Shown here piece by piece: positions 1 through 64,000 of a stretch of DNA of 64,000 nucleotides. Source of the DNA: Nocardioides pelophilus (lineage in GTDB: Bacteria; Actinomycetota; Actinomycetes; Propionibacteriales; Nocardioidaceae); assembly GCF_014180685.1 (NCBI RefSeq), contig NZ_JACEHF010000002.1, forward strand, positions 1 to 64,000. The letters run 5' to 3'. The notes under the pieces are model-generated. The model had not been told where the DNA came from. It saw only the letters and a program-made list of their open reading frames with translations, and ran no database searches. The position numbers were made by a program, and so were the translations under genes. Positions within the stretch are counted from its first letter, which is position 1, and each line of letters starts with the position of its first letter.

Positions 1-344
1 CGCTCGTCGAGGAGCGCCTCACCGCCGCTCGCGTTGATGACGGCGCCGAGGTGCTCGTTCTCCTCGCTGTTGAGCTTGCCCGGGTGTGAGCGCCACAGCA
101 GCGCCCGGACCTCGACCCCGCGGCGTGACGCCGACGCCAGGACCTCGCCGACCGTCGGACCGTCGTCGGTCATCTTCTCGTCGGAGTCGCCGCGCCAGTC
201 GGTCAGGAAGATCCGGTCTCCGGACTCCGTCGCCCCGATGACCTCCAGCAGGCGGGCGAAGTAGCCGGCCCCGTGCACGTGCGGCACCACGAGGTTCCCC
301 GACGTCCACGGCCGGTCGGACTCCGGAAGGAACCATTCGCTCAC
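1..344 (-). CDS. Phospholipase D-like protein, N-terminal part (cut by window edge)
   Basis: Reading the minus strand from a GTG at 344 gives an open frame to the window edge, about 114 residues. It starts VSEWFLPESDRPWTSGNLVV and carries the pattern HGAGYF, DWRGDSDEKM and LLWRSHPGKLNSEEN. This is the N-terminal half of the actinobacterial PLD-domain family, in which the first HKD-type motif follows a 'TDWRGDPDE' segment. The HKD motifs themselves are beyond the edge, so catalytic competence cannot be judged. The start is uncertain because no strong ribosome binding site precedes the GTG and an in-frame TTG lies two codons upstream. Confidence 0.7.
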   Translation of the reverse strand, partial: MSEWFLPESDRPWTSGNLVVPHVHGAGYFARLLEVIGATESGDRIFLTDWRGDSDEKMTDDGPTVGEVLASASRRGVEVRALLWRSHPGKLNSEENEHLGAVINASGGEALLDE

Positions 345-429
345 TGGCAAAGGCTCGCAGCAGGGCTGCCCGGGGTCCAGAGCGGGTAGTGACTGCCTGG
401 ATCTCGGCCCGACGACCGGAAGGACGCCC

Positions 430-849
430 GTGACTCTCATGACCGAGGTGCTCCTCGTGACCGGCGTGGCGCTGGACCTGGTAGGTGCCGGCGTGCTCTC
501 GCACGCGCACAACGCCGAGTCCATCGTCGAGCTGCGCGAGGAGATCAGCGAGGACGGCGAGGACGGGTCGGCCCTGGGGGAGCCGGACGCGATCTCCACC
601 CACGCCCGGCTGCTGGCGGAGAAGCGGATCGGCTTCCTCCTCCTCACCGTGGGGCTGGTGATCTACCTGTGCGGGCTCGTCTCGAAGAGCCCCGAGGGCG
701 TGGCGACGATGGCCCCCATCGCCGCAGGTGCCGTGATCATCGGCCTGGCGATCAGCGTCGCCTTCACCAAGGTCGCGGGCGACCGGATCCGGACGCAGGC
801 GCGCCGGGCGTCGGCGCAGGACGACCCGGACGCGCTGCCCGAGCAGTAG
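430..849 (+). CDS. Small membrane protein, unknown function
   Basis: 139 residues from a GTG start; an in-frame ATG at 439 is an alternative. There is a hydrophobic N-terminal segment (residues about 4-20), an acidic central stretch (REEISEDGEDGSALGEPD), and two further hydrophobic segments around IGFLLLTVGLVIYLCGLV and APIAAGAVIIGLAISVAF, so three membrane segments are predicted. The C-terminal tail is charged and probably cytoplasmic. I do not recognise the family. It stands alone between the PLD-like gene and the HxlR regulator, which is convergent with it. Confidence 0.6.
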   Translation: MTLMTEVLLVTGVALDLVGAGVLSHAHNAESIVELREEISEDGEDGSALGEPDAISTHARLLAEKRIGFLLLTVGLVIYLCGLVSKSPEGVATMAPIAAGAVIIGLAISVAFTKVAGDRIRTQARRASAQDDPDALPEQ

Positions 850-867
850 TCCCGCCGGAGACCGAGG

Positions 868-1254
868 TCACCGCGACTCGTCGGAGCTCTCCAGCACTTC
901 CTCTGCGTGCGCCGCGACCCAGCTGAGGAGGGGCACGAGCAGTGCCGCGAGCTCCTCGCCGCGGTCGGTGAGGCTGTAGTCGACGCGCGGCGGGATGACC
1001 GGCTGCGCGTCGCGGTGCACGAACCCGTCGCGCTCGAGGGTCCGGAGGGTCTGGGCGAGCATCTTCTCGCTCACGCCCTGCGCGCGGCGCCGCAGGTCGC
1101 TCCAGCGCTGGGGCCCGTCGGTCAGGGAGACCAGGATCAGCACCCCCCATTTGCTGGTGACGTGGTCGAGCACGACCCGGCTGGGGCACGCCGCGGGGAA
1201 CACGCCGTCGGGGAACTGGTCGCGGAGCGCGGTGACATGCCTACTTACCAACAT
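868..1254 (-). CDS. HxlR-family winged-helix regulator
   Basis: 128 residues. It has the DUF24/HxlR layout: an N-terminal Cys (C23 in FPAACPSR), then the winged helix (SKWGVLILVSLTDGPQRWSDLRRRAQGVSEKMLAQTLRTLERDGFVHRD) and the wing segment VDYSLTDRGEEL. HxlR proteins are redox- or aldehyde-responsive DNA binders, and the Cys near the helix start is the usual sensing residue in members such as QorR and HypR. The gene is divergent from an NmrA/QorB-like gene at 1358, the same pairing as ytfH/qorB in enterobacteria, so it probably controls that gene and itself. The target is inferred from position. Confidence 0.85.
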   Translation of the reverse strand: MLVSRHVTALRDQFPDGVFPAACPSRVVLDHVTSKWGVLILVSLTDGPQRWSDLRRRAQGVSEKMLAQTLRTLERDGFVHRDAQPVIPPRVDYSLTDRGEELAALLVPLLSWVAAHAEEVLESSDESR

Positions 1255-1257
1255 GCC

Positions 1258-1282
1258 AGTACCTTACTTCAAAGTGCGTACT
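1258..1282. promoter_or_regulatory. Imperfect palindrome between HxlR regulator and NmrA-like gene
   Basis: The segment begins AGTAC and ends GTACT around an ACTT-C-AAAGT centre. It lies just upstream of the HxlR ATG and about 75 bases before the divergent ATG at 1358. HxlR operators are often GTAC-type palindromes, so this is a candidate operator. No binding evidence is available. Confidence 0.4.
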
Positions 1283-1357
1283 CTCCGATGGGAAGTAACT
1301 ACGTGGAGGGGCGGTTGGCCGTGGGTGCGAGCACGTCCACCCACGAGAGGAACCCTC

Positions 1358-2215
1358 ATGAAGTACGTCATCACCGGTGCCACCGGTCACCTCGGCCGGC
1401 TTGTCGTCGAGGCGCTGCTGGAGCGCGCCGTACCAGCCGACCAGATCGTCGCGCTCGGCCGTGCGGTCGACCGGATCAGTGACCTGGCCGACCGCGGCGT
1501 GCAGGTCCGCGCCGTCGACTACGACGACGTCGACGCCCTGCAGGACGCGTTCGCTGGTGCCGACCGGGTGCTGCTGGTCTCCGGCAGCGAGTTCGGCCGG
1601 CGCGTCGCCCACCACCAGAACGTCATCGACGCGGCCGCGCGGGCCGGTGTGGAGCTGCTGGCCTACACCAGCGTCGCCAACGCCGACCGGACCGGCATGA
1701 AGCTGGCGGCGGACCACCTGGCCACCGAGAAGGCGCTCGCCGGCTCCGGGCTCCCGCACGTACTGCTGCGCAACGGGTGGTACCTCGAGAACTACACCGC
1801 CCAGCTCGCCACCTTCCTCGAGCACGGGGCCGTCCTCGGCAGCGCCGGCGACGGACGGGTCAGCGGCGCTGCGCGCGCCGACTACGCCGAAGCGGCGGCC
1901 GTCGTGCTGCTCGAGGAGGACCCGGCAGGGAAGACCTACGAGCTCGGCGGCGACGACGCCTTCACCCTGGCCGAGCTCGCGACGACGGTCGGCGACGCCG
2001 CGGGCCGCTCGGTCGAGTACCGCGACCTTCCCGTCGCCGACTACGCCCAGGTGCTGGTAGGTGCCGGCCTGCCCCAGGAGTACGCCGAGATCCTGGCCGA
2101 CTCCGACCTCGGCATCGCCCGCGGCGACCTCCACGTCACCTCCGGCGACCTGGGCCGGCTCCTGGGCCGTCCGACCACGACGTTGACCGACGCGGTGCGC
2201 GCGGCCGTCGCCTGA
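1358..2215 (+). CDS. NmrA/QorB-like NAD(P)-binding oxidoreductase
   Basis: 285 residues from an ATG preceded by GAGAGGAA. The N-terminus MKYVITGATGHLGRLVVEALL holds the GxxGxxG dinucleotide-binding loop of atypical short-chain dehydrogenases, followed by VRAVDYDDVDALQDAFAGADRVLLVSG. The length and the LLRNGWYLENY segment fit the NmrA/QorB group (NAD(P)H:quinone reductase-like or redox sensor proteins). The classical SDR Tyr-x3-Lys is not in its usual place. Placed divergently from an HxlR regulator, it is probably induced by quinones or electrophiles. The enzyme role is inferred from family membership. Confidence 0.85.
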   Translation: MKYVITGATGHLGRLVVEALLERAVPADQIVALGRAVDRISDLADRGVQVRAVDYDDVDALQDAFAGADRVLLVSGSEFGRRVAHHQNVIDAAARAGVELLAYTSVANADRTGMKLAADHLATEKALAGSGLPHVLLRNGWYLENYTAQLATFLEHGAVLGSAGDGRVSGAARADYAEAAAVVLLEEDPAGKTYELGGDDAFTLAELATTVGDAAGRSVEYRDLPVADYAQVLVGAGLPQEYAEILADSDLGIARGDLHVTSGDLGRLLGRPTTTLTDAVRAAVA

Positions 2216-2485
2216 TCAGGCGCTGCGCAGCCGGACACTGACGTCGCGCGTCAGCTGTCGGTGTCCGGCTGCCATCACCTCGGCCTCGCGCCGCGGCAGG
2301 AAGCCCGAGTCGAGCCGACAGTCGTGGCACACGCAGACGGCCTGTGGCCCCAGGTGCACGACCTCGACCACGTGCGGGTGGCAGTGGTCACCGGCTGCCC
2401 GGTGCTCGTGGTCGCGACGGTGCGCGGCGGCCATCGTGCACGCCGCGATGTCGGCGACGCTGCTGGTCGGGTGCTGTTCCACCAT
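2216..2485 (-). CDS. Small Cys/His-rich protein, unknown
   Basis: 89 residues, convergent with the NmrA-like gene and directly abutting its stop. The sequence has a His-rich stretch (AAAHRRDHEHRAAGDHCHPHVVEVVHLGPQ) and a VCVCHDC cluster near the middle, which suggests a metal-binding site. The C-terminal half reads DSGFLPRREAEVMAAGHR. I recognise the style from actinobacterial genomes but no named family. ATG start at 2485. Confidence 0.5.
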   Translation of the reverse strand: MVEQHPTSSVADIAACTMAAAHRRDHEHRAAGDHCHPHVVEVVHLGPQAVCVCHDCRLDSGFLPRREAEVMAAGHRQLTRDVSVRLRSA

Positions 2486-2633
2486 GGTCCCTGGGTCTCT
2501 CCGAAGCCGGGCCCGTCCGAGTTGGCAGGTCGTCGACCTCTCCGACCATTGGAACCCCGGATCGGCGCGAGATCACGGCATTTCGTGCGGTGTGGCCGAA
2601 CAGAGATCTTTCGGGTCCCGTTCGCGCCGATCG

Positions 2634-3656
2634 TCAGTGACGCGGCACGGACGCCGGGTCGGTGCTGAGCACGCGGATCGCGAGCGCGGTGGTCGCCTCG
2701 ACGTTGAGGAACCCGACCACCTGGCTGACCCTGCCCTGGTCGAGCGGGAGCAGCCCGGGACTGCCCGGCACGTCGGGGGTGAGTCCGAGGTCGAGGTCGT
2801 CACGCCCGGACATGATCCGCACGTTGAAGTCGTAGCGCTCGCGGGCGCCGGCCGCGGCGAGACGGCGGACGACGGTGGCGCCGATCCGTCGACTGCCGGT
2901 CTCCTCGGCCCACGAGTCGAGGGCCGCGGTCACCGCCTCCCCGCCGTTGTGGTCGATGTCGGCCCAGACCGTGCGCATCGGCCCGGCCTGCTCGAGCAGG
3001 ATGGCCGCGGTCTTCTCGCCGATGCCCGAGACGCCGGGCAGGTTGTCGCTGGCATCACCCCGCAGCGCGGCGTACTCGAGGTAGCGCTCGGCAGCGACGC
3101 CGTACATCGCGTGCAGCCGGGCGGGCGTGAGCAGGGGAGAGCCGTTGATGCCGCCGTCGATCAGGCGGAGCACCCGGGTGTGGTCGCTGATGTGGGCGAA
3201 GGCGTCGCGGTCCGAGGTGATGATGATGCAGTTCCAGTCGTTGCTGCGCGCCCAGGTCGCACCGGACGCGTTGACGTCGTCGGCCTCGAGACCCGGGGGA
3301 GTGAGCGTGGCGAGGCCGAGTGCGTCGAGCAGCGCACCCGCCCGGTCGAGCTGGTCGACGAGCGCCGGGTCCTTCACGGCACGCCCGGCCTTGTACTCGG
3401 GGTAGTGGTCGCGGCGCTCGGAGGCGGTGCGGTCGTCGAGCCCGAAGATCACGGCATCGGGCGCGAACCCCTCGATCGCCTCGATGATCTGGCGGACCAT
3501 GCCGTGCAGCGCCCACGCGGGCCGACCGGCGCGGTCCGTGATCCGGGTGTGCGCCCGGGCGTGGTGGTTGCGGTGCAGGAGCGACGGGGCGTCGACGACG
3601 AGGAGCAGCCTGCGGTCGGCGGGGGCGTCGGAGGGTGGCATGGTGATCGCCGCCAT
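2634..3656 (-). CDS. 5'-3' exonuclease (FEN/T5-exonuclease family)
   Basis: 340 residues; alternative starts exist in the first few codons. The order of motifs matches stand-alone 5'-3' exonucleases of the polymerase I N-domain type: LLVVDAPSLLHRNHHA, then DAVIFGLDDRTASERRDHYPEYKAGR, GLEADDVNA, IIITSDRDAFAHI, and the helix-hairpin-helix segment GDASDNLPGVSGIGEKTAAILLEQ. The acidic residues in LDD, EADD, SDRD and GDASDN are the metal ligands of this fold. It acts on 5' flaps in replication or repair. It is longer at the C-terminus than the minimal family. It is a single gene, divergent from the next. Confidence 0.9.
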   Translation of the reverse strand: MAAITMPPSDAPADRRLLLVVDAPSLLHRNHHARAHTRITDRAGRPAWALHGMVRQIIEAIEGFAPDAVIFGLDDRTASERRDHYPEYKAGRAVKDPALVDQLDRAGALLDALGLATLTPPGLEADDVNASGATWARSNDWNCIIITSDRDAFAHISDHTRVLRLIDGGINGSPLLTPARLHAMYGVAAERYLEYAALRGDASDNLPGVSGIGEKTAAILLEQAGPMRTVWADIDHNGGEAVTAALDSWAEETGSRRIGATVVRRLAAAGARERYDFNVRIMSGRDDLDLGLTPDVPGSPGLLPLDQGRVSQVVGFLNVEATTALAIRVLSTDPASVPRH

Positions 3657-3726
3657 CGTAGAGGCCCGTCCGGGGCGTATTGTCGAGGGACGGAGTCATT
3701 CAGGCTTCCTTCTCAGAGAGATCCCC

Positions 3727-3858
3727 ATGAGCGACAAGTCGCCGCGGCAGAACATGACCAAGAAGTCGGGAAAGTCCATCAAGGAGAAGCGCGCCGAGAA
3801 GCGCAACCAGGGCAACCAGGAGACCTTCTCCGACAAGATCCACCCGAAGAAGAAATGA
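3727..3858 (+). CDS. Small basic protein, 43 residues
   Basis: The frame encodes MSDKSPRQNMTKKSGKSIKE followed by a Lys/Arg/Gln-rich tail ending HPKKK. It is preceded by AGAGAGAT and overlaps the next gene by ATGA. Short Lys-rich proteins of this type are widespread in Actinobacteria. The function is unknown, and the strong positive charge is compatible with nucleic-acid or ribosome contact. The coupling to the downstream dehydrogenase-like gene supports it being translated. Confidence 0.7.
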   Translation: MSDKSPRQNMTKKSGKSIKEKRAEKRNQGNQETFSDKIHPKKK

Positions 3859-4991
3859 CCCTGCTGGGACTCGGAGTAGTCGGCTCGTCCGCCAAGGAGA
3901 ACGAGCACCGGCTGCCGCTCCACCCAGAGCACATCCCGCACCTGGACGCCGACCTGCGAGCGCGGATCACCCTCGAGCACGGGTACGCCGCCCGGTTCGG
4001 TGTCGCTGACGAGGACCTCGCCGCGCACGTGGCCGGGTTCGCGTCGCGCGCCGAGATCCTCGCGGACTCCGACGTCGTGCTGCTGCCCAAGCCGCAGCAC
4101 TCCGACGTCGCCGCGCTGGGGCCCGGGCAGGTGTTGTGGGGCTGGCCGCACTGCGTCCAGGACACCGAGCTCACCCAGCTCGCCATCGACCGGAGCCTCA
4201 CCCTGATCGCCTTCGAGGCGATGAACCACTGGACCCGGGACGGCGCGGTCGGCCTACATGTCTTCCACAAGAACAACGAGCTGGCCGGCTACTGCTCGGT
4301 GATCCACGCGCTGGAGATCGCCGGGCTGACCGGTGACTACGGTCGGCGCCTGAGCGCGGTGGTGATCGGGTTCGGCGCGACCGCCCGGGGCGCCGTGACG
4401 GCCCTCAACGCGCACGGGGTCCACGACGTCGCGGTGCTGACCAACCGGGGTGTCGCTGCTGTCGGCGCCCCGATCCACTCGGTGCGGATCCGCCAGTTCG
4501 ACCACGACCCGGACGGCGGCAGCCACGTGATCACCGAGCGGGGCCGGGAGCCGCTGCCGGCGTACCTCGCCCAGGCCGACATCATCGTCAACTGCACCCT
4601 GCAGGACACCGCCAACCCGCTGATCTACCTGCGGGAGGAGGACCTTCCGGCGTTCCGGTCGGGCAGCGTGATCGTCGACGTGTCGTGCGACCTCGGGATG
4701 GGCTTCACCTGGGCGCGGCCGACGAGCTTCGAGGAGCCGACGTTCTTCGTCGGCGACAACATCCTCTACTACGGCGTCGACCACAGCCCGTCGTACCTCT
4801 GGAACTCGGCGACCTGGGAGAACAGCAACGCGCTGATCCCCTTCCTGCGGCCGGTGCTCGAAGGTGCCGAGGCGTGGGACGCCGACGAGACGTTGAGCCG
4901 GGCGATCGAGATCCGGGACGGCCGGGTGGTCAACCCCGCGATCCTGGCGTTCCAGGGGCGGGCTGCCGAGCCGCCCTACCCGCTGCTCTGA
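3855..4991 (+). CDS. N5-(carboxyethyl)ornithine synthase / alanine dehydrogenase-like protein
   Basis: 378 residues from the ATG that overlaps the upstream stop. The N-terminus (LGLGVVGSSAKENEHRLPLHPEHI) is the AlaDH/PNT-type substrate domain with the KENE-R-P signature. The Rossmann part contains VVIGFGATARGAVTAL, and the C-terminal part includes NCTLQDTANP and DVSCDLGMGF. This arrangement fits N5-(carboxyethyl)ornithine synthase-like dehydrogenases, which reductively condense pyruvate with ornithine. The substrate here is not proven by the sequence. The gene is followed by a long hairpin before the convergent SGNH gene. Confidence 0.8.
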   Translation: MTLLGLGVVGSSAKENEHRLPLHPEHIPHLDADLRARITLEHGYAARFGVADEDLAAHVAGFASRAEILADSDVVLLPKPQHSDVAALGPGQVLWGWPHCVQDTELTQLAIDRSLTLIAFEAMNHWTRDGAVGLHVFHKNNELAGYCSVIHALEIAGLTGDYGRRLSAVVIGFGATARGAVTALNAHGVHDVAVLTNRGVAAVGAPIHSVRIRQFDHDPDGGSHVITERGREPLPAYLAQADIIVNCTLQDTANPLIYLREEDLPAFRSGSVIVDVSCDLGMGFTWARPTSFEEPTFFVGDNILYYGVDHSPSYLWNSATWENSNALIPFLRPVLEGAEAWDADETLSRAIEIRDGRVVNPAILAFQGRAAEPPYPLL

Positions 4992-5009
4992 GCCGCCGGC
5001 CCGAGCGAC

Positions 5010-5065
5010 GACGAAGCGCTCGGGAGTACTCGGCTGCGTAAGCGAGTACTTCCGAGCGCCTCGTC
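5010..5065. terminator. Long inverted repeat, probable bidirectional terminator
   Basis: Two 23-base arms (5010-5032 and 5043-5065) pair with one mismatch and one G-U wobble around a 10-base loop. It lies between two convergent genes ending at 4991 and 5124, as expected of a shared terminator. No U tract follows, which is common in high-GC actinobacteria. Confidence 0.6.
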
Positions 5066-5123
5066 AGGTCTAGGTTTAGCGCGTAGTCGCCCCGGTCCAC
5101 AACGATGCTTGAAATGGAAACCA

Positions 5124-5963
5124 TCAGCCGACCGCTGTCGGGCCGAAGTGACCGGAGGGCAGGGTGGTCCCGTGACCTGCCGCCATCAGCACGCTCGGCA
5201 GCAGCGCCTTGGCCGTACGGCGGTAGCCCGCGCCGGACGGGTGGAAGCGGTCGATGGCGAACATCTCGTCCGGCTGGGCGAGGAAGAACGGGCCCGCCAC
5301 CTGGGCGAGGGCGACCGCGCGGGCACCCAGACCGGTGACGGCGGCCCGCTGTGCCTCCGCGAGCTGGCGTGAGCTCCGGCCCGCCAGCGCCCGCAGAGGC
5401 TGCGGCACCGACGGCAGCGCGGAGAGGTCGGGGCAGGTGCCGACCACCACCTGGCAGCCGCCGGCCTGCAGCGCTTCGACCGCCTCCACGAGGTGGGCGA
5501 CCGAGGTGGAGAACCTGATCCGATGGGTCACGTCGTTGCCGCCGACGATCACCGCGACGTCGGGGCGGTAGCCGGTCGGCAGTCCGGCCAGCTGGGCCCG
5601 CAGCATCGAGGTCTCGGCGCCGACGATCGCCGCGGTGTGCAGGCGGACGGCCCGCCGGGTCTGCTTCGCCAACCGCTTCGCCAGGTGCGCACCGAGCGTC
5701 TGCCGCGGTGTCTCGGCGCCGAGGCCGGCGGCGATGGAGTCGCCGAGGACGAGCAGCTCGATGCGGTCGCCGTACTTCGACTTGTAGGTCCGGTCGGCCC
5801 GGTGCGCCTCCTCGCCGAGGTCCTTGCCGATGGTCTTGCGGGCGAGCGCGGCCTGGAACCGGAGGACCTGGCGGGCGGCGAGGGAGCCGCTGGTGAGCGC
5901 GGCGAGCGCGAGGGAGCCGGCGACGACGGCCCGGAGGCCGGGCCGCCGGAGGGACCGGGTCAT
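5124..5963 (-). CDS. SGNH-type esterase/lipase, membrane-anchored or exported
   Basis: 279 residues from the ATG at 5963. The N-terminus MTRSLRRPGLRAVVAGSLAL has basic residues followed by a hydrophobic stretch, a signal peptide or anchor. Block I is LLVLGDSIAAGLGAE (the Ser of GDS), block III is VGGNDVTH, and block V is AIDRFHPSGAGYR with the Asp-x-x-His pair. This is a full SGNH hydrolase core of normal length, acting on an ester outside the membrane. The substrate is unknown. It is convergent with the CEOS-like gene and divergent from the glycosyltransferase. Confidence 0.85.
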   Translation of the reverse strand: MTRSLRRPGLRAVVAGSLALAALTSGSLAARQVLRFQAALARKTIGKDLGEEAHRADRTYKSKYGDRIELLVLGDSIAAGLGAETPRQTLGAHLAKRLAKQTRRAVRLHTAAIVGAETSMLRAQLAGLPTGYRPDVAVIVGGNDVTHRIRFSTSVAHLVEAVEALQAGGCQVVVGTCPDLSALPSVPQPLRALAGRSSRQLAEAQRAAVTGLGARAVALAQVAGPFFLAQPDEMFAIDRFHPSGAGYRRTAKALLPSVLMAAGHGTTLPSGHFGPTAVG

Positions 5964-6140
5964 GTCCCCCAGGGCAGCGTCCGGACCTGACGCGTTCGCA
6001 CCTCCGAGTGAGATGTCGGGTGACCGCGGGGTGTACAGCCAGGACCGGTCGGGCGCGGGTCTCTCGCTGGACCGCCGGAGGCGTTGCGACATTGGTCGCG
6101 TGGTCACGGTTCGTTCACCCGGGCCGCCGACCTTGGAGGC

Positions 6141-7271
6141 ATGAAGGTAGCGATCGTGACCGAGTCGTTCCTGCCCCTGGTGAACGGCGTCGTCAACTCC
6201 GTGCGCCACGTCGTCGACAACCTCGTCGACAACGGGCACGAGGCGCTGATCATCGCGCCGGGCCCGGGCCCGAGCGAGTACGGCGGGGTCCGGGTGGTGC
6301 GGGTGCGGTCGGTGGCCGTGCCGAGGTACAAGTCGTTCCCGCTGGGCCTGCCGGACCGGCAGGTGGAGGAGACGCTCGCCGGGTTCCGTCCCGACGTGGT
6401 GCACCTGGCCTCGCCGATCGCGCTCGGCTGGGTCGGGCTGCGCGCGGCCCGCAAGCTCGGCATCCCTACCGTCGCGGTCTACCAGACCGACATTCCCGGC
6501 TTCCTCCGCCAGTACAAGATCCCCGGCGAGGCGACCTGCGCCCGCTGGGTCGGGCGGATCCACAAGCGCTCCACGCGGACCCTGGTGCCGTCGCGGTCGG
6601 CGTACGCCCAGCTCGCGGACCTCGGCGTCGACAACCTGCACGTGTGGGGACGCGGCGTGAACCTCGGCCTCTTCGACCCCGCTCGCCGCGACCACGAGCT
6701 GCACGACCGCTGGGCGCGGGCCGGCAGCAACGGCGACCAGGTCGTCGTCGGGTACGTCGGCCGGCTCGCCGCCGAGAAGCAGGTACGCCGCCTCGCCGAG
6801 CTCGCGCGGGTGCCCGGCATCCGCCTGGTCGTGGTGGGCGACGGGCCCGAGATGCGGTGGCTCCGGAAGCGGCTGCCCGACGCGGAGCTCACCGGGATGC
6901 TGAGCGGTGCCGAGCTCGCGACCGCGTTCGCGTCGATCGACGTGTTCGTGCACACGGGCGAGAACGAGACCTTCTGCCAGACCATCCAGGAGGCCCAGGC
7001 CAGCGGCGTTCCCGTCGTCGCTCCCGCCCGGGGCGGGCCGCTCGACCTGGTCCGGCACGAGCACACCGGGCTGCTCTACGAGCCGAGCGACGGCGCCTCG
7101 CTGCGCGACGCCGTACGCCGGCTCGCGGCCGACGAGTCGCTGCGTGCGAGCCTCGCGGCCAACGGCCTGGCTCGCGTCGCCCACCGGTCCTGGGCCGACG
7201 TCGTCGACGAGCTGATCACCGAGCACTACCTCGCCGTGACCGGCGGCGGCGCCACCGTCGCCGCCGCCTGA
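6141..7271 (+). CDS. GT4-family glycosyltransferase, GDP-mannose type
   Basis: 376 residues from ATG 6141, with a TTGGAGGC ribosome site. The N-terminal domain begins MKVAIVTESFLPLVNGVVNS and has VVHLASPIALGWVGL and VAVYQTDIPGFLRQY. The C-terminal domain has VGYVGRLAAEKQ, VVVGDGPE and the nucleotide-sugar site ENETFCQTIQEAQASGVPVVAP (E-x7-E). Length and motifs match mycobacterial MgtA-type alpha-mannosyltransferases that build mannosylated glycolipids at the inner face of the membrane. The sugar and acceptor specificity is inferred from resemblance only. Confidence 0.85.
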   Translation: MKVAIVTESFLPLVNGVVNSVRHVVDNLVDNGHEALIIAPGPGPSEYGGVRVVRVRSVAVPRYKSFPLGLPDRQVEETLAGFRPDVVHLASPIALGWVGLRAARKLGIPTVAVYQTDIPGFLRQYKIPGEATCARWVGRIHKRSTRTLVPSRSAYAQLADLGVDNLHVWGRGVNLGLFDPARRDHELHDRWARAGSNGDQVVVGYVGRLAAEKQVRRLAELARVPGIRLVVVGDGPEMRWLRKRLPDAELTGMLSGAELATAFASIDVFVHTGENETFCQTIQEAQASGVPVVAPARGGPLDLVRHEHTGLLYEPSDGASLRDAVRRLAADESLRASLAANGLARVAHRSWADVVDELITEHYLAVTGGGATVAAA

Positions 7272-7299
7272 CCCTGGCTCGGCCGGCTCGGCCGCCCGC

Positions 7300-7977
7300 T
7301 CAGCGGACGATCTTGAAGTTGAACGCGGGGGAGCCGAGGGCTCCCCAGAGCCGCAGCCAGACCGGGAGCAGCATCTCGACGCCGCGGGCGGTCGTGATGT
7401 CGCCGAGGTCGATGACATCGGTGTGGCCGAACTCCTCGAGCAGGCCGGTCACCGTCCTCTTCGCCTCGGCGTCGTCGCCGGACACGAACACGCTCGAGCT
7501 CTCGGGGAGGGTCTCGGGATGGACCATCAGGTCGGCATTGAGGGTGTTGAGGGACTTGACGACCCGCGCGTCGGGGAAGGTGCGCTGGATCTGCTCGGCC
7601 AGGGAGTCGGTGTCCTTGACGAACAGGGTGGGCGGCATGCCCTGGCTGAAGTCCAGCGGGTTGGAGATGTCGAGCAGGACCTTGCCGGCCAGGTTGTCCG
7701 CCCCGGCGAGGCCGAGCACGTCGAGGGACGCGGCGCCGTTGGTGGCGTTGACCACCACCTCCGCACCGGCCGCGGCCTCGGCGAAGGACGCGAGGGTGAC
7801 GGCGGGGTGCGCGGCGGCCCACTCGGCGTACGGCGCGTTGCCCATGCCGTCGGGCTCGGTGCGCGCCAGCGTCGCCTGCGGGTCGCGGGTGCCGGCGGTG
7901 ACGGTGTGGCCGAGCTCGGAGAGACGACCGGCGATGGTCCGGCCGACCGTGCCGGTGCCGAGGACTGCGATCTTCAT
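7300..7977 (-). CDS. NAD(P)-binding protein, F420-dependent NADP reductase-like
   Basis: 225 residues from ATG 7977 (MKIAVLGTGTVGRTIAGRLS), with the GxGxxG loop at the very N-terminus; an ATG three codons upstream also fits. TAGTRDPQ follows the second strand, where NADPH-preferring members carry a phosphate-binding Arg. Further segments are VVVNATNGAASLDVL, LDISNPLDF and RVVKSLNTLNADLM. It belongs to the coenzyme F420-dependent NADP oxidoreductase-like family, although many members use NADPH only. It is convergent with the glycosyltransferase. Confidence 0.8.
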   Translation of the reverse strand: MKIAVLGTGTVGRTIAGRLSELGHTVTAGTRDPQATLARTEPDGMGNAPYAEWAAAHPAVTLASFAEAAAGAEVVVNATNGAASLDVLGLAGADNLAGKVLLDISNPLDFSQGMPPTLFVKDTDSLAEQIQRTFPDARVVKSLNTLNADLMVHPETLPESSSVFVSGDDAEAKRTVTGLLEEFGHTDVIDLGDITTARGVEMLLPVWLRLWGALGSPAFNFKIVR

Positions 7978-8025
7978 GGCCGCCATTCTCGCACCGGCGA
8001 CCTCCTGGAGATCGACCTCAGCCGG

Positions 8026-8277
8026 TCACGCGTTGGCGGTGAGCGCGGCGACGACCTTCTTCTGGACGTCCTGCGCGAGGCCGAGGAGCTGGTTGGCCGT
8101 CGCTGTCGCCTGGTCGACGACGTCGCTCGGGTCGGGCACCAGGTCGGCGACCTTCTCGAAGCCGGGGGCCTTGTCGCGGACCACGTCGCGGGCGGCGCCG
8201 ACGACCGCGTCGGCCGCGCCGACGGTCTTCGCGACGATGTCGCGGCCCTTGTTGGTGAGGTCGGATACGTCTGCCAT
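8026..8277 (-). CDS. Small helical protein, unknown
   Basis: 83 residues from ATG 8277, preceded by CAGGAGCAAGCC. The sequence MADVSDLTNKGRDIVAKTVG and its Ala/Val/Asp-rich continuation look like an amphipathic helical protein with no membrane segment and no Cys. The C-terminal part is VVDQATATANQLLGLAQDVQKKVV. I do not recognise it. Proteins of this kind in mycobacteria and Nocardioides are often heparin-binding-like or phasin-like, but nothing specific supports that here. Confidence 0.65.
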   Translation of the reverse strand: MADVSDLTNKGRDIVAKTVGAADAVVGAARDVVRDKAPGFEKVADLVPDPSDVVDQATATANQLLGLAQDVQKKVVAALTANA

Positions 8278-8427
8278 GGCTTGCTCCTGATCCTGGATGT
8301 GCTGCACCAAGGGCAACACCTCGCGGGCCGCTAGCTCAAGACAGCAGCGACGTGCTTCCCCTCACAGGTGCGGACCCGACCCCCACTGGCGGGTATCGAC
8401 GGGGCCGGCGTTGGGTACCCACCGGGG

Positions 8428-9072
8428 GTGACCACCTTGGACGCGCCGACCGAGCTTGCGCGCTTCGGCGACCTCGACATCCGCTGGGACCGGCGCGTGC
8501 TGCGCCCGCGTGCGTGGACGACCGCGCAGAGCCACTGGGCCGCGGCGCTCTCGCCGCACTGCCCGGACGGTCCGATCCTGGAGCTGTGCTGCGGGGCCGG
8601 GCAGATCGGGTTGCTGGCCGCCGTGCTCTCCGGCCGGCCGCTGGTCCAGGTCGACCGGGACCCCGCGGCCACCGCGTTCGCCCGCTCGAACGCCGCGGAC
8701 GCTGGGGTCCCGAGCGACGTCCGCACCGCCGCGCTGGCCGACGCCCTGCAGCCCGAGGAGCTGTTCGGGCTCGTCATCTTCGATCCGCCGTACGTGCCCA
8801 CGGCACGGGTCTCGGAGTTCCCCGAGGATCCCGTGGGGGCGATCGACGGAGGTTTCGACGGCACCGAACAGCTGGTCCTGGGCCTGGGCGTGGCCCTGCG
8901 ACACCTGCACCCCGACGGCCACCTGGTGGTGCAGGCCCGCGACACCGACCAGGCAGAGGTGGTCGGCCGCGTGCTCGACGGCCTCGGCCAGGGTCGGTCG
9001 CCGAGGACGGTCCTGGAGGTGCGGGACTACCAGCCCGGCGGCGTCCTCCTGGACATCGGGCCCGGGGCCTGA
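8428..9072 (+). CDS. Class I SAM-dependent methyltransferase, HemK/PrmC-like
   Basis: 214 residues from GTG 8428, preceded by a short GGGG stretch. Motif I is ILELCCGAGQIGLLAA, motif II ends in QVDRD, and motif IV is VIFDPPYVPT, the (N/D)PPY tetrapeptide of enzymes that methylate amide or exocyclic amino nitrogens. No N-terminal PrmC recognition domain is visible, so the target (glutamine, base or small molecule) is open. The downstream gene starts two bases after its stop, so the two are probably co-transcribed. Confidence 0.75.
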   Translation: MTTLDAPTELARFGDLDIRWDRRVLRPRAWTTAQSHWAAALSPHCPDGPILELCCGAGQIGLLAAVLSGRPLVQVDRDPAATAFARSNAADAGVPSDVRTAALADALQPEELFGLVIFDPPYVPTARVSEFPEDPVGAIDGGFDGTEQLVLGLGVALRHLHPDGHLVVQARDTDQAEVVGRVLDGLGQGRSPRTVLEVRDYQPGGVLLDIGPGA

Positions 9073-9073
9073 C

Positions 9074-10063
9074 GTGGAGCTGCCACAAGCCCGCGGAGCC
9101 CTCAGCGCCACGCTGTCCGACGCGCTTCGCGACGGCACTCCGGACCTGTCGTCGGTCGAGCCCGACGACGAGGAGGACCTGCACCTCAGCCTCTGGATGC
9201 TCTACGAGCTGCACTACCGCGGCTTCGACGGGGTCGACGACGCGCGTGAGTGGGACCCGGACCTGTTGACCGTGCGCGCGCGTCTCGAGGGCCGGTTCGA
9301 GTCCGACCTCCGTGCTGCCTGCCGCCCGATCGTCGAGCTGGCCGACGCCCGGGGGTCGGTGCCCGACCAGCTCGCCGCGATCACGGCCTACGACGTCGGG
9401 GTGTCGCTCCCGAACTTCGTCCAGCGCGAGGCCAGCGCCGACCAGTACCTCGAGTTCCTCGCGCAGCGGAGCCTCTACCACCTCAAGGAGAGCGACCCGG
9501 CCGCCTGGGCGGTCCCGCGGCTCGAGGGGCCGGCGAAGGTCGCGCTCGCCGAGCTCCAGTACGACGAGTACGGCGGCGGTCGGCCCGAGCGACTGCACAG
9601 CCGGCTGTTCGCCGAGGCCATGGAGGCCTGCCGGCTGGACGCGTCGTACGGCGCCTACGTCGACCGGGTGCCGGCGTACACGCTCGCCGTCAACAACGCG
9701 ATGTCCCTCTTCGGCCTGCACCGCCGGCTCAGAGGTGCGGCGATGGGCCACCTGGCGGCGTTCGAGATGACCAGCTCGTTGCCGTGTCGCCGCTACCTGC
9801 AGGGCGCCGAGCGGCTGGGACTCGGGGAGCCGGTCGGGCACTACTTCGACGAGCACGTCGAGGCGGATGCGGTGCACGAGCACCTGGCCGCGCGCGGGAT
9901 CTGCGGAGCGTTGGTGGAGGCAGAGCCGCAGCTCCGGCCGGACGTCCTCTTCGGCGCCGCGGCGTGCGTGCACCTCGACGCCGTCGCTGCCCAGCAGATG
10001 CTGGACGCCTGGGCCGACGGCCGGTCCGCGCTGCGCGTGGTGCGGGACAGGGAGGTCGCGTGA
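9074..10063 (+). CDS. Iron-containing redox enzyme, heme-oxygenase-like diiron fold
   Basis: 329 residues from GTG 9074, directly after the methyltransferase stop. The protein is helical and has a spread of Glu/His residues: LYELHYRGFDG, then LAELQYDEYGGG, and HYFDEHVEADAVHEHLA. This is the pattern of the heme-oxygenase-like diiron oxidase/oxygenase superfamily annotated as 'iron-containing redox enzyme'. The stop overlaps the start of a CDGSH iron-sulfur protein. This pairing supports electron delivery to the diiron site. The substrate is unknown. Confidence 0.75.
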   Translation: MELPQARGALSATLSDALRDGTPDLSSVEPDDEEDLHLSLWMLYELHYRGFDGVDDAREWDPDLLTVRARLEGRFESDLRAACRPIVELADARGSVPDQLAAITAYDVGVSLPNFVQREASADQYLEFLAQRSLYHLKESDPAAWAVPRLEGPAKVALAELQYDEYGGGRPERLHSRLFAEAMEACRLDASYGAYVDRVPAYTLAVNNAMSLFGLHRRLRGAAMGHLAAFEMTSSLPCRRYLQGAERLGLGEPVGHYFDEHVEADAVHEHLAARGICGALVEAEPQLRPDVLFGAAACVHLDAVAAQQMLDAWADGRSALRVVRDREVA

Positions 10064-10245
10064 GCGAGTGCCAGGTCACCCTCATTCCCGACGGACCGGC
10101 TCTGATCCGCGGCGCCGACCGGATCCGTGACGCCGACGGCGTCACCCACGAGGCGACCCGCCCGGTCGTCGCGGTCTGCCTCTGCGGGCTGACCCAGCGG
10201 CCGCCCTGGTGCGACGCGACCCACAAGGTCGCCGTCAAGCCTTAG
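10060..10245 (+). CDS. CDGSH-type iron-sulfur protein
   Basis: 61 residues from GTG 10060, overlapping the upstream stop by four bases. The C-terminal half carries C40-L-C42-G-L-T45, then P49-W-C51-D52-A-T-H55. This is the C-x-C-x2-T-x3-P-x-C-D-x-x-H motif, which binds a 2Fe-2S cluster with three Cys and one His. It is probably the redox partner of the diiron-like enzyme encoded just before it. Confidence 0.85.
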   Translation: MSECQVTLIPDGPALIRGADRIRDADGVTHEATRPVVAVCLCGLTQRPPWCDATHKVAVKP

Positions 10246-10260
10246 GGATCTCGCGGGAGC

Positions 10261-10947
10261 TCAGGTGCGCGCCGTCAGGTGCAGGCGACAGGCGCCGGGC
10301 TCGGCGAACGGCAGCAGCTCCACCCCCCGCGGGTCCGCGCCGTACGCCTCCAGTGCGCCCTGGGCCAGCCCGAGATGCACGTTGCACACCACGTCGGGGT
10401 ACTGGTGGGCGGCCTCGAGCAGCGGGCAGCGGGTGAGTCGCACCACCGTGCTGCGGGTGTCGGGCTGGGGCGCGAAGCCGATCTCGTCGAACAGGGAGAC
10501 GACCTCCCGCCGCGCGGCGACCGCGCTGGGCGCCGGACTCGCTCCGCGTTCGCCGGCCAGCTCGCGTCCCCACGCGACGCCGGCCCGGGCGGCGTCGGCT
10601 GCGGGCGATCGGCTGGTGCGGTGGATCGTGGCGGCCAACGCGGAGGCGAGGCCGCCGTACTCGGGGGAGGCGGCGGCGTCGCTGCCGATCGCCTGGTAGA
10701 GCCACGCCGGTCGGCCTCGTCCGCTCGGCTCGGCCGCGTGGCGGCGCGCGAGCCCTTGCTGCACCAGCGCATCGAGGTGCTCGCGCACCGTGTTGGCGTG
10801 CAGCCCGGTCTGGTCGACCAGTGCCGCCAGGGTGATCGGCTCGCTCTGTGCTCGCAGGGTCTCCAGGAGCGCCGCCCGCGATCGCGACAAGGGCGCCCGC
10901 GCGCGGCCGGTGCTGGGCAGGGGACCGAGAGCGTGATTATTTTCCAC
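10261..10947 (-). CDS. Winged-helix regulator with conserved C-terminal cysteines
   Basis: 228 residues from a GTG at 10947. The N-terminal winged helix is clear (RAALLETLRAQSEPITLAALVDQTGLHANTVREHLDALVQQGLARR). The C-terminal domain has three Cys: one in LTRCPLLEAA, one 14 residues later in DVVCNVHLG, and one in GACRLHL. In the related SufR/ArsR-like regulators such Cys ligate an Fe-S cluster. It is divergent from a hemerythrin-DUF2249 protein, and an AT-rich palindrome spans its start. I infer a redox- or NO-sensing repressor of that gene. Confidence 0.75.
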   Translation of the reverse strand: MENNHALGPLPSTGRARAPLSRSRAALLETLRAQSEPITLAALVDQTGLHANTVREHLDALVQQGLARRHAAEPSGRGRPAWLYQAIGSDAAASPEYGGLASALAATIHRTSRSPAADAARAGVAWGRELAGERGASPAPSAVAARREVVSLFDEIGFAPQPDTRSTVVRLTRCPLLEAAHQYPDVVCNVHLGLAQGALEAYGADPRGVELLPFAEPGACRLHLTART

Positions 10948-10971
10948 GGAGTAGAGTGTAGTAAATAATCA
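10934..10971. promoter_or_regulatory. Palindrome TGATTATTT-N20-AAATAATCA in divergent promoter
   Basis: Nine-base perfect arms (10934-10942 and 10963-10971) stand out as AT-rich in a GC-rich setting. The left arm overlaps the first codons of the regulator and the right arm lies about 35 bases before the hemerythrin gene. This is a good operator candidate for the winged-helix regulator. Confidence 0.6.
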
Positions 10972-11005
10972 GTGTTCAGTCGCCGAACGACCGAAGGAGA
11001 CCCCC

Positions 11006-11809
11006 ATGTCCGACCTCCTCATCGCCTCCAGTGAGGCCGACGCACGGGCGGCGGACGCCGTCAGGGAGCACCACGCCGCGATGGCCGGGGAGCTGGCTCT
11101 GCTCGTGGAGAGGCTCGTGGGAGCTGCCACCTCCGGTCACGAGGCGGCTGGGGAGGAGGTGCGCCGCGAGCTGCTCGGGTGGTGTGCCCGAGACCTGCTC
11201 CCGCACGCGCGAGCCGAGGAGCAGGCGATGTATCCCGCCGCCGGCGACACGGTCGAGGGGCGGCTGCTGATCGAGGCGATGCTGGGCGAGCACGAGCTGG
11301 TCGTCAGGCTCATCGACCAGGTCGCCGAAGCCGACGACCTGGTCCGGGCCGCGGCGGCAGCCACGGCGCTGCGCACCGTGTTCGAGTCCCACCTGGCCAA
11401 GGAGAACGACCTGATCCTGCCGGTGCTCGCCACGGCGCCCGGAGTCTCGGTCGCCGAGCTCCTCTCCGGGATGCACGAGCTGCTCGGCGGACATGATGCG
11501 GCGCCGACCGGCTCGGGGTCCGAGGCGGAGGGCGGCTGCGGCGGGCACGCCTGCACCTGCGGAGAGGTCGACGGACCCGACCATCCGGAGCTCGATGCGC
11601 GCGCGATCCCGCACGCCATCCGGCACGCGACGATCTTCGGCGCCCTGGAGTCGCTGGAGCCGGGATCCGGTCTGGTGCTCCTGGCCCCGCACGACCCGCT
11701 GCCCCTGCTGGCGCAGATCGACCAGCGCTGGCCGGGCCGGTTCACGACCGACTACCGCGAGCGCGGCCCCGAGACGTGGAAGCTCGCCCTGGTGCGGGGC
11801 GACGCCTGA
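11006..11809 (+). CDS. Hemerythrin-domain protein with C-terminal DUF2249
   Basis: 267 residues from ATG 11006 with AAGGAGAC ahead of it. The N-terminal hemerythrin-like four-helix domain (about residues 10-150) has EHHAAM near residue 21, H67 and E71 in LLPHARAEEQAMYP, a GEHE segment and ESHLAKEND, the His/Glu set for a diiron site. A Gly/Cys-rich linker (GGCGGHACTCGE) leads to a DUF2249 domain (residues about 190-267, LDARAIPHAIRHATIFGALESL). Such fusions are linked to NO or oxidative damage of iron centres. Control by the divergent Cys-rich regulator is likely. Confidence 0.85.
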   Translation: MSDLLIASSEADARAADAVREHHAAMAGELALLVERLVGAATSGHEAAGEEVRRELLGWCARDLLPHARAEEQAMYPAAGDTVEGRLLIEAMLGEHELVVRLIDQVAEADDLVRAAAAATALRTVFESHLAKENDLILPVLATAPGVSVAELLSGMHELLGGHDAAPTGSGSEAEGGCGGHACTCGEVDGPDHPELDARAIPHAIRHATIFGALESLEPGSGLVLLAPHDPLPLLAQIDQRWPGRFTTDYRERGPETWKLALVRGDA

Positions 11810-11943
11810 TCCGCTCGTCTCAGAGATCACGGAGATCCAACCCACCACCACAGGGAGCGCGCCGCCCCAGAGGCCTGCCGCGCTGGACTGTGACAGTGGT
11901 GGTGTAAAGATGGGTGCGGCACACCTGTCGCGAGAGGAGCACC

Positions 11944-13095
11944 ATGCGTCGCACCATCTTCACCGAGGAGCACGAGGACTTCCGCAGGACCATGCGGTCG
12001 TTCATCGAGTCCGAGGTCGTTCCGCACTACCAGGAGTGGTACGACGCCGGCCTGGTCGACCGCTCCCTCTACACCAAGATCGGAGAGCTCGGCGTACTCG
12101 GCATCGAGGTCCCCGAGGAGTACGGCGGCGCCGGGATCCACTCCTTCAAGTTCGCCGCGATCCTGACCGAGGAGACCGCCCGGGCGGGCGTGCACCTCGG
12201 AGGCATCGGCGTCCACCTCGAGCTCTGCCTGCCCTACCTGCAGAAGCTCGCCACTCCCGAGCAGATGGAGCGATGGATGCCCGGCTTCATCTCCGGTGAG
12301 GAGATGTGGGCGATCGCGATGACCGAGCCGGGCACAGGCTCGGACCTGGCGGGCATGCAGACCACGGCGAAGCGGGACGGCGACAGCTACGTCCTCAACG
12401 GTGCGAAGACGTTCATCACCGGTGGCGTCCTGGCGGACCGGGTGATCGTGTGTGCGCGGACCTCGCCGCCGCTGGAGAACAACCGTCGGTTCGGCATCTC
12501 GCTGTTCGCGGTGGACACGAAGTCGCCCGGCTACGAGGTGGGGCGCAAGCTCGACAAGATCGGTCTGAAGACCTCCGACACCGCTGAGCTCTCCTTCACC
12601 GACGTCCGGGTGCCGGCCGCGGACCTGCTGGGGGAGGAGAACGAGGGCTTCTCCTACCTCGGCCAGAACCTGCCGCAGGAGCGTCTCGGCATCGCGGTCA
12701 GCGGCTACGCCCAGGCCAAGGCGGCGATCCGGTTCACGAAGGCGTACGTCGAGGAGCGGAAGGTCTTCGGCAACACGGTCGCCTCGTTCCAGAACACCAA
12801 GTTCGAGCTGGCCGCCTGCCAGACCGAGGTGGACGCCGCCGAGGCGGTGTGCGATCGCGCCATCGAGGCCCACGACGTGGGCGAGCTCTCGGCCGTCGAC
12901 GCCGCCTCTGCCAAGCTCTTCTGCACCGAGGTCGCCGGTCGGGTCATCGACCGATGCCTGCAGCTGCACGGTGGCTACGGCTACATGAACGAGTACCCGA
13001 TCGCGCGTCTGTACGCCGACACCCGCGTGACGCGGATCTACGGCGGCACGTCGGAGGTCATGAAGCTGATCATCGCCAAGAGCATGGGTCTCTGA
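11944..13095 (+). CDS. Acyl-CoA dehydrogenase
   Basis: 383 residues from ATG 11944, preceded by GAGAGGAG. Typical acyl-CoA dehydrogenase blocks are present: IEVPEEYGGAGI in the N-terminal domain, AIAMTEPGTGSDLAGMQTTA (FAD-binding signature), DKIGLKTSDTAELSFTDVRVP, and the C-terminal QLHGGYGYMNEYPIARLYAD with the helical end RIYGGTSEVMKLIIAKSM. The catalytic Glu of the GGTSEVMK segment is at the usual C-terminal place. It introduces a 2,3-double bond into an acyl-CoA with electrons to ETF. Chain length is not determinable. Confidence 0.9.
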   Translation: MRRTIFTEEHEDFRRTMRSFIESEVVPHYQEWYDAGLVDRSLYTKIGELGVLGIEVPEEYGGAGIHSFKFAAILTEETARAGVHLGGIGVHLELCLPYLQKLATPEQMERWMPGFISGEEMWAIAMTEPGTGSDLAGMQTTAKRDGDSYVLNGAKTFITGGVLADRVIVCARTSPPLENNRRFGISLFAVDTKSPGYEVGRKLDKIGLKTSDTAELSFTDVRVPAADLLGEENEGFSYLGQNLPQERLGIAVSGYAQAKAAIRFTKAYVEERKVFGNTVASFQNTKFELAACQTEVDAAEAVCDRAIEAHDVGELSAVDAASAKLFCTEVAGRVIDRCLQLHGGYGYMNEYPIARLYADTRVTRIYGGTSEVMKLIIAKSMGL

Positions 13096-13204
13096 GGTTC
13101 AGGACGCCAGAGACGCGAATACGGCCGTTTGTGCGGATCTGCAGCAATCTGCCACCTTCTGGATTGACCACGTCTGACGGATAGCTTCGCGTAAGCGAAT
13201 CTGT

Positions 13205-13610
13205 ATGTCGTGTCGTTGCTTGCCGTCTCCGAGGCCGCTGAGCGGCTCCGTGTCCCGACGCGGCAAAGCCACGGCAGCCCACGCCGTCGACTCGGCCCAC
13301 GCCCTCGTGTGGGAGCTGCACGCCCACCCGGCGAAGCTCGGCGCCCTGCCCTCAGGCACCGCGACGATCGCGGCGACCGCGACGTTGCTCTCGGTGCACC
13401 CGCGGACGCTGCAACGACAGCTCCGGGCTCGCGACGTCACCTTCACGCAAGTGCCCGACGAAGCCCGACGAGAGCTCGCCGACCAGTACCTCACCACCAC
13501 CGACCTGCCCCTGGGACAGATCGCGGCCTTGATCGGGTTCTCCGAGCAGTCCGCGCTCTGCTACGCCGTCACCGGTGGTTCGGAACCCACCCCCGCCGCG
13601 TGCGTGCGTC
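13205..13610 (+). pseudogene. AraC-family regulator remnant, N-terminally truncated and frameshifted
   Basis: The frame from 13205 contains a recognisable AraC C-terminal DNA-binding part: TATLLSVHPRTLQRQLRARD, then RRELADQYLTTTDLPLGQIA and ALIGFSEQSAL. After that the family sequence continues only in another frame (RRHRWFGTHPRRVR), so one frameshift separates the two pieces near 13560. The sensor domain that normally precedes it is absent: upstream only about 60 residues of low-similarity sequence are open. It is therefore a decaying gene between the acyl-CoA dehydrogenase and the hydrolase. Confidence 0.7.
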
Positions 13611-13745
13611 CGCACCGGCCTCGCCGACGGGCGGCCGGGTGGCGCCGTCCGGTTCGAGCGCCGGGTCGTGAAGCCACAGGCCAGGCGGCCCAACCGTCCT
13701 AGGGTGGGGTCCCGCGATGTCGATGACCCAGGTGGGAGGTTGCCC

Positions 13746-14540
13746 ATGCGCAAGGTCTTCCCCGCCCAGCTGCGCGCGGGCGCAGGCGAGCCCCTGCTGT
13801 TGCTCCACGGCGGCAGCAACCACTGCACCTCCTGGCAGGACGTGATCCCCCTCCTCTCCGACGACTACGACGTCCTGGCGCCATCGTTGGGTGGCCATGC
13901 CGGCGGGGCACCGCTCCCGGACGGTCCCGTGACGATCGAGCGCTACGCCGACTCGGTCGAGGCGGTCATGGACGCCGCGGGCTGGGACACGGCGCACGTC
14001 GCGGGGAACTCGCTCGGCGGTTGGACCGCGATGGAGCTGGGGCGGCGTGGACGGGCGCGCAGCGTGGTCGCGCTCTCCCCGGCCGGCGGATGGCCCGACA
14101 ACGCGGACGACAGGGAGCGGATCCGGCGCCACTGGGCCCGGATCCGACGCCAGATCGAGCTGACCCGCAGGGTGGCGCCACTCGGACTCCGGAACGCCCG
14201 GGTGCGCCGCTACTCCTTCGCCGAGGTCGCGGTTTGGGGGGATCGCATCTCGCCCAAGCACGCGGTCGAGCTGCTCGACATCGCGCTGGCGGCCGACCGG
14301 CGCGTGTCCGAGCTCCTCGACTCACCCGTTCAGCGCTATGCCGACACCGGCGTGCCCACCCTGATTTCCTGGGCCGAGCACGACCGGTTCCTGCCGGCGC
14401 CCGGTTTCAGCGACCCGTGGCACGCGGCCGCGCCGCACGCCACGTTCCGGGTCCTCCCTGGCGTCGGTCACGTGCCGATGTACGACGACCCCGAGTTGGT
14501 TGCCGCCACGATCCGCGACTGGATCGGCAGCCCGCGCTAG
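13746..14540 (+). CDS. Alpha/beta hydrolase
   Basis: 264 residues from ATG 13746, with GGGAGG six bases upstream. The oxyanion region is PLLLLHGGSNHCTSW. The nucleophile elbow is HVAGNSLGGWTAM (G-x-S-x-G), the acid lies in LISWAEHDRFLP, and the His is in PGVGHVPMYDD. All catalytic elements are present at normal spacing, with a lid rich in Arg between them. It is a soluble hydrolase of the haloperoxidase/esterase type with unknown substrate. It is the last chromosomal gene before the terminator and element 1. Confidence 0.85.
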   Translation: MRKVFPAQLRAGAGEPLLLLHGGSNHCTSWQDVIPLLSDDYDVLAPSLGGHAGGAPLPDGPVTIERYADSVEAVMDAAGWDTAHVAGNSLGGWTAMELGRRGRARSVVALSPAGGWPDNADDRERIRRHWARIRRQIELTRRVAPLGLRNARVRRYSFAEVAVWGDRISPKHAVELLDIALAADRRVSELLDSPVQRYADTGVPTLISWAEHDRFLPAPGFSDPWHAAAPHATFRVLPGVGHVPMYDDPELVAATIRDWIGSPR

Positions 14541-14555
14541 GCCGCGGTGCAACGA

Positions 14556-14587
14556 CGAAGGCCCCAGCTTGATCGCTGGGGCCTTCG
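14556..14587. terminator. Strong hairpin terminator
   Basis: A perfect 13-base-pair stem (CGAAGGCCCCAGC / GCTGGGGCCTTCG) encloses the loop TTGATC, 15 bases after the hydrolase stop. It is GC-rich and without a clear U tract, as in many actinobacterial terminators. Confidence 0.8.
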
Positions 14588-14634
14588 CCGTGGTGTGGAG
14601 CTTCGGGACGAGCGGTACTGCTCCGGCTGATCTC

Positions 14635-14646
14635 AGATGTCGTAGT
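14635..14646. repeat. Attachment core, left copy (AGATGTCGTAGT)
   Basis: Identical to 36007-36018. In both places the next arm-type site CTGACCTGC begins exactly 30 bases after the core start. To its left lies chromosome, to its right the 3' end of the integrase gene. Confidence 0.7.
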
Positions 14647-14664
14647 AGTGAGTACCTCAGCGCG

Positions 14665-14679
14665 CTGACCTGCGAAAAC
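14665..14679. repeat. Integrase arm-type site, left side
   Basis: CTGACCTGCGAAAAC. Its exact reverse complement is at 35946-35960 and its first ten bases recur inverted at 35982-35991. Arms of opposite orientation on the two sides of a core are typical of attP sites used by lambda-type integrases. Confidence 0.6.
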
Positions 14680-14684
14680 AGGTC

Positions 14685-15850
14685 CTACGAGGGCTCATGG
14701 GGTGCACTCGGTACGCTCAGCATCGCGTCGATGGCCGCCTTCGTGCGCTCGGTCGACGACGGCATCAGATGTGTGTAGGTCCTGAGTGTGCAGCCTGGGT
14801 CCGCGTGGCCGAGGTACTCGCTCAGCGCGAGGATCGACTCGCCCGCATCCAAGAGCGTACTCGCGTAGAAGTGCCGCAGCGCGTGACAGCCGTTCTCGCG
14901 CTTTGCCTCCATGCCCGCCGCTCGGAGCGCTGGATGCCAGATCTTCGGGTTGAAGTAGTTGCGATTGAGCGCGCGCGACTCCCGCGAGTACAGGATCAGG
15001 TCGAAGGTGCGTTCCGGCCCGTCGCTCTTGTCCCAGGGGAGCGTCACCGAGCGCGGCGGGTAACGCGTGACGTGGTCGTTGATGAGCTCGAGCACACGGT
15101 CCGGGAGCGGGACGGTACGGATCTTGCGACCTTTCGGCAGCCCGAACAGTTGGCGATTGCTCCCTAGAAGCTTCACCTGGCGCTTGATCTCGATCTCCCC
15201 GGTGTTGAGGTCGATGTCGTCCAGCGAGAGCCCGAAGATCTCGCCCTGCCTCAGCCCGAGCCCGATGCCTAGGTCGACTACGAGCTGGAACCGATCGGGC
15301 AGCTGCTTACGTACCGCCATGGCTTGCTCGCGCGTCCACGGCTTCAGCTTGCGAGGATCCGACTTCGGCCGCCGTACTGAAGGCGCCTTGCATGGATTCT
15401 TGGGAATCAGGTCATCGTCGACCGCGGCCGTGAACACCGAGGACACGTTGGCGTACACGACCTTCTGATAGTTCCCCGAGAGCCCCGTGATGGTGCGAAG
15501 CCATCCCTGAATCGTGGAGGGCTGAATGTCCGCGAGGTTGCGACTTCCAAGGTGCGGCATGACGTGAAGCCGGAAGCGGAGCTCGACCATCTCGACTGTG
15601 CCCTCTTCGAAGGTCTGCGCCGCCAGCCACTGGGCTGCGTAGTCGTCGAAGCGCACCTTGCCGGCATCGGGATCGACGTAGTGGCCGCGGACGATGTCTG
15701 CGGACACCATGGCGGCGAAGCGGTCCGCCTCCACCTTCCTTCGGAACGCTTTTGCGCGGGCCCGGCCGTCGGTCTCCGCCAGCGGACCCGGTAGGTGACC
15801 GTTCGCTTCCCGTCGGTCGATGTGCGCTCCCTCCGTTCAACCCACGCCAC
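14685..15850 (-). pseudogene. Tyrosine integrase of element 1, one-base frameshift
   Basis: The C-terminal 349 residues are open from 15734 and contain the catalytic set: Arg in LRQGEIFGL, HALRHFYAS (H-x-x-R) and HADPGCTLRTYTHL with the Tyr nucleophile. The first about 25 residues (VAWVERRERTSTDGKRTVTY, then RVRWR) lie in another frame starting at GTG 15850. Compared with the intact paralogue at 36187, one G is missing near 15777: with it the product would read VRWRETDGRARAKAFRRKVEADRF, the same length as the paralogue. The gene start overlaps the excisionase end by 14 bases, as in element 2. It could also be a sequencing error. Confidence 0.8.
14693..14715. repeat. 23-base direct repeat, left copy
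   Basis: Starts GCTCATGGGG and ends GGTACG. It overlaps the last codons of the element 1 integrase and matches 35877-35899 at 22 of 23 bases. Its role is unknown. It could be a further recombinase or excisionase site, since both copies lie inside the element near its ends. Confidence 0.6.
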
Positions 15851-16076
15851 GTTCCACCGCCAGGTGCTCCTGCAACCACGCGCGGACGGTTGCCGGGTCG
15901 TACCGGAGGTGCCGCCCGACCCGGTACGCGTCGGGGCCGCAGCCCTTGTGTCGCCACTGGTAGAGGGTGGCGACCGGGATGCCGAGGAACTCGGCCACCT
16001 CGTCGGCGGAGAGAAGCCGCTCCATCTTCTGCCTCGCCCCGGGCCCGCTGCCTTTCGCACTAGAGACCTGGGACAT
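15837..16076 (-). CDS. Excisionase / AlpA-like helix-turn-helix protein (element 1)
   Basis: 79 residues. The core ERLLSADEVAEFLGIPVATL, followed by YQWRHKGCGPDAYRVGRHLR, is a MerR-type winged helix used by Xis/AlpA proteins. An internal start at the Met of MERLLS is possible. It overlaps the integrase start and is closely similar to the element 2 copy at 37412-37651. It probably directs excision and may regulate the integrase. Confidence 0.85.
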   Translation of the reverse strand: MSQVSSAKGSGPGARQKMERLLSADEVAEFLGIPVATLYQWRHKGCGPDAYRVGRHLRYDPATVRAWLQEHLAVERGVG

Positions 16077-16339
16077 CTGAGTGCGCTCCCTTCGCTGGGG
16101 GACGGTGGATGAGGGCGGCGTGGAGGTCTGCCCGGCTCGTGCCCGCCGATGAGAAGGTGGGCTCCTCCGGGGGGCGCAGGTGCTCGCGTGCGGTCCGGAT
16201 GACCTCGAGATCAGCTGCGCGTGCGACGGGCACGAACCGTTCGCGGACCGGGTGGACCAAGCGTCCGTCGCCGCTTACGAGCCGAGGGACGGTCACGCGC
16301 TGAACGCATGCTCCTCGCTCGACTCCGGATTCGAGGATG
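16060..16339 (-). pseudogene. C-terminal remnant of the 436-residue backbone protein
   Basis: The minus-strand frame ends in about 92 residues (ILESGVERGACVQRVTVPRL onward to the stop) that align almost residue for residue with the end of the protein encoded at 37635-38945 in element 2. The similarity stops abruptly at about 16339, where relaxase sequence on the other strand begins. The remnant keeps the same 17-base overlap with the excisionase start as in element 2. It marks the left side of a large internal deletion. Confidence 0.8.
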
Positions 16340-17490
16340 TCACACCGCGAGGTCACTCTGATCGACGGCTGCCGAGCCTCGGTCGGAGACGTCGTCATCA
16401 CGCGCCAGAACGACCGCCGCATCAGGACGACAAGCGGCGGGTGGGTGAAGAACGGCGACCGCTGGCTAATCACCGACATCAGGCGCGAAGGCTCTGTCGT
16501 GGTCAAGCGCCTCGGAGCCCGTGGACGGCGAACGGTCCTGCCGCCGGAGTACGTCGCCGAGCACGTCGACCTCGGCTACGCCGTCACCGCGCATCGCGCT
16601 CAGGGCGTCACCGTCGACACGGCCCATGTCGTCGTGACCACATCCACGACCCGAGAGAACCTCTACGTCTCGATGACGCGTGGCCGTGAGTCCAACATCG
16701 CGTACGTCGCCCTCGACCAGCCCGACGCAGCCACTCCACGCCCGAGGCGGATGACGTGACGGCGAGAACCGTCCTGTACGGCGTCCTCCAGCACAGCAGC
16801 GCCGACCTGTCGGCCACACAGACGATCGAGGCCGAGTACGAACTGCATGGCGGCATCGACCGCCTCGCAGCCGAACTCGAGACGATCGCCGCCGACGCCC
16901 AGCACGACCGCTTCGTCGACTTGCTCAGCCGTTCAGGGCTGACCGCGGAGCAGCATGCTGCGGTCGTCGCGTCGACAGCGTTCGGCCCGCTCATGGGCGG
17001 CCCTTCGCCGTGCCGAGGCGTACCACCACGACCTCGGACGTCTTCTGCCTCGAGTCGTCGGGCGACACGGTCTCGATGACGCCGATGACATTGCAGCGGT
17101 CCTCCGCTACCGGGTGGACAAGCTCGCAGCGACCCCGCCGAGTGGGTGTCGCCTCCGTCCGCGACTGATCGCCGGCCTGCTCCCCGAGCCGCTCGGCGCG
17201 ATGTCAGCGGAGGACCGGCGGGCGGTCGATGAGCGCACGGAACTGATCGAAGCGCGTGCCCGTGCCCTGGCCGAGGAGGCAGCTGCGGCCCATGAGCCTT
17301 GGACTCGACGACTCGGACCGCGCCCCGTCGACGCGGGAGGCAAGGAAGCATGGCTCGACGCGGCGACGACGGTGGCGGCATACCGCGACCGCTACAAGAT
17401 CACCTCCGACCTGCCGGTTGGCGGCGGAGCGAACCATGATGCTCAGCGCGCTGACCGCGGCCGAGCCCAGGCGGCGTTACGCGCGACGTC
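16337..17490 (+). pseudogene. MobF-type relaxase, C-terminal remnant with two frameshifts
   Basis: Three consecutive frames join into one relaxase tail. The first (to about 16740) has VDLGYAVTAHRAQGVTVDTA and TRENLYVSMTRGRESNIAYV, the last helicase motifs of TraI/TrwC-like proteins. The second (16744 to about 17000) has VTARTVLYGVLQHSSADLSA and SGLTAEQHAAVVASTAFGPL. The third continues WAALRRAEAYHHDLGRLLPR to EAWLDAATTVAAYRDRYKI, the usual end of actinobacterial MobF proteins. The relaxase and ATPase Walker domains are missing. It shows that element 1 descends from a conjugative element. Confidence 0.8.
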
Positions 17491-17502
17491 CGGGAGGAGC
17501 CG

Positions 17503-19215
17503 TCAGGTACCGAACGCACTGAACAGACCGTCGCCTGAGCCGACGCCGTCGCCGACGATGGACACCCTGTCGAGATAGATGTTGCGGTGTTCGCAGCTGG
17601 TCTCCGGAAGCAACAAGCACGCGTGGCATGCGGCCAGGTTGAGCCCGTCGCTCCCAGACGGCCCGGATTCACAGCACACCGGATCGTTCGAACACCAGCT
17701 CGCCCGGCTCATCGACGCGATTACGGCGTCTGCTAGCCGCTTTTCCGCTGCCAGCGCCGCCAGCCCTCCCAGACTGCCTGCGGCATCGGACGAGGCGGTG
17801 TAGATGAGAAGACCGGATTGGCCCGGCTCGGCGTAGATCCGTTCCCGGAGCGACCCGATGGGATAGCCGGCATCCAAACTCAGCTCTTGGAGTAGCGCGT
17901 GAGCGAGAGAGTGGATTGCGATGAAGCGTGCCGACGGCGCCTCGACGACGGGGGCCCCCGACTCGGTCGTGCGCTGCCGTAGCGACTGGCTCAGCATGGC
18001 ATGGCGACGTTCGGCCAGTCTCTCTCCCTCCCACCCAGAGACAGCTTCCTCGTCCAGCCTGACGAAGATCCCTTCTCCGAGCACCTCGGTCGCTGGGAGC
18101 CAATAGAGCGGCGTAGCGCTCAACGGCGCGAGACGAGGACTCGTCGAGTCGGTCGGCATAGGCGTCACTCTGGAGAACCCGTGCAGCGAACGCACTTCGC
18201 GGAGTCTCGTCGCCTTCGAAACCTGGCGAACGATGCCCCGCAGGCGTACGTCGACATCGACCGGCACACACTGGAATGTATCCATGGCGCCACCGTCGTT
18301 CCCGTCGATCAGTGCGCGGTACTCCTCCTCACGAAGGTCCTTGTCCGTCGGCGGCTGGCCGGACTCGAGTCCCTTCCGTCCACGGACGACCTCGATGATT
18401 CCGTCGATAGAGAGGCCGCTTCGCCCCGCAAGCATCCCGGGCAGTGCGGCGCGCAACGCGTCTTCCGGGAGATGCTCGAGCACTGTCCAGTGCTTGGTCA
18501 CAAACTGAGCGTTCGGGCTGGACCACGGTGGGATTGAGATGGAGGAGCGGACAGCGCCGAACCAGACGTTGGACGAACCGCGCTGGAGGGCTCGAAGCGG
18601 CTTGTCGCAGATCTCGTCCGGAGAGCCTGGGAGCCAGGGGCGCTTGCCTCCGCAGCGCTTGATCTCGGTGAGGGCGTTTCGGTTGAAGGACCCGTCGAGG
18701 TCGTGCGCGGGTACACCGCACGAGCAGCGAACGACGATGTCTGCCAGCGATGACGAGGCTCCGCGGGACTCAAGGCGCATCGTGTGGTCGCTCCCGCTCG
18801 TGTCGGCGCCGCGGTGGACCCACTGGAAGTAAGGGAAGTCCTCGATGTGGCCGTTCTCGCAGCAGGCCACGAAGCGCGAGGGAGTCAGATCCCGAGTGCA
18901 ATCGGGACATTCCATCTTCCTGGCGTCGAAGGCCCAGAAGCGATCGAGACGCCTGCACTCCGGGCAGTAGTGGAAGAGCGGGAAGCGCACGACAGGGACA
19001 TCGCCAGACCGTTTGCCGCTGGAAGGCGCCTTGAAAGTGTGGACGCCGAGAGAGCGAGCGAGGCGAGGCTCCTCGACCGACGGAGACCATTTGCCGTCCC
19101 ACTCGTCAGTGCCGCACACCATGAAACTCTGGTCGCCGGCCGGGTACAGCGATCCGACGCCATACGTCGTGACGAGCTGACTCTGTCGGGCCTTCGGGCG
19201 ATCAGTGGTCGCCAT
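17503..19215 (-). CDS. drmB: DrmB, DUF1998-domain protein of DISARM
   Basis: 570 residues, ATG 19215, overlapping the end of drmA by 14 bases. The N-terminus RQSQLVTTYGVGSLYPAGDQ is typical of DrmB. A first zinc-binding cluster is FHYCPECRRLDRFW with MECPDC and ACCENGH. The C-terminal DUF1998 part has ARFIAIHSLAHALLQELSLD, LLIYTASSDAAGSLGGLAAL and the Cys series CSNDPVCCES, LNLAACHACLLLPETSCEHRN. In DISARM, DrmB partners DrmA in the DNA-binding and translocating core complex against incoming phage DNA. Size and motif order are normal. It is the last gene of the operon. Confidence 0.9.
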   Translation of the reverse strand: MATTDRPKARQSQLVTTYGVGSLYPAGDQSFMVCGTDEWDGKWSPSVEEPRLARSLGVHTFKAPSSGKRSGDVPVVRFPLFHYCPECRRLDRFWAFDARKMECPDCTRDLTPSRFVACCENGHIEDFPYFQWVHRGADTSGSDHTMRLESRGASSSLADIVVRCSCGVPAHDLDGSFNRNALTEIKRCGGKRPWLPGSPDEICDKPLRALQRGSSNVWFGAVRSSISIPPWSSPNAQFVTKHWTVLEHLPEDALRAALPGMLAGRSGLSIDGIIEVVRGRKGLESGQPPTDKDLREEEYRALIDGNDGGAMDTFQCVPVDVDVRLRGIVRQVSKATRLREVRSLHGFSRVTPMPTDSTSPRLAPLSATPLYWLPATEVLGEGIFVRLDEEAVSGWEGERLAERRHAMLSQSLRQRTTESGAPVVEAPSARFIAIHSLAHALLQELSLDAGYPIGSLRERIYAEPGQSGLLIYTASSDAAGSLGGLAALAAEKRLADAVIASMSRASWCSNDPVCCESGPSGSDGLNLAACHACLLLPETSCEHRNIYLDRVSIVGDGVGSGDGLFSAFGT

Positions 19216-22200
19216 CGCGCACCGCCTTGGTGTGTCGGGTCGATATGATCTTGAGCGTGCTCTCGCGGTCCACGTTCCGGAGCGACATCAACGTCGGCCA
19301 CGGAGGCTCGGCCGGCGGGAAGATCTCGGCTAGCGGTTCGCCCGTCGACGAGTCCATCCCCGAACTGCCCGCAGGAATGATCAGTCCTTTCACCTCCGGA
19401 CCTTGTTGCGCCCACCGCGGGTACTGAAGTACGTCGGAGTTCTCGATCGCCGCCTCCCAGTGCTCGATGAGGCTGTCGAGGGCCTCTCTAACACCGTCGG
19501 CCGAATCGGGATCCACCCGACGGGCACGAGCGACGACGACCCCCGCCAGGTCGCCCAGTGCGTCGCTATCGACCGGCACGGATACCGCCTTGTCTCCCGC
19601 GGCCCCCGACACCAAATGCCTGGCGAGGATGACGAGGAGGCCGTGCAGCCCGCGATCGAGCGCGCGGGGCGCGAACGGCGTCGCGCCTGTGGCCTCGACC
19701 TGGCGGTAGAGCGCCCGGTGGTACGAGGTGAAGGACTCGTAATGAGACAGATCGCGAGAGCGCGACGCGTTGTAAAGGGTGAACACCAACCCTGGGCGGC
19801 TGCGCCCGACACGACTGGTCGCTTGAATGTATTCCGACGTCGTCTGCGGCTGACCCATCACCGCCATGAGTCCGAGTCGATCAACGTCGACGCCAACCGA
19901 GATCATGTTGGTTGCGAGAACGATGTCCGGCGAGTTGGGGTCTGGGTACGCAGTCTGAAGCGCGTCGAGTTCCTGCGGTATCTCGCTTGACTTCTTCCGA
20001 GACGTCAGCTCTCGTGGGTCCCGGGTTTCACGCTGCTCGTTGCCGCTTCGACGGGCTACGACCTTGACCCTGTCCCGAACGTCGTCGATGGACTGAATAT
20101 AGGCGGCGCCCAGCACCCTCAGGCTGTTGAAATAGCCCAGGATCGTCCAGTATGCATCGCGGACTTCGTCGGAGGCATCGAGGTCCTTGGCGGCCTGGAG
20201 CGCGGCAGCGTAGGTGCGGATCAGCAACGTCGCGTGACTCGCGCTCGGTGCCATGAGTCCGACGTACTGCCTCGTGCCCTTGACATCAGGTGCGGCATCG
20301 ACCGCGAAGAAGGAATCCTCGGCGTCCACCCCGGGAGGCGGGAACTGGCGTGCATCGCGGTCGAAGACCGCCCGCACTTGGTCCGCGGCGCGCCGGATGG
20401 TCGCGGTGGAGGCAACCAGCTTCGGTCGCGTGCGTGCTTGAGAATCCGTGGCGAGTTCGTCGATCGCCGTCTCGTAAAGCCCGACAAGCGTCCCGAGCGG
20501 GCCGCTGATCAGGTGCAGCTCGTCCTGAACGATCAAGTCTGGTGGGGCGTCGTGTCGGGAGCCGAACAGGGCACCGCTCCGCTCCCGCCACGCGAGCATC
20601 GCGAACTTGTCGACCGTCCCGATGACCAAGGAAGGCCGCACGTCGTAGACCTGTGAATCGACGAGGTGGACAGGCAATCCGTCACCCGACGCAAACCTGC
20701 AGGTCGCGTTCGGGCAATGGACGGTCACCCTGTCGCGACGCGTGTCCGCCTCGTAGTGCTCGGGTCCGAGCCTGGAACCGCACCACGGGCATCGCAGCAG
20801 CTGAATGGGATCCCCGAGATCGCCGGGATCCTCACCTCCCTGGCGCTTCCTGATCGCTTTGGCCGCGTCTTCCGTCTTGTTGGGTGTCGCCCCTTGTCCA
20901 ACCCAAAGCCCGATGGAGAAGGGCTCCCAGCCATCCTGTCCGCCCTCTCCGGTGCGCCAGTCCTCAAGTGCGCAGATCAGACCGGCGGCCCGCTCGAATT
21001 GCTGGAGCGTTAGGAGTCGGAGCGTGTATCGCATCAGGACGCCGACTCCGGCGCCGTTGCCGTCCGCTCCGGCTCCACGGAGGCGACGGTGCACCAATGT
21101 GAAGGCAATCAAGCCGAGGTACGCCTCTGTCTTGCCACCGCCGGTAGGGAACCACAGCAAGTCGGCGAGATCGCGGTCCTCGGAGTTCGGGTCCGCGATT
21201 CCCTCGAGGTTCTGGAGGATGAAGGCAATCTGGAACGGCCGCCACGCGCCGACGACATCGTTCGGCGGAGCGGTCAGACCTCGCCGCACCATTTCCTGAC
21301 GGGTCCTTTGCTGCTGCATGACGAGATTCATGACGCGAAATGCCTCGGCGGCGTCGGGGTCGCGGGCGAGTAGGTCGATACCGCGTCGCATGCGCCCGGC
21401 TGCCACCCGGGCGTCGGACAAGTGACCGCGAGCGGTAGCTGCGTGCGGTGGCGTCAGCGCCGGAAGCTTCTCGGCCTCGCGGTCGATCCACGACTCGTAC
21501 TGCGAAACGAGCCGTTCAAGTGCGGAGCGAGAATCCCTTGCCGCGAGGTTCGGCATTTCCAGCCCATGGACATCGTCCCGATCGGCCTGAGCAAGCTGCA
21601 GATCGTAAGCGGGGAAGAACGTCGTGCCCACCTCGGCGACGTCGTCGTCCTCGTCCCAGGTGACAGCAACGCCATGCCCGACCGCGAGGTGGCGCTGCTT
21701 TCTGTACAGCAACTCGCCGCTGCGCTCGTCGGTGTCCATGTGATCGAGCAGGCGATCAGGCCGTCGGTCGGCGAGGGTTCCGTCCACAACCCGCACCCGG
21801 AGAGCCGGACGGAACCAGCACAGTCCATCGGACCGACCCTTCTCCGGCTTGGTGTGTGTGTTGACCAACACGACAGTGACGTTCACGACGCCGTCGATCG
21901 CTGGGCGCTGCACCGAGCGCAATTCGAGGCCGTCGACGATGGTTCTGGTGACAGATCCTGGGGCGACCTCGAAAGCCTCGAGCACTGGTCCGACTCCAAC
22001 GCGCCGCCAATCGGTGACTCGCTTGCCGTAGGCGCGAGTTGCGACGCCCGTCTCGGGCGAGCCCTCCGCTGCCTTTTCCAGTGGCTCGTACCTATCAGCG
22101 ACGACTTCCACCTCGAACGCGGTGGCGTCGGCGGTCATGCCGAAGGTCAACCCCATGGTCGAGGGGTAACGCAGGTGAGCGAAGGAAACTCCCGGGTCGA

Positions 22201-22423
22201 AGTCAGCGTCGGGGGCCGTGCCGCCTTCGCTGTCTGGATCCTCGTCGGCAACCTCGACGGGAGCGCTTGCCCCCTCGGCGGTGCGGGGGTGAAGGATTCC
22301 TACGATGAACCGTTCCAGAGGCTCCTCGTCGATGAGCTCGTCCTCGTTCGTGCCGAAGAGATCCGCGACCACCGCGTCGACCATGCGCTTGCGAGCTTCG
22401 TACCACGGGTCGAGCGTGCTCAT
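19202..22423 (-). CDS. drmA: DrmA, SF2-type helicase of DISARM
   Basis: 1,073 residues from ATG 22423, which overlaps the upstream stop as ATGA. The N-terminal about 400 residues begin MSTLDPWYEARKRMVDAVVA. Walker A is FPTGGGKTEAYLG (residues 425-437), motif II is LIVQDELHLISGPLG (DELH at 634-637) and motif III is STAT near 672. A Cys cluster (CPWC at 545-548, C570 and C575) sits between them. Motif VI is QATSRVGRSRPGLVF. The QDELHLISG string is characteristic of DrmA. The gene forms the DISARM core with drmB and lies downstream of a UvrD-like gene rather than drmD or drmE. Confidence 0.9.
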   Translation of the reverse strand: MSTLDPWYEARKRMVDAVVADLFGTNEDELIDEEPLERFIVGILHPRTAEGASAPVEVADEDPDSEGGTAPDADFDPGVSFAHLRYPSTMGLTFGMTADATAFEVEVVADRYEPLEKAAEGSPETGVATRAYGKRVTDWRRVGVGPVLEAFEVAPGSVTRTIVDGLELRSVQRPAIDGVVNVTVVLVNTHTKPEKGRSDGLCWFRPALRVRVVDGTLADRRPDRLLDHMDTDERSGELLYRKQRHLAVGHGVAVTWDEDDDVAEVGTTFFPAYDLQLAQADRDDVHGLEMPNLAARDSRSALERLVSQYESWIDREAEKLPALTPPHAATARGHLSDARVAAGRMRRGIDLLARDPDAAEAFRVMNLVMQQQRTRQEMVRRGLTAPPNDVVGAWRPFQIAFILQNLEGIADPNSEDRDLADLLWFPTGGGKTEAYLGLIAFTLVHRRLRGAGADGNGAGVGVLMRYTLRLLTLQQFERAAGLICALEDWRTGEGGQDGWEPFSIGLWVGQGATPNKTEDAAKAIRKRQGGEDPGDLGDPIQLLRCPWCGSRLGPEHYEADTRRDRVTVHCPNATCRFASGDGLPVHLVDSQVYDVRPSLVIGTVDKFAMLAWRERSGALFGSRHDAPPDLIVQDELHLISGPLGTLVGLYETAIDELATDSQARTRPKLVASTATIRRAADQVRAVFDRDARQFPPPGVDAEDSFFAVDAAPDVKGTRQYVGLMAPSASHATLLIRTYAAALQAAKDLDASDEVRDAYWTILGYFNSLRVLGAAYIQSIDDVRDRVKVVARRSGNEQRETRDPRELTSRKKSSEIPQELDALQTAYPDPNSPDIVLATNMISVGVDVDRLGLMAVMGQPQTTSEYIQATSRVGRSRPGLVFTLYNASRSRDLSHYESFTSYHRALYRQVEATGATPFAPRALDRGLHGLLVILARHLVSGAAGDKAVSVPVDSDALGDLAGVVVARARRVDPDSADGVREALDSLIEHWEAAIENSDVLQYPRWAQQGPEVKGLIIPAGSSGMDSSTGEPLAEIFPPAEPPWPTLMSLRNVDRESTLKIISTRHTKAVRDGDH

Positions 22424-24207
22424 TCGGCGGCTCCGTTCCAGTCGAGAGTGAGAAGTCCTGTGATGATCGGTGCGAGATAGAGGCCATGTCGCCACGGCGA
22501 GTCCGGCCGCGGGTCTGACGCTGCCGTGGCGATGGCTTCGACCTGTGCGCCACGTAGGTCCGGCCACGTGCCCCGTCGACGTTCGAGCGTCCCGATGCGG
22601 CTGGCCAGATCCTCGCCGAACATTCGCGATGTGCGGGCGATCGTCGTCCCGTTGTGCACGACCGCGTACACCGGGAGATCCAACGTCGACGGCTCTACGT
22701 CGAGACGCAGTGCCAGTTCAGAACCCGGCGCGACTTCGGAAACGATGTGGGCCTGGCTTGGTGCGGGATTGTCGAAAATCGGCTCGGTATCACCGATACC
22801 GATCTCGAATCCGAACGTCATCCAAGGCTTGTGGCCGCCCACGTACCACCGAGTTCGCCGTGCCGTAGGGCTGGTGGCCAGGCGAAGGTCTCGATCATCC
22901 GGGCCGTCCGCCCGAACGAGATAGCTCCGCGCTCGAGTCAGGGCGACGAACTGCGTGCGACGGACCTCGTCGATCTCGGTATCAGCCGCGGCCCTACCCC
23001 GTACTGGGAAGTCGAGAAGTACGACATTGTCGAACTCGAGACCCTTGGCCCGGTGAACGGTCGACACGACCACGTCCGCCACGGGGCTCTGCGCCAGGTC
23101 GGGAAGCAGGCGGCGGCCTGCTCGCACACGGTTCGCGATCGAGCTGACAGTGATTTCCGTGCCGCGAGCACCAACAAGACTTCTGAGTGCGCGCCAGGCG
23201 GCGGCTGCATCGACGTCTGGGCGCCTGTCCGAGATGAGTTTTTCGAAGTCTGCCTTGCTGACACTGTCAGTCGTGGAGTCGCCCAACGTCGCCGCTACCC
23301 AGCTGGCTGCGACCTGCTGGTGCGCGCTTCGACGGATCTCTACACCCACGCCCAGCCGTCGGAGTGCGCCGGCGGTTGCCAGTGCCTGGCCATTCGTCGC
23401 TGTGAGCAGAGCAGTCGAGCCCCGCCAGCTGCCAAGGAGATCGACGGCGTCCTCGATCTGGCCGAGGTGTATGAGGTCGGCGAAGAAGCCTTCGAGCGCC
23501 GACGCATCGCCGTGGGGGAGCGCCGCGTCGCGCAACCGCATAGCCGCTTGAGAATCGCGGCTTGACGCGCGGTACTGCCCTGTCAGTTCGCGGAGCGTTG
23601 GAGCGTGAGCTTCGGACACGGACTCCAAGAGCTGCGTAGACGTAGTGGTGGACGAGGCCCCGCGGCCACGACGTGTCTCTCGAAGCTGGAAGTCGTAGAT
23701 CCCCTGAGCCGGATCACCCAGCAGGCTGAACCCGGCGTCGGCCGGCATGGCGGAAAGGATCGACCTGAGGAAGTCTGCTCTGACCCCGACGACGTCCTGG
23801 ACCTCGTCGACGATGAGATGCTGAAGGTCGCCGATCCGGTCCCATCCGTCGTCGGCCAACAGACGCGTGGCTTCTTCTACTCGGTCGTCGAAGTCGAGGT
23901 CCTTGTAATCCTCGGTAGCGAGCTCTCTCAGAATCTCGGCGGCGAGCGAGTCCATCGTCTGGACCGAAACAGGTGCTGCGCCGTGGGCCCTTAGCCGGCC
24001 CTCCGCGGCGTTGACCGCCGCGTTCGAGAAGCTGATGACGAGGAGTCCGTCGACGGCATCGACGCCCGCCTCCTCTGTCAGATGTTCGATCAGCGCCGAC
24101 ACGACTTCGGTCTTGCCCGAGCCAGGGCCTGCAATCACGATCTGCCGCTCCTCCGGTTCGATCTGGACCGCCTCGAGTTGGCTCGGGTCCAGCGCGACAT
24201 CCGTCAT
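22420..24207 (-). CDS. UvrD-like SF1 helicase/ATPase
   Basis: 595 residues from ATG 24207, four-base overlaps with both neighbours. Walker A is IAGPGSGKTEVV (residues 25-36), motif II is LIVDEVQDVVG (134-138 DEVQD), with GDPAQGIYDFQ as motif III, VSTVHRAKGLEFDNVVLLD as motif V and FVALTRARSYLVR as motif VI. It is a compact UvrD-type enzyme with about 150 residues after motif VI that I cannot assign (TRWYVGGHKPWMTFGFEIGI onward). No nuclease motif is visible. It is not part of the canonical DISARM sets, but its tight coupling to drmA suggests a joint function. Confidence 0.85.
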   Translation of the reverse strand: MTDVALDPSQLEAVQIEPEERQIVIAGPGSGKTEVVSALIEHLTEEAGVDAVDGLLVISFSNAAVNAAEGRLRAHGAAPVSVQTMDSLAAEILRELATEDYKDLDFDDRVEEATRLLADDGWDRIGDLQHLIVDEVQDVVGVRADFLRSILSAMPADAGFSLLGDPAQGIYDFQLRETRRGRGASSTTTSTQLLESVSEAHAPTLRELTGQYRASSRDSQAAMRLRDAALPHGDASALEGFFADLIHLGQIEDAVDLLGSWRGSTALLTATNGQALATAGALRRLGVGVEIRRSAHQQVAASWVAATLGDSTTDSVSKADFEKLISDRRPDVDAAAAWRALRSLVGARGTEITVSSIANRVRAGRRLLPDLAQSPVADVVVSTVHRAKGLEFDNVVLLDFPVRGRAAADTEIDEVRRTQFVALTRARSYLVRADGPDDRDLRLATSPTARRTRWYVGGHKPWMTFGFEIGIGDTEPIFDNPAPSQAHIVSEVAPGSELALRLDVEPSTLDLPVYAVVHNGTTIARTSRMFGEDLASRIGTLERRRGTWPDLRGAQVEAIATAASDPRPDSPWRHGLYLAPIITGLLTLDWNGAAE

Positions 24208-27200
24208 CGTTTGGTCCAGAGATACTCGAACTCCCTGAAGGCGAGCAGATCGCCGTACTGCTGGAAGTTGTCCTGAACGTTGACGATCAGCACCTCCTCC
24301 GAACCGCCGTTCTTCGGACCGCGAAGTCCACGACCGATCATCTGTTGGTAGACGTTCGGGCTGAAGGTCGGCCGCGCCACGTATACGGCTTGGACCTTCG
24401 GTGCGTCGAAACCTTGCGTGAGTACGTTGAAGTTCGTGAGCACCCTGATTCGGCCTGCCTTGAACTCCTCCACGTAGTGTCGCCGGGCCGCGGTCTCTGT
24501 ATCCGCGGAGACTGAGACCGCTGGGATGCCCTGATGCGAGAGCAACGCTGCGAGAACTCGGGCGTTCTCCACAGACGGTGCAAACGCCAGGATCGTCCAG
24601 TCGTCAGGGAGTGCGGCGATGGAATCGACGACCTTCAACGTTCGAGTCAGGTTCGCGCCCAGGCGCTCGGCAACGGCCGGCGGCAGCCGCTTCATCTTCT
24701 CGATCTCGGCGATGTCAGACGCGGTCAGCTCGGCATCGCTTCCATCGAGGATCCGGTGTTTGACCTGTGCGAGCACTCGCATGTCTTGGAGTTCCTCGTA
24801 TGGGTCTTCCTTGGTGAACGCACCACGATCCAGCCGATTTCCGAGATATCTGCCCGCCAACCGCTCGGTCTCATCGACCGAGGTGCCGCGGAAGGGCGTT
24901 GCCGTAAGACCGATGAGAGGCTTTCGAACCTCGCCCTTGCGCGGGCGCGCGCCGCGGCCGAGCCAGTCCAACACGCGTGTGTAGGACGAAGCGATCGACG
25001 TGTGAGCCTCGTCGATGACGACGACCGACGGCTGGCGCAGCCAGTCGTACTCGCCATTGGATCGCGTCACCAGAGAGTTGAGCTTGTCCACTGTTGCGAT
25101 CACGAGCTGGAACGTCCCGGGTTCCTCAGGGACTTCGTTGTTCGCCCAGAGGCGGCCGAGACGCATCGGGACCTGCGGCCCGATCGCCCGCCACACGTAC
25201 GTCCAGGTCTCGGCAGCCTGCTCGCAGAGCTCGTCCGTCTGGGCGATCCAGATCTGGGGGACGCTCGCAGGCACGTCGCCTTCGCGAACTGCATTCACAA
25301 GCGCCTGCACCGTCACCCGGGTCTTACCTGCCCCGGTGGGCAGAGAGACCATCCCGCGCTCGTTGCCGACGCCTCGAAGCATGCTCTTGATGCGATCGGT
25401 GACGAAGTCCTGATAATCGTGCAGTGGGCTGAGGATCGCGGGGCCGTCGATGACCTCCACCGCCGCGCGGCTGCTGCCAGGAAATCCCGCCCAGTCGGCA
25501 GGAAACCCGTGGTCGTGAACCCACTGACGGGTCCGGTGCCGTCCAGTCCACTCGCGGGGCGGTTCGAGGCCGCGTTCTTCGAGTGCGGGACGGAGCTGCT
25601 TGAGGATCGCGACCCCGTGCACCGAGCGCGCGAGGGAGGCGACGTCCGTAGGACTCGCTCCGCCCGTAGCCCCATCTAGAACTTCGAGCGCCTGAGCCGG
25701 CACGCACCTGCGGAGCGCGTCGACGCCGACCGCGACTACAAGCCTCTCGTCATCCGACTTGGCTTTCTTGATCTCAGTCCGCAGCTTGTTGGTGGCGGTC
25801 CGCTCCATCTGCTGCAGGACCTTGGCGATGGCTGCCGCATCCATGCCGAGGCCGAGCACACGTGAAACTTGAGCGATCTGCTCGGTGGGCTTGGTGGCGG
25901 TCACAAGGATCACGTCACCGTCGCGGCGCGCTTGGATCGGCGACGCTACCTGGCCCCGAGGCGTCGCGATCATCTTGACGAGCCTGGACGCCGGTTGGAG
26001 GCGCAGGTCTTGGTCGGCCGGATCCAGGCGCAGCTTCAACGGCGGATACATGTCGGTCAAGAAGACGGCTTCGCCCGATGTTTCGGCCACGATCTCCTCT
26101 TGAAGGAGGTCCTTGCCGCGCGGCATACCCCACGTCTCGACAAACCGTTCAGCGTCGTCGGCGTCCGCGACGAACAAGACGGGGATCTGCGCTTCCACCA
26201 TCGATTCGTGCACAGCAACTTCGGATGTGACACCGATGTTCTTCGTCTCCACGGACTGCAATTGGCGACCGACTCGGACGACCAGGGAGTCACACTCGAT
26301 GCGACCGGGGAGCCAGGCGTAGAACGTGGTTCGACGCTCGTCGTCTTCCGGACCTCGCCAGGTGTCTGCGATGGCTTTCAGGTCGCGCCAGTCCGCGGCG
26401 CTAAGCGTCTCCGGGTCCCTTTCGATTCCCAGCGCATTGGCCCACGCATCAGACACGTCGACTGCGGGCAAGATCGACGGGTCGATGCCCTCGCCGGCCA
26501 GCAGCGTGGAGGTAGGGCGTCGGACCCCGTATTCGGTGCGTAGCAGTCCGTGCTTGCGCAGGAACCACACCTCAGGAGGAATGACTGAGAACGTTCCATA
26601 GCTCGCGTTCGACGTGTGCTGTACCCGCCACCATGCGCTCACAGGCCGGGACATCAGATGCTCTGTCGCGGCCGCGATGCCTTCTGCGCTCAGTGTCCGA
26701 AGCGGGGCGAGTGGCCACGGGGGAGGAGATCCTTTCGTCCCGGCGGAGACTTGAATCTTCGCTGGGTCCGGCCGGCTTCCGCCTTTGGGCTGCTTGGCAA
26801 TGAAGGCATTGCGCATGTCGTCCTCGTACACCGCGAACCACGCCTCGGTCGGCGCATGCATCCGCCACACGGGAGCGTCGACAGCGTCCAACTCGTGCAG
26901 GAGGTCTTCATCCCGGGCATGGAAGCGCGGGTCGATCAGACGGTCGCGATCCCGACTTCCGTCTGCCGGGATGATCCTGCCTGGCAGGAACACCTGCGGT
27001 ATCGGCAGCCAGGTGCCGGCAGCCGTCCGGACTCGAACGTGACTCAGGAGGTCCTGCCCGAGGTCCTCACGCAGAATCTGGAGCGCAGTATCGCGCGGAA
27101 TGTCGCGAAGCACGGCCCAGATAGCCGACCAGACGTTGTCAGGCGACTTAAGGGCCGCGGGTGTCTTCGCCTCGGCGAGCAAGCGGCGGAGCTCTCCGCT

Positions 27201-28976
27201 TCGGTCCATGACGACGATGCCGAGCTGACTCAACGCTTCCCGCACAGCAGGCAGCGCAGCGAGTGCCGGGTCCACGAAGTCGACGTCGGATGACGTGTCA
27301 CCCGGGACGCGCACGAAGACCCGGCCCTTTGCCGGAGCACGGAATTCGCCGTTCTCAAGACGGATGATCTTCGCACTACGCACGTCGGCAGCGGCGTTGC
27401 GCACTCTCACCTCGGTCGACGCCGCGGCGTCCATCGCGACCCTGGCTGCAAGAAGGATCGCCTCCGCAGACGCCTCCACGGTCCCTGCGGAGACGAGCGC
27501 CTCCAGCCACTCGTCGATGCCCGAGTGAGTCGGAGCGTCCGATGAACCGCGCTCGTGCTGCATCAACCGCACGATCTTGTTGCGACGCTCGGGACTCGAG
27601 TAGGCACTGGGGTGCAGCCAGTGTTCGAGAGGTGCGTCCTTGATCCGCGCCCAATGCTCGAGCCATTCCGTCGGCGCGTCGCCGATCCACTTCACGTCCG
27701 CGGGCCGGCGGAGCGTGTTGGTGCCATCAGGCAGCGAGGGCACCCGCCGAAGCTCCCTGAAGATCGGGTCGTTGATCTCACGATCGACCCAGTTCCGGGA
27801 TTCGAGCCCTCGCGCCGGCATCGCGTCCAAGGCCGAGACCGCGTCGTTGGTTCCGCTGAGGATCTGCAGCGCTTGGCCGACGAGCCCGGGAAGCCTCTCG
27901 AGCAACTCTATGTTGAATCCGCCCTCGAGGAGGCCCGTCCGATCGTCACTCAACTTCCACGGAGCGTTGATGAGCCCGGTCAGCGTGGTCTCGAAGTTGG
28001 TGGGGAAGTACGCCCAGAAGCGGCCCAGGCGATTGGAGCCGGGTGGGATCGGCAGGGCGTACTGAACTTCCACCTGTTGGCGGGACGCCACGTGCCCGCC
28101 CTCGCGTCGAGCCGAGCTGCTCGGTACGTGCAGCGCGCGCTTCACGACCCAGCGGGCCGAAACCCCGCCGGACTTGAGGATCACCGAGCCATCCGTTACC
28201 GCTTCTTGACTGATCGATCGATCAGCCGGGCGACCCGATGCCCCTCGCTTTGCAGCGGGGTCCGACTCTGCGAGGTTTCTGAGTCGTGCGCGCTTGATGT
28301 GCGCCGAGAAGAGGATGAACTCCGCAGGGAAGTCGTAGAGGCGGCGCGAGATCGTCTCGTACGAGACCGCCAGGGGTACGACAACCACGGTGCTCGCCCA
28401 CTCCATGAGTTCGCGAAGGTTGTCGTCTCGCGCCGAGCCCTCGGAGATCGGGTCGAGTGAACGAGCCAGGCGCATCGTCGGGTACTGCTCGAACTCGTAT
28501 CCCTCGTCTTTCAGCGTCTCTGTGGCCCAGGCCTTGTCGAAGCCGAACGACACGGTGCGGCTGAACACGCGCGGGCTGGTCGAAACAGCCAGGACCGACT
28601 TGAAACCGATGCCGAACTTGCCGATCTTGTCGTCGTCCTTGGACGAGATGTCGGATGCCATCACCGACCGCAAGCCGCGCTCGTCGAACGGTTCACCGTC
28701 GTTGGCGACGTACAGGGTGTCCTTGGTCAGAAGGACCTCGACGCGCTCGCCGCCCTTGCGCGCCGCGTCGACCGCATTCTGGAGAAGCTCTTCAAGCTGC
28801 CGGGTTGCGTACCCGCCCTCGGAGATCCGTCGCTCGTTGTTCGCGTCCTGCAGCACACGGCTCGGGTCCTCGGCGTAGACCTTTAGACAGACGTCGGTCT
28901 GCTCCCATACGACCTTGGCAAGGCCGTCCGCCCCGCGTTCCCAACCCTGCACTGCAACCCCATCGTGAGACGACAT
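24204..28976 (-). CDS. GHKL (sacsin/Hsp90-like) ATPase fused to SF2 helicase
   Basis: 1,590 residues, ATG 28976, stop overlapping the UvrD-like start. The N-terminus holds a Bergerat fold: QLEELLQNAVDAA (N-box, residues 60-72), NDGEPFDERG (G1, D93) and KIGKFGIGFKSVLAVS (G2, 117-132). Residues about 300-1150 match nothing I know. The C-terminal helicase has SLPTGAGKTRV (Walker A 1213-1219), VVVIDEAHTS (DEAH 1322-1325), LIGLTATPFRG (III) and YQQMIGRGLRGPKNGG (VI about 1545). A nucleotide-clamped chaperone-like head joined to a translocase suggests a DNA- or complex-loading motor. The role is inference from the operon. Confidence 0.85.
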   Translation of the reverse strand: MSSHDGVAVQGWERGADGLAKVVWEQTDVCLKVYAEDPSRVLQDANNERRISEGGYATRQLEELLQNAVDAARKGGERVEVLLTKDTLYVANDGEPFDERGLRSVMASDISSKDDDKIGKFGIGFKSVLAVSTSPRVFSRTVSFGFDKAWATETLKDEGYEFEQYPTMRLARSLDPISEGSARDDNLRELMEWASTVVVVPLAVSYETISRRLYDFPAEFILFSAHIKRARLRNLAESDPAAKRGASGRPADRSISQEAVTDGSVILKSGGVSARWVVKRALHVPSSSARREGGHVASRQQVEVQYALPIPPGSNRLGRFWAYFPTNFETTLTGLINAPWKLSDDRTGLLEGGFNIELLERLPGLVGQALQILSGTNDAVSALDAMPARGLESRNWVDREINDPIFRELRRVPSLPDGTNTLRRPADVKWIGDAPTEWLEHWARIKDAPLEHWLHPSAYSSPERRNKIVRLMQHERGSSDAPTHSGIDEWLEALVSAGTVEASAEAILLAARVAMDAAASTEVRVRNAAADVRSAKIIRLENGEFRAPAKGRVFVRVPGDTSSDVDFVDPALAALPAVREALSQLGIVVMDRSGELRRLLAEAKTPAALKSPDNVWSAIWAVLRDIPRDTALQILREDLGQDLLSHVRVRTAAGTWLPIPQVFLPGRIIPADGSRDRDRLIDPRFHARDEDLLHELDAVDAPVWRMHAPTEAWFAVYEDDMRNAFIAKQPKGGSRPDPAKIQVSAGTKGSPPPWPLAPLRTLSAEGIAAATEHLMSRPVSAWWRVQHTSNASYGTFSVIPPEVWFLRKHGLLRTEYGVRRPTSTLLAGEGIDPSILPAVDVSDAWANALGIERDPETLSAADWRDLKAIADTWRGPEDDERRTTFYAWLPGRIECDSLVVRVGRQLQSVETKNIGVTSEVAVHESMVEAQIPVLFVADADDAERFVETWGMPRGKDLLQEEIVAETSGEAVFLTDMYPPLKLRLDPADQDLRLQPASRLVKMIATPRGQVASPIQARRDGDVILVTATKPTEQIAQVSRVLGLGMDAAAIAKVLQQMERTATNKLRTEIKKAKSDDERLVVAVGVDALRRCVPAQALEVLDGATGGASPTDVASLARSVHGVAILKQLRPALEERGLEPPREWTGRHRTRQWVHDHGFPADWAGFPGSSRAAVEVIDGPAILSPLHDYQDFVTDRIKSMLRGVGNERGMVSLPTGAGKTRVTVQALVNAVREGDVPASVPQIWIAQTDELCEQAAETWTYVWRAIGPQVPMRLGRLWANNEVPEEPGTFQLVIATVDKLNSLVTRSNGEYDWLRQPSVVVIDEAHTSIASSYTRVLDWLGRGARPRKGEVRKPLIGLTATPFRGTSVDETERLAGRYLGNRLDRGAFTKEDPYEELQDMRVLAQVKHRILDGSDAELTASDIAEIEKMKRLPPAVAERLGANLTRTLKVVDSIAALPDDWTILAFAPSVENARVLAALLSHQGIPAVSVSADTETAARRHYVEEFKAGRIRVLTNFNVLTQGFDAPKVQAVYVARPTFSPNVYQQMIGRGLRGPKNGGSEEVLIVNVQDNFQQYGDLLAFREFEYLWTKR

Positions 28977-29087
28977 CCGCGAAGGCCGAACCTCCCGTCG
29001 ACCAACGCAGCGAATCTATGGCAACCCGCCGACAGAAATCAGGGTTTGGCAAAGGAACCGGTACTCACCGGTGCTCAATCAGAGCAC

Positions 29088-30140
29088 CTACACGGTCATG
29101 AAACCTGCGAGGTGCGCGGCGATAGCCTGAGCAAGCGGCACGGGTACCGCGTTGCCGATCTGTCGCGCGATCGCAGCCTTGGTCCCGCACCAAGCGAACG
29201 ACTCGGGGAAGCCCTGGATGAGTGCCGCTTCGGCGTGAGTCAACGGCCGGTGCTCGCTGGGGTGCAGGAATCGCCCCTTCTCCGGCTTGAAGAACTCTGT
29301 CCGGATCGTCACGGCCGGCTTGTCCCACGAGAGGCGGCCCATGACATCCCCCGCGCCGCGGGTGTGCTTGCGCCAGCCGGGAGTCTGGAGTTCGTCGGGC
29401 AGGTGGAAGCGGCTTCCCCCTGGCGGGATCGCGCGATACCGCGCTATTGACAGCGGCGGAACGATGCGTGTGAAGTGCAGCTCGGGAAGTTTGAACGGCC
29501 CCGGTACCACCTTGCCGCGGAACTCCGTGCTCCGGCTCGGAAGGTCGTTGAGTTCGACCCGCGCATCGAGCCATGCGGGGAACGCATCGCCTAGGACCTT
29601 GCGGGCAGATTCGGGCGGGGGACCGATCGGCGAGAGCTCCCTGCGTCGGCCGACAACGACAGCTCGCTTCCGCGCCTGAGGAGCGCCGTAGTCGGCTGCA
29701 TTCAGCACGAAGGTCTCAAGTCGGTACGAGGCCAGCACTCCTCCAGCCGAGGTCTCCGCGTGGAGACTCGCGAACTCGGTGGTCCCAAGAAACTGTGGGA
29801 CGTTCTCGATGACGAAGAACGCCGGTCGTACGCGACTAAGCACCTCGACGTAATGCCGCCACAGCTTGTTGCGAGGATCGTCCGGATCACGCCGGCCCAG
29901 CGCCGAGAACCCCTGGCACGGCGGACCACCGACAACGACGTCCGCGGCCGGCATTGAGCCGTCGGCCCAGTCCGCGATGTCTCCGACGAACACGTGATCG
30001 CCGAAGTTGTGTGCGTATGTCGCGGCGGCTTGGAAGTCTGATTCCACGGCGGCGACAGGGGTGTACCTGCCGGACGCTTCGAACCCTGCGCTGAGGCCAC
30101 CACAACCTGCGAACAGGTCGATGACGCGCAGCTTCCTCAT
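29088..30140 (-). CDS. Cytosine-C5 DNA methyltransferase (candidate DISARM methylase)
   Basis: 350 residues from ATG 30140 (MRKLRVIDLFAGCGGLSAGF); a GTG at 30212 would add 24 residues without known domain. Motif I is DLFAGCGG, motif IV is GGPPCQGFSALGRRDP with the catalytic Cys, motif VI is FFVIENVP, motif VIII is APQARKRAVVVG, and motif X is RQIGNAVPVPLAQAIA. All motifs are intact. The target-recognition region (LPELHFTRIVPPLSIARYRA) is related to that of the second methyltransferase at 31855. It precedes the four-gene drm operon, so it may protect host DNA as DrmMII does in class 2 DISARM. Its sequence target is unknown. Confidence 0.9.
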   Translation of the reverse strand: MRKLRVIDLFAGCGGLSAGFEASGRYTPVAAVESDFQAAATYAHNFGDHVFVGDIADWADGSMPAADVVVGGPPCQGFSALGRRDPDDPRNKLWRHYVEVLSRVRPAFFVIENVPQFLGTTEFASLHAETSAGGVLASYRLETFVLNAADYGAPQARKRAVVVGRRRELSPIGPPPESARKVLGDAFPAWLDARVELNDLPSRSTEFRGKVVPGPFKLPELHFTRIVPPLSIARYRAIPPGGSRFHLPDELQTPGWRKHTRGAGDVMGRLSWDKPAVTIRTEFFKPEKGRFLHPSEHRPLTHAEAALIQGFPESFAWCGTKAAIARQIGNAVPVPLAQAIAAHLAGFMTV

Positions 30141-30334
30141 GGCCCGGAGATTAGCTTCGCGAGAGGACGTCGCGTCCGCGGCGCGCGGCTTCGCAGTCTC
30201 GACCTTCGTCACGCGGCGAACGCTGTGCGCGCCACAGGTCTGCGTTCGGCGTCCTTATCCACAGAAGGACACCTAGCGGTAGAGGTGGCGAGTAGTCGGA
30301 CCTATGTCTGGGCCAGTCCCCTTGGAGGTATCCG

Positions 30335-30463
30335 ATGATCGTCTTTCTGGCCGTACCCGTGATCTTCATCGTCGCCCTCTGCCACCGAGCGCTCCACCGC
30401 CGCGCTCCGTCGAACAAGCCGTACGTCGTGCATGGAGGTCGGAGCTGTCCTGGCGAGTCGTGA
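30335..30463 (+). CDS. Small hydrophobic peptide, 42 residues, coupled to the next ORF
   Basis: Open frame MIVFLAVPVIFIVALCHRAL followed by a basic tail (HRRAPSNKPYVVHGGRSCPGES). A good ribosome site, GGAGG at 30324-30328, lies six bases before the ATG. The single N-terminal membrane helix plus basic tail resembles many small membrane peptides, including toxins, but no family is recognised. Its stop overlaps the next ATG as TGATG, which indicates translational coupling. It is antisense to the surrounding defence genes. Confidence 0.5.
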   Translation: MIVFLAVPVIFIVALCHRALHRRAPSNKPYVVHGGRSCPGES

Positions 30464-30756
30464 TGGCTCAGACGCTGCTCGCCCTTGGGCTTGCGTTCGC
30501 CGTCCACCTCGCGCTGATCGCGATTGACTCTGGCGCGAGTAGGTCCCTGTTCCTTGTCGTGATGTTGCTCGCGTGGGACAGCATCAAGTTCGCCGTGTCG
30601 GCCAGCTTCTTGCTCCTGCGCTTGCTAGCGAACCTTCTTTTGCGCGGCGGCAGCTCGCTCATGTCCAGAAGACGTCGAGCCGTTGGGGCAGCTTCGGCGC
30701 GGGAACGACCGGCTCGTCCGCGTGAGCTCGCGCCCATCGCTGTTCCGCAACGCTGA
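30463..30756 (+). CDS. Small membrane protein, coupled to the upstream peptide
   Basis: 97 residues from ATG 30463 (MAQTLLALGLAFAVHLALIA). Two hydrophobic segments, residues about 3-20 and 28-57 (SLFLVVMLLAWDSIKFAVSA and following), are followed by an Arg/Ala/Pro-rich cytoplasmic tail. The last 98 bases overlap the 3' end of the NaeI-like gene in convergent orientation. No family is recognised. The ribosome site and hydrophobic patterning favour a real gene over a shadow, although homologues are needed to be sure. Confidence 0.45.
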   Translation: MAQTLLALGLAFAVHLALIAIDSGASRSLFLVVMLLAWDSIKFAVSASFLLLRLLANLLLRGGSSLMSRRRRAVGAASARERPARPRELAPIAVPQR

Positions 30757-31813
30757 AGAACGGCCGGCTGTCGGTTGCCTCCACCGGAACGACGCGGGTG
30801 GCGATCCACTCGCCCTTGACCGGGACTGGAAGTTGCAGGGCCTTGGCAATGTGGGGATGCGACTCCTGGTGCCCGAGGACCAGAAGCCCCTCATCGCAAA
30901 GATTCAGTCGGGCGTCACGAGCACGCTTGGGAGCGTCGTCCTGTTGGGCGACCGTGAGCACCATCTGGCGACTGACGATCGAGTCGCGGACCTCCCGGAA
31001 CAGCTGATCGACCCGAGCCTGACCCGACCGGGGGAACGAGAAGATGCGATCCCGTGCCGCTGGGTCCATGTGGAGCAGCAGGTTTCGTGGAAGGTCGATC
31101 TGCAGCCCGCCCCAGAGCCAGTAGACGTCGCGCGCCGAGGCGTCCGCGAGCCGTCTCTTGTTGTCGCGGTTGTATGCCCTGCCCACATCGCCGGTGTTCT
31201 TGTCTGTCCGCCACCGCAGACGCTCGTCGGTGATCTTGACGAGTCCGGCTGCCCAGGTGCTGGTGTCGTCGTTGATCCAGGTGAGCAGAGCGGGGTGGTC
31301 GGCCTTGCCCTGCCTGCCCTCATGGTCCGCGCAGCGGTACATCTCCATCGGGATCTCCCAACCACCGAGATCCTTCGAGAACTTGCAGTCGACGTCGCGG
31401 TCCGCGACGCGCCAGTCGAGATCATGTCCGTTGGCGAACTCGAACTCCTTGGTCAGGTTGACCTCAACGGCGGTGCCCAGGTAGGTCTTCTCGGTCTTCG
31501 AGAGATGTTGATAGGCCCAGCGCCCAGTGCGCTGTCCATCCAGCAGCTCGTCGAGCGAGTCGCGCAGCGCCCAGCGGAATCTCTCGCGTGCGTCAGGCTC
31601 GTTCTCGAACCACGCGACGATGTCTGCCAGCTCCTGCGGCACGGTCTGCTCGAGCCCGCTGCGTATCGACCACGCGGCGGGGGTCTTCCCCATCGGCTCG
31701 GCTGGGGCTGGATGCGTACGAAAGGTGTTTCGTCGGCGCCTGATCGCGCGGGCGCGCGAGTCCTGTGTCGGCGTCCTCAACTGGTCGTCGAGCGGCAGGG
31801 CTTCCTGATTCAC
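30659..31813 (-). CDS. NaeI-family type IIE restriction endonuclease
   Basis: 384 residues from a GTG at 31813; the Met at residue 41 would give a length nearer to NaeI (317). The catalytic segment DLDWRVADRDVDCKFSKDLG carries D133, D142 and K144, with the same spacing as D86, D95 and K97 of NaeI. LDELLDGQRTGRW (residues 87-99) matches the NaeI ligase-like motif, with Leu90 where ligases have Lys. The C-terminal half (GQARVNQLF-like, TVAQQDDAPKRARDARL, LGHQESHPHIAKALQLPVPV) is the NaeI Topo/CAP-like DNA-binding domain. NaeI cuts GCCGGC after binding two sites. The same recognition here is inferred. Confidence 0.88.
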   Translation of the reverse strand: MNQEALPLDDQLRTPTQDSRARAIRRRRNTFRTHPAPAEPMGKTPAAWSIRSGLEQTVPQELADIVAWFENEPDARERFRWALRDSLDELLDGQRTGRWAYQHLSKTEKTYLGTAVEVNLTKEFEFANGHDLDWRVADRDVDCKFSKDLGGWEIPMEMYRCADHEGRQGKADHPALLTWINDDTSTWAAGLVKITDERLRWRTDKNTGDVGRAYNRDNKRRLADASARDVYWLWGGLQIDLPRNLLLHMDPAARDRIFSFPRSGQARVDQLFREVRDSIVSRQMVLTVAQQDDAPKRARDARLNLCDEGLLVLGHQESHPHIAKALQLPVPVKGEWIATRVVPVEATDSRPFFSVAEQRWARAHADEPVVPAPKLPQRLDVFWT

Positions 31814-31854
31814 CGCGCCAGTCTGTCAGCCCGTGGCGGGCTGGGACTCAACTG

Positions 31855-32994
31855 TCAGGCGATGAACGGGCGGACCTGCTTGGCGATCGCGCGTGCCAGT
31901 CCAGAAGGAACGGCGTTGCCGATCTGCTTCGCGATGGCGGTCTTCGTCCCGACCCAAAGGTAGTCCTTTGGGAAGTCCTGGATGAGGGACGCCTCGTAGT
32001 GGGTGATGACTCGATCGACGGACTTCCCGGGGTCGCCCTTGATGTACTTCGGATCGTCGCCACGGCGCTGTCGGCCGGGCACCCACTGAGGGTGGAGGTA
32101 GGCACCCTTCTCGGGCTTGAAGAACTCGGTTCGGATCGTCAGCGACGGTGCGTCCCACCGCATGCGGCCCATGACGTCCGTCGTACCTGTGGGCTTCTCC
32201 CGCCAGCAGCGGGGGAGTAGCTCGACTGGCACGTCGAACCTGCCGCCTCCTGGCGGCACGTACGAATACCGGTCGAGCGACATCTGATTGGGATTGCGGC
32301 GGAAGTGGATGTCGAGTCCCTTGAAGACGCCCGGCATGGGTTCGCCGAAGAACTCGGTAACAGACTCCGGCAGCTCCGTCGTATCCGGACGAGCAGGCAG
32401 GCCCTCGATGGCATCACGAACGGTTCGCCACGGCAGCAGCCCCGAGCCTGGTTCTGGCGCCCGGGCGTGTGTCGGGTTCGGAAGCTCGATCTTGCCGACC
32501 CGTGAACCGATGACGATGGTTCGCCGGCGCCGCTGCGACACGCCGTAGTCGGCCGCGTTCAGGACGCCATACGAGATCTCGTAGTTCTTGAGAACGCCGT
32601 GATCCACCTCGTCCAAGAGCATCTGGAACTCTGGCGACTTTGAGAAACGGTCAACATTCTCAATGACGAAGACCTGGGGCTTCGCGGTCCGAATGAACCG
32701 CATGTACTCCCGCCACAACTGGTTCCTCGGGTCGTCGAGCTTCTTCAAGCCCAGATTCGAGAAGCCTTGGCACGGCGGGCCGCCGATCATGAGGTCGGCC
32801 AGGGGGATCTGACGCTTCTCGACTGCGGCGATGTCGCCGGCGATTACGTGGTCCTCGCCCCAGTTGGCCGCGTACGTAGCGGCGGCGTGCAGGTCCCACT
32901 CCACCGCGAGCACCGGCTCGAAGCCCTCGTCGTGGAACCCGACCGTCATGCCTCCGCAGCCTGCAAAGAGGTCGATCACGGTCGGATTGGTCAT
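31855..32994 (-). CDS. Cytosine-C5 DNA methyltransferase, probable partner of NaeI-like enzyme
   Basis: 379 residues from ATG 32994 (MTNPTVIDLFAGCGGMTVGF). It has motif I, GGPPCQGFSNLGLKKLDDPR (motif IV), FVIENVDRF (VI), VSQRRRRTIVIGSR (VIII) and KQIGNAVPSGLARAIA (X). It ends 41 bases before the NaeI-like gene, in the same direction, and is divergent from vsr. It and the methyltransferase at 29088 share segments such as IRTEFFKPEKG, so they are paralogues with different variable regions. This one carries an extra insertion (QRRGDDPKYIKGDPGKSVDR). By position it is the cognate protector of the NaeI-like nuclease. Confidence 0.9.
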   Translation of the reverse strand: MTNPTVIDLFAGCGGMTVGFHDEGFEPVLAVEWDLHAAATYAANWGEDHVIAGDIAAVEKRQIPLADLMIGGPPCQGFSNLGLKKLDDPRNQLWREYMRFIRTAKPQVFVIENVDRFSKSPEFQMLLDEVDHGVLKNYEISYGVLNAADYGVSQRRRRTIVIGSRVGKIELPNPTHARAPEPGSGLLPWRTVRDAIEGLPARPDTTELPESVTEFFGEPMPGVFKGLDIHFRRNPNQMSLDRYSYVPPGGGRFDVPVELLPRCWREKPTGTTDVMGRMRWDAPSLTIRTEFFKPEKGAYLHPQWVPGRQRRGDDPKYIKGDPGKSVDRVITHYEASLIQDFPKDYLWVGTKTAIAKQIGNAVPSGLARAIAKQVRPFIA

Positions 32995-33227
32995 GGCACG
33001 TAGCGTATGTTCCGGCGCCGACAGTTTCGGAAGCAACGCCGTGGCGTGACCGGAGTGACGCATGTGACGCGAACCTGCTACGGGATCTGGGTCGGGGCTC
33101 TTCATGTGCCCAACTGTCGGGCCACGCGTTGAGAGTCGTCGCGTGGCGGCGCCATCCTGTGGAGAACGGCGTCTGAATCGGCGCCATGAGGAGCAACCGG
33201 CGTGGTTGGAGGACGGAGGTCGACGCG

Positions 33228-33680
33228 ATGCCCGAGTCCTCGTCCTGGGCTACCTCGGAAGCCACACGCCGATCGATGCAGGGCAACCGCGGGCGGGACA
33301 CCGGCCCCGAGATCGCCGTCAGGCGGATCGTGCACGCGCGCGGTCTTCGGTACCGGGTCGACGCGCGCCCTCTCGCAGCGCTGAACCGTCGGGCGGATCT
33401 GGTCTTCTCGCGAGCCAAGGTCGCGGTGTTCATCGACGGGTGCTTCTGGCACGGCTGTCCCGACCACCACACGGTCGCGAAGGCGAACGCGACGTACTGG
33501 GCGGAGAAGGTCGCGGGCAACCGCTTGCGCGACGTGGACACGTCACAGCGACTGAAGGACGCGGGATGGCTTGTTCTCCGCTTCTGGGAGCACGAGCCGC
33601 CGGGCGAGGTTGCCGAGGCGATCATCCACGCGGTGCAGGACCGACGCGGGGCCGTTGTGCACCACGATCGCCCAGACTGA
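33228..33680 (+). CDS. vsr: Very short patch repair endonuclease (Vsr)
   Basis: 150 residues from ATG 33228, with GGAGG eight bases upstream; an earlier in-frame ATG at 33186 lacks such a site. Family motifs are GNRGRDTGPEIAVRRIVHAR, RADLVFSRAKVAVFIDGCFWHGCPDH (catalytic Asp, then the Trp-His-Cys zinc/active-site region), YWAEKVAGNRLRD and VLRFWEHE. Vsr nicks 5' of T in T:G mismatches that arise when 5-methylcytosine deaminates, so it accompanies C5 methylation systems. It is divergent from the second methyltransferase. Confidence 0.9.
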   Translation: MPESSSWATSEATRRSMQGNRGRDTGPEIAVRRIVHARGLRYRVDARPLAALNRRADLVFSRAKVAVFIDGCFWHGCPDHHTVAKANATYWAEKVAGNRLRDVDTSQRLKDAGWLVLRFWEHEPPGEVAEAIIHAVQDRRGAVVHHDRPD

Positions 33681-33681
33681 T

Positions 33682-34064
33682 CTACCCGGGAACGACCTCG
33701 ACATTGACCGCGCTGATTGCGTCCAGCGTCGAAGGAGTCACGTCGATGCTGACGAGATCTCCGTGCGGCCCCGGCCCCTCGCCGACGATCAGGGCCCGGC
33801 CGTTGATCGTGTCGTCGGGAAACAGGCCGGCATGAAGCCGGTGCGCGACCTTGGTTGCCAGCAGGTTCGTCGGGAGACCGCGGTTCTTTCCCGACTCGTC
33901 GAGCCAGAGAACGGAGCCGCCGTCTATCTCGATCGCCTCGAGAGAGCCCCCATGATCTCAGCGATGCGGCCGGACACATTGACGGCCGCGGGGCGCAACG
34001 TGGCGACGTCGTCGCAGGCGTCGATGATCAGCACCAACACCGGAGCAGTCGGATCGAACGCCAT
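33682..34064 (-). pseudogene. DUF3846-type protein, frameshifted at a homopolymer
   Basis: Two minus-strand frames join into one DUF3846-like protein. The first starts at ATG 34064 (MAFDPTAPVLVLIIDACDDV to RIAEIMG). The second (GGSLEAIEIDGGSVLWLDES, then GKNRGLPTNLLATKVAHRLH and NGRALIVGEG) runs to a stop at 33682 but has no start of its own. The switch is at a run of five C on the plus strand (33947-33951): one more base would restore the frame. DUF3846 proteins are small accessory proteins of phages and conjugative elements. It may be a pseudogene, a phase-variable gene or a sequencing error. Confidence 0.65.
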
Positions 34065-34157
34065 CCCGCAATTGTCGCCGCCCGTGCCTTGTGTCTGCCA
34101 CGAGGCCCTCGGGCTCGGTAGCTTGTACGCCTCACTCGAATCTGGCGAGAGGAACCT

Positions 34158-35528
34158 GTGGTGGATCGGTCGCGCGTCGACATCGTGTGGCCTGCGCCCA
34201 CCGGCGAACCGAGCCCGAGACATCTCTTCATTCACGACGAACTGCGCTACGCGAAGCGGTCGAACCAGATCGAAGTGGTGCACGACGGCTTCCTGAACTA
34301 TCACTGGCTTCTCAGCCCTGCGGAACTCGGGCGCCCCATGGTCATGCTCGAGGCAGGCATCAACGCTCCCTCCGAGGTCGTTGGCCCCGACGGCCCCAGG
34401 CGCGCACTGATCGCCATCCGGTCGAGTCCGTGGAAGGCGGGCCACGAGAGCAATCCTTGGCATGACGAGTTCGACCTCGATCATGGTCACGTTCGCTACT
34501 TCGGAGACCACAAGCCGGGGACGGTCGGTCTGCCCGGCGCGACCAAAGGCAATCGCCTACTTCTAGAAGCGGCTCGATTGCATGCCGGGACGACGCTCGA
34601 CGAGCGACTGCTAGCCCCACCTTTGCTCTTGTTCCGCAGCCTGACCATCTACCGTGACGGTCGGGCCATCGTGAAAGGGCATGTCGAGTTCTGCGGCGCG
34701 GCAATCATCGAGCGCCTCGAGCATGTCGTCCAACGAGACCCGGAGTCGGGCCGCAGTTTTCCGAACCTGTCCCTCGACCTGGCTGTCGTGTCCGGGGGAG
34801 CGGTCGACGGAATCGATCTTCGGTGGATTGATGATCGCCGGGACTCCAGCCTGACGGCCGAGGAGGCACTTCGCCACGCCCCTGAATCGTGGGTGCGCTG
34901 GGTGAAGCAGGGGCGGATCGCGATTCCAGGCGTGCGGCGGCGAGTGCTGGCCAGCACCGTTCGCACTAGCAGGGAGCAGCAGCCCGCGCCCGGGAGCCCG
35001 GATGCAGACGTCCTGCGCGAGCTGTACGAGTTCTACGACGGACGGAAGCATTCGTTCGAGCTCCTGGCGGCCAGGGTAGCTGCGGACGTGCTTCGCGAGT
35101 CGGGTGCTCGGTACAAGGAAGGGTGGCTGTCCAGATCGTCTGGCGACGGGGGAGTCGACTTCATCGGTCGCATCGACATGGGCTCGGTAGCGGCCAGCAC
35201 GCCGGTCGTCGTGCTCGGCCAGGCCAAATGCATCCTCCCGTCGTCAGCCGTCTCGCCCGAGCAGGTCGCACGCGTCGTCGCCCGGCTTCGCCGCGGCTGG
35301 ATCGGGGTCTACGTGACCACCGGTTCCTTCTCCCGACAGGCGCAGATCGAGATCATCGACGACCAGTATCCGGTAGTCCTGATCTCTGGAGGCACGCTCG
35401 CAGCTAGCGTGCGCAAGATGGCCCAGGCGAACTTCGGCGGGGACCTGAGAGCCTTGCTTCAGTCGACGATCGACGGCTACGGCGGGGCAGTCACGCACCG
35501 TCGCCCCGAAGAGGTCCTCTCGATCTGA
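34158..35528 (+). CDS. AspBHI-like modification-dependent restriction endonuclease (type IV)
   Basis: 456 residues from GTG 34158 with GAGAGGAA ahead. The N-terminal about 280 residues (SSPWKAGHESNPWHDEFDLD followed by HGHVRYFGDHKPG) fit the SRA-like 5-methylcytosine reading domain of the AspBHI group. The C-terminal Mrr-like nuclease (residues about 300-430) has GDGGVDFIGRIDMGS and VVLGQAKC, giving D334 and Q355-x-K357 of a PD-(D/E)xK site, then GWIGVYVTTGSFSRQAQIEI. Such enzymes cut DNA carrying 5mC or 5hmC in preferred contexts. Its location beside two C5 methyltransferases is notable. The substrate is inferred from the family. Confidence 0.75.
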   Translation: MVDRSRVDIVWPAPTGEPSPRHLFIHDELRYAKRSNQIEVVHDGFLNYHWLLSPAELGRPMVMLEAGINAPSEVVGPDGPRRALIAIRSSPWKAGHESNPWHDEFDLDHGHVRYFGDHKPGTVGLPGATKGNRLLLEAARLHAGTTLDERLLAPPLLLFRSLTIYRDGRAIVKGHVEFCGAAIIERLEHVVQRDPESGRSFPNLSLDLAVVSGGAVDGIDLRWIDDRRDSSLTAEEALRHAPESWVRWVKQGRIAIPGVRRRVLASTVRTSREQQPAPGSPDADVLRELYEFYDGRKHSFELLAARVAADVLRESGARYKEGWLSRSSGDGGVDFIGRIDMGSVAASTPVVVLGQAKCILPSSAVSPEQVARVVARLRRGWIGVYVTTGSFSRQAQIEIIDDQYPVVLISGGTLAASVRKMAQANFGGDLRALLQSTIDGYGGAVTHRRPEEVLSI

Positions 35529-35644
35529 GCACGCCTCGGCGAAGCAACGCCCCAGGAACTCGCCATGGCCGGGAACCACTTCCCGCCCTCCACAGGTACG
35601 GCGTTGTCGTCCCGCTCGTCCAATTCAGAGCGGAAGATGTACCC

Positions 35645-35980
35645 ATGGAATCCGTTGGCTATGAGATCGGGGTCTTCCGCGCTCGTGTGACACGAGACGG
35701 TGAGGCGCTAGCGCGCGATGGGCACCCGTACTTCTCGATGAATCGCTTGGTCGAACGACACCGCCCTGAAGGGGAGCGGGCACTGTTCGAGATCCAGTTT
35801 GCCGACGGCGTATGGATGCTCGTTCGCGAGGACGATCTGGTCGCCGGGACCATCGGACCGGTCGAGTTGGCGCGTCGCTCATGGGGTGCACTGGGTACGC
35901 ACAAGGATGAGAAACGGCGCCTGACACTGGAAGACGTTGAAAGACGTTTTCGCAGGTCAGACGCCGTTTCAGGCATCTAG
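35645..35980 (+). CDS. Hypothetical protein at the right end of element 1
   Basis: 111 residues from ATG 35645 (MESVGYEIGVFRARVTRDGE), preceded by GGAAGATG. It is soluble, charged and has no motif I recognise; a central stretch reads ALFEIQFADGVWMLVREDDL. Its 3' third contains the 23-base direct repeat (35877-35899) and an integrase arm-type site (35946-35960). Its reading frame may therefore be shaped by recombination-site sequence, and the C-terminal residues should be taken with caution. Confidence 0.45.
   Translation: MESVGYEIGVFRARVTRDGEALARDGHPYFSMNRLVERHRPEGERALFEIQFADGVWMLVREDDLVAGTIGPVELARRSWGALGTHKDEKRRLTLEDVERRFRRSDAVSGI
35877..35899. repeat. 23-base direct repeat, right copy
   Basis: Matches 14693-14715 at 22 of 23 positions, same orientation. 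It sits 107 bases inside the right attachment core. Confidence 0.6.
35946..35960. repeat. Integrase arm-type site, right side, distal
   Basis: GTTTTCGCAGGTCAG, the exact reverse complement of 14665-14679. Confidence 0.6.
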
Positions 35981-35981
35981 C

Positions 35982-35991
35982 CGCAGGTCAG
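35982..35991. repeat. Integrase arm-type site, right side, proximal
   Basis: CGCAGGTCAG, the same orientation as the distal arm at 35946-35960, 15 bases before the core at 36007. Confidence 0.5.
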
Positions 35992-36006
35992 CGAGACCCC
36001 GGAATT

Positions 36007-36018
36007 AGATGTCGTAGT
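36007..36018. repeat. Attachment core shared by elements 1 and 2
   Basis: AGATGTCGTAGT, identical to 14635-14646. It is followed 30 bases later by CTGACCTGC (36037-36045), the arm site of element 2. The single core between two elements is what a tandem insertion would leave. Confidence 0.7.
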
Positions 36019-36186
36019 TCTGACGCCGGGTGGCCCCTGACCTGCTCAAACGCTCGATTTCAGGGCTCGTGGGCCGCGCCGTGGCCGCACGTCACCGAGT
36101 CGCGACACGCGCCGGCGACGGCAGTTCGATCCCAGTTTGACCCTTTCACGGCTCTGGCCACGGTCATGAAGCCAAACCCCGCGTGC

Positions 36187-37425
36187 TCAGACATCATCGT
36201 CGTCGCCCTCGTCTGGCTCATCGTCCTCCGTGAGGCCTTCGTCTGGTTCTGCGTTGTCTGCGTCGTCTGGGTCGGGCTCCGGCGTCTGGTGCCCGAACAC
36301 GGCGTCGACGGCGCGCTTGGTGCGCTCGGCACTGTCCTCGACGAGGTGGGTGTAGGTGCGCAGGGTGAAGCCTGGGTCGGCGTGACCGAGGTATTCACTC
36401 AGGGCCTTGATCGACTCACCTTCATGGAGCGCTGTGCTGGCGTAGAAATGCCGGAGAGCGTGGCTGCCGTTCTCGCGTGTCATGGGCACCCCCGCTCGCT
36501 TCAGCGCCGGCTTCCAGATGAACGTGTTGATGTAGTTCCGGCCCAGCGCCTTCTTCTCGCGGCTGTACAGGAGTAACGAGAAGGTCGTGGGCTTCCCATC
36601 CGTCCTGTCCCACGGGAGCGTTACCTCGATAGGTGGGTAGGCGGTCATGTGCGCGTTGATCGCCTCCAGGACCGCGTCGGGCAGCGGAATGTCTCGGACC
36701 TTCCGTCCCTTCGGCAGGCCGAACATCTGCTTGTTGCCGACCAGCTTGACCTGGCGCCGAACGTGCACCTCACCACGGTCGATGTCGATGTCCTCGGGGG
36801 AGAGTCCGAAGATCTCGCCCTGCCGCATGCCGAGTCCGGCACCGAGCCAGACCATGAGTTGGTAGCGCGGCGGCAACTCGTCGCGGACGGCGAGCACTCG
36901 ATCCCGGGTCCAGGGCACGACCTTGTGGTGCCCGCGCTTCGGGCGGCGGACGGACCGCGCTCGACACGGGTTCGCGACGATCAGGGCGTCGTCGACCGCC
37001 GCCGTGAAGACCGTCGACACGTTCGCGAAGATGATCAGTCGATAGGACGGCGCGAGATCCGTGAGCGTGCGAAGCCAGCCCTGGATCGTCGATGGCTGGA
37101 TGTCGTTCAGATTCCGTTTCCCGAGCACCGGAAACGCGTGCAGGCGGAACCTGAGCTCGACGGCGACGTGGGTGCCTTCATCGAAGGTTTGGGCCGCGAG
37201 CCACTTCCGGGCGTAGGTCTCGAAGAGGATCTTGCCCGCGTCAGGGTCGACGTACTGACCGCGCACGAGATCGGCTGAAATCGTGGCCGCGAAGCGGTCT
37301 GCGTCGACCTTGCGTTTGAAGCTCTTGTTGCGCTCCTTGCCGTCCGGACCGCGCCAGCGGACGCGGTAGGACCTCAGGACCTGGCCGTTTTTCCCGCGGC
37401 GCTCGCGCCGTTCAACGTGGGCCAT
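36187..37425 (-). CDS. Tyrosine integrase of element 2 (intact)
   Basis: 412 residues from ATG 37425 (MAHVERRERRGKNGQVLRSY), overlapping the excisionase end by 14 bases. The N-terminal arm-binding domain is followed by a SAM-like core-binding domain (IQPSTIQGWLRTLTDLAPSY). The catalytic domain has MRQGEIFGL (Arg), GSHALRHFYAS (H-x-x-R), GHADPGFTLRTYTHL (His and Tyr). The C-terminus is an unusual acidic tail (about 40 residues, EPDPDDADNAEPDEGLTEDD onward). It is a close paralogue of the broken integrase of element 1 and could act on both attachment sites. Confidence 0.92.
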   Translation of the reverse strand: MAHVERRERRGKNGQVLRSYRVRWRGPDGKERNKSFKRKVDADRFAATISADLVRGQYVDPDAGKILFETYARKWLAAQTFDEGTHVAVELRFRLHAFPVLGKRNLNDIQPSTIQGWLRTLTDLAPSYRLIIFANVSTVFTAAVDDALIVANPCRARSVRRPKRGHHKVVPWTRDRVLAVRDELPPRYQLMVWLGAGLGMRQGEIFGLSPEDIDIDRGEVHVRRQVKLVGNKQMFGLPKGRKVRDIPLPDAVLEAINAHMTAYPPIEVTLPWDRTDGKPTTFSLLLYSREKKALGRNYINTFIWKPALKRAGVPMTRENGSHALRHFYASTALHEGESIKALSEYLGHADPGFTLRTYTHLVEDSAERTKRAVDAVFGHQTPEPDPDDADNAEPDEGLTEDDEPDEGDDDDV

Positions 37426-37651
37426 GGCGATCCGCCAGATGTTCGTCCAGCCATGCGCGCACAGCGGCCGGCTCGTACCGGAGGTGCCGGCCGACGCGAT
37501 AGGCCTCAGGGCCGGCGCCCTTGTGTCGCCACTGGTAGAGGGTCGCCACCGGAATGCCGAGGAACTCGGCAACCTCGTCCACCGAGAGCAGACTCTCCAT
37601 CTTCTGCCTTTGCCGGGGAACGGACGCCTTCGCGCTAGAAACCTGGGACAT
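37412..37651 (-). CDS. Excisionase / AlpA-like helix-turn-helix protein (element 2)
   Basis: 79 residues; MSQVSSAKASVPRQRQKMES precedes the winged helix LLSVDEVAEFLGIPVATLYQ and WRHKGAGPEAYRVGRHLRYE. It is nearly the same as the element 1 copy. It overlaps both the integrase start and the end of the next upstream gene, forming a compact minus-strand unit. Confidence 0.88.
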   Translation of the reverse strand: MSQVSSAKASVPRQRQKMESLLSVDEVAEFLGIPVATLYQWRHKGAGPEAYRVGRHLRYEPAAVRAWLDEHLADRHGPR

Positions 37652-38945
37652 CGGGCTGCGCTCCCTTCTCGAGCGGACGGTGAATCAGGGCGGCATGGAG
37701 ATCGATCCGGCTCGCGCCTGGCGAAGCCGCGACGGGCTTTGCCGGCGGCCGCAGGTGCTCACGCGCGGTTCTGATGACCTCGAGGTCGGCCGCACGGGCG
37801 ACTGGCACGAAGCGCTCGCGAACGGGGTGGACCAGCCGTCCCTCGCCGCTCACCAGCCGCGGGACAGTCACGCGCTGGACGAATGCCCCGCGCTCGACAC
37901 CGGCTTCGAGGACATCGCTGATGCGCTCGTCGATGCGGCGGAAGAGTGTCTGGAAACCACCGAGCATCCGCGGCTCGATCACGGTGTCGGCTGGCAACGC
38001 CTTCATTCGGCTGACCGCGTTCGCTGCCTCTGTCGTGGCGCCGGCCCCATTGCCGAGTCGTCCTCCGACGTTGCGGAGCTCGCGCTGCATCCGCGTGTAC
38101 GTCGCGGTGCGGGCTCGCCATTGCTCGGCCAGCTCGGGATCGACGCGTTCGGCGTACGGAACTAGTTGCGAGCTGAGGAGGCGCTGGGAGTCGACGATCA
38201 GACGCAGGTTCATGGCGTTCGGGAACGACTTCAGTCGGACCAGGAGGTTGTGCTCGGCCTGGAGCACTCCGAGGATCCCCGGCTTGGCCGGTCCGCGGAT
38301 CGGCTTGGTCCGCGGGCGCCATCCGGTTTGGTCGACGCTGTAGTCGGGCTGCCCGAGACTGACGGCGAGCGCCGTAGCGAGTGCGGCCCACCCGAGGCGA
38401 TCGCAGCCAGGGAGCGACTCCCAGTCAGGTGTGTTCCGATAGCGACGATCAAGCACGACCAGTGCTTGGCTGATCGCCGCGACGTCGCCTGCGATGGTTC
38501 GGGCCTGGGCTGCCGTGAGGTGGACCGCCAGGTCGGGCGCGGTGTCGTGCTCCGCGAGTGCCGCGGCCCGGGCCGCCAAGCGCCAGTGTTCGACGACGTC
38601 GTTCGAGCTTGGCGTCGCGAGCTCAGTACTGGACGCGGCGGGCGCAGTTGCCTGGTCGCGAGCGAGTTCGAGGGCCCGCGCCAGCTCGCTGATTGCCGCG
38701 CCGTGCTCGGTCGTCGCGCGGAACGGGTCCGCCGGCTTCGGCGGGATGTTCGGGAACGTGAGCGGCTGTGCCACACGGATGGCTTGCGCGCACCAGACGA
38801 TGAGCGCGTGCCTGAAGCGAAGGATCTGCTGCCCGACCTCAGTCCGCTCGGCGGGCGAGTCAGCGGGGAGGCGGTGCATTACCCGGTGCTGGCGCAGGAG
38901 CGCAGCCAACTCCGTGCGCATTTGGGCACCGTTCTCGCCATACAT
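37635..38945 (-). CDS. Element backbone protein, unknown function
   Basis: 436 residues, ATG 38945, overlapping the upstream stop. It is helical and soluble, with no membrane segment. The N-terminal part reads LAALLRQHRVMHRLPADSPA. The C-terminal 92 residues are the part preserved as a remnant in element 1 (16060-16339). It ends in a conserved DLHAALIHRP segment overlapping the excisionase start. I do not recognise a named domain. Its constant place beside xis suggests a role in element maintenance or control. Confidence 0.75.
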   Translation of the reverse strand: MYGENGAQMRTELAALLRQHRVMHRLPADSPAERTEVGQQILRFRHALIVWCAQAIRVAQPLTFPNIPPKPADPFRATTEHGAAISELARALELARDQATAPAASSTELATPSSNDVVEHWRLAARAAALAEHDTAPDLAVHLTAAQARTIAGDVAAISQALVVLDRRYRNTPDWESLPGCDRLGWAALATALAVSLGQPDYSVDQTGWRPRTKPIRGPAKPGILGVLQAEHNLLVRLKSFPNAMNLRLIVDSQRLLSSQLVPYAERVDPELAEQWRARTATYTRMQRELRNVGGRLGNGAGATTEAANAVSRMKALPADTVIEPRMLGGFQTLFRRIDERISDVLEAGVERGAFVQRVTVPRLVSGEGRLVHPVRERFVPVARAADLEVIRTAREHLRPPAKPVAASPGASRIDLHAALIHRPLEKGAQPDVPGF

Positions 38946-39244
38946 CAGCCGATGTCCAGATCGTGTGCGTCGACGAGCATTGCCAGGATGAGCTCGACCG
39001 ACAGGGGGTCGACGCCGTAGTTCTCGAGCTCCTCAACCGCGTTGCTCGCGACGGCGAGCAGGATGTCGCGGTCGTCCGTGAGGTCCTCGGTGTTGAGCGC
39101 CGGGCAGTCGTCGGCGTGGACGCGGTCGAGTTCCAGGAGCACCCGCTCGTAAGCGGACGACGCCTCGAGGGTCAGAGCCTGGTCGGCGAGGGCGGCGACG
39201 TACGACCTGGCTTGGGCGAGGGTCTGTGTGTGGTGGAGAAGCAT
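38945..39244 (-). CDS. Small element protein, unknown
   Basis: 99 residues, MLLHHTQTLAQARSYVAALA to the end AMLVDAHDLDIG. It is acidic and helical with no motif. Its stop overlaps the start of the 436-residue gene (TGATG), so the two are translationally coupled. Confidence 0.65.
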   Translation of the reverse strand: MLLHHTQTLAQARSYVAALADQALTLEASSAYERVLLELDRVHADDCPALNTEDLTDDRDILLAVASNAVEELENYGVDPLSVELILAMLVDAHDLDIG

Positions 39245-39360
39245 GTTCCCTCCTTCAGGGGTCGGGAATCGACCGTGCGCCGGTGATCGCTCTCAGTCGT
39301 CTTGCGGCGCGAATGCTGTGGACGAATGTGGGCGCGACTCGGCCATGGCACGTATCCGGC

Positions 39361-39897
39361 TCACCCAATGAGTTCCTGATTCGCGATTGCCTCGATCCGG
39401 CGACGACGCAGAACGTCTTCGCGGATGAACTCGACGAAGTCCTTGTTGCGGTCGCGGATCTCGATCTCGCCGCCTTCATCAGCGGGGAGATCACCGGGCC
39501 AGGTGGTCTGCCTAGTCGGGCGGTCGCGGTCGAGCCGAGTGCCGCAGATCGAGACCCAGTCCCGAAGTCGGCTGCGAGCTTCGGCGAAGTCCCGCATCCA
39601 GCTGATCGGAGCCGACGGCGATGCCGACTCGTGGTAGCAGCTGAGCCAGTGGCAGTGCAGCGCCGACAGTTCCCAGACAAGCTCGTCGTGGCGATGCCAG
39701 TACGGCGGCACGATGTTCGGCGGGAGACCGAACGTGTTCTTGAGCCACTTGACCCACTGGTCCAGGTCGTGCCACTCGATCTCGGCCTGCTCCGCGTCCA
39801 GCAGGTTCCAGTTGATCGGAACCGGCGGTCGCTCCAGGAGATCGGCCACGCTGCGGTAGCCGTCAGGGTCGTTGGGCTCGTCCGGGTACGGACTCAT
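39361..39897 (-). CDS. DUF4913-family protein
   Basis: 178 residues, ATG 39897. The sequence NWNLLDAEQAEIEWHDLDQW, then VKWLKNTFGLPPNIVPPYWH and RHDELVWELSALHCHWL, followed by FAEARSRLRDWV and CGTRLDRDRPTRQ, is the DUF4913 pattern found on actinobacterial conjugative elements and plasmids. The molecular role is not known. It lies just downstream of ssb in the same direction. Confidence 0.8.
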   Translation of the reverse strand: MSPYPDEPNDPDGYRSVADLLERPPVPINWNLLDAEQAEIEWHDLDQWVKWLKNTFGLPPNIVPPYWHRHDELVWELSALHCHWLSCYHESASPSAPISWMRDFAEARSRLRDWVSICGTRLDRDRPTRQTTWPGDLPADEGGEIEIRDRNKDFVEFIREDVLRRRRIEAIANQELIG

Positions 39898-39908
39898 GGC
39901 GAGCCCGA

Positions 39909-40322
39909 TCAGAGGCCAACGGCGGGCGGCTGGGGCACGGATGTCAGGGACCGGTCAGCAGCGTGCCGGCCGCGCTGGACGACGTAGTCAGTCTTGTTGA
40001 CGTTGTGGCCGATCTTGCGGGCGACGAACTCCTCCTTGATGACGCTGCCCTCGCGGCCGTCCACCTCGTACTCGTGGACGTAGCCGCTGGCCACGAAGGA
40101 GTCGCCCTTGCGGAAGCGGGCGTAGGTCTCGCGGGCCGTGCTCTCGAAGGCGACCATGTCGTGGAAGGTCGGGTCGAGCTTCGTGAAGCTCCCGTCGACC
40201 TCCTTGCGCCACTGCTCGATGCCGACGCGCATGCGGCAGCACTCGGCGCCGGCCTTGGTGAAGTGAAGTTCGGGTGCTGAGGCGATGAAGCCGACCAGGC
40301 TCATCTGGGTGGGGATGGACAT
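39909..40322 (-). CDS. Single-stranded DNA-binding protein
   Basis: 137 residues from ATG 40322, with a ribosome site AGGAGGC. The OB-fold begins MSIPTQMSLVGFIASAPELH and continues with RMRVGIEQW, FHDMVAFESTARETYARFRK, GDSFVASGYVHEYEVDGREG. It is shorter than chromosomal Ssb and lacks the acidic C-terminal tip, as element-borne SSBs often do. It probably coats the transferred strand or supports element replication. Confidence 0.85.
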   Translation of the reverse strand: MSIPTQMSLVGFIASAPELHFTKAGAECCRMRVGIEQWRKEVDGSFTKLDPTFHDMVAFESTARETYARFRKGDSFVASGYVHEYEVDGREGSVIKEEFVARKIGHNVNKTDYVVQRGRHAADRSLTSVPQPPAVGL

Positions 40323-40541
40323 GCTGCCTCCTGATATCGAGCGGACTCCGGTTTAGCTCCGCGTTCAGTCATCAGGTGCGTTGGCCCTCCCAGCAGATGC
40401 CTGTTCCTTGACGGGAGCAGGCGCGTCGCTCGGTTCGGCAATGTGGAGCGCAGAAGGCCCCGCAGAGTGGATCATGTGGTCCATGACCGCTCCGCTCGAA
40501 CTTCGACTCGCAGGCGGTGATCCATCGGTGGCAGTGATTTT

Positions 40542-40871
40542 GTGTTCCGCGCTTCCGCGGATTACGCCGACGACTTGACCACAACGCTTCAACGCGCGGG
40601 CTTCCATGCAGAGGTTCCGCTCTCGCATGCAGCCCACGGCCAGCAGGCGATTGAGATTCTCGTGAGCCTCGGGAAGGCAGCGGCAGGAATCGATGCCCTC
40701 GCGAAGGTTCTCGCTGCTGTTCTGGCAAGGCACGACAAGAAACGCGTTGTGCTTCCTGACGGGACCACCCTGGACGGCTACGGCGCAGCCGGCGTTAGCA
40801 AGGTTCTCAATGCGCTTCACGGCAACGGTTCCGGGTCAGCCCCGGATCCGGGTCCGTCAAGCGGGATGTGA
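40542..40871 (+). CDS. Hypothetical protein, EACC1-like C-terminal pattern
   Basis: 109 residues from GTG 40542, on the opposite strand to its neighbours and convergent with the T4CP-like gene. DYADDLTTTLQRAGFHAEVP, then ILVSLGKAAAGIDALAKVLA and ARHDKKRVVLPDGTTLDGYG resembles the effector-associated constant component 1 family, which adjoins defence or conflict effectors. An upstream frame (MTAPLELRLAGGDPS) ending at 40576 looks like a matching N-terminus, so a frameshift near 40530 is possible. Both the identity and the start are tentative. Confidence 0.45.
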   Translation: MFRASADYADDLTTTLQRAGFHAEVPLSHAAHGQQAIEILVSLGKAAAGIDALAKVLAAVLARHDKKRVVLPDGTTLDGYGAAGVSKVLNALHGNGSGSAPDPGPSSGM

Positions 40872-42614
40872 CCGCCGGGCGTCAGCACCGCCCGATCCTT
40901 GACGCATGATCCAAGGTCGGAGGTCCGCAACGAGTGGCGGAGCGCTACGCAAGAGCACGAGCCCGGTACCGAACGGGAGGGTGCGGATCCGCTCGGGCGG
41001 CATCACTGGCGCCCGTCGGGTCGACCGCTGTAGAGAGCGGGCGCCGTAGTCGCTGATCGTCACTGTGTCGGAGCGCTCGTCGCGGTCGCCGATGAGTACA
41101 GAAAGTTCCTGGAGGTCCTTGGAAGCCGACGCTCCGCCGAGGATGACTTTGACGATCGAGGCGTCCCAGATCGTGCTGGCGGCGTGGTCACCCCATTTGT
41201 TGCGCGCCTGTGAGAGCGACTGGAGGACGGGCATCGTCGTGATGCCGGTCCCGCCGCCCTCCGCCATGAGGACTGGAAGGGAGGGGAGCGGGGCGAGGTT
41301 GCCGATCTCGTCGAGCGCCAGAAGAAGCGGGGGATCAAGCCGTGCGCCGGTGGAGCCGGCCGCGAGGTGCCGGGCGACTTCGGTGAGGTCCTCAATGAAG
41401 GCCGCCACGAGTGGCCAGGAAGCGCCAGCGCCGGCGCCGGTCCCCAGTAAGTACAGCGTCCCGTTCTGCAGAAGGAAGTCGCGCGGATCGAAGGCGTCGT
41501 CTGGGTCGGGACTCACGGCGTCGAGCACAGCCGGATCGGCCAGGCACGCGAGGGCTTGGCTCACCGCCATCCAGATCGAGTCTCGGGTGCGCGGGTCGGC
41601 GTTGATCATCCCGTCGAGAGCATCCGACCAACCTGGCGCGGCTTCGGGTCGGCTGGCGAGGATGCCGACCGCATCGAGCGCAGCCGAGGGCGACAGCGAC
41701 CACTCGAAGAGTGCGCGGGTGGGTAGACGCTCGATCGCAGCCGCGTGGAGCAGGGATTGGAGTGCTGATCTCGCCTTCCCCTCCCAGAAGCCACCGGACT
41801 CGACTCCGCCGGACGACAGACCGGTCGTCGATGCGAGACCGGCAGCTCGGATCATCGCGGTTAGTGGCTGCTCGCAGCCGCGGATGGGGGACCAGCGGAC
41901 TCCGGTCCCGTCGACGATAGGGAGTCCTGCAGTGAGGTGCTGCGGGTCGAAGACCGCCACCGGTCCGCGTTTCTTACGGGCCGCAATGGTGGCGACGATG
42001 TTGTCGGGGCGGGTGGACGTCGTGACGACGGCACCGGGCGCGTCGAGGATCGCGTTGATGACGAGGTGCAGGCCCTTGCCGGACCGGGGCGGTCCGATGA
42101 CCAGGATCGAGTCCTCGACCGAGGCCCAGATCTCTCGGCCGCAGCTGCGCCCGAGCAGGTAGCCGACATCCTCCGGCCGCGGCCGGCCGATCGAGGGGCG
42201 GAGGGTCTCGCCTCTGCGTACGAGTGCTCGCTTTGACGCCACCAGGTCGATGTCGCGGCGGGTGGCGATGCCCTCGATCTTGTGAGGATCCTGCTTGGTG
42301 CGGTGGCGCAGTTGCGCGATGACGGTCCAGACGAGCCACGCAGCGATGGCGACCAGCGTCAGCATGGCTGCGACGACGAGCCAGTACGCCGCGGCGGACA
42401 GGCCGGGTGTGCCGAGCGCCGTTCCGGGGTGCCCTGGGTCAGTGAGGACACGAAGCCCGCTGGCCATACCTCCGCGGGGCCCCGGCGCACCGGCCAGGAA
42501 CGCTGCGACCTCTCCGGCGACTCCGAGGGCGAGCCCAAAGCCGAAGAGGGCGGTGAGACCCATCAGAGCAAGGTTGACGAGCTCGTCATTCGCGCTGCGA
42601 GCATTCGGATTCAT
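40857..42614 (-). CDS. T4CP-like conjugative ATPase (TraG/VirD4-type, TraM-recognition domain)
   Basis: 585 residues, ATG 42614. Two N-terminal membrane helices (LALMGLTALFGFGLALGVAG and AAYWLVVAAMLTLVAIAAWL) precede a soluble ATPase. Walker A is VIGPPRSGKGLHL and Walker B is LLLALDEIGNLAPLPSLPVL, which continues into the TraM-recognition part (MAEGGGTGITTMPVLQSLSQ). This hexameric ATPase couples the relaxosome to the transfer channel at the membrane. It overlaps the next upstream gene by four bases. Confidence 0.85.
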   Translation of the reverse strand: MNPNARSANDELVNLALMGLTALFGFGLALGVAGEVAAFLAGAPGPRGGMASGLRVLTDPGHPGTALGTPGLSAAAYWLVVAAMLTLVAIAAWLVWTVIAQLRHRTKQDPHKIEGIATRRDIDLVASKRALVRRGETLRPSIGRPRPEDVGYLLGRSCGREIWASVEDSILVIGPPRSGKGLHLVINAILDAPGAVVTTSTRPDNIVATIAARKKRGPVAVFDPQHLTAGLPIVDGTGVRWSPIRGCEQPLTAMIRAAGLASTTGLSSGGVESGGFWEGKARSALQSLLHAAAIERLPTRALFEWSLSPSAALDAVGILASRPEAAPGWSDALDGMINADPRTRDSIWMAVSQALACLADPAVLDAVSPDPDDAFDPRDFLLQNGTLYLLGTGAGAGASWPLVAAFIEDLTEVARHLAAGSTGARLDPPLLLALDEIGNLAPLPSLPVLMAEGGGTGITTMPVLQSLSQARNKWGDHAASTIWDASIVKVILGGASASKDLQELSVLIGDRDERSDTVTISDYGARSLQRSTRRAPVMPPERIRTLPFGTGLVLLRSAPPLVADLRPWIMRQGSGGADARRSHPA

Positions 42615-43075
42615 GCCTGCGCCTCGACTGGCGCGACCGTCAGCGAGGTCAGACCGAGGAGAACCAGCCCTTGGCGTGTTCCGGTCAACAGCGCCGGTGG
42701 GAGGTTGATTGCGGCATTGCCGTTGGCATCGGCTTCCTGGCGTGCCACGACGTAGGCGAGGGCGACCTGTTCGCCTGGGCGGAAGCCGGCGCCGGCAAGT
42801 GCCGCTGTGGCTGTCTCCGGCTCGGGCTCCATGGCATTCGGAGCCGTGCTCTCCGCGGGAGTCTCGATGTCCGAGTACGTCGTGCCGTCAGCCTCGTGGA
42901 CTTCGACACGCACAGCAGTGCCGAGCCTCGCAGTGATCTCGTCGAGGACCGATCGGAGGTCGCTGCGAGACAACCTTCGATCGTCGGCGTGTGGCTGCCC
43001 GTCGACGCTGACCTCGAGCCGGCCGGCGTTGTCGATGTCGAAGCGGACGGTGGTGAGGACGACTGGGACCTTCAT
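42611..43075 (-). CDS. Element protein, unknown function
   Basis: 154 residues from ATG 43075 (MKVPVVLTTVRFDIDNAGRL), four-base overlaps with both neighbours. The N-terminal half is a mixed alpha/beta stretch with SRSDLRSVLDEITARLGTAV. The C-terminal half has a Pro/Glu-rich linker and FRPGEQVALAYVVARQEADA. I recognise no named family. Location between ArdC-like and T4CP-like genes implies a conjugation-related function. Confidence 0.6.
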   Translation of the reverse strand: MKVPVVLTTVRFDIDNAGRLEVSVDGQPHADDRRLSRSDLRSVLDEITARLGTAVRVEVHEADGTTYSDIETPAESTAPNAMEPEPETATAALAGAGFRPGEQVALAYVVARQEADANGNAAINLPPALLTGTRQGLVLLGLTSLTVAPVEAQA

Positions 43076-44151
43076 AGCCCGATAACCGATCCGTCGCGAC
43101 GCGTGCCGGTGATGGCAGGCGCCATCCCAGCTCGGTGGCTGAGTGGCTCTCGATCGAGACCGGGCGGGGTGCCGTCGCCGACCTTCTGGGTGTCGAGCTT
43201 GTCGAGCACGCTGAGCGCCGTGTTCCTGACCCGCTCGGCCGTCGACTGGACGACCTCGACCGGCGTCTTGCCGGGGACGCTCGCTGCCCACGTCGAGACG
43301 TAAGGGACGGTGTACGACGAGGTGTCGAGCCCGTGCGCTGCGCCGACCATCAGCGCGATCGACTCCGCTTCGACCTCCGCGATCCCACGGTGCAGGGTCG
43401 CGTCGGCGGCGAGGTCTGTGGAGATGACGTTCTCCTGAGGAGGGTGGAGAAGGACATGTCCGAGCTCGTGGGCCAGAGTCTTCACCTGGGCGGCGTCATC
43501 CATGTCCGTGCGTACCGAGACCTCGCGGGCGAGGAAGTCGGTCAGCCCATTGGCGCCACCGATCGCCGCCGCGGAGGAGACCAATCGGAGCTCAAACCCG
43601 AGAGCCGTGATCTGATCGGCGAGACCGTCCCAGAGACCGGCAGGCGCCTGGCCGTGCAGTAGGGTCGGGCGGGGCAACTCGGGCAGGGGATCGCCGGCCG
43701 TCTGCGAGACGTCCCAGACGTGGGTGGGCTTGAGGCCGACGAGCTTCGACCTCACTGACTCCCCAGAACCCGGCTTCTCGCCGCGCGAGAGACGACGCCA
43801 CGACGCCGGGTCCGACGGGTTCGCGGAGGCGAACCTGGCAGTGACCGGCGCGAGAATCCCGTAGCCGTGCTGGCCCTTCTCGACATGGCGTCCGAGCGTG
43901 AGCCACTGGTGGAAACCGGCCACGTACGTCGGCGTCGGTTCGGGCACGCGTCCCTCTTTGAACGCAGAGTAGTGCTGGGCGTAGATCAGCATCGTGTTGT
44001 TGAAGCTGCGCGAGCGGAACTCGGCGGCAAACGTCAGCGCTCGCTTCCAGTCATCACCCGTGACGAGCGCGGACACCGACGCTGAGAGTTGTTGCTGTAG
44101 GGCCTCGAGCTTCGCCTCGCGACGGTCTCGGGCGCCGGGCTGGCCGGTCAT
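43072..44151 (-). CDS. ArdC-like antirestriction protein with ImmA/IrrE metallopeptidase motif
   Basis: 359 residues from ATG 44151 (MTGQPGARDRREAKLEALQQ); a start 19 codons upstream is possible. The N-terminal ArdC-type ssDNA-binding domain has FRSRSFNNTMLIYAQHYSAF and FHQWLTLGRHVEKGQHGYGI. The C-terminal part has VKTLAHELGHVLLH, the HExxH zinc motif of ImmA/IrrE and ArdC proteases, then EVEAESIALMVGAAHGLDTS. ArdC proteins protect incoming single-stranded element DNA against host restriction. Its presence on an element next to a large restriction island is suggestive. Confidence 0.85.
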   Translation of the reverse strand: MTGQPGARDRREAKLEALQQQLSASVSALVTGDDWKRALTFAAEFRSRSFNNTMLIYAQHYSAFKEGRVPEPTPTYVAGFHQWLTLGRHVEKGQHGYGILAPVTARFASANPSDPASWRRLSRGEKPGSGESVRSKLVGLKPTHVWDVSQTAGDPLPELPRPTLLHGQAPAGLWDGLADQITALGFELRLVSSAAAIGGANGLTDFLAREVSVRTDMDDAAQVKTLAHELGHVLLHPPQENVISTDLAADATLHRGIAEVEAESIALMVGAAHGLDTSSYTVPYVSTWAASVPGKTPVEVVQSTAERVRNTALSVLDKLDTQKVGDGTPPGLDREPLSHRAGMAPAITGTRRDGSVIGL

Positions 44152-44748
44152 CCCGGTTGCCGAATCGCGTCGGGCGGCGATGCATCGCGGCAGGGCAGCG
44201 CGCCGCACCTCAGTATGTGCTTGTCACGCCCGTGTGTGGGCAGCGGACACAGAGCGGATGAGCCATCGCTCTGGCTAACGGTTTCGCAAGACTGTCGACG
44301 CATGCTCGCCTCGCTCGAAGTCCATGGCTGACGGGGTTGGGCGTTGCCGGGGACCCCCTGTTGATCCGGCACTTCTAGGTACGCGGGCTGAGCCGGCTTG
44401 GAGCATGAGCTGGTCGACCGTACGCGCTGGCAGTGTCCGCGAGTGGCTAATGACCATGTCACTCGACCTCAATCACGGCTGATAGCCGCAGCCGGCGGCA
44501 GAGCGGTGTAGCGCTGGCTACGCTGCGCCGTTTCAATGCCTATGAGTTCGTGATCGCCTCCGCGATCCGCCCGCAGGTCGCGGCTGGATTCCATGGTGCG
44601 ACGTTCCTCGCGTCGCCGGAGCCGATTGATCGCCCGCGTTTCGTGGAGACTCTGGTGTGTCCCGATCCTCCGTCAGCCCCCTGGGCGATTCAATCGCTGA
44701 CGGGCTGTTGCTGCCGCCTGGGCCCCGGGGGCCCATGGAGACTTGCCC
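44152..44748. other. Gene-free stretch at the lost right end of element 2
   Basis: About 600 bases between the ArdC-like start and the P450 stop. No frame on either strand shows family-like sequence, and the longer open frames are GC-rich shadows. I searched it by eye for the attachment core AGATGTCGTAGT and for relaxase sequence and found neither. A short palindrome (44719-44735) near the P450 end may act in termination. Confidence 0.5.
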
Positions 44749-45927
44749 CTAATCCAGGGGAAGCGAGACGTAGCCGCGGATGGGGCCAGAGCGGAGTCGA
44801 ACGGCCGAGTCGAGGTCGACCTGCCAGTCCGGCTTGCGGGCCAAGAGTGTCTGCAGGGCGATGCGCGCTTCGAGCCGGGCCAGCGCCGCGCCGAGACAGA
44901 AGTGGATGCCGCGTCCGAACGCGACCTGCCGTTCTGGCGCGCGGTGGAGGTCGAAGTGATCCGCATTGGGGAAGGCTTGGTCGTCGCGGTTGGCGGATCC
45001 GAACAGAAGCAGCACGGTCTGGCCAGCCGTCATGTGTTGTCCGTGCACGTCGACCGGGCGGGTCAGGGTGCGCGAGAGGCCCTGGACGGGGGAGTCGTAG
45101 CGGAGCAGTTCCTCCACGGCGCTGGTGACGAGCTCTGGGCGGTTCGCCAGTTCGCGGCGGCTATCGGGATGCTGAGCGAGCACGACCGCGCTGTTGGAGA
45201 GAAGGTTCGTGGTGGTCTCGTGTCCGGCCACGAGCAGGAGCAGGCAGAAGCCGAGCAGTTCCTCCTCGCTGAGGCGTTCGCCGTCGGCATCGGCCTGGAC
45301 CAGGGCGGTCATGAGGTCGTCCTGCGGGTGCGCGCGTCGTTCCTCGAGGAACCCTGAGAAGTACTCGTAGAGCGACGCCGCGGCGTCCAGGCCGGGGCCG
45401 AACTCGCCGCGGGTGGGGTTGGATTGGATGAGGGTGGTGGACCAGATACGGAACCGGTCACGGTCTGCGCGTGGCACGCCGAGCATGTCGGCGATGACGA
45501 CGGCGGGGAGGGGACCGGCGAACCCGGAGACGAAGTCCCACCCGCCGGATTCTGGCGAATCGTTGAGGAGGTCCTCGACGATGGTGTGGATTTGTGGTTC
45601 GAGTGCGGCGATTCGCCGGGGGGTGAAGGCCTTGCTGACGATCTTGCGCAACGCGGTGTGCCGCGGTGGATCAGTCATGATGAGCATGGGCAGGAACAAC
45701 TCGGTCATGTCGACCCCCGGAGGGGTCGGGAAGATCCCGGACGCCGAGGAGTACGTCGCCGGGTCGGCGAGAGCTGCGCAGACGTCGTCGTATCGGCTGA
45801 GCACCCAGGTGTTCGCCTGCTCCGACCAGTAGGCGGGGGCTTCGCTGCGAAGCTCCCGGTAGATCGGGTAGGGGTCGGCGATGATGTCGGGATCGAAGGG
45901 GCTGTAGGTCAGCTGTTGGTTGCCCAT
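44749..45927 (-). CDS. Cytochrome P450
   Basis: 392 residues from ATG 45927 (MGNQQLTYSPFDPDIIADPY), preceded by GGAGAG. It is a soluble bacterial class I P450: I-helix LLLLVAGHETTTNLLS, ExxR in AVEELLRYDSPVQG, and heme loop VAFGRGIHFCLGAALAR with C344 as iron ligand. The threonine pair of the I-helix is intact. No ferredoxin is adjacent, so it may use the one at 57462. The promoter carries a palindrome (46106-46122) identical in its arms to one in front of a TetR/MmpL pair 9 kb away. Substrate unknown. Confidence 0.9.
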   Translation of the reverse strand: MGNQQLTYSPFDPDIIADPYPIYRELRSEAPAYWSEQANTWVLSRYDDVCAALADPATYSSASGIFPTPPGVDMTELFLPMLIMTDPPRHTALRKIVSKAFTPRRIAALEPQIHTIVEDLLNDSPESGGWDFVSGFAGPLPAVVIADMLGVPRADRDRFRIWSTTLIQSNPTRGEFGPGLDAAASLYEYFSGFLEERRAHPQDDLMTALVQADADGERLSEEELLGFCLLLLVAGHETTTNLLSNSAVVLAQHPDSRRELANRPELVTSAVEELLRYDSPVQGLSRTLTRPVDVHGQHMTAGQTVLLLFGSANRDDQAFPNADHFDLHRAPERQVAFGRGIHFCLGAALARLEARIALQTLLARKPDWQVDLDSAVRLRSGPIRGYVSLPLD

Positions 45928-46105
45928 CGGCGCTCTCCAAGTGGTGTTCGTCCCGTGCCTTGCGCGGAGGCGCCCGCTCACGCCGCTGCACTCCTGCCGG
46001 AATCTGGTGTGTCTCGCCTGGGCGTCCTGCGAGGGCGCTGCCGGAAGGTGGTGATCCCGTCAGGGCCGAGGACCCCAGAGGTAACTCTCGGTCTCGACAA
46101 TGTGT

Positions 46106-46122
46106 TTGTACTCCGAGTACAA
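46106..46122. promoter_or_regulatory. Palindrome TTGTACT-CCG-AGTACAA upstream of P450
   Basis: Perfect seven-base arms around CCG, 179 bases before the P450 start in the 315-base gap between this gene and the neighbouring membrane-protein gene. The rest of the gap (45928-46242) holds no gene. The arms are identical to those at 55414-55430. It is a TetR-type operator candidate. Confidence 0.65.
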
Positions 46123-46242
46123 CACACCCCCACAGTTCAGGTCGAGACCTCTGGCAGAGTCGAGGGGTCGTTCCCGGGCCCTGTCAGAAGTGGGCGGGCC
46201 AACAGGTCTGACGTTCGTCGGCGCCCCGTCGCCCTCGGGCAA

Positions 46243-46731
46243 TCACGTTCGCCGCGCGGTTCGTCTCAGAATGAGGCCCAGAGCCGCTGCGGCGGCGATC
46301 AGGTCCTGGCTCAGCAGTGCGGCCGGCATTCCCAGGATCCGTTGGGGGATGTGGTGTTGGTCGTAGGGCGACGTGCCCGGTATGAGCAGGGTCAGGTTGA
46401 ACGGCGCCCAGCGGGCGATCGGCAGCAGAGCCGCTGCGGTGATGAGACGCTCCGAGGAGGGGGCGCCCGACTGGCGGTTGCGCAGCAGCCAGAGCGCCAC
46501 AAGTCCTTCCGTAGTCGCGCTGACGACCTCCGACGTGCCGTGCCAGCGGGCGTGCGGCCCGTACTCGGGGCCGAAGGTATGGCGGCGGTTCCAGTCTGCG
46601 AGCCACGGAAGCGTGGCCGAGGCGAGGACAGAACCAGCGATCAAACGCAGGCCCAATCTGGCTAGTCCGCGGCGGGCCTCAGGGACGCGCGAACCCTCGG
46701 TCCCGGAGTGACCTCCTGGTGTCATCGCCAT
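46243..46731 (-). CDS. Membrane protein, unknown
   Basis: 162 residues from ATG 46731, downstream of a GTG two codons earlier. Hydrophobic segments at LGLRLIAGSVLASATLPWLA, SATTEGLVALWLLR, ITAAALLPIARWAPFNLTLL and QDLIAAAAALGLILR give about four membrane helices. A conserved-looking loop (RHTFGPEYGPHARWHGTSEV) lies between the first and second. I recognise the style of small actinobacterial four-helix membrane proteins but no function. It is divergent from the TetR gene at 46917. Confidence 0.65.
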   Translation of the reverse strand: MAMTPGGHSGTEGSRVPEARRGLARLGLRLIAGSVLASATLPWLADWNRRHTFGPEYGPHARWHGTSEVVSATTEGLVALWLLRNRQSGAPSSERLITAAALLPIARWAPFNLTLLIPGTSPYDQHHIPQRILGMPAALLSQDLIAAAAALGLILRRTARRT

Positions 46732-46872
46732 TCCCACTCACCTCATCGTCGAGCCTCGGCCGGCCCTGGCACGGCGCGGACGCCAGTCGGGCAGCCCTGC
46801 GACCCATGGTGCCCAGGACCGTCCTCCTCATGCCGTCCGACGTGGCCCCATCTCGACGGCCGGGGTGCGTAA

Positions 46873-46888
46873 TGGGCAATCTTGCCCA
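46873..46888. promoter_or_regulatory. Palindrome TGGGCAA-TC-TTGCCCA upstream of TetR gene
   Basis: Perfect seven-base arms, 28 bases before the GTG at 46917. It overlaps an in-frame ATG at 46872, which argues that the GTG is the real start. It is probably the operator of the adjacent TetR regulator. Confidence 0.6.
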
Positions 46889-46916
46889 ATGGGCACATTC
46901 CTGTGAGAGTGGCGTC

Positions 46917-47516
46917 GTGATCGAAGGCCTGAGGGAGAGGAAGCGTGCGGCGACCGCGCGGGCACTTGCCGAGGCCGCCTTCGACCTGGCGAAGGAGCGC
47001 GGCCTGGACGGGTTCGTGATCGAGGAGGTCGCGGAGATGGCTGGGTACTCGCGCCGTACCTTCGCGAACCACTATCCCTGCAAGGAGGCGGCGGTGGCAT
47101 CGGTCGCCTACGCCGGTATCGAGGCAGCCGCCGATGCACTCGAGGAAGTGTCGGAGGGACGGGGGTTGCTGGATGCGGTCGAGGTCGTGCTGCGGCTGCA
47201 GCTGACGACCACGGGACTGTCCCGGATGCGGGAGGTCTTGACGTTGGCGCGCGCGAATCCCTCGTTGGAGCCACACGTCTACCACGTCCAACACCGGATG
47301 CGGTTGGAGGTCGAGGAGCGAATGGTCGCCGTGGCGGCCGGGCGCTACCCGCCTTCGTACGTCACGCTGCTGGTCGGCGCCGTCTACGGCATGGTCTCCT
47401 CCGCGCTCGAGGGGCTCGTCGACGTCCGCCTTCCTGGCGAACTTCCCAGTCGCGGGGCCGTGGAGTTCGACGACTTCCTGACCGAGGTCTTCAAGCACCT
47501 CCGTAACGGCTTCTGA
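46917..47516 (+). CDS. TetR-family regulator
   Basis: 199 residues from GTG 46917. The N-terminal helix-turn-helix is ATARALAEAAFDLAKERGLD, then GFVIEEVAEMAGYSRRTFAN HYPCKEAAV. The ligand domain is helical (LLDAVEVVLRLQLTTTGLSR and following). The MmpL transporter gene starts 31 bases after its stop in the same direction, so this regulator probably controls that transporter and itself through the palindrome at 46873-46888. Confidence 0.88.
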   Translation: MIEGLRERKRAATARALAEAAFDLAKERGLDGFVIEEVAEMAGYSRRTFANHYPCKEAAVASVAYAGIEAAADALEEVSEGRGLLDAVEVVLRLQLTTTGLSRMREVLTLARANPSLEPHVYHVQHRMRLEVEERMVAVAAGRYPPSYVTLLVGAVYGMVSSALEGLVDVRLPGELPSRGAVEFDDFLTEVFKHLRNGF

Positions 47517-47547
47517 CCCGCACATCACCCGCTGAGGAGCAGCCCCG

Positions 47548-49887
47548 ATGTCCACATTCTTGTACCACCTCGGACGCGGCTGCTACGGCAGACCCTGGCC
47601 CTTCATCGTCGGGTGGCTGTTGGTGCTGGCTGCGGTGGCGGCTGCGTTGGTGGTCAACGGGGTGAAGGTGACCTCGGAGATGAAGATCGACAACACCGAG
47701 GCCCAACAGGTCCTGGACCGGGTCACCGAGGAGCTACCGCAGGCTTCGGGTGGCCAGGCGAGTGTCGTGTTCACCGTCCCGGACGGCGAGCGGCTGGAGA
47801 CACCGGAGCGGATGGCCGCCATCGCCGAGACGGTGCGGGAGGTCTACGAGCTGCAGCAGGTCGTCAACCCGGCCGAACTGAGCCAGGGCCAGGGCCAGGC
47901 ACAACCTCAGGCAGAGCCGAGGGTCGACCAGCCGCAACGGGAGTCGGAGACGACCGCGCCGCCGTACCGGCCGATGGTCGTCGACGGGACCCCGGTGCCC
48001 GGCGTCCTGGTCTCGACCCGGGCACCGGTGGCGCTGCTCCAATTCCAGTTCACGGTGCCGTCCACTTCGCTGACCGACGAGCAGGTCTCTGCGGTGTTGG
48101 AGGTGGTCGAGGATGCGGAGCAGGGAACCGGCCTGCAGGTACTGCCGAGTGACTCGCTTAAGGCGATCGAGATCCCGGTCGGCGCGGCCGAGGTGGTCGG
48201 TCTCGCGGTCGCGGCCGTGGTGCTCGTCCTCACGCTTGGCTCGCTCGTCGCCGCCGGTCTTCCTTTGATCACCGCCCTGGTCGGAGTCGGGGTGGGTGTG
48301 GGGACGGCGTTTGCGCTGTCGACGTCGGTGGAGATGACCACCGCAACCCCGGTGCTGGCGTTGATGATCGGCCTCGCCGTGGGCATCGATTATGCGTTGT
48401 TCGTGGTCAACCGGCAGCGGCGACTGATCATCGACCGCGGCCTCGATGCCCGCGAGGCAGCTGGCCGTGCGGTCGGGACCGCGGGCAGCGCGGTGCTCTT
48501 CGCCGGCCTCACCGTGATCGTGGCGCTGGTCGCGCTCACCGTCATCGGGATCTCGATGCTCACCACCATGGCCTTGGTCGCCGCGGCCACGGTCCTGCTT
48601 GCCGTCCTCATCGCCCTGACCCTGTTGCCGGCCATGCTCGGACTGATCGGAGAGCGGATCGTCTCGGCCAAGACGCGGCAGAAGGGACACAACAAGCGGG
48701 AGAGGCAGGGCAGCCACAGCGTGGCCGACCGGTGGGTCAAGGCGGTGCTGCGGTTTCGCTGGCCGGTGATCCTCGGTGTGGTGGCGGTGCTGGGCGTGGG
48801 CGCTGCTCCCGCGGCGAGCATGGACCTGGGGTTGCCGACGGGTGCGACCGCGAACACCGACACGGCCGCCCGGCAGAGCTATGAACTGGTGACGCAGGGG
48901 TTCGGTGAGGGGTTCAACGGGCCGCTGCTGGTGACCGTGGAGTCCTCGGAGGGTGCTGCCCTCGACGGCCAGACCCTCGCTGCGGTGAGCCAGCAGCTGC
49001 AGCAGCGTGACGAGGTGGTGGCCGCGGTGCCTGTGGGCACCAGCAAGGACGGGCAGATGACGGTCCTCAGCATCATCCCAACCTCCGGTCCGGACGACGA
49101 CGCCACCGCTGACCTCGTCAAGGCGCTGCGTGCACCCAGGTCGGCGGTCGCACAGGAGTACGACGTCGAAGTCGGTGTCACCGGCTTCACCGCGATCGGG
49201 ATCGACATGTCCGACCGGCTCGCCGAGATCGTGCCGCTCTACCTGGCCATCATCGTCGGACTGTCGCTGATGATTCTGCTGGTGGTCTTCCGGTCACTCG
49301 TGGTCCCGATCCAGGCCACGCTCGGATTTCTGCTCAGTATCCTGGCGACCTTCGGGGTGACCACCGCGGTGTTCTCGTGGGGGTGGCTTGGCTGGCTGGT
49401 GGGGATCGACACCGGCGGGCCGTTGTTCAGCTTCGTCCCGGTGATCGTCACTGGAATCCTTTACGGGCTGGCGATGGACTACCAGGTCTTCCTGGTCTCC
49501 TCGATGCGCGAGTCCCACGTCCACGGCCACCACGGCCAGGCCGGCGTGGTGCACGGTTTCGACCAGGCCAGCCGGGTCGTGGTCGCCGCCGCGGTGATCA
49601 TGGTCTCGGTGTTCGCCGGATTCATCTCCAGCCACGACGTGATGATCAAGCAGATCGGGTTCGCGCTCGCGATCGGCATCCTCATCGACGCATTCTTGGT
49701 GCGCATCACGTTGACCCCGGCGCTGATGGCACTGTTTGGCGACAAGGCATGGTGGCTGCCGCCTTGGCTGGACCGGATCCTGCCCGACCTCGACGTCGAG
49801 GGTGACCGACTCCTGCGGATGCTCACCGAAGGCGAGGGCAGCGAGGGGACGCCCGGGATCGACGCCGTGAGCAAGGCAACCGACTGA
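47548..49887 (+). CDS. MmpL-family RND transporter
   Basis: 779 residues from ATG 47548, with GAGGAGC upstream. The N-terminal helix (RPWPFIVGWLLVLAAVAAAL) is followed by a large extracytoplasmic loop, then five helices including AEVVGLAVAAVVLVLTLGSL and TPVLALMIGLAVGIDYALFV (the GxxxDY proton-relay motif). The second half repeats this layout, with FVPVIVTGILYGLAMDYQVF. MmpL proteins export lipids or drugs across the inner membrane. It follows its TetR regulator and belongs to the same unit. Confidence 0.9.
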   Translation: MSTFLYHLGRGCYGRPWPFIVGWLLVLAAVAAALVVNGVKVTSEMKIDNTEAQQVLDRVTEELPQASGGQASVVFTVPDGERLETPERMAAIAETVREVYELQQVVNPAELSQGQGQAQPQAEPRVDQPQRESETTAPPYRPMVVDGTPVPGVLVSTRAPVALLQFQFTVPSTSLTDEQVSAVLEVVEDAEQGTGLQVLPSDSLKAIEIPVGAAEVVGLAVAAVVLVLTLGSLVAAGLPLITALVGVGVGVGTAFALSTSVEMTTATPVLALMIGLAVGIDYALFVVNRQRRLIIDRGLDAREAAGRAVGTAGSAVLFAGLTVIVALVALTVIGISMLTTMALVAAATVLLAVLIALTLLPAMLGLIGERIVSAKTRQKGHNKRERQGSHSVADRWVKAVLRFRWPVILGVVAVLGVGAAPAASMDLGLPTGATANTDTAARQSYELVTQGFGEGFNGPLLVTVESSEGAALDGQTLAAVSQQLQQRDEVVAAVPVGTSKDGQMTVLSIIPTSGPDDDATADLVKALRAPRSAVAQEYDVEVGVTGFTAIGIDMSDRLAEIVPLYLAIIVGLSLMILLVVFRSLVVPIQATLGFLLSILATFGVTTAVFSWGWLGWLVGIDTGGPLFSFVPVIVTGILYGLAMDYQVFLVSSMRESHVHGHHGQAGVVHGFDQASRVVVAAAVIMVSVFAGFISSHDVMIKQIGFALAIGILIDAFLVRITLTPALMALFGDKAWWLPPWLDRILPDLDVEGDRLLRMLTEGEGSEGTPGIDAVSKATD

Positions 49888-49972
49888 CCATCCAAGGACG
49901 CCGCCACGGCGGAGCCCATGCCGGCCCGGCACGACCACAGTCGCCGCACAGGGTGGGTGTGGCGGCGCGGAC

Positions 49973-50314
49973 TCAGGCTCGGGGAGATTCACCTCGGTAG
50001 GGGCGCCACCGGTGGGTCCGGGGTGCCTTCGACGCCTTCTCCGCGTGCGCTCCGTTCGAAGGACACTGGTCCTGCAAGAACAGCTCAACCTCACGCAGGC
50101 CGCGAGCGACGTCATCCTCGAGCCGGTGTGCCCGCCGCTCCTCGCGCCGCTGAAGCCGATCCCGATCCCACTCCTGCCAGGCGCGGTAGCCGCCGTATCC
50201 CATCCACCAGCAGCTCCCGAAGGCGATCAGTCCGCCGTAGAGCCACCACATGGCGTTTAGCACCGCGTCGGAGAGCAGGTCAGCCATCTGGTGCCAGGCG
50301 TGTCGGTCATGCAT
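49973..50314 (-). CDS. Small membrane protein with charged tail, unknown
   Basis: 113 residues from ATG 50314; the Met ten codons later is an alternative start. One hydrophobic segment (VLNAMWWLYGGLIAFGSCWW) is followed by a strongly charged region (WQEWDRDRLQRREERRAHRL). No family recognised. A palindrome at 50366-50385 lies 52 bases upstream and resembles one at the start of the TetR gene at 51130. The 319-base gap above it (50315-50633) contains no other feature. Confidence 0.5.
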   Translation of the reverse strand: MHDRHAWHQMADLLSDAVLNAMWWLYGGLIAFGSCWWMGYGGYRAWQEWDRDRLQRREERRAHRLEDDVARGLREVELFLQDQCPSNGAHAEKASKAPRTHRWRPYRGESPRA

Positions 50315-50365
50315 GGGTTACCCGCCTCACGTGGACGGGACGAGAGGACCGTCCAATCAGCAGGC

Positions 50366-50385
50366 TACATGCGATCGCGCATGTA
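50366..50385. promoter_or_regulatory. Palindrome TACATGCG-ATCG-CGCATGTA
   Basis: Perfect eight-base arms around ATCG, upstream of the small membrane protein gene. The outer TACATGC half-site recurs at 51734 in front of the TetR gene. Confidence 0.5.
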
Positions 50386-50633
50386 TGTAAGTCTTCGAGG
50401 GCAGCGTTGGGTGGGGCTTGCCGGAGCGGCCTTGAGGAGGAAGCGCGCCGGCGTTCCAGCCGGGGGCGCGCGAGCGGCCGGAGGTTGGGCCGCATCTGTC
50501 TCGCCTGAGGGCGTCGTGACTGGGGAGCCCGGTGTATCTCGCGCCGTGGGGGCACCGAACCTCCGCGGATGGTCAGCGGACACGCAACAGGCGCCCGTTG
50601 GTTGGCGCGAAGCGGTCTGGCCGCCGTGGAGAG

Positions 50634-51137
50634 TCAGCCGGTGGGGGATCCCGATGGAGTGCCTTGCGCGAAGTGCTCGGCGCCCACTTTGACGAACACG
50701 GCCGTCGAAGTGATGACGGTGGGACCGTCTGGTGCGGCTGCGCTGGCGGCGACGAACAACTTGCGTCCGTCGCGTCGGATGACGTCGGCTTGGAGTCGGT
50801 AGGTCGTTCCGATCAGCACCGGCGCCAGGTAGTCGATGGAGAGCTGGCGGGTGACAGCGGGCCCGCCCTCTAGGAAGAGAAGGAACCCGTAGAGGTCATC
50901 GACGACCGTGGCCACGGCGCCGCCATGGACGATCCCAGGGGCGCCTACGTGGCGGTTGTCGAAGGTGTGCCAGGCGTGCACGCCATCGCCGTGGCGGACG
51001 GATCGAAGGTGGTGCCCGTGGGGGTTGTGCGGTCCGCACCCCAGGCACTCGTCGTGGTGGGGCGGCAGGTCGGCGCCGTCGGGGTAGCTGACGAACTTCT
51101 CCGCCCACGCCGCGAGCAGCGTTTGCAGGTCAGCCAC
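50634..51137 (-). CDS. PaaI-type hotdog thioesterase
   Basis: 167 residues from ATG 51137, overlapping the end of the TetR gene by eight bases. The hotdog core is HAWHTFDNRHVGAPGIVHGG, then AVATVVDDLYGFLLF, with PAVTRQLSIDYLAPVLIGTT and GRKLFVAASA. The GIVHGGAVATVVDD segment corresponds to the active-site helix of PaaI-like acyl-CoA thioesterases. The N-terminal Cys/His part (HHDECLGCGPHNPHGHHL) is seen in related family members. It releases free acid from acyl-CoA. The regulator is encoded in the same unit. Confidence 0.85.
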   Translation of the reverse strand: MADLQTLLAAWAEKFVSYPDGADLPPHHDECLGCGPHNPHGHHLRSVRHGDGVHAWHTFDNRHVGAPGIVHGGAVATVVDDLYGFLLFLEGGPAVTRQLSIDYLAPVLIGTTYRLQADVIRRDGRKLFVAASAAAPDGPTVITSTAVFVKVGAEHFAQGTPSGSPTG

Positions 51138-51723
51138 GAGGCCGTCCTTGTAGGCGTCGCGCCCAGGCGTCCAGGGCCTCGGCTTGACGCTGACCTGAAT
51201 GCGGACTCAGCAGGCCGCTGACCCCTCGACCGAGGAGGAGGTCGAGGGTGAGCCGGATCTCCACAGGGTCCTCGGTGACGTAGGTGCGGCAGATCTCGGC
51301 GAGCTCGGCGTTGACGCGTTCTTCGGCGGGAACCAGCTCGGCCCGTAGGGCCTGATGAGCGCGAGCTGCGACCCACAACTCGAGGCTCGCGGCGTACAGG
51401 GGGCCGGAGAGGGCCTCGGCGAGCAACCGGAGCGCCGTCTCCCTCTTCCCTGCTCCGGCGCCAGCGGGTCCGAGGAGGACCATCTGCTCTCGGGCCCGGC
51501 GTAGGCGTTCCTGCGCCAAGTGCTCGACGGCCGAGACGACCAACTGGTCCCGTGTACCGAAGTGATGCAGCTGGGCGCCGCGCGAGAGACCTGCCCGCGC
51601 CGCTACCGCGGCACTGGTCGTGCCCGCGTAGCCGAGTTCGGCCAGGCAGGCCACCGTGGCGTCCAGGAGCGCCAGCCGCGTCGCGGCCGAGCGCTCTTCT
51701 TGGGTTCTGACTTGGACCGGCAC
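51130..51723 (-). CDS. TetR-family regulator
   Basis: 197 residues from ATG or GTG at 51723. The helix-turn-helix is ATRLALLDATVACLAELGYA, then GTTSAAVAARAGLSRGAQLH HFGTRDQLV. The ligand domain is helical with no special motif. It overlaps the thioesterase gene, so they are co-transcribed and probably autoregulated through the palindrome 10 bases upstream of the start. The inducer may be an acyl-CoA or aromatic compound, given the thioesterase partner. Confidence 0.88.
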   Translation of the reverse strand: MPVQVRTQEERSAATRLALLDATVACLAELGYAGTTSAAVAARAGLSRGAQLHHFGTRDQLVVSAVEHLAQERLRRAREQMVLLGPAGAGAGKRETALRLLAEALSGPLYAASLELWVAARAHQALRAELVPAEERVNAELAEICRTYVTEDPVEIRLTLDLLLGRGVSGLLSPHSGQRQAEALDAWARRLQGRPRG

Positions 51724-51733
51724 GGGGAGAGAC

Positions 51734-51748
51734 TACATGCATGCATGA
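51734..51748. promoter_or_regulatory. Palindromic site TACATGCATGCATGA upstream of TetR gene
   Basis: Contains a 12-base self-complementary core (CATGCATGCATG) and shares TACATGC with 50366-50385. It lies immediately before the TetR start, where an autoregulatory operator is expected. Confidence 0.55.
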
Positions 51749-52356
51749 ACGCACGTTGCTTCGAAGGGCGGGGCAGCGGGCCGCTGAAGGTTGCGCACCA
51801 CAGTCGCGATCCGCCGCTGTGCGCTGCCCCCGGGCTCCGGAACGTGGAAGACCACGGCGATCTCGCCGGCCATCGACAACTGCGACGCCCGTAGAGCGCT
51901 GGGAAGATGAAAGAAGATCTGCGCCGCCATCGAGGCGTCGCTGGTGAGGAGGTCGAGCGCGCCCACGACCACGACGCCGGCGATCGGCGCGAGGCCCAAA
52001 GAGGCGGTGGCGCTCGTCGAACCGGTGGGCCACGACGGCGATGACCGGGACGGTCAGAACCACAAGCTTGCGATCACGATGTCTATGCTGCCGAGTCCCT
52101 GCTCGTCCAAGGGGCGGTGAACGCGGTCGTGGTCCCTGCGACCCCGGTCAGCGTCGCGATAGGCCGTGTCGCGGTCGGTGGCGCTCCGGGGAAGCAGCCA
52201 GCTCAGACGGCATGTCGTACCCCAACTGCGCCACGACGTCGAGGGTCGGCGCTAGTCCGAGCCACTTCCGATCCGCACAGCAAGCCAAGGCCGGCACTCG
52301 ATCCCCTTGCGCGGCACAATCGGATGGCTCAGCGGATGGAGATGTGCGGGCGCGGT
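51749..52356. other. Stretch without a convincing gene
   Basis: About 600 bases between the TetR promoter and the second MmpL gene. The minus strand has a short hydrophobic frame (MGLAPIAGVVVVGALDLLTS, 51733-51999) and an overlapping frame starting MVLTVPVIAVVAHRFDE. They may be pieces of one decayed membrane protein, but I cannot identify it and no ribosome site is clear. Confidence 0.4.
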
Positions 52357-55300
52357 TCAGGAGGCCGTCTTTGCCCGCGATGCCGCGGGTTGCTCAGAGT
52401 GCCGCGGGTTGCGGGCGGGCCACCAGTTGTGGTTCTCGAGTAGCGCTGCACAGGCGGGGACGATGAGGCTGCGGACCACGAAGGTGTCAAGCAGCAGCCC
52501 GGCTGCGACGGCGAACCCGGTTTGGGCGAGGGTGATCACCGGTGAGCTCAGGAGTGCGATGAAGGTGCTGGCGAAGATGATGCCGGCGGAGGTGATCACC
52601 GGGCCGGTGAGGGTGACGGCTTCGGCGACTGCCGCGCGGGTCAGGGTGGTGCCGTTCTCGCGCATGCGACTCATGAGCAGGATGTTGTAGTCGGCGCCAA
52701 CGGCGACCAGCAGCACGAAAGTGATGACCGGGACGGGGAACTGGATGTCGTGGCCGAGGATGTCTTGGAAGACCAGGGTGGTCAGACCGAGGGCCGCAGC
52801 GCAGGAGAGCGCGACTGAGGCGAGCAGGTACAGGGGGGCGGCGAGGGAGCGCAGCGTGACGATGAGTAGCAGCAGGACGACCAGGAGGACCGCAGCGAGC
52901 ACGAGCTTGGCGTCGTCGTACAGGTAGCGGTTCAGGTCGGCGCCGAGCCCTGCCGCTCCGGTGCCGCTGATGGTCGCGTCGTCGAGACGTGTCTGGTTGA
53001 GCGCGGATTCGGCGGTCGCCTGGGCTTCGTCGAAGCGGCGCAGCCCGTCGGGGCTCAGGGGGTCGGTGTCGCCGGTGACCTGGATGCGTGCGACGCGGCC
53101 GTCGGGGCTGAGAAAGACGTCGCGGGCGTAAGCGAAACGCTGGTCGCGCAGGGCGCTGGCGGGTAGATAGAAGCCGCCTGCCTCTGGGGTGTTGGCCTGA
53201 CGGTTGACTGTTCGCAGGTAGGACTCAGAACGTTCCAGGTTCTCGGCGAGCACGCTGGTCTGACTGATGAGCTCCTCGATTCCCGGAGCGAAGGCCTCGG
53301 CGTTTCCGGCGATCTGGTTGGTGCCGTCCGCCATTTGCCCCAGCCGGGTGCGCAGGATGCGTTGGCCCTTGGTGATCTGTTTGGAACCCTTCTTGGCCTG
53401 GTTCAGCCCGGCGACGAGGCTGTCGAGTCCACCCGCGAGCCGCCCTTGACCGCGGGCGATCCGTGCCGCGCCGTTGGCTGCCTTCTGCAGTCCGGGCAGG
53501 AGTTCGTTCTTCAGGCCGCGGTGGATCTGGGCGAGGCCCTCCCTGGATCGGCGACAGATTGGGTCGGCGGTGCAGAGCAGGTCGCGGTTGAGTGCCTGGA
53601 CGATCAGGTCGATGCCGTCTACTGCGATGCTGACTTGGTCGTGCGCGGTCTGGAGGCCTGTCGCCAAGGTGGCGGCACCGGTCTGGAGGCGGCGGGCGCC
53701 CTGCGCGGCTCCCCGGGTGTTCTTCGCAGCCCGGCCGAGGCCGTCGGTGAGGTCGTTGGTGCCGCTTACCAGCTGGCCAACGCCGTCGTGGGCCTGGTCG
53801 GCGCCGTTGGCCACCTGGTCGATCGCGTCCGCGAGCTGAGTGCTGCCTGAGGAGAGGCGTTCCAGCCCGGGTTGGCCCTCCTCCAGGCCGTCGCTGGCAC
53901 GCCCGAGGCCGTTGGCGAGTCGCTTGAGCTGCCGGGCGATCGATGCCGGCTTCAGAGGCGTGCCGGCCGGCTGGGTGATGCTGCGTACACCAGTCACGCC
54001 GTCGACCTTGGCCACGGCACGGCTGACTTCGTTGAGGACGGCGAGGTCCTTGGGATTGCGCATGTCGCGAGGGGATTCGACCAGCAGATAGTCAGGCAGG
54101 GTCTCGTTGCGGGGGAAGTGCTCCTCCAGCACTGTCAGGCCCTGGTTGCTCGGGGTCTCTTCGGGCTGGGAGTTCCGTTGGTCGTAGGAGATCACCATCG
54201 TCGGCAAGAACGCGGCCAGCGCCACCAACACGGCGGTACCGACCAAGAGCACGCGAGCGGGTCGACGCGCCACGAGCTGGCCCACACGCGACCACGCCGA
54301 GGTCGGTGTGGGCGTACGCGCCGGACCGATTCTCGGGCCGAACCAGACCATCAGCGCCGGGGTAAAGGTCAGGCTCACCGCCACGGTGACCGCGACGCAG
54401 ATCGCCATCGGCGGTCCGGTCGTGGAGAAGATGGCCAGCTTGGTGAACCCCAGGCAGATCGCGGCCAGGATGACCGTGCCCGCGGAGGCCACCAGGGCTG
54501 GTCCCACCCTGGTCGCGGATTCCTCGACCGCCGCGAGCGGGTCGATCCCGCGCCCGAACGCCTCACGGAATCTGCTGATCAGGAACACGCAGTAGTCGGT
54601 GCCGGCGCCGAGCACGATGGCGGTTACGAACGCATCGGTATAGGTCGACAGCGCCATTCCTTGCTCACCGGCCCACGCCAGCACCCCTCGGGCGCAGGCC
54701 AGTGCGACACCGATCGTCACCAAGGTGAGCAGCACCGTGGTGATCCGGCGGTAGATAATCAACAAGATGATGACCAGGAGGAGGCCTGAGACGACGGTGA
54801 TCCTCACCGAGGCGGCGTTCACCTCCGTGGTCAGGTCCGTGATCATCGCCGGGTCGCCGGTCACATGCGTCGTGGTTCCCGATGGCGCCGACAGCTCGTC
54901 AACCTGTTCACGCAGCCAGTGCACGTCCTGCTCGGAGTCCGGCGACCCGATCCCACTGGTCAGCCCCACCACCAGGTAGGCGGCCTGACCGTCCTCGCTG
55001 ACCAGCTGCTGCCGGGCCTCCTTGTTGCCGACGAAGTGCTGCACATCGGAGACCCGCTCCTCATTCGCCTGCAGGGTCCGCACTAGATTGCGGTAGGCGC
55101 GCGTGTCCGCTGCGCTCAAGCCCTTCTCGTTGCGGAACACGACGTAGGCGAACGACTCGGTGCGTCCCGACCCGAACGCCTCATCCATCCGGTGCAACGC
55201 AGCCAACGTCGGAGCATCCTCGGGCAGGAACGCGGCGCTGTTTCGCTCAACCACCGATGGCAGAGACGGCAGCCCGAAGGTCACCGCCGCAGCGGCGATC

Positions 55301-55395
55301 AGCCAGCCCACAACCACCACACGCGGGAAGCGGATTCCCACCGCGCACAAGTGGGCCAGACGGCCCGGCGCCCCAACACCCACGGATACCCCCAC
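52357..55395 (-). CDS. MmpL-family RND transporter, large
   Basis: 1,012 residues from a GTG at 55395. The first helix is VVVVGWLIAAAAVTFGLPSL, followed by the extracytoplasmic loop. The first transporter bundle has RITVVSGLLLVIILLIIYRR and TAIVLGAGTDYCVFLISRFR (GAGTDY). A long helical insertion (residues about 460-700, NDLTDGLGRAAKNTRGAAQG and repeats of GA-rich heptads) is typical of large MmpL proteins that contact periplasmic partners. The second bundle has FVLLVAVGADYNILLMSRMR. It is divergent from a TetR gene with a palindrome between them. Cargo, lipid or drug, unknown. Confidence 0.9.
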   Translation of the reverse strand: MGVSVGVGAPGRLAHLCAVGIRFPRVVVVGWLIAAAAVTFGLPSLPSVVERNSAAFLPEDAPTLAALHRMDEAFGSGRTESFAYVVFRNEKGLSAADTRAYRNLVRTLQANEERVSDVQHFVGNKEARQQLVSEDGQAAYLVVGLTSGIGSPDSEQDVHWLREQVDELSAPSGTTTHVTGDPAMITDLTTEVNAASVRITVVSGLLLVIILLIIYRRITTVLLTLVTIGVALACARGVLAWAGEQGMALSTYTDAFVTAIVLGAGTDYCVFLISRFREAFGRGIDPLAAVEESATRVGPALVASAGTVILAAICLGFTKLAIFSTTGPPMAICVAVTVAVSLTFTPALMVWFGPRIGPARTPTPTSAWSRVGQLVARRPARVLLVGTAVLVALAAFLPTMVISYDQRNSQPEETPSNQGLTVLEEHFPRNETLPDYLLVESPRDMRNPKDLAVLNEVSRAVAKVDGVTGVRSITQPAGTPLKPASIARQLKRLANGLGRASDGLEEGQPGLERLSSGSTQLADAIDQVANGADQAHDGVGQLVSGTNDLTDGLGRAAKNTRGAAQGARRLQTGAATLATGLQTAHDQVSIAVDGIDLIVQALNRDLLCTADPICRRSREGLAQIHRGLKNELLPGLQKAANGAARIARGQGRLAGGLDSLVAGLNQAKKGSKQITKGQRILRTRLGQMADGTNQIAGNAEAFAPGIEELISQTSVLAENLERSESYLRTVNRQANTPEAGGFYLPASALRDQRFAYARDVFLSPDGRVARIQVTGDTDPLSPDGLRRFDEAQATAESALNQTRLDDATISGTGAAGLGADLNRYLYDDAKLVLAAVLLVVLLLLIVTLRSLAAPLYLLASVALSCAAALGLTTLVFQDILGHDIQFPVPVITFVLLVAVGADYNILLMSRMRENGTTLTRAAVAEAVTLTGPVITSAGIIFASTFIALLSSPVITLAQTGFAVAAGLLLDTFVVRSLIVPACAALLENHNWWPARNPRHSEQPAASRAKTAS

Positions 55396-55413
55396 GGTGT
55401 CTGCATCTTTGGT

Positions 55414-55430
55414 TTGTACTCAAAGTACAA
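55414..55430. promoter_or_regulatory. Palindrome TTGTACT-CAA-AGTACAA between MmpL and TetR genes
   Basis: Arms are identical to those at 46106-46122. It lies 19 bases before the MmpL start and 72 bases before the TetR start, a standard place for a TetR operator controlling both. Confidence 0.7.
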
Positions 55431-55501
55431 CATAGACTGGCGCCACAGTCGATACACATCGAACGAACGCAGAGACGTTCGCCCGAAAGGTCAAGGCACA
55501 G

Positions 55502-56080
55502 ATGCGGCAACTGCCAGCAACGATCGCGAGCAAGCTCTACGGCGCAGCAGAGCTGATCGCCGAGCGCGGCATCACCGAGGCCAAGATGGACGACATCGCC
55601 GCCGCCTCCGGCATCCCCCGCGCAACGCTCTACTACTACTTCACAGGCAAGGACGAGATCCTGGCCTTCCTGCTCACCGACATGCTCGAAGCCATCGCCG
55701 GGGAGGTTGCGGCCGCCGTCGGCACCCCCGGAACCGCCCGCGAGCGTCTCGAAGCCGCGGTCCACGCGCAGATCGCCGTCATGCTCGACCAGCCGGCCGC
55801 ATGCCGAGCGCTCGTGGGTGACCTTGGTCGTGCCACCAGACTCCCGGAGCTGGCCCACGCCCTCCAGGAGGCTTTCCAGCGACCCATCGAACAACTTCTC
55901 GACGAAGGCGCCGCCGATGGATCGCTACAGGTCCAGCCCCACCCCGAAGACGCCTCGCTCGCGATCTTTGGCGCCATCACCGTCGCCGGTCTCTACCACG
56001 CCGTCGAAGACACCCGCCCGTCCGCAGAACAAATCGCGAAACGGGTCCTCGCTGTACTGATGCAGGGCCTTGCTGGCTAG
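55502..56080 (+). CDS. TetR-family regulator
   Basis: 192 residues from ATG 55502. The DNA-binding part is SKLYGAAELIAERGITEAKM, then DDIAAASGIPRATLYYYFTG KDEILAFL. The C-terminal domain belongs to the TetR_C group with AHAQIAVMLDQPAACRAL-like helices. It is divergent from the large MmpL gene. The shared operator suggests that it also governs the P450 at 44749. Confidence 0.88.
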   Translation: MRQLPATIASKLYGAAELIAERGITEAKMDDIAAASGIPRATLYYYFTGKDEILAFLLTDMLEAIAGEVAAAVGTPGTARERLEAAVHAQIAVMLDQPAACRALVGDLGRATRLPELAHALQEAFQRPIEQLLDEGAADGSLQVQPHPEDASLAIFGAITVAGLYHAVEDTRPSAEQIAKRVLAVLMQGLAG

Positions 56081-56328
56081 CGTCTCCGACCGCTGTACTC
56101 CTCCGACACCGCTGGAGGTCTCGCTATCGGTGGAGCTCGTCGGAATCTGGAATCAGCAGTTGGGGGCGGCAGTAGCCAGTACCTGGCAGGCGACGGAGGG
56201 CACGCATCGTGAGATCGGGCGCCGACCTTGGCCGAGCACGGCGAGTCGGGACAGATCTGATCGATGCCGGCACGTAGGTCGGGCCGGGCGCTGTGCCGGC
56301 TACGCGAGCCGCACACCAAGCGGATCGA

Positions 56329-57339
56329 TCACCAGCTCCGGCACGATTCTCGAAACTGCCGTGGAGACCGGCCCGTCCACCGCTTGAAGGCGTGCGAGAA
56401 GTTGGTGAGGTCGCTGTAACCGAGGTCAACGGCGATCTCGCTGACCGACATGGATCGGTCGAGTAGCCGTAGCGTGGCGCGCTCAAGCAACGACGACTCG
56501 AGCAACTCGCGGAACGTGGTGCCCTCCTCGTGGAGGCGCCGTTTGAGGGTGCTGGCGGACACTGACAGCTCCTCGGCGACCGTCCGGCACGTCTTGAGCG
56601 CTGCAGCCTCGTCCAACGACGCTCGTACCTTGGCCGAGTACGACGTGGGTCCGACCCTGTGCTCGAGAGCTTCCCGGAGGTCGGCAATGGCGAGCCGATA
56701 GGCAACGGGATCGGAGAATCGACAGACCTCATTCAGAGGCTCAGTGGGCACGTGGAGGAACGTCATCGGGGCGTTGAAAACCATGTTCCCGGGCCGCGCG
56801 TCGTCCTGATCCACGTCGGTCGGTGCTGGCCAACTCGTGTGCAGTCTGACGATTGATTCGTCGCCGACGAGCATCTGGACCAATCGCCGCAGCGCGGCGC
56901 CGCAGTAGGTGACGATCAGGCAGTCCAGGTCCGAATCACCTATGTGGCCTGTGAGCCCAACCGTGAGTCCCTCTTCGTTCGGATGGAACCGTGTCGTGAC
57001 GGCCGTCGTGATCAAGGGAAGATACGTGAGCAGTTCCATGATCTCGGCTACGGACCCTGCGCTGATGAGCGGAACGCTCAAGGGGCCGAAAGAGGTCAAC
57101 TGAGCGTGTTCTGCGAACGCGTGGCCGAGCTTGGTTGCTTGTTCGGCGTCAAGCTCGGGGTAGACCTCCCGGAACCACCGCACCGGGACCTGGCCCTCAA
57201 GCTGCAGCAGGGTCGGATCGGCGGCACTCTCGCGAGTCATGATGGCGCGGAACTGTGCGACCGCGTGCGCGTCGAGCGCTTGGCTCTCGAGCAACTGCGC
57301 GAATGCGGTGTAGGGGACACCCGGTTCGGTGAAGCTCAT
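56329..57339 (-). CDS. AraC-family regulator of the CYP153 operon
   Basis: 336 residues from ATG 57339 (MSFTEPGVPYTAFAQLLESQ), preceded by GAAAGG. The N-terminal sensor domain (about residues 1-210) is the arabinose-binding-like/OruR type, with ATKLGHAFAEHAQLTSFGPL. The C-terminal HTH is CRTVAEELSVSASTLKRRLH, then EEGTTFRELLESSLLERATL and IAVDLGYSDLTNFSHAFKRW TGRSPRQFR. It is divergent from the ferredoxin-CYP153-reductase genes. In Dietzia and related bacteria an AraC regulator at this place activates CYP153 in response to n-alkanes, and the same is inferred here. Confidence 0.88.
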   Translation of the reverse strand: MSFTEPGVPYTAFAQLLESQALDAHAVAQFRAIMTRESAADPTLLQLEGQVPVRWFREVYPELDAEQATKLGHAFAEHAQLTSFGPLSVPLISAGSVAEIMELLTYLPLITTAVTTRFHPNEEGLTVGLTGHIGDSDLDCLIVTYCGAALRRLVQMLVGDESIVRLHTSWPAPTDVDQDDARPGNMVFNAPMTFLHVPTEPLNEVCRFSDPVAYRLAIADLREALEHRVGPTSYSAKVRASLDEAAALKTCRTVAEELSVSASTLKRRLHEEGTTFRELLESSLLERATLRLLDRSMSVSEIAVDLGYSDLTNFSHAFKRWTGRSPRQFRESCRSW

Positions 57340-57461
57340 CGAAGCCTTTCTCTGACCCGAACTCACAACTATCTGGATCCGGTGAACATAGCCAGGCCCG
57401 GCGCCCGCGGCAAGAGTTTGAGCAAGGCATTGCGGCCCCCGACATGCACCAGGAGTTGGTT

Positions 57462-57782
57462 ATGGCAGTGGTTACTTTCGTGTCGCACGACGGCGAGACA
57501 CACGCGGCGTCCCTGGAGGAAGGGCAGTCGTTGATGCAGGTCGCGACGAACAACGCGGTGCCCGGCATCGACGGCGACTGCGGGGGCGAGGCTGCGTGCG
57601 GGACCTGTCACGTCATCGTTGACCCTCGGTGGTCGGACCGCGTGGGGCCATCCGGTGCCGACGAGGAGCAGATGCTCGCCATGAACCCCGAGCGTGAACC
57701 GACCTCTCGGTTGTCCTGCCAGATGGTGGTCTCCGAGGCCTGGGACGGACTGACTGTCCGTCTGCCCGAATTCCAGATGTGA
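57462..57782 (+). CDS. 2Fe-2S ferredoxin
   Basis: 106 residues from ATG 57462 (MAVVTFVSHDGETHAASLEE), with GGAG upstream; an in-frame start six codons earlier is less likely. The cluster ligands are C40, C46, C49 and C86 (GDCGGEAACGTCHVIV and RLSCQMVV), the adrenodoxin/putidaredoxin type. It carries electrons from the reductase to the P450. The CYP153 start is 23 bases after its stop. Confidence 0.92.
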   Translation: MAVVTFVSHDGETHAASLEEGQSLMQVATNNAVPGIDGDCGGEAACGTCHVIVDPRWSDRVGPSGADEEQMLAMNPEREPTSRLSCQMVVSEAWDGLTVRLPEFQM

Positions 57783-57805
57783 TCAACGAGAGGAGCGTCG
57801 AAATC

Positions 57806-59194
57806 ATGAGGATTCCTGAGGCGATCACTGCCAAAGTTCAGTCAGCCATCCCGATGGAGCGGCAGATCCAGGGTGCGCATCTCTACGACAAGACGAGGAG
57901 GTGGGTGACGGGCACCAACGGTGAGCGAATGTTCGTCGAGCGTCCCATCCCGCCAGTCGAAGAAGTCGAGTTCGCGGACATCGACCTCAGCAATCCGTTC
58001 CTGTACCGACAGGGCCGTTGGCAGTCCTACTTCCAGCGGCTGCGGAACGAGGCTCCCGTCCACTATCAGTCGAACAGCCCGTTCGGGCCATTCTGGTCGG
58101 TCACCCGGCACGCCGACATCATCGCCGTCGACAAGAACCATGAGGTCTTCTCAGCCGAACCCTTGATCGTGATCGGCGTGCCACCCCGCTTCCTCGATAT
58201 CGAGATGTTCATCGCAATGGACCCGCCGCGGCACGACCTGCAGCGGCAGGCGGTCCAGGGCGTTGTCGCGCCGAAGAACCTCCGCGAGATGGAGAGTCTC
58301 ATCCGAGAGCGCGTCCGCGAGGTCTTGGACGGCCTTCCGGTCGGCGAACCCTTCAACTGGGTGCAACACGTGTCGATCGAGCTGACGGGCCGCATGCTGG
58401 CCACTTTGCTCGACTTTCCGTACGAGCAACGACACAAGCTGACCTACTGGTCAGATCTTGCGTCGTCGATGGAGCAGGCGAACGGCGGTCCCTCTGACAA
58501 CGACGAGGTCTTCCACGGAATGCGCGACATGGCGCGAGGTCTCAGCGCGCTCTGGCATGACAAGGCCGCCCGAACTGCCGCAGGGGAGGAACCGGGCTTC
58601 GATCTGATCACCATGTTGCAGAGCAACGAGAACACCAAGGACCTGATCGATCGCCCCATGGAGTTCCTCGGAAACCTGGTGCTGCTGATCGTCGGGGGCA
58701 ACGACACGACCCGCAACTCGATGAGTGGCGGCGTTCTTGCGCTCAACCAGTTCCCCGATCAATTTGAGAAGCTGAAGGCCAACCCCGACGTGATCCCCAA
58801 CATGGTGTCGGAGATCATCCGCTGGCAGACTCCGCTCGCCTACATGCGCCGGATCGCCAAGGCGGACACAGTCCTGAACGGCCAGTTCATCCGCAAGGGC
58901 GACAAGGTCGTGATGTGGTACGCCTCCGGCAACCGCGACGAGACTGTGTTCGAGCGTCCGGATGAGCTGATCATCGATCGGCCCAACGCGCGCAACCACA
59001 TCGCCTTTGGCTTCGGCGTCCACCGCTGTATGGGCAATCGGCTGGCCGAGCTCCAGCTGAGGGTCCTGTGGGAGGAACTGCTCCCGCGCTTCGAGAAGAT
59101 CGAGGTCGTGGGGGAGCCGGAGTACGTACAGTCCAACTTCGTACGGGGCATCAGCAAGCTGATGGTCCGGCTCACCGCGAAGCCCACCGCATGA
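57806..59194 (+). CDS. Cytochrome P450 CYP153 family, alkane terminal hydroxylase
   Basis: 462 residues from ATG 57806, with GAGAGGAG ten bases ahead; a GTG at 57779 overlaps the ferredoxin stop. Distinctive CYP153 segments are FIAMDPPRHDLQRQAVQGVV, the I-helix LIVGGNDTTRNSMSGG, SEIIRWQTPLAYMRR (ExxR), and HIAFGFGVHRCMGNRLAELQ with heme ligand C408, then VVGEPEYVQSNFVRGISKL. CYP153 enzymes hydroxylate the terminal carbon of medium-chain alkanes, alkenes or fatty acids. It forms a classic set with ferredoxin and reductase, and overlaps the reductase start as ATGA. Confidence 0.9.
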   Translation: MRIPEAITAKVQSAIPMERQIQGAHLYDKTRRWVTGTNGERMFVERPIPPVEEVEFADIDLSNPFLYRQGRWQSYFQRLRNEAPVHYQSNSPFGPFWSVTRHADIIAVDKNHEVFSAEPLIVIGVPPRFLDIEMFIAMDPPRHDLQRQAVQGVVAPKNLREMESLIRERVREVLDGLPVGEPFNWVQHVSIELTGRMLATLLDFPYEQRHKLTYWSDLASSMEQANGGPSDNDEVFHGMRDMARGLSALWHDKAARTAAGEEPGFDLITMLQSNENTKDLIDRPMEFLGNLVLLIVGGNDTTRNSMSGGVLALNQFPDQFEKLKANPDVIPNMVSEIIRWQTPLAYMRRIAKADTVLNGQFIRKGDKVVMWYASGNRDETVFERPDELIIDRPNARNHIAFGFGVHRCMGNRLAELQLRVLWEELLPRFEKIEVVGEPEYVQSNFVRGISKLMVRLTAKPTA

Positions 59195-60408
59195 GCGTGC
59201 AGCGAGCGGTGATCGTCGGGGCAAGCCATGCCGGTGCCCAAGTCGCCGCCAGTCTGCGCCAGGAAGGCTGGGCCGGCGAGGTTGTCCTGGTCGGTGACGA
59301 GTCGGCACTTCCCTGTCAACGCCCTCCCTTGTCGAAGGCCTACCTGGCAGGGAAGAGCACACTCGCGGAACTGGCGATCCGCAGCGCAGAGTTCTACGCA
59401 CGCCAAGAGATCCGCCTTCTCGGTGCGACCGTGGAGCGGATCGACCGCTCTGCTGGTCGAGTATCGCTGAGCACCGGCGAGTCGCTGGCCTACGACAAGC
59501 TGGCTTTGTGCACCGGCGCGCGTCCGCGACGGCTCCGGGTTCCGGGAGCCCACCTTGCCGGAGTCCACTACCTTCGCACCGCCGCGGACGTGGATTTGAT
59601 CAGAGCGACAGCCAAACCGGGCAGCAGGGCGGTGGTCGTCGGTGGCGGCTATGTCGGGCTGGAGACGGCCGCCTCACTCCGCGCGCTGGGTCTCGACGTC
59701 ACCGTCCTCGAGGCGACCGAGCGAGTCCTCGAACGCGTGACGGCCCCCGAGGTCTCGGCATTTTTCGATCGAATCCACCGTGAGGAGGGGGTGTGCATTC
59801 AGACGAGCGCCCTGGTCGAGGCCCTCGCGGGTGATGCTCGGGTCCGCGAAGTGGTCCTGTCCAGCGGTGAATCAGTCCCGGCAGACCTCGTCATTGTTGG
59901 TATCGGTATCGAGCCGAACACTGAACTCGCCGCATCCGCCGGCCTGGTGATCGACAACGGTGTCGTGATTGACGACCGGGCCCGGACCAGCGATCCGGAC
60001 ATCGTCGCGGCCGGCGACTGCACGAGTCGAGACATCGCCCGCTACGGCAGTCGGGTCCGCCTGGAGTGCGTGCCCAGTGCGGGGGAGCAGGCGAAGGCGG
60101 CGGCGGCGACAATCTCTGGAAAGTGCAGGGAGATTAGGGCGCTTCCGTGGTTCTGGTCAGATCAGTACGACGTCAAGCTTCAGATCGCTGGACTCAACAC
60201 CGGGTACGACGAAGTCGTCCTCAGCGGTGATCCGAACCGGGACCGCGACTTCACCTGCTTCTACCTCCGCCAAGGCGAGCTGATCGCCGCGGACTGTGTC
60301 AACCGCCCCCGCGACTTCGTCTTCAGCAAGCGGCTTCTAACGCAAGCAACTCAGGGCGTTGGGCGGGCAGAGTTGCCCCTGGTGACCGTGAGTGACCTCG
60401 GTGCGTGA
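59191..60408 (+). CDS. Ferredoxin reductase (FAD/NAD-dependent, class I P450 partner)
   Basis: 405 residues from ATG 59191. FAD-binding loop AVIVGASHAGAQVAASLRQE, then the RPPLSKAYLAG segment of Rhodocoxin/putidaredoxin reductases. The NAD-binding loop is VVVGGGYVGLETAASLRALG, with DIVAAGDCTSRDIA for the flavin. The last about 90 residues form the interface domain (WFWSDQYDVKLQIAGLNTGY). It moves electrons from NAD(P)H to the ferredoxin. Overlap with the CYP153 gene indicates one transcript. Confidence 0.92.
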   Translation: MSVQRAVIVGASHAGAQVAASLRQEGWAGEVVLVGDESALPCQRPPLSKAYLAGKSTLAELAIRSAEFYARQEIRLLGATVERIDRSAGRVSLSTGESLAYDKLALCTGARPRRLRVPGAHLAGVHYLRTAADVDLIRATAKPGSRAVVVGGGYVGLETAASLRALGLDVTVLEATERVLERVTAPEVSAFFDRIHREEGVCIQTSALVEALAGDARVREVVLSSGESVPADLVIVGIGIEPNTELAASAGLVIDNGVVIDDRARTSDPDIVAAGDCTSRDIARYGSRVRLECVPSAGEQAKAAAATISGKCREIRALPWFWSDQYDVKLQIAGLNTGYDEVVLSGDPNRDRDFTCFYLRQGELIAADCVNRPRDFVFSKRLLTQATQGVGRAELPLVTVSDLGA

Positions 60409-60526
60409 TGGCCCTCGAGTCGAATCACCGTCGTGGCCTGAGTCGGGCCGCGGTTGTCCGGAGAACCGGCCCATCAGGTAGTCGCAGGACAACGAGAAGC
60501 GGAACCGCTCGTAGAAGGGACAATCG

Positions 60527-61984
60527 ATGACGAACCTCCTTCGGCTGGCGCCGAACCGACGCGACCGACTGTCGTCGGTGCTTCTCGTCCCGCTACCGGC
60601 TCGGGTAGACAGAGCCCTGTGTGAGGCCCAGGACCGGTGGCCGGTCCGCGACCTCGCCCCCGTTCCGGCAGGCTCGGGCCTCAAGTCCGTTCAAGGGACG
60701 GCCGGACTCCCGGTTCTCGGCCACACCCTGGACTACATCCGATACGGATCCGACTTCGCGCGCGCCAGACACGAGCGGCTCGGGCCGGTGACGTGGATGG
60801 GCGCCTTTGGCACCAAGGTGGTGGTAGTGGCCGGCCCGGACGCCACACAGGAGGCGCTGACCACCAAGGCGAAGTCCTTCTCTCAGGACGGATGGACCTT
60901 CCTCATCGATGCCTTCTTTCACCGGGGCCTGATGCTGATGAGTTTCGACGAACACAAGATGCATCGACGGATCATGCAGGAGGCGTTCACCCGCGATCGG
61001 CTCGCTGGATACGTCAACCAGCTCGGACCGACGCTGGAGGCGCGAATCCCGGAGTGGACTGCCGGCAAGTCCACGCGCATCTACCCGCTGCTCAAGACCC
61101 TGACCCTGGACGTTGCGACAGAGGTCTTCATGGCAGGGCGGGGCGGACGCGAGGACGCCGCTGCGATCAACGAAGCCTTCGTGGCGACCGTGCGCGCCGC
61201 CAGCTCGATCGTCCGGGTCCCGCTGCCTGGCACGCGCTGGAGAGCCGGTGTCCGTGGGCGCGCCTTGCTGGAGGCCTATTTCGCGCGTCACCTTCCGGCA
61301 GCGCGCAACGGTCAGGGCAGCGACCTCTTCGCGGGACTGTGTCATGCGCGGACGCCCGAAGGACAGGCCTTCACCGACGAGGACGTCATCAACCACATGA
61401 TCTTCTTGATGATGGCGGCCCACGACACCTCCACCATCACCACCGCGGCCGCCGCCTACTTTCTCGCCAAGCACCCGGCGTGGCAGGAACGGGCCCGGAC
61501 CGAGTCCGACCGCATCGGTGAACGGACCCCGAACATCGACGACCTGGAGTCGCTGGTGACTCTCGATCTCGTGATCAAGGAAACGCTGCGCCTGGCGGCG
61601 CCAGTGCCGATAGTCATGCGCAAGACCATCGAGGATGCAGAGATCGCGGGTCACCACATTCCAGCTGACACACTGGTGGCCGTCGCTCCGGCGGTCAACC
61701 ACTTCGATGAATCGTGCTGGACCGACCCTGACGCCTTCGACCCGAGCCGATTCAGCGAGCCGCGGCGCGAGGACCAGCATCACCGCTTCGGGTGGATCCC
61801 GTTCGGCGGGGGAGTGCACAAGTGTATTGGTCTCCACTTCGGAACACTCGAGGTCAAGGCGATCCTTCACCACATGCTGCGCAACTATCGATGGACGGTC
61901 CCCGACGGCTACGAAGTCAGATGGGACAACACATCCCTACCGATTCCGGTAGACGGGCTGCCGATCACACTGGAGCGACGATGA
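60527..61984 (+). CDS. Cytochrome P450, CYP136-like
   Basis: 485 residues from ATG 60527. The N-terminus is extended (about 60 residues) before LKSVQGTAGLPVLGHTLDYI. The I-helix is FLMMAAHDTSTITTAAAAYF, ExxR is IKETLRLAAPVPIVMRKT and the heme loop FGGGVHKCIGLHFGTLEVKA has C433. The C-terminal motif SLPIPVDGLPITL and the KCIG-type loop resemble mycobacterial CYP136. Function of that family is not settled; sterol or terpenoid-like substrates have been suggested. It overlaps the next gene by ATGA. Confidence 0.8.
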   Translation: MTNLLRLAPNRRDRLSSVLLVPLPARVDRALCEAQDRWPVRDLAPVPAGSGLKSVQGTAGLPVLGHTLDYIRYGSDFARARHERLGPVTWMGAFGTKVVVVAGPDATQEALTTKAKSFSQDGWTFLIDAFFHRGLMLMSFDEHKMHRRIMQEAFTRDRLAGYVNQLGPTLEARIPEWTAGKSTRIYPLLKTLTLDVATEVFMAGRGGREDAAAINEAFVATVRAASSIVRVPLPGTRWRAGVRGRALLEAYFARHLPAARNGQGSDLFAGLCHARTPEGQAFTDEDVINHMIFLMMAAHDTSTITTAAAAYFLAKHPAWQERARTESDRIGERTPNIDDLESLVTLDLVIKETLRLAAPVPIVMRKTIEDAEIAGHHIPADTLVAVAPAVNHFDESCWTDPDAFDPSRFSEPRREDQHHRFGWIPFGGGVHKCIGLHFGTLEVKAILHHMLRNYRWTVPDGYEVRWDNTSLPIPVDGLPITLERR

Positions 61985-62706
61985 GTCGCGCACCAGCGAC
62001 GCTCCTGGCGGCGACCGAGTTTCTCGACACCGAGCACGAGGACGTCCGCGCCTTCACCGAGGCCACCGTGGGGGACGCGCGCAGCGACAAAGAAAAGGCG
62101 AAGCGCCTCTTCACTGCTGTCCGCGACCAAGTCTGGTACGACCCCTACACCGTGTCGACCGACCCCACCCACTACCGCGCGAGCTTCGTCCTCCAAGCAG
62201 GGCGCGCCTATTGCGTCCCGAAGGCGGTGCTCTTGACCGCGGTGTGCCGTGCAGCCGGAATCCCAGCGCGGTTGGGGTTCGCCGATGTGCGCAACCATCT
62301 GCAGACCGAATCGTTGCGAACCCTCATGGGCGGCACCGACTTGTTCGTCTACCACGGATACAGCAGCCTCCACATCGACGGGAAATGGCTCAAGGCCACC
62401 CCGACGTTCAACGTCGAACTGTGCGCTCGTTTCGGTGTCCCGCCTGTGGAGTTCGACGGTGAGCACGACGCGCTCATGCACGCCTTCACTGGGGACGGGA
62501 CCCAGCACATGGAGTACGTCCGCGACCGAGGTGTCTTTGACGACCTTCCCCTGACCGCGATCCTGACCGAGCTCCGGACCACCTATGGATCGATGGTCCA
62601 AGCCTCGGCGCACGCGATCGACGACGCCTTCACCGCCGGGCCCGCCAGCCCGGTCAGAGCCGATGGTTCCTCAGGTCGGTCCACTTCGCCTCAGGAGGAT
62701 CAATGA
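61981..62706 (+). CDS. Transglutaminase-like protein
   Basis: 241 residues from ATG 61981, four-base overlaps at both ends. The papain-like core is ASFVLQAGRAYCVPKAVLLT with C78 as nucleophile, then AAGIPARLGFADVRNHL. The His is probably H125 in FVYHGYSSLHIDGKWLKATP. The usual Asp of the triad is replaced at the corresponding position (T140 in WLKATPTFN), as in several actinobacterial members. The C-terminal part has a conserved HMEYVRDRGVFDDLPL. Its coupling with P450 and aldehyde dehydrogenase genes is unusual. It might act as an amidase or acyltransferase. Confidence 0.8.
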   Translation: MSRAPATLLAATEFLDTEHEDVRAFTEATVGDARSDKEKAKRLFTAVRDQVWYDPYTVSTDPTHYRASFVLQAGRAYCVPKAVLLTAVCRAAGIPARLGFADVRNHLQTESLRTLMGGTDLFVYHGYSSLHIDGKWLKATPTFNVELCARFGVPPVEFDGEHDALMHAFTGDGTQHMEYVRDRGVFDDLPLTAILTELRTTYGSMVQASAHAIDDAFTAGPASPVRADGSSGRSTSPQEDQ

Positions 62707-64000
62707 TCACAACGACTACAGGTGCCGCACTCGAAGTGCGCAACCCGTCCGACGGTCGGCTGGTGGCAACCGTGTCCGTTGACGACCAAGACGCCGTGAA
62801 CCGCCGTGCCACGCAGCTCCGCCTGGCCCAAGGTGCATGGGCCGACGCTGGTCCGCGGCATCGTTCCAGGTGGCTGCGCCTCTGGCGCGACTGGATCCTC
62901 GCTCACTCCGATGAGCTCACCGACCTGCTACAGGCCGAGACGGGCAAGGTGCGTCCTGACGCTCTCGTAGAGACGACCGCGTCGTGCGAGTTCATCACCT
63001 ACTACGCCGACCATGCGGAGGAGTTCCTCGCCGACGAAAGGGTCAAGACCGCGGGCGTCCTGAGCCTGCCGAAGCGACTGTCCCGGACCTACCAGCCCTA
63101 CCCTCTCGTCGGTCTGATCACCCCGTGGAACTTCCCGATCACCCTATTCCTCATGGACGCAGCCCCCGCACTGGCTGCTGGTTGCGCGGTACTGGTGAAG
63201 TCCTCGGAGGAGACACCGCTGACTTGTGCGCGGGTCATCGACGGCTGGCGTGAGATCGGCGCTCCACCAGTCCTGGCCCATGTCACAGGAGCCGGCGGCG
63301 CTGGTGCCGCAGTGGCGGACGCCGCCGACTTCGTCCAGTTCACAGGCTCGACAGCGACAGGGCGCCAGGTCGCCCTCCGCTGTGCTGAGCAGTTGAAACC
63401 GGTGAGTCTGGAGCTGGGCGGCAAGGATCCGGCGATCGTGCTGGAGGACGCCGACCTCGCTCGAGCGGCCGAGGGCGTCGCCTGGGGTGGCCTGTTCAAC
63501 GCAGGGCAGGTCTGCATCTCAGTCGAGCGCGTGTATGTCGTCGCTGCGGTCTACGAGGAGTTCGTGGCCCGCCTGACAGAGCGCGTGCAGTCCCTGACCC
63601 AGGGTGCGGACGCCGGCAACGATGTCGGTGCGTTGGTGACCGCGAGACAGGTTGACATCACGGATCGCCACGTCAGCGAGGCGGTGGCGGCGGGAGCGAA
63701 GGTAGTGGCCGGCGGCAGACGGGGAGCGGCCGGAAACTACTACGCGCCAACGGTCCTCGTCGACGTGGATCACACGATGTCCTGCATGACCGAAGAGACC
63801 TTTGGACCCACGATCCCGGTGATGCGCGTCGCCGACGAAGAAGAGGCCATCCGACTGGCCAACGACTCCCCGTACGGATTGTCGGCGACAGTGTGGACTC
63901 GCAATCACGCTCGCGCCCGCCGCGTCGCACGGCGCCTGGAGGCCGGCGCGGTCAACATCAACGACGTCTTCAGCAACCTCTTCGCGATGACGTTGCCTCA
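62703..64000 (+). CDS. Aldehyde dehydrogenase, 3' end beyond the window
   Basis: About 432 residues are visible from ATG 62703 (MITTTTGAALEVRNPSDGRL), overlapping the previous stop by four bases; the frame is still open at 64000. Cofactor segment PLVGLITPWNFPITLFLMDA, FTGSTATGRQVA loop, catalytic general base E237 in SLELGGKDPAIV and nucleophile C271 in NAGQVCISVERV. The spacing of 34 residues is canonical. The following part EETFGPTIPVMRVADEEEAI is intact. It oxidises an aldehyde to acid with NAD(P), a natural next step after P450 hydroxylation and alcohol oxidation. Confidence 0.92.
   Translation, partial: MITTTTGAALEVRNPSDGRLVATVSVDDQDAVNRRATQLRLAQGAWADAGPRHRSRWLRLWRDWILAHSDELTDLLQAETGKVRPDALVETTASCEFITYYADHAEEFLADERVKTAGVLSLPKRLSRTYQPYPLVGLITPWNFPITLFLMDAAPALAAGCAVLVKSSEETPLTCARVIDGWREIGAPPVLAHVTGAGGAGAAVADAADFVQFTGSTATGRQVALRCAEQLKPVSLELGGKDPAIVLEDADLARAAEGVAWGGLFNAGQVCISVERVYVVAAVYEEFVARLTERVQSLTQGADAGNDVGALVTARQVDITDRHVSEAVAAGAKVVAGGRRGAAGNYYAPTVLVDVDHTMSCMTEETFGPTIPVMRVADEEEAIRLANDSPYGLSATVWTRNHARARRVARRLEAGAVNINDVFSNLFAMTLP

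What the first reader, a model, noticed from the sequence alone, without database searches (positions are those of the whole stretch)
17503..30140. DISARM-type operon built with non-canonical motors and no visible drmC, drmD or drmE
drmA and drmB are clear by motifs. The genes translationally coupled upstream are a UvrD-like SF1 helicase and a GHKL-ATPase/SF2 helicase fusion, followed by a C5 methyltransferase, all on one strand with 4-14 base overlaps from the fusion to drmB. In the published class 1 and class 2 sets the additional genes are drmD (SNF2-like) or drmE, drmC (PLD-like) and drmMI or drmMII. None of the first three is seen here. Three different nucleotide-driven motors plus a methylase in one operon would be a distinct DISARM architecture or a related system.
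Basis: partly seen in the sequence, partly recalled or inferred. Interest (0 to 1): 0.82.

Follow-up and report, generated by a model that had tools for sequence, protein, structure and literature searches.

The report
DISARM-like operon with four ATPases
This stretch of an actinobacterial genome carries a recurrent but apparently undescribed relative of the DISARM phage-defence system, built from four ATP-driven modules beside a DNA-methylating enzyme and lacking the usual DISARM nuclease.

Summary
Five intact genes on one strand encode a C5-methyltransferase, a GHKL-SF2 fusion, a UvrD-like helicase, DrmA and DrmB, with 4-, 4- and 14-base overlaps from the fusion to drmB. No drmC, drmD or drmE was found in or beside them. 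The cassette recurs: of the 79 best named loci found through the fusion protein alone, 65 have DrmA then DrmB downstream in order, 64 of them with an SF1 helicase between (51 UvrD, 13 NERD-helicase), and 0 of 65 has a DrmC match. Its DrmA proteins form one clade apart from class 1 DISARM (class 2 was not sampled). The four core proteins co-diverge (r 0.94-0.98); the methyltransferase does so loosely (0.39-0.51). The valine proposed to sense methylation in Serratia DrmA is conserved. Best reading: a methylation-gated DISARM-like defence with an exchangeable C5-methyltransferase and no core nuclease; in logic closest to ARMADA type II. A 2025 preprint mentions 'many uncharacterized DISARM-like' classes; what I read does not describe this one. 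New variant of a known kind. Mechanism and anti-phage activity are inferred.

The parts
17503..19215 (-). drmB: OB/DUF1998 (MZB) partner of DrmA
   Evidence: NF038324 453 bits (cut-off 240), PADLOC DrmB 220 bits, Pfam MZB; PDB 7s9v_B E 3e-73
19202..22423 (-). drmA, short form; ATG 22423 (ORF open to GTG 22567)
   Evidence: NF038325 996 bits (cut-off 950), PADLOC DrmA 805 bits; PDB 7s9v_A E 3e-177
19271..19273 (-). codon of Val1099 (numbered from GTG 22567), aligned with V1296 of Serratia DrmA, the proposed methylation sensor
   Evidence: alignment A2 to 7s9v; Val in 120 of 121 DrmA rows, the other row has a gap; role of V1296 from PMC9142583 section 10
22420..24207 (-). UvrD/Rep-like SF1 helicase, no nuclease domain recognised
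   Evidence: Pfam UvrD-helicase and UvrD_C, PADLOC GajB models up to 85 bits; model pLDDT 89, Foldseek best UvrD/Rep/PcrA
24204..28976 (-). GHKL-SF2 fusion, 1590 aa
   Evidence: sacsin-type NF047352, ResIII, Helicase_C, RadD-like; 16-row alignment A1 keeps E63/N67/D70, G119/G122/G124 and SF2 motifs invariant
27552..28874 (-). GHKL plus transducer region of the fusion (about residues 35-475)
   Evidence: model pLDDT 88.6; VIA-align Z 12-13 to GyrB, TRAP1, sacsin, SMCHD1
24267..25424 (-). SF2 motor of the fusion (about residues 1185-1570)
   Evidence: Pfam ResIII/DEAD/Helicase_C; RadD 6jde E 1e-36 with profile A1
29088..30140 (-). C5-cytosine methyltransferase (ORF to 30212), presumed self-marking partner
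   Evidence: PF00145 202 bits; best PADLOC model DruM2 PDLC00033 321 bits, DrmMII only 158 bits
30659..31813 (-). NaeI-like type II restriction endonuclease (neighbour, likely a separate R-M system)
   Evidence: PF09126 274 bits
31855..33105 (-). second C5-methyltransferase, 47% identical to the first (neighbour)
   Evidence: PF00145 208 bits
33186..33680 (+). Vsr mismatch endonuclease (recurrent neighbour)
   Evidence: TIGR00632 116 bits, cut-off 97.85
34158..35528 (+). AspBHI/Mrr-type methyl-directed restriction enzyme (neighbour)
   Evidence: PF18062, PF04471; PADLOC mREase_II 679 bits

Best explanation
A DISARM-like defence system whose inherited core is four proteins: a GHKL-SF2 fusion, a UvrD-like SF1 helicase, DrmA and DrmB, working with a nearby C5-methyltransferase. 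Proposed order of events: the methyltransferase marks the host's DNA (inferred); DrmAB loads on single-stranded or forked invading DNA and its ATPase is triggered by unmethylated bases, the conserved valine being the sensor (shown for Serratia DISARM in PMC9142583, inferred here from homology); the GHKL part closes as an ATP-driven dimeric clamp, as in MutL, MORC and gyrase, and its RadD/ResIII-like SF2 motor translocates (inferred from fold); the UvrD-like helicase strips or unwinds the DNA (inferred). The core has no recognised nuclease, so invader DNA is either blocked and unwound or handed to host or neighbouring nucleases (inferred). In a sister lineage the SF1 slot carries a NERD nuclease domain.
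For: Order GHKL-SF2, (SF1), DrmA, DrmB in 65 of 79 named loci found with the fusion alone, and GHKL-SF2 with SF1 upstream of DrmA in 15 of 17 unnamed-genome loci with close DrmA against 0 of 20 with distant DrmA. One DrmA clade. Co-divergence of the four proteins, r 0.94-0.98, 0 of 999 permutations as high. C5-methyltransferase in 56 and Vsr in 44 of the 65, though only 74 and 54 of 148 genomes of the class have any. Sensor valine kept. Intact ATPase motifs. NERD with D..ExK in 13 of 13 NERD-slot proteins. Setting beside restriction enzymes, integrases and conjugation genes.
Against: No anti-phage test exists for this cassette. The methyltransferase is absent from 9 of the 65 loci, codirectional and within 600 nt upstream of the fusion in only 8 of 66 loci, the window included, and correlates weakly though still significantly with the core. 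14 of 79 fusion loci lack DrmAB downstream in order: 3 end within 1 kb of the fusion gene and 2 within 5 kb, one has UvrD-DrmA-DrmB inverted, 8 have none. UvrD-DrmAB also occurs without the fusion, so the parts can work apart. The middle of the fusion (about 490-1150) has no assigned fold.
Confidence: 0.6

Rival explanations
1. Two independent systems side by side: a GHKL-SF2 (paraMORC/Tiamat-like) system and a DrmAB system, kept together only because defence genes cluster.
For: Each half occurs without the other: fusion without DrmAB in 8 informative loci of 79; UvrD-DrmAB without the fusion on Tsukamurella, Azospirillum and Rhizobium plasmids and in G118. GHKL proteins with SF2 helicases, C5-methylases and Vsr are known in R-M settings (PMC2292703).
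Against: Fixed order and overlapping genes over 63 Actinomycetota, 1 Acidobacteriota and 1 Chloroflexota loci, and co-divergence r 0.96 between fusion and DrmA.
Confidence: 0.13
2. A modification-dependent (type IV-like) system that attacks methylated or otherwise modified DNA; the neighbouring methyltransferases belong to separate R-M systems.
For: The SF2 part matches PADLOC mREase_IV models (45 bits); a methyl-directed AspBHI/Mrr-type enzyme is nearby; the methyltransferase correlates only weakly with the core.
Against: Serratia DrmAB is inhibited, not activated, by 5-methylcytosine (PMC9142583) and the sensor valine is conserved; most loci carry C5-methyltransferases, which would be self-harming.
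Confidence: 0.1
3. A DNA-repair or genome-maintenance module tied to 5-methylcytosine (Vsr, MutL-like GHKL, UvrD recall mismatch repair), not a defence system.
For: Vsr in 44 of 65 loci; GHKL fold matches MutL; UvrD and RadD are repair helicases; YprA-family MrfA is a repair helicase (PMC12458937).
Against: Patchy presence (12 of 296 genomes of the class), mobile-element and restriction neighbours, candidate defence genes beside it in Streptomyces (PDC-M33), and DrmA/DrmB belong to the defence branch of the YprA tree by similarity.
Confidence: 0.07
4. Ordinary DISARM with drmC, drmD or drmE lost or placed elsewhere in the genome.
For: DrmC is reported as non-essential and replaceable by other PLD nucleases (PMC9142583); the genome has PLD proteins on other contigs.
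Against: 0 of 65 loci carry DrmC while the same searches find it in 4 of 20 control loci; the two extra genes replace drmD/drmE consistently, and DrmA forms its own clade.
Confidence: 0.06

Closest known systems
DISARM class 1 (drmD, drmMI, drmA, drmB, drmC)
   Same: DrmA and DrmB as two adjacent genes, sensor valine, methyltransferase nearby, defence setting
   Different: No drmC, no drmD, no MmeI-like/PglX-like adenine methylase in the cassette; short DrmA; GHKL-SF2 fusion and UvrD in their place; separate DrmA clade
DISARM class 2 (drmE, drmMII, drmA, drmB, drmC; as recalled)
   Same: Short DrmA model (DrmAS) and a cytosine methyltransferase
   Different: No drmE (one PADLOC DrmE model: 0 of 296 genomes of the class), no drmC; its methyltransferase fits DruM2 better than DrmMII. 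Class 2 DrmA not placed in the tree
ARMADA type II (PMC12458937, preprint)
   Same: Plan: YprA-type helicase plus other helicases including a GajB-like UvrD, plus a methyltransferase; direct defence shown there
   Different: ARMADA has BrxHII-like helicase, PglX-like methylase, YprA with DUF1998 and a Vsr-type nuclease in one chain; none of these make up this cassette, although ARMADA-like BrxHII/PglX genes lie beside it in some genomes
MORC/paraMORC restriction-modification systems (Iyer 2008, PMC2292703)
   Same: GHKL ATPase with SF2 helicase, C5-methylase and Vsr
   Different: The parts and passages I saw describe no UvrD, DUF1998/DrmB or YprA partner; here GHKL and SF2 are one chain in a DrmAB operon
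NERD-helicase DrmAB cassettes (e.g. Rhodococcus opacus pROB02)
   Same: DrmA-DrmB without DrmC, beside NaeI-like enzyme, Vsr and C5-methyltransferase
   Different: No GHKL-SF2 fusion; different DrmA clade
Tiamat (TmtA) and Gabija (GajB)
   Same: TmtA models match the fusion's residues 20-463 (161 bits); GajB models match the UvrD protein (85 bits)
   Different: Partial, weak matches; GajA not seen among the neighbours scanned; the fusion adds an SF2 motor

Membership tests
DISARM | DrmA, YprA-type SF2 helicase | tested here: met
   NF038325 996 bits, cut-off 950; 7s9v_A
DISARM | DrmB (DUF1998) as a separate adjacent gene | tested here: met
   NF038324 453 bits; 7s9v_B
DISARM | DrmC, PLD nuclease, shared by both subtypes (PMC10270631 passage) | tested here: not met
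   No DrmC/PLD match in nine proteins of 17503-35528; 0 of 65 related loci; own-genome PLD matches all on other contigs
DISARM | drmD (class 1) | tested here: not met
   No DrmD match in the cassette; DrmD-profile matches in L159, L161 and L211 are neighbours of BrxHII type
DISARM | drmE (class 2) | tested here: not met
   No DrmE match in the nine proteins; one DrmE model gives 0 matches in the own genome and 0 of 296
DISARM | methyltransferase DrmMI or DrmMII | tested here: inconclusive
   C5-methyltransferase present, but best model is DruM2 (321 bits) and not DrmMII (158 bits); weakly coupled
DISARM | methylation-sensing valine of DrmA | tested here: met
ARMADA | BrxHII-like helicase, PglX-like methylase, one-chain YprA with DUF1998 | tested here: not met
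   DrmA and DrmB are split; no BrxHII or PglX match in the window's nine proteins
Gabija | GajA OLD/TOPRIM nuclease next to GajB | tested here: not met
   No GajA match among the nine proteins
Tiamat | TmtA over its full length | tested here: inconclusive
   Only residues 20-463 match 10-428 of 1538
MORC/paraMORC R-M systems | GHKL plus S5-type transducer with SF2 helicase, C5-methylase, Vsr | tested here: inconclusive
   Fold of residues 35-475 matches GyrB, Hsp90, sacsin, MORC, MutL; family-specific motifs not tested

The most novel reading that the evidence does not exclude
A distinct, recurrent class of DISARM-like immunity, mainly of Actinomycetota, with no nuclease of its own: DrmAB reads the absence of cytosine methylation, and a GHKL clamp fused to an SF2 motor plus a UvrD helicase then dismantles or blocks the invading DNA, while the self-mark is supplied by whichever C5-methyltransferase sits nearby.
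Probability: 0.4. Interest if true: 0.75.

Novelty: new variant of a known kind. Interest (0 to 1): 0.64.

Why it matters
DrmAB's role in DISARM is solved structurally, but what happens after it fires is not (PMC10270631 passage). A natural system that keeps DrmAB and the methylation-sensing valine yet swaps every other DISARM protein for a GHKL clamp-motor and a UvrD helicase would show which step is general and which is replaceable, and whether defence can work without a dedicated nuclease. It also ties DISARM to the MORC/MutL-type ATPases of R-M systems. It gives annotators a class that standard DISARM rules, which expect drmC plus drmD or drmE (as recalled), would miss or call incomplete.

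Tried and rejected
Hidden nuclease in UvrD: the model matched only helicases in the rows shown. Hidden DrmC/D/E in the fusion: no such match; fold comparison covered about residues 35-484 only, so a known fold in 490-1150 is not excluded. Idea that proteobacterial loci carry the fusion as two genes: the 975-988 aa and 1046 aa neighbours are SF2/SNF2-like, an N6/N4 methylase or unmatched, no GHKL. Class 2 DISARM DrmA for the tree: not obtained; plasmid hits opened were class 1, partial or other. One third of PADLOC's candidate trio in Streptomyces loci could not be named. The DrmA tree is a quick search with SH-aLRT only; L189 was labelled GHKL_UvrD by default although no UvrD lies between its genes, and it falls outside the clade. 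C5-methyltransferase per locus is the best-scoring one, so mixed choices may lower its correlation. The 79 loci are the best of 155 relatives and so favour close kin of the window; more than half are Streptomyces and allies (33 of the 65).
Full report
What is there. Window 17503-30212, - strand, holds five intact ORFs in the order C5-methyltransferase, GHKL-SF2 fusion, UvrD-like helicase, drmA, drmB. Family scans name drmA and drmB above curated cut-offs, and their only PDB sequence matches are Serratia DrmA and DrmB, 7s9v/7s9w. With drmA's ATG at 22423 the overlaps from fusion to drmB are 4, 4 and 14 bases; the methyltransferase ends 111 bases before the fusion. Next to it are a NaeI-like enzyme, a second C5-methyltransferase (47% identical to the first), Vsr and an AspBHI/Mrr-type enzyme.

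The proteins. The fusion's residues 35-475 fold like GHKL ATPases with a transducer domain (model pLDDT 88.6; GyrB, TRAP1, sacsin and SMCHD1 at Z 12-13, MutL at 11.7; Foldseek also lists MORC3, MORC4 and MORC2). Its C terminus is a RadD/ResIII-like SF2 helicase. Residues about 490-1150 have no assigned fold. Over 16 relatives both ATPase sites keep invariant residues. The SF1 protein models as UvrD/Rep/PcrA; GajB, the Gabija helicase, is a weaker match.

Missing DISARM genes. No DrmC, DrmD or DrmE match occurs in the nine proteins scanned. In the own genome the DrmC model gives one 31-bit match in a 438-aa frame on another contig and PLDc_2 gives 11 matches, none on the window's contig. One DrmE model matched 0 of 296 genomes of the class.

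Recurrence. In 65 of 79, DrmA and then DrmB lie downstream on the same strand. Between fusion and DrmA there is UvrD in 51 (44 by profile, 7 more by tblastn), a NERD-domain helicase in 13, and nothing in one (L189). DrmC: 0 of 65; C5-methyltransferase within the fetched stretch: 56 of 65; Vsr: 44 of 65. The 65 comprise 63 Actinomycetota, 1 Acidobacteriota and 1 Chloroflexota. Of the 14 others, 3 end within 1 kb and 2 within 5 kb of the fusion gene, one (Kocuria, L216) has UvrD-DrmA-DrmB inverted, and 8 lack DrmAB.

Independent check from DrmA. Among 296 genomes of the class, 46 have a DrmA match at E <= 1e-20, and 21 of 198 in the family. All 17 loci other than the window scoring above 700 bits were opened: 15 have fusion and SF1 upstream in order (exceptions G361 and G118); 11 of these 15 have a C5-methyltransferase and 10 a Vsr; DrmC 0 of 17. 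Of 20 lower-scoring loci opened (three on short contigs; about 45 genomes had only such matches), 0 have the fusion and 4 have DrmC. So the full cassette is in 12 of 296 class genomes and 5 of 198 family genomes, the own one included. For comparison, 54 of 148 and 74 of 148 class genomes have any Vsr or C5-methyltransferase at the limits used; the own genome has 1 and 2, all in this island.

Phylogeny and co-divergence. In a quick tree of 121 DrmA proteins, 67 of the 68 rows labelled GHKL_UvrD form one clade with two UvrD-only rows and one row beside ARMADA-like genes (SH-aLRT 100); the 68th, L189, had been given that label by default. The ten class 1 rows sit in another clade with one further row (99). 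GHKL rows with a NERD helicase fall in a third place, near DrmAB rows with other partners. Pairwise distances of fusion, UvrD, DrmA and DrmB correlate at 0.94-0.98; with the best C5-methyltransferase of each locus only at 0.39-0.51; in each test 0 of 999 permutations was as high. Reading: an inherited four-protein core with an exchangeable methyltransferase. Only 8 of 66 loci have a codirectional methyltransferase ending within 600 nt before the fusion ORF.

Mechanism. In Serratia DISARM, DrmAB is the core complex, needs ssDNA or a fork, and its ATPase is stimulated by unmethylated DNA and reduced by 5-methylcytosine; V1296 is the proposed sensor (PMC9142583, section 10 read; passages). V1296 aligns with Val1099 here, Val in 120 of 121 rows and a gap in the other. 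This supports, but does not prove, methylation gating. The GHKL clamp, SF2 translocation and UvrD unwinding are inferred from fold. The lack of a core nuclease is compatible with reports that DrmC is not essential. In the NERD lineage all 13 SF1 proteins keep a D..ExK motif, so a nuclease can be built into that slot.

Comparison. ARMADA type II, in the parts read of PMC12458937 (parts 1-3 of 8, passages, figure legends), also combines helicases, including a GajB-like UvrD, with a methylase and protects directly; it is the nearest in logic. The same preprint states that its DISARM-like clade holds many uncharacterized DISARM-like classes. Iyer 2008 (PMC2292703, parts 1-2 of 4 and passages) tied GHKL proteins to SF2 helicases, C5-methylases and Vsr in R-M systems, without UvrD or DUF1998 operon partners in what I saw. 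Ten full-text searches found no description of this order; Ofir 2018 was not held and class definitions from it are recalled, apart from passages. Preprints outside the library and subscription papers were not searched.

Verdict. It should not be filed as DISARM class 1 or 2, since drmC and drmD/drmE were tested and not met; it works, most likely, like DISARM. New variant of a known kind.

Noticed in passing
L003:10870-12264: On a Tsukamurella plasmid a RelA/SpoT-domain protein (Pfam E 1.6e-15) lies between the methyltransferase and UvrD-DrmA-DrmB, in the place of the GHKL-SF2 fusion.
   Followed up: partly
L166:5610-9510: A divergent trio of about 720, 330 and 300 aa lies upstream of the fusion in many Streptomyces and related loci (members in 34, 27 and 23 of 81 stretches compared); the first and third of L166 match PADLOC candidate PDC-M33A and PDC-M33C. 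Not in the window.
   Followed up: partly
L003:19063-26594: ARMADA-like BrxHII and PglX genes follow DrmB here and in G104, G361 and G290.
   Followed up: partly
window 14685-15734 and 36187-37572: Two tyrosine integrases, 67% identical, at either side of the island; a 27-base direct repeat (93%) at 14693-14719 and 35877-35903 may mark element ends.
   Followed up: partly
window 39909-44208: SSB, a TraD/TraG-type coupling protein and an ArdC-like antirestriction protein suggest a conjugative or integrative element next to the island.
   Followed up: no
window 16337-16759: UvrD_C_2-like fragment, perhaps the remnant of a relaxase-helicase C terminus (Pfam below cut-off).
   Followed up: no
L153:6012-15207: NERD-helicase, DrmA, DrmB with two unmatched upstream genes, beside Vsr, a NaeI-family enzyme and a C5-methyltransferase on a Rhodococcus opacus plasmid: another DrmC-less DrmAB type; similar sets in G452, G031, G100, G304, G025.
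   Followed up: partly
L006:10035-17801: Third DrmC-less DrmAB type: DrmA, DrmB, an AAA/SF1-like ATPase and an unmatched protein (Photobacterium; similar in several actinobacteria).
   Followed up: partly
L011:7182-17386: Arthrobacter plasmid operon C5-methyltransferase, sacsin-like protein (31% to the fusion's first half), ATP-binding protein, PD-(D/E)XK protein, Z1 protein: the GHKL half without the SF2 motor and without DrmAB.
   Followed up: no
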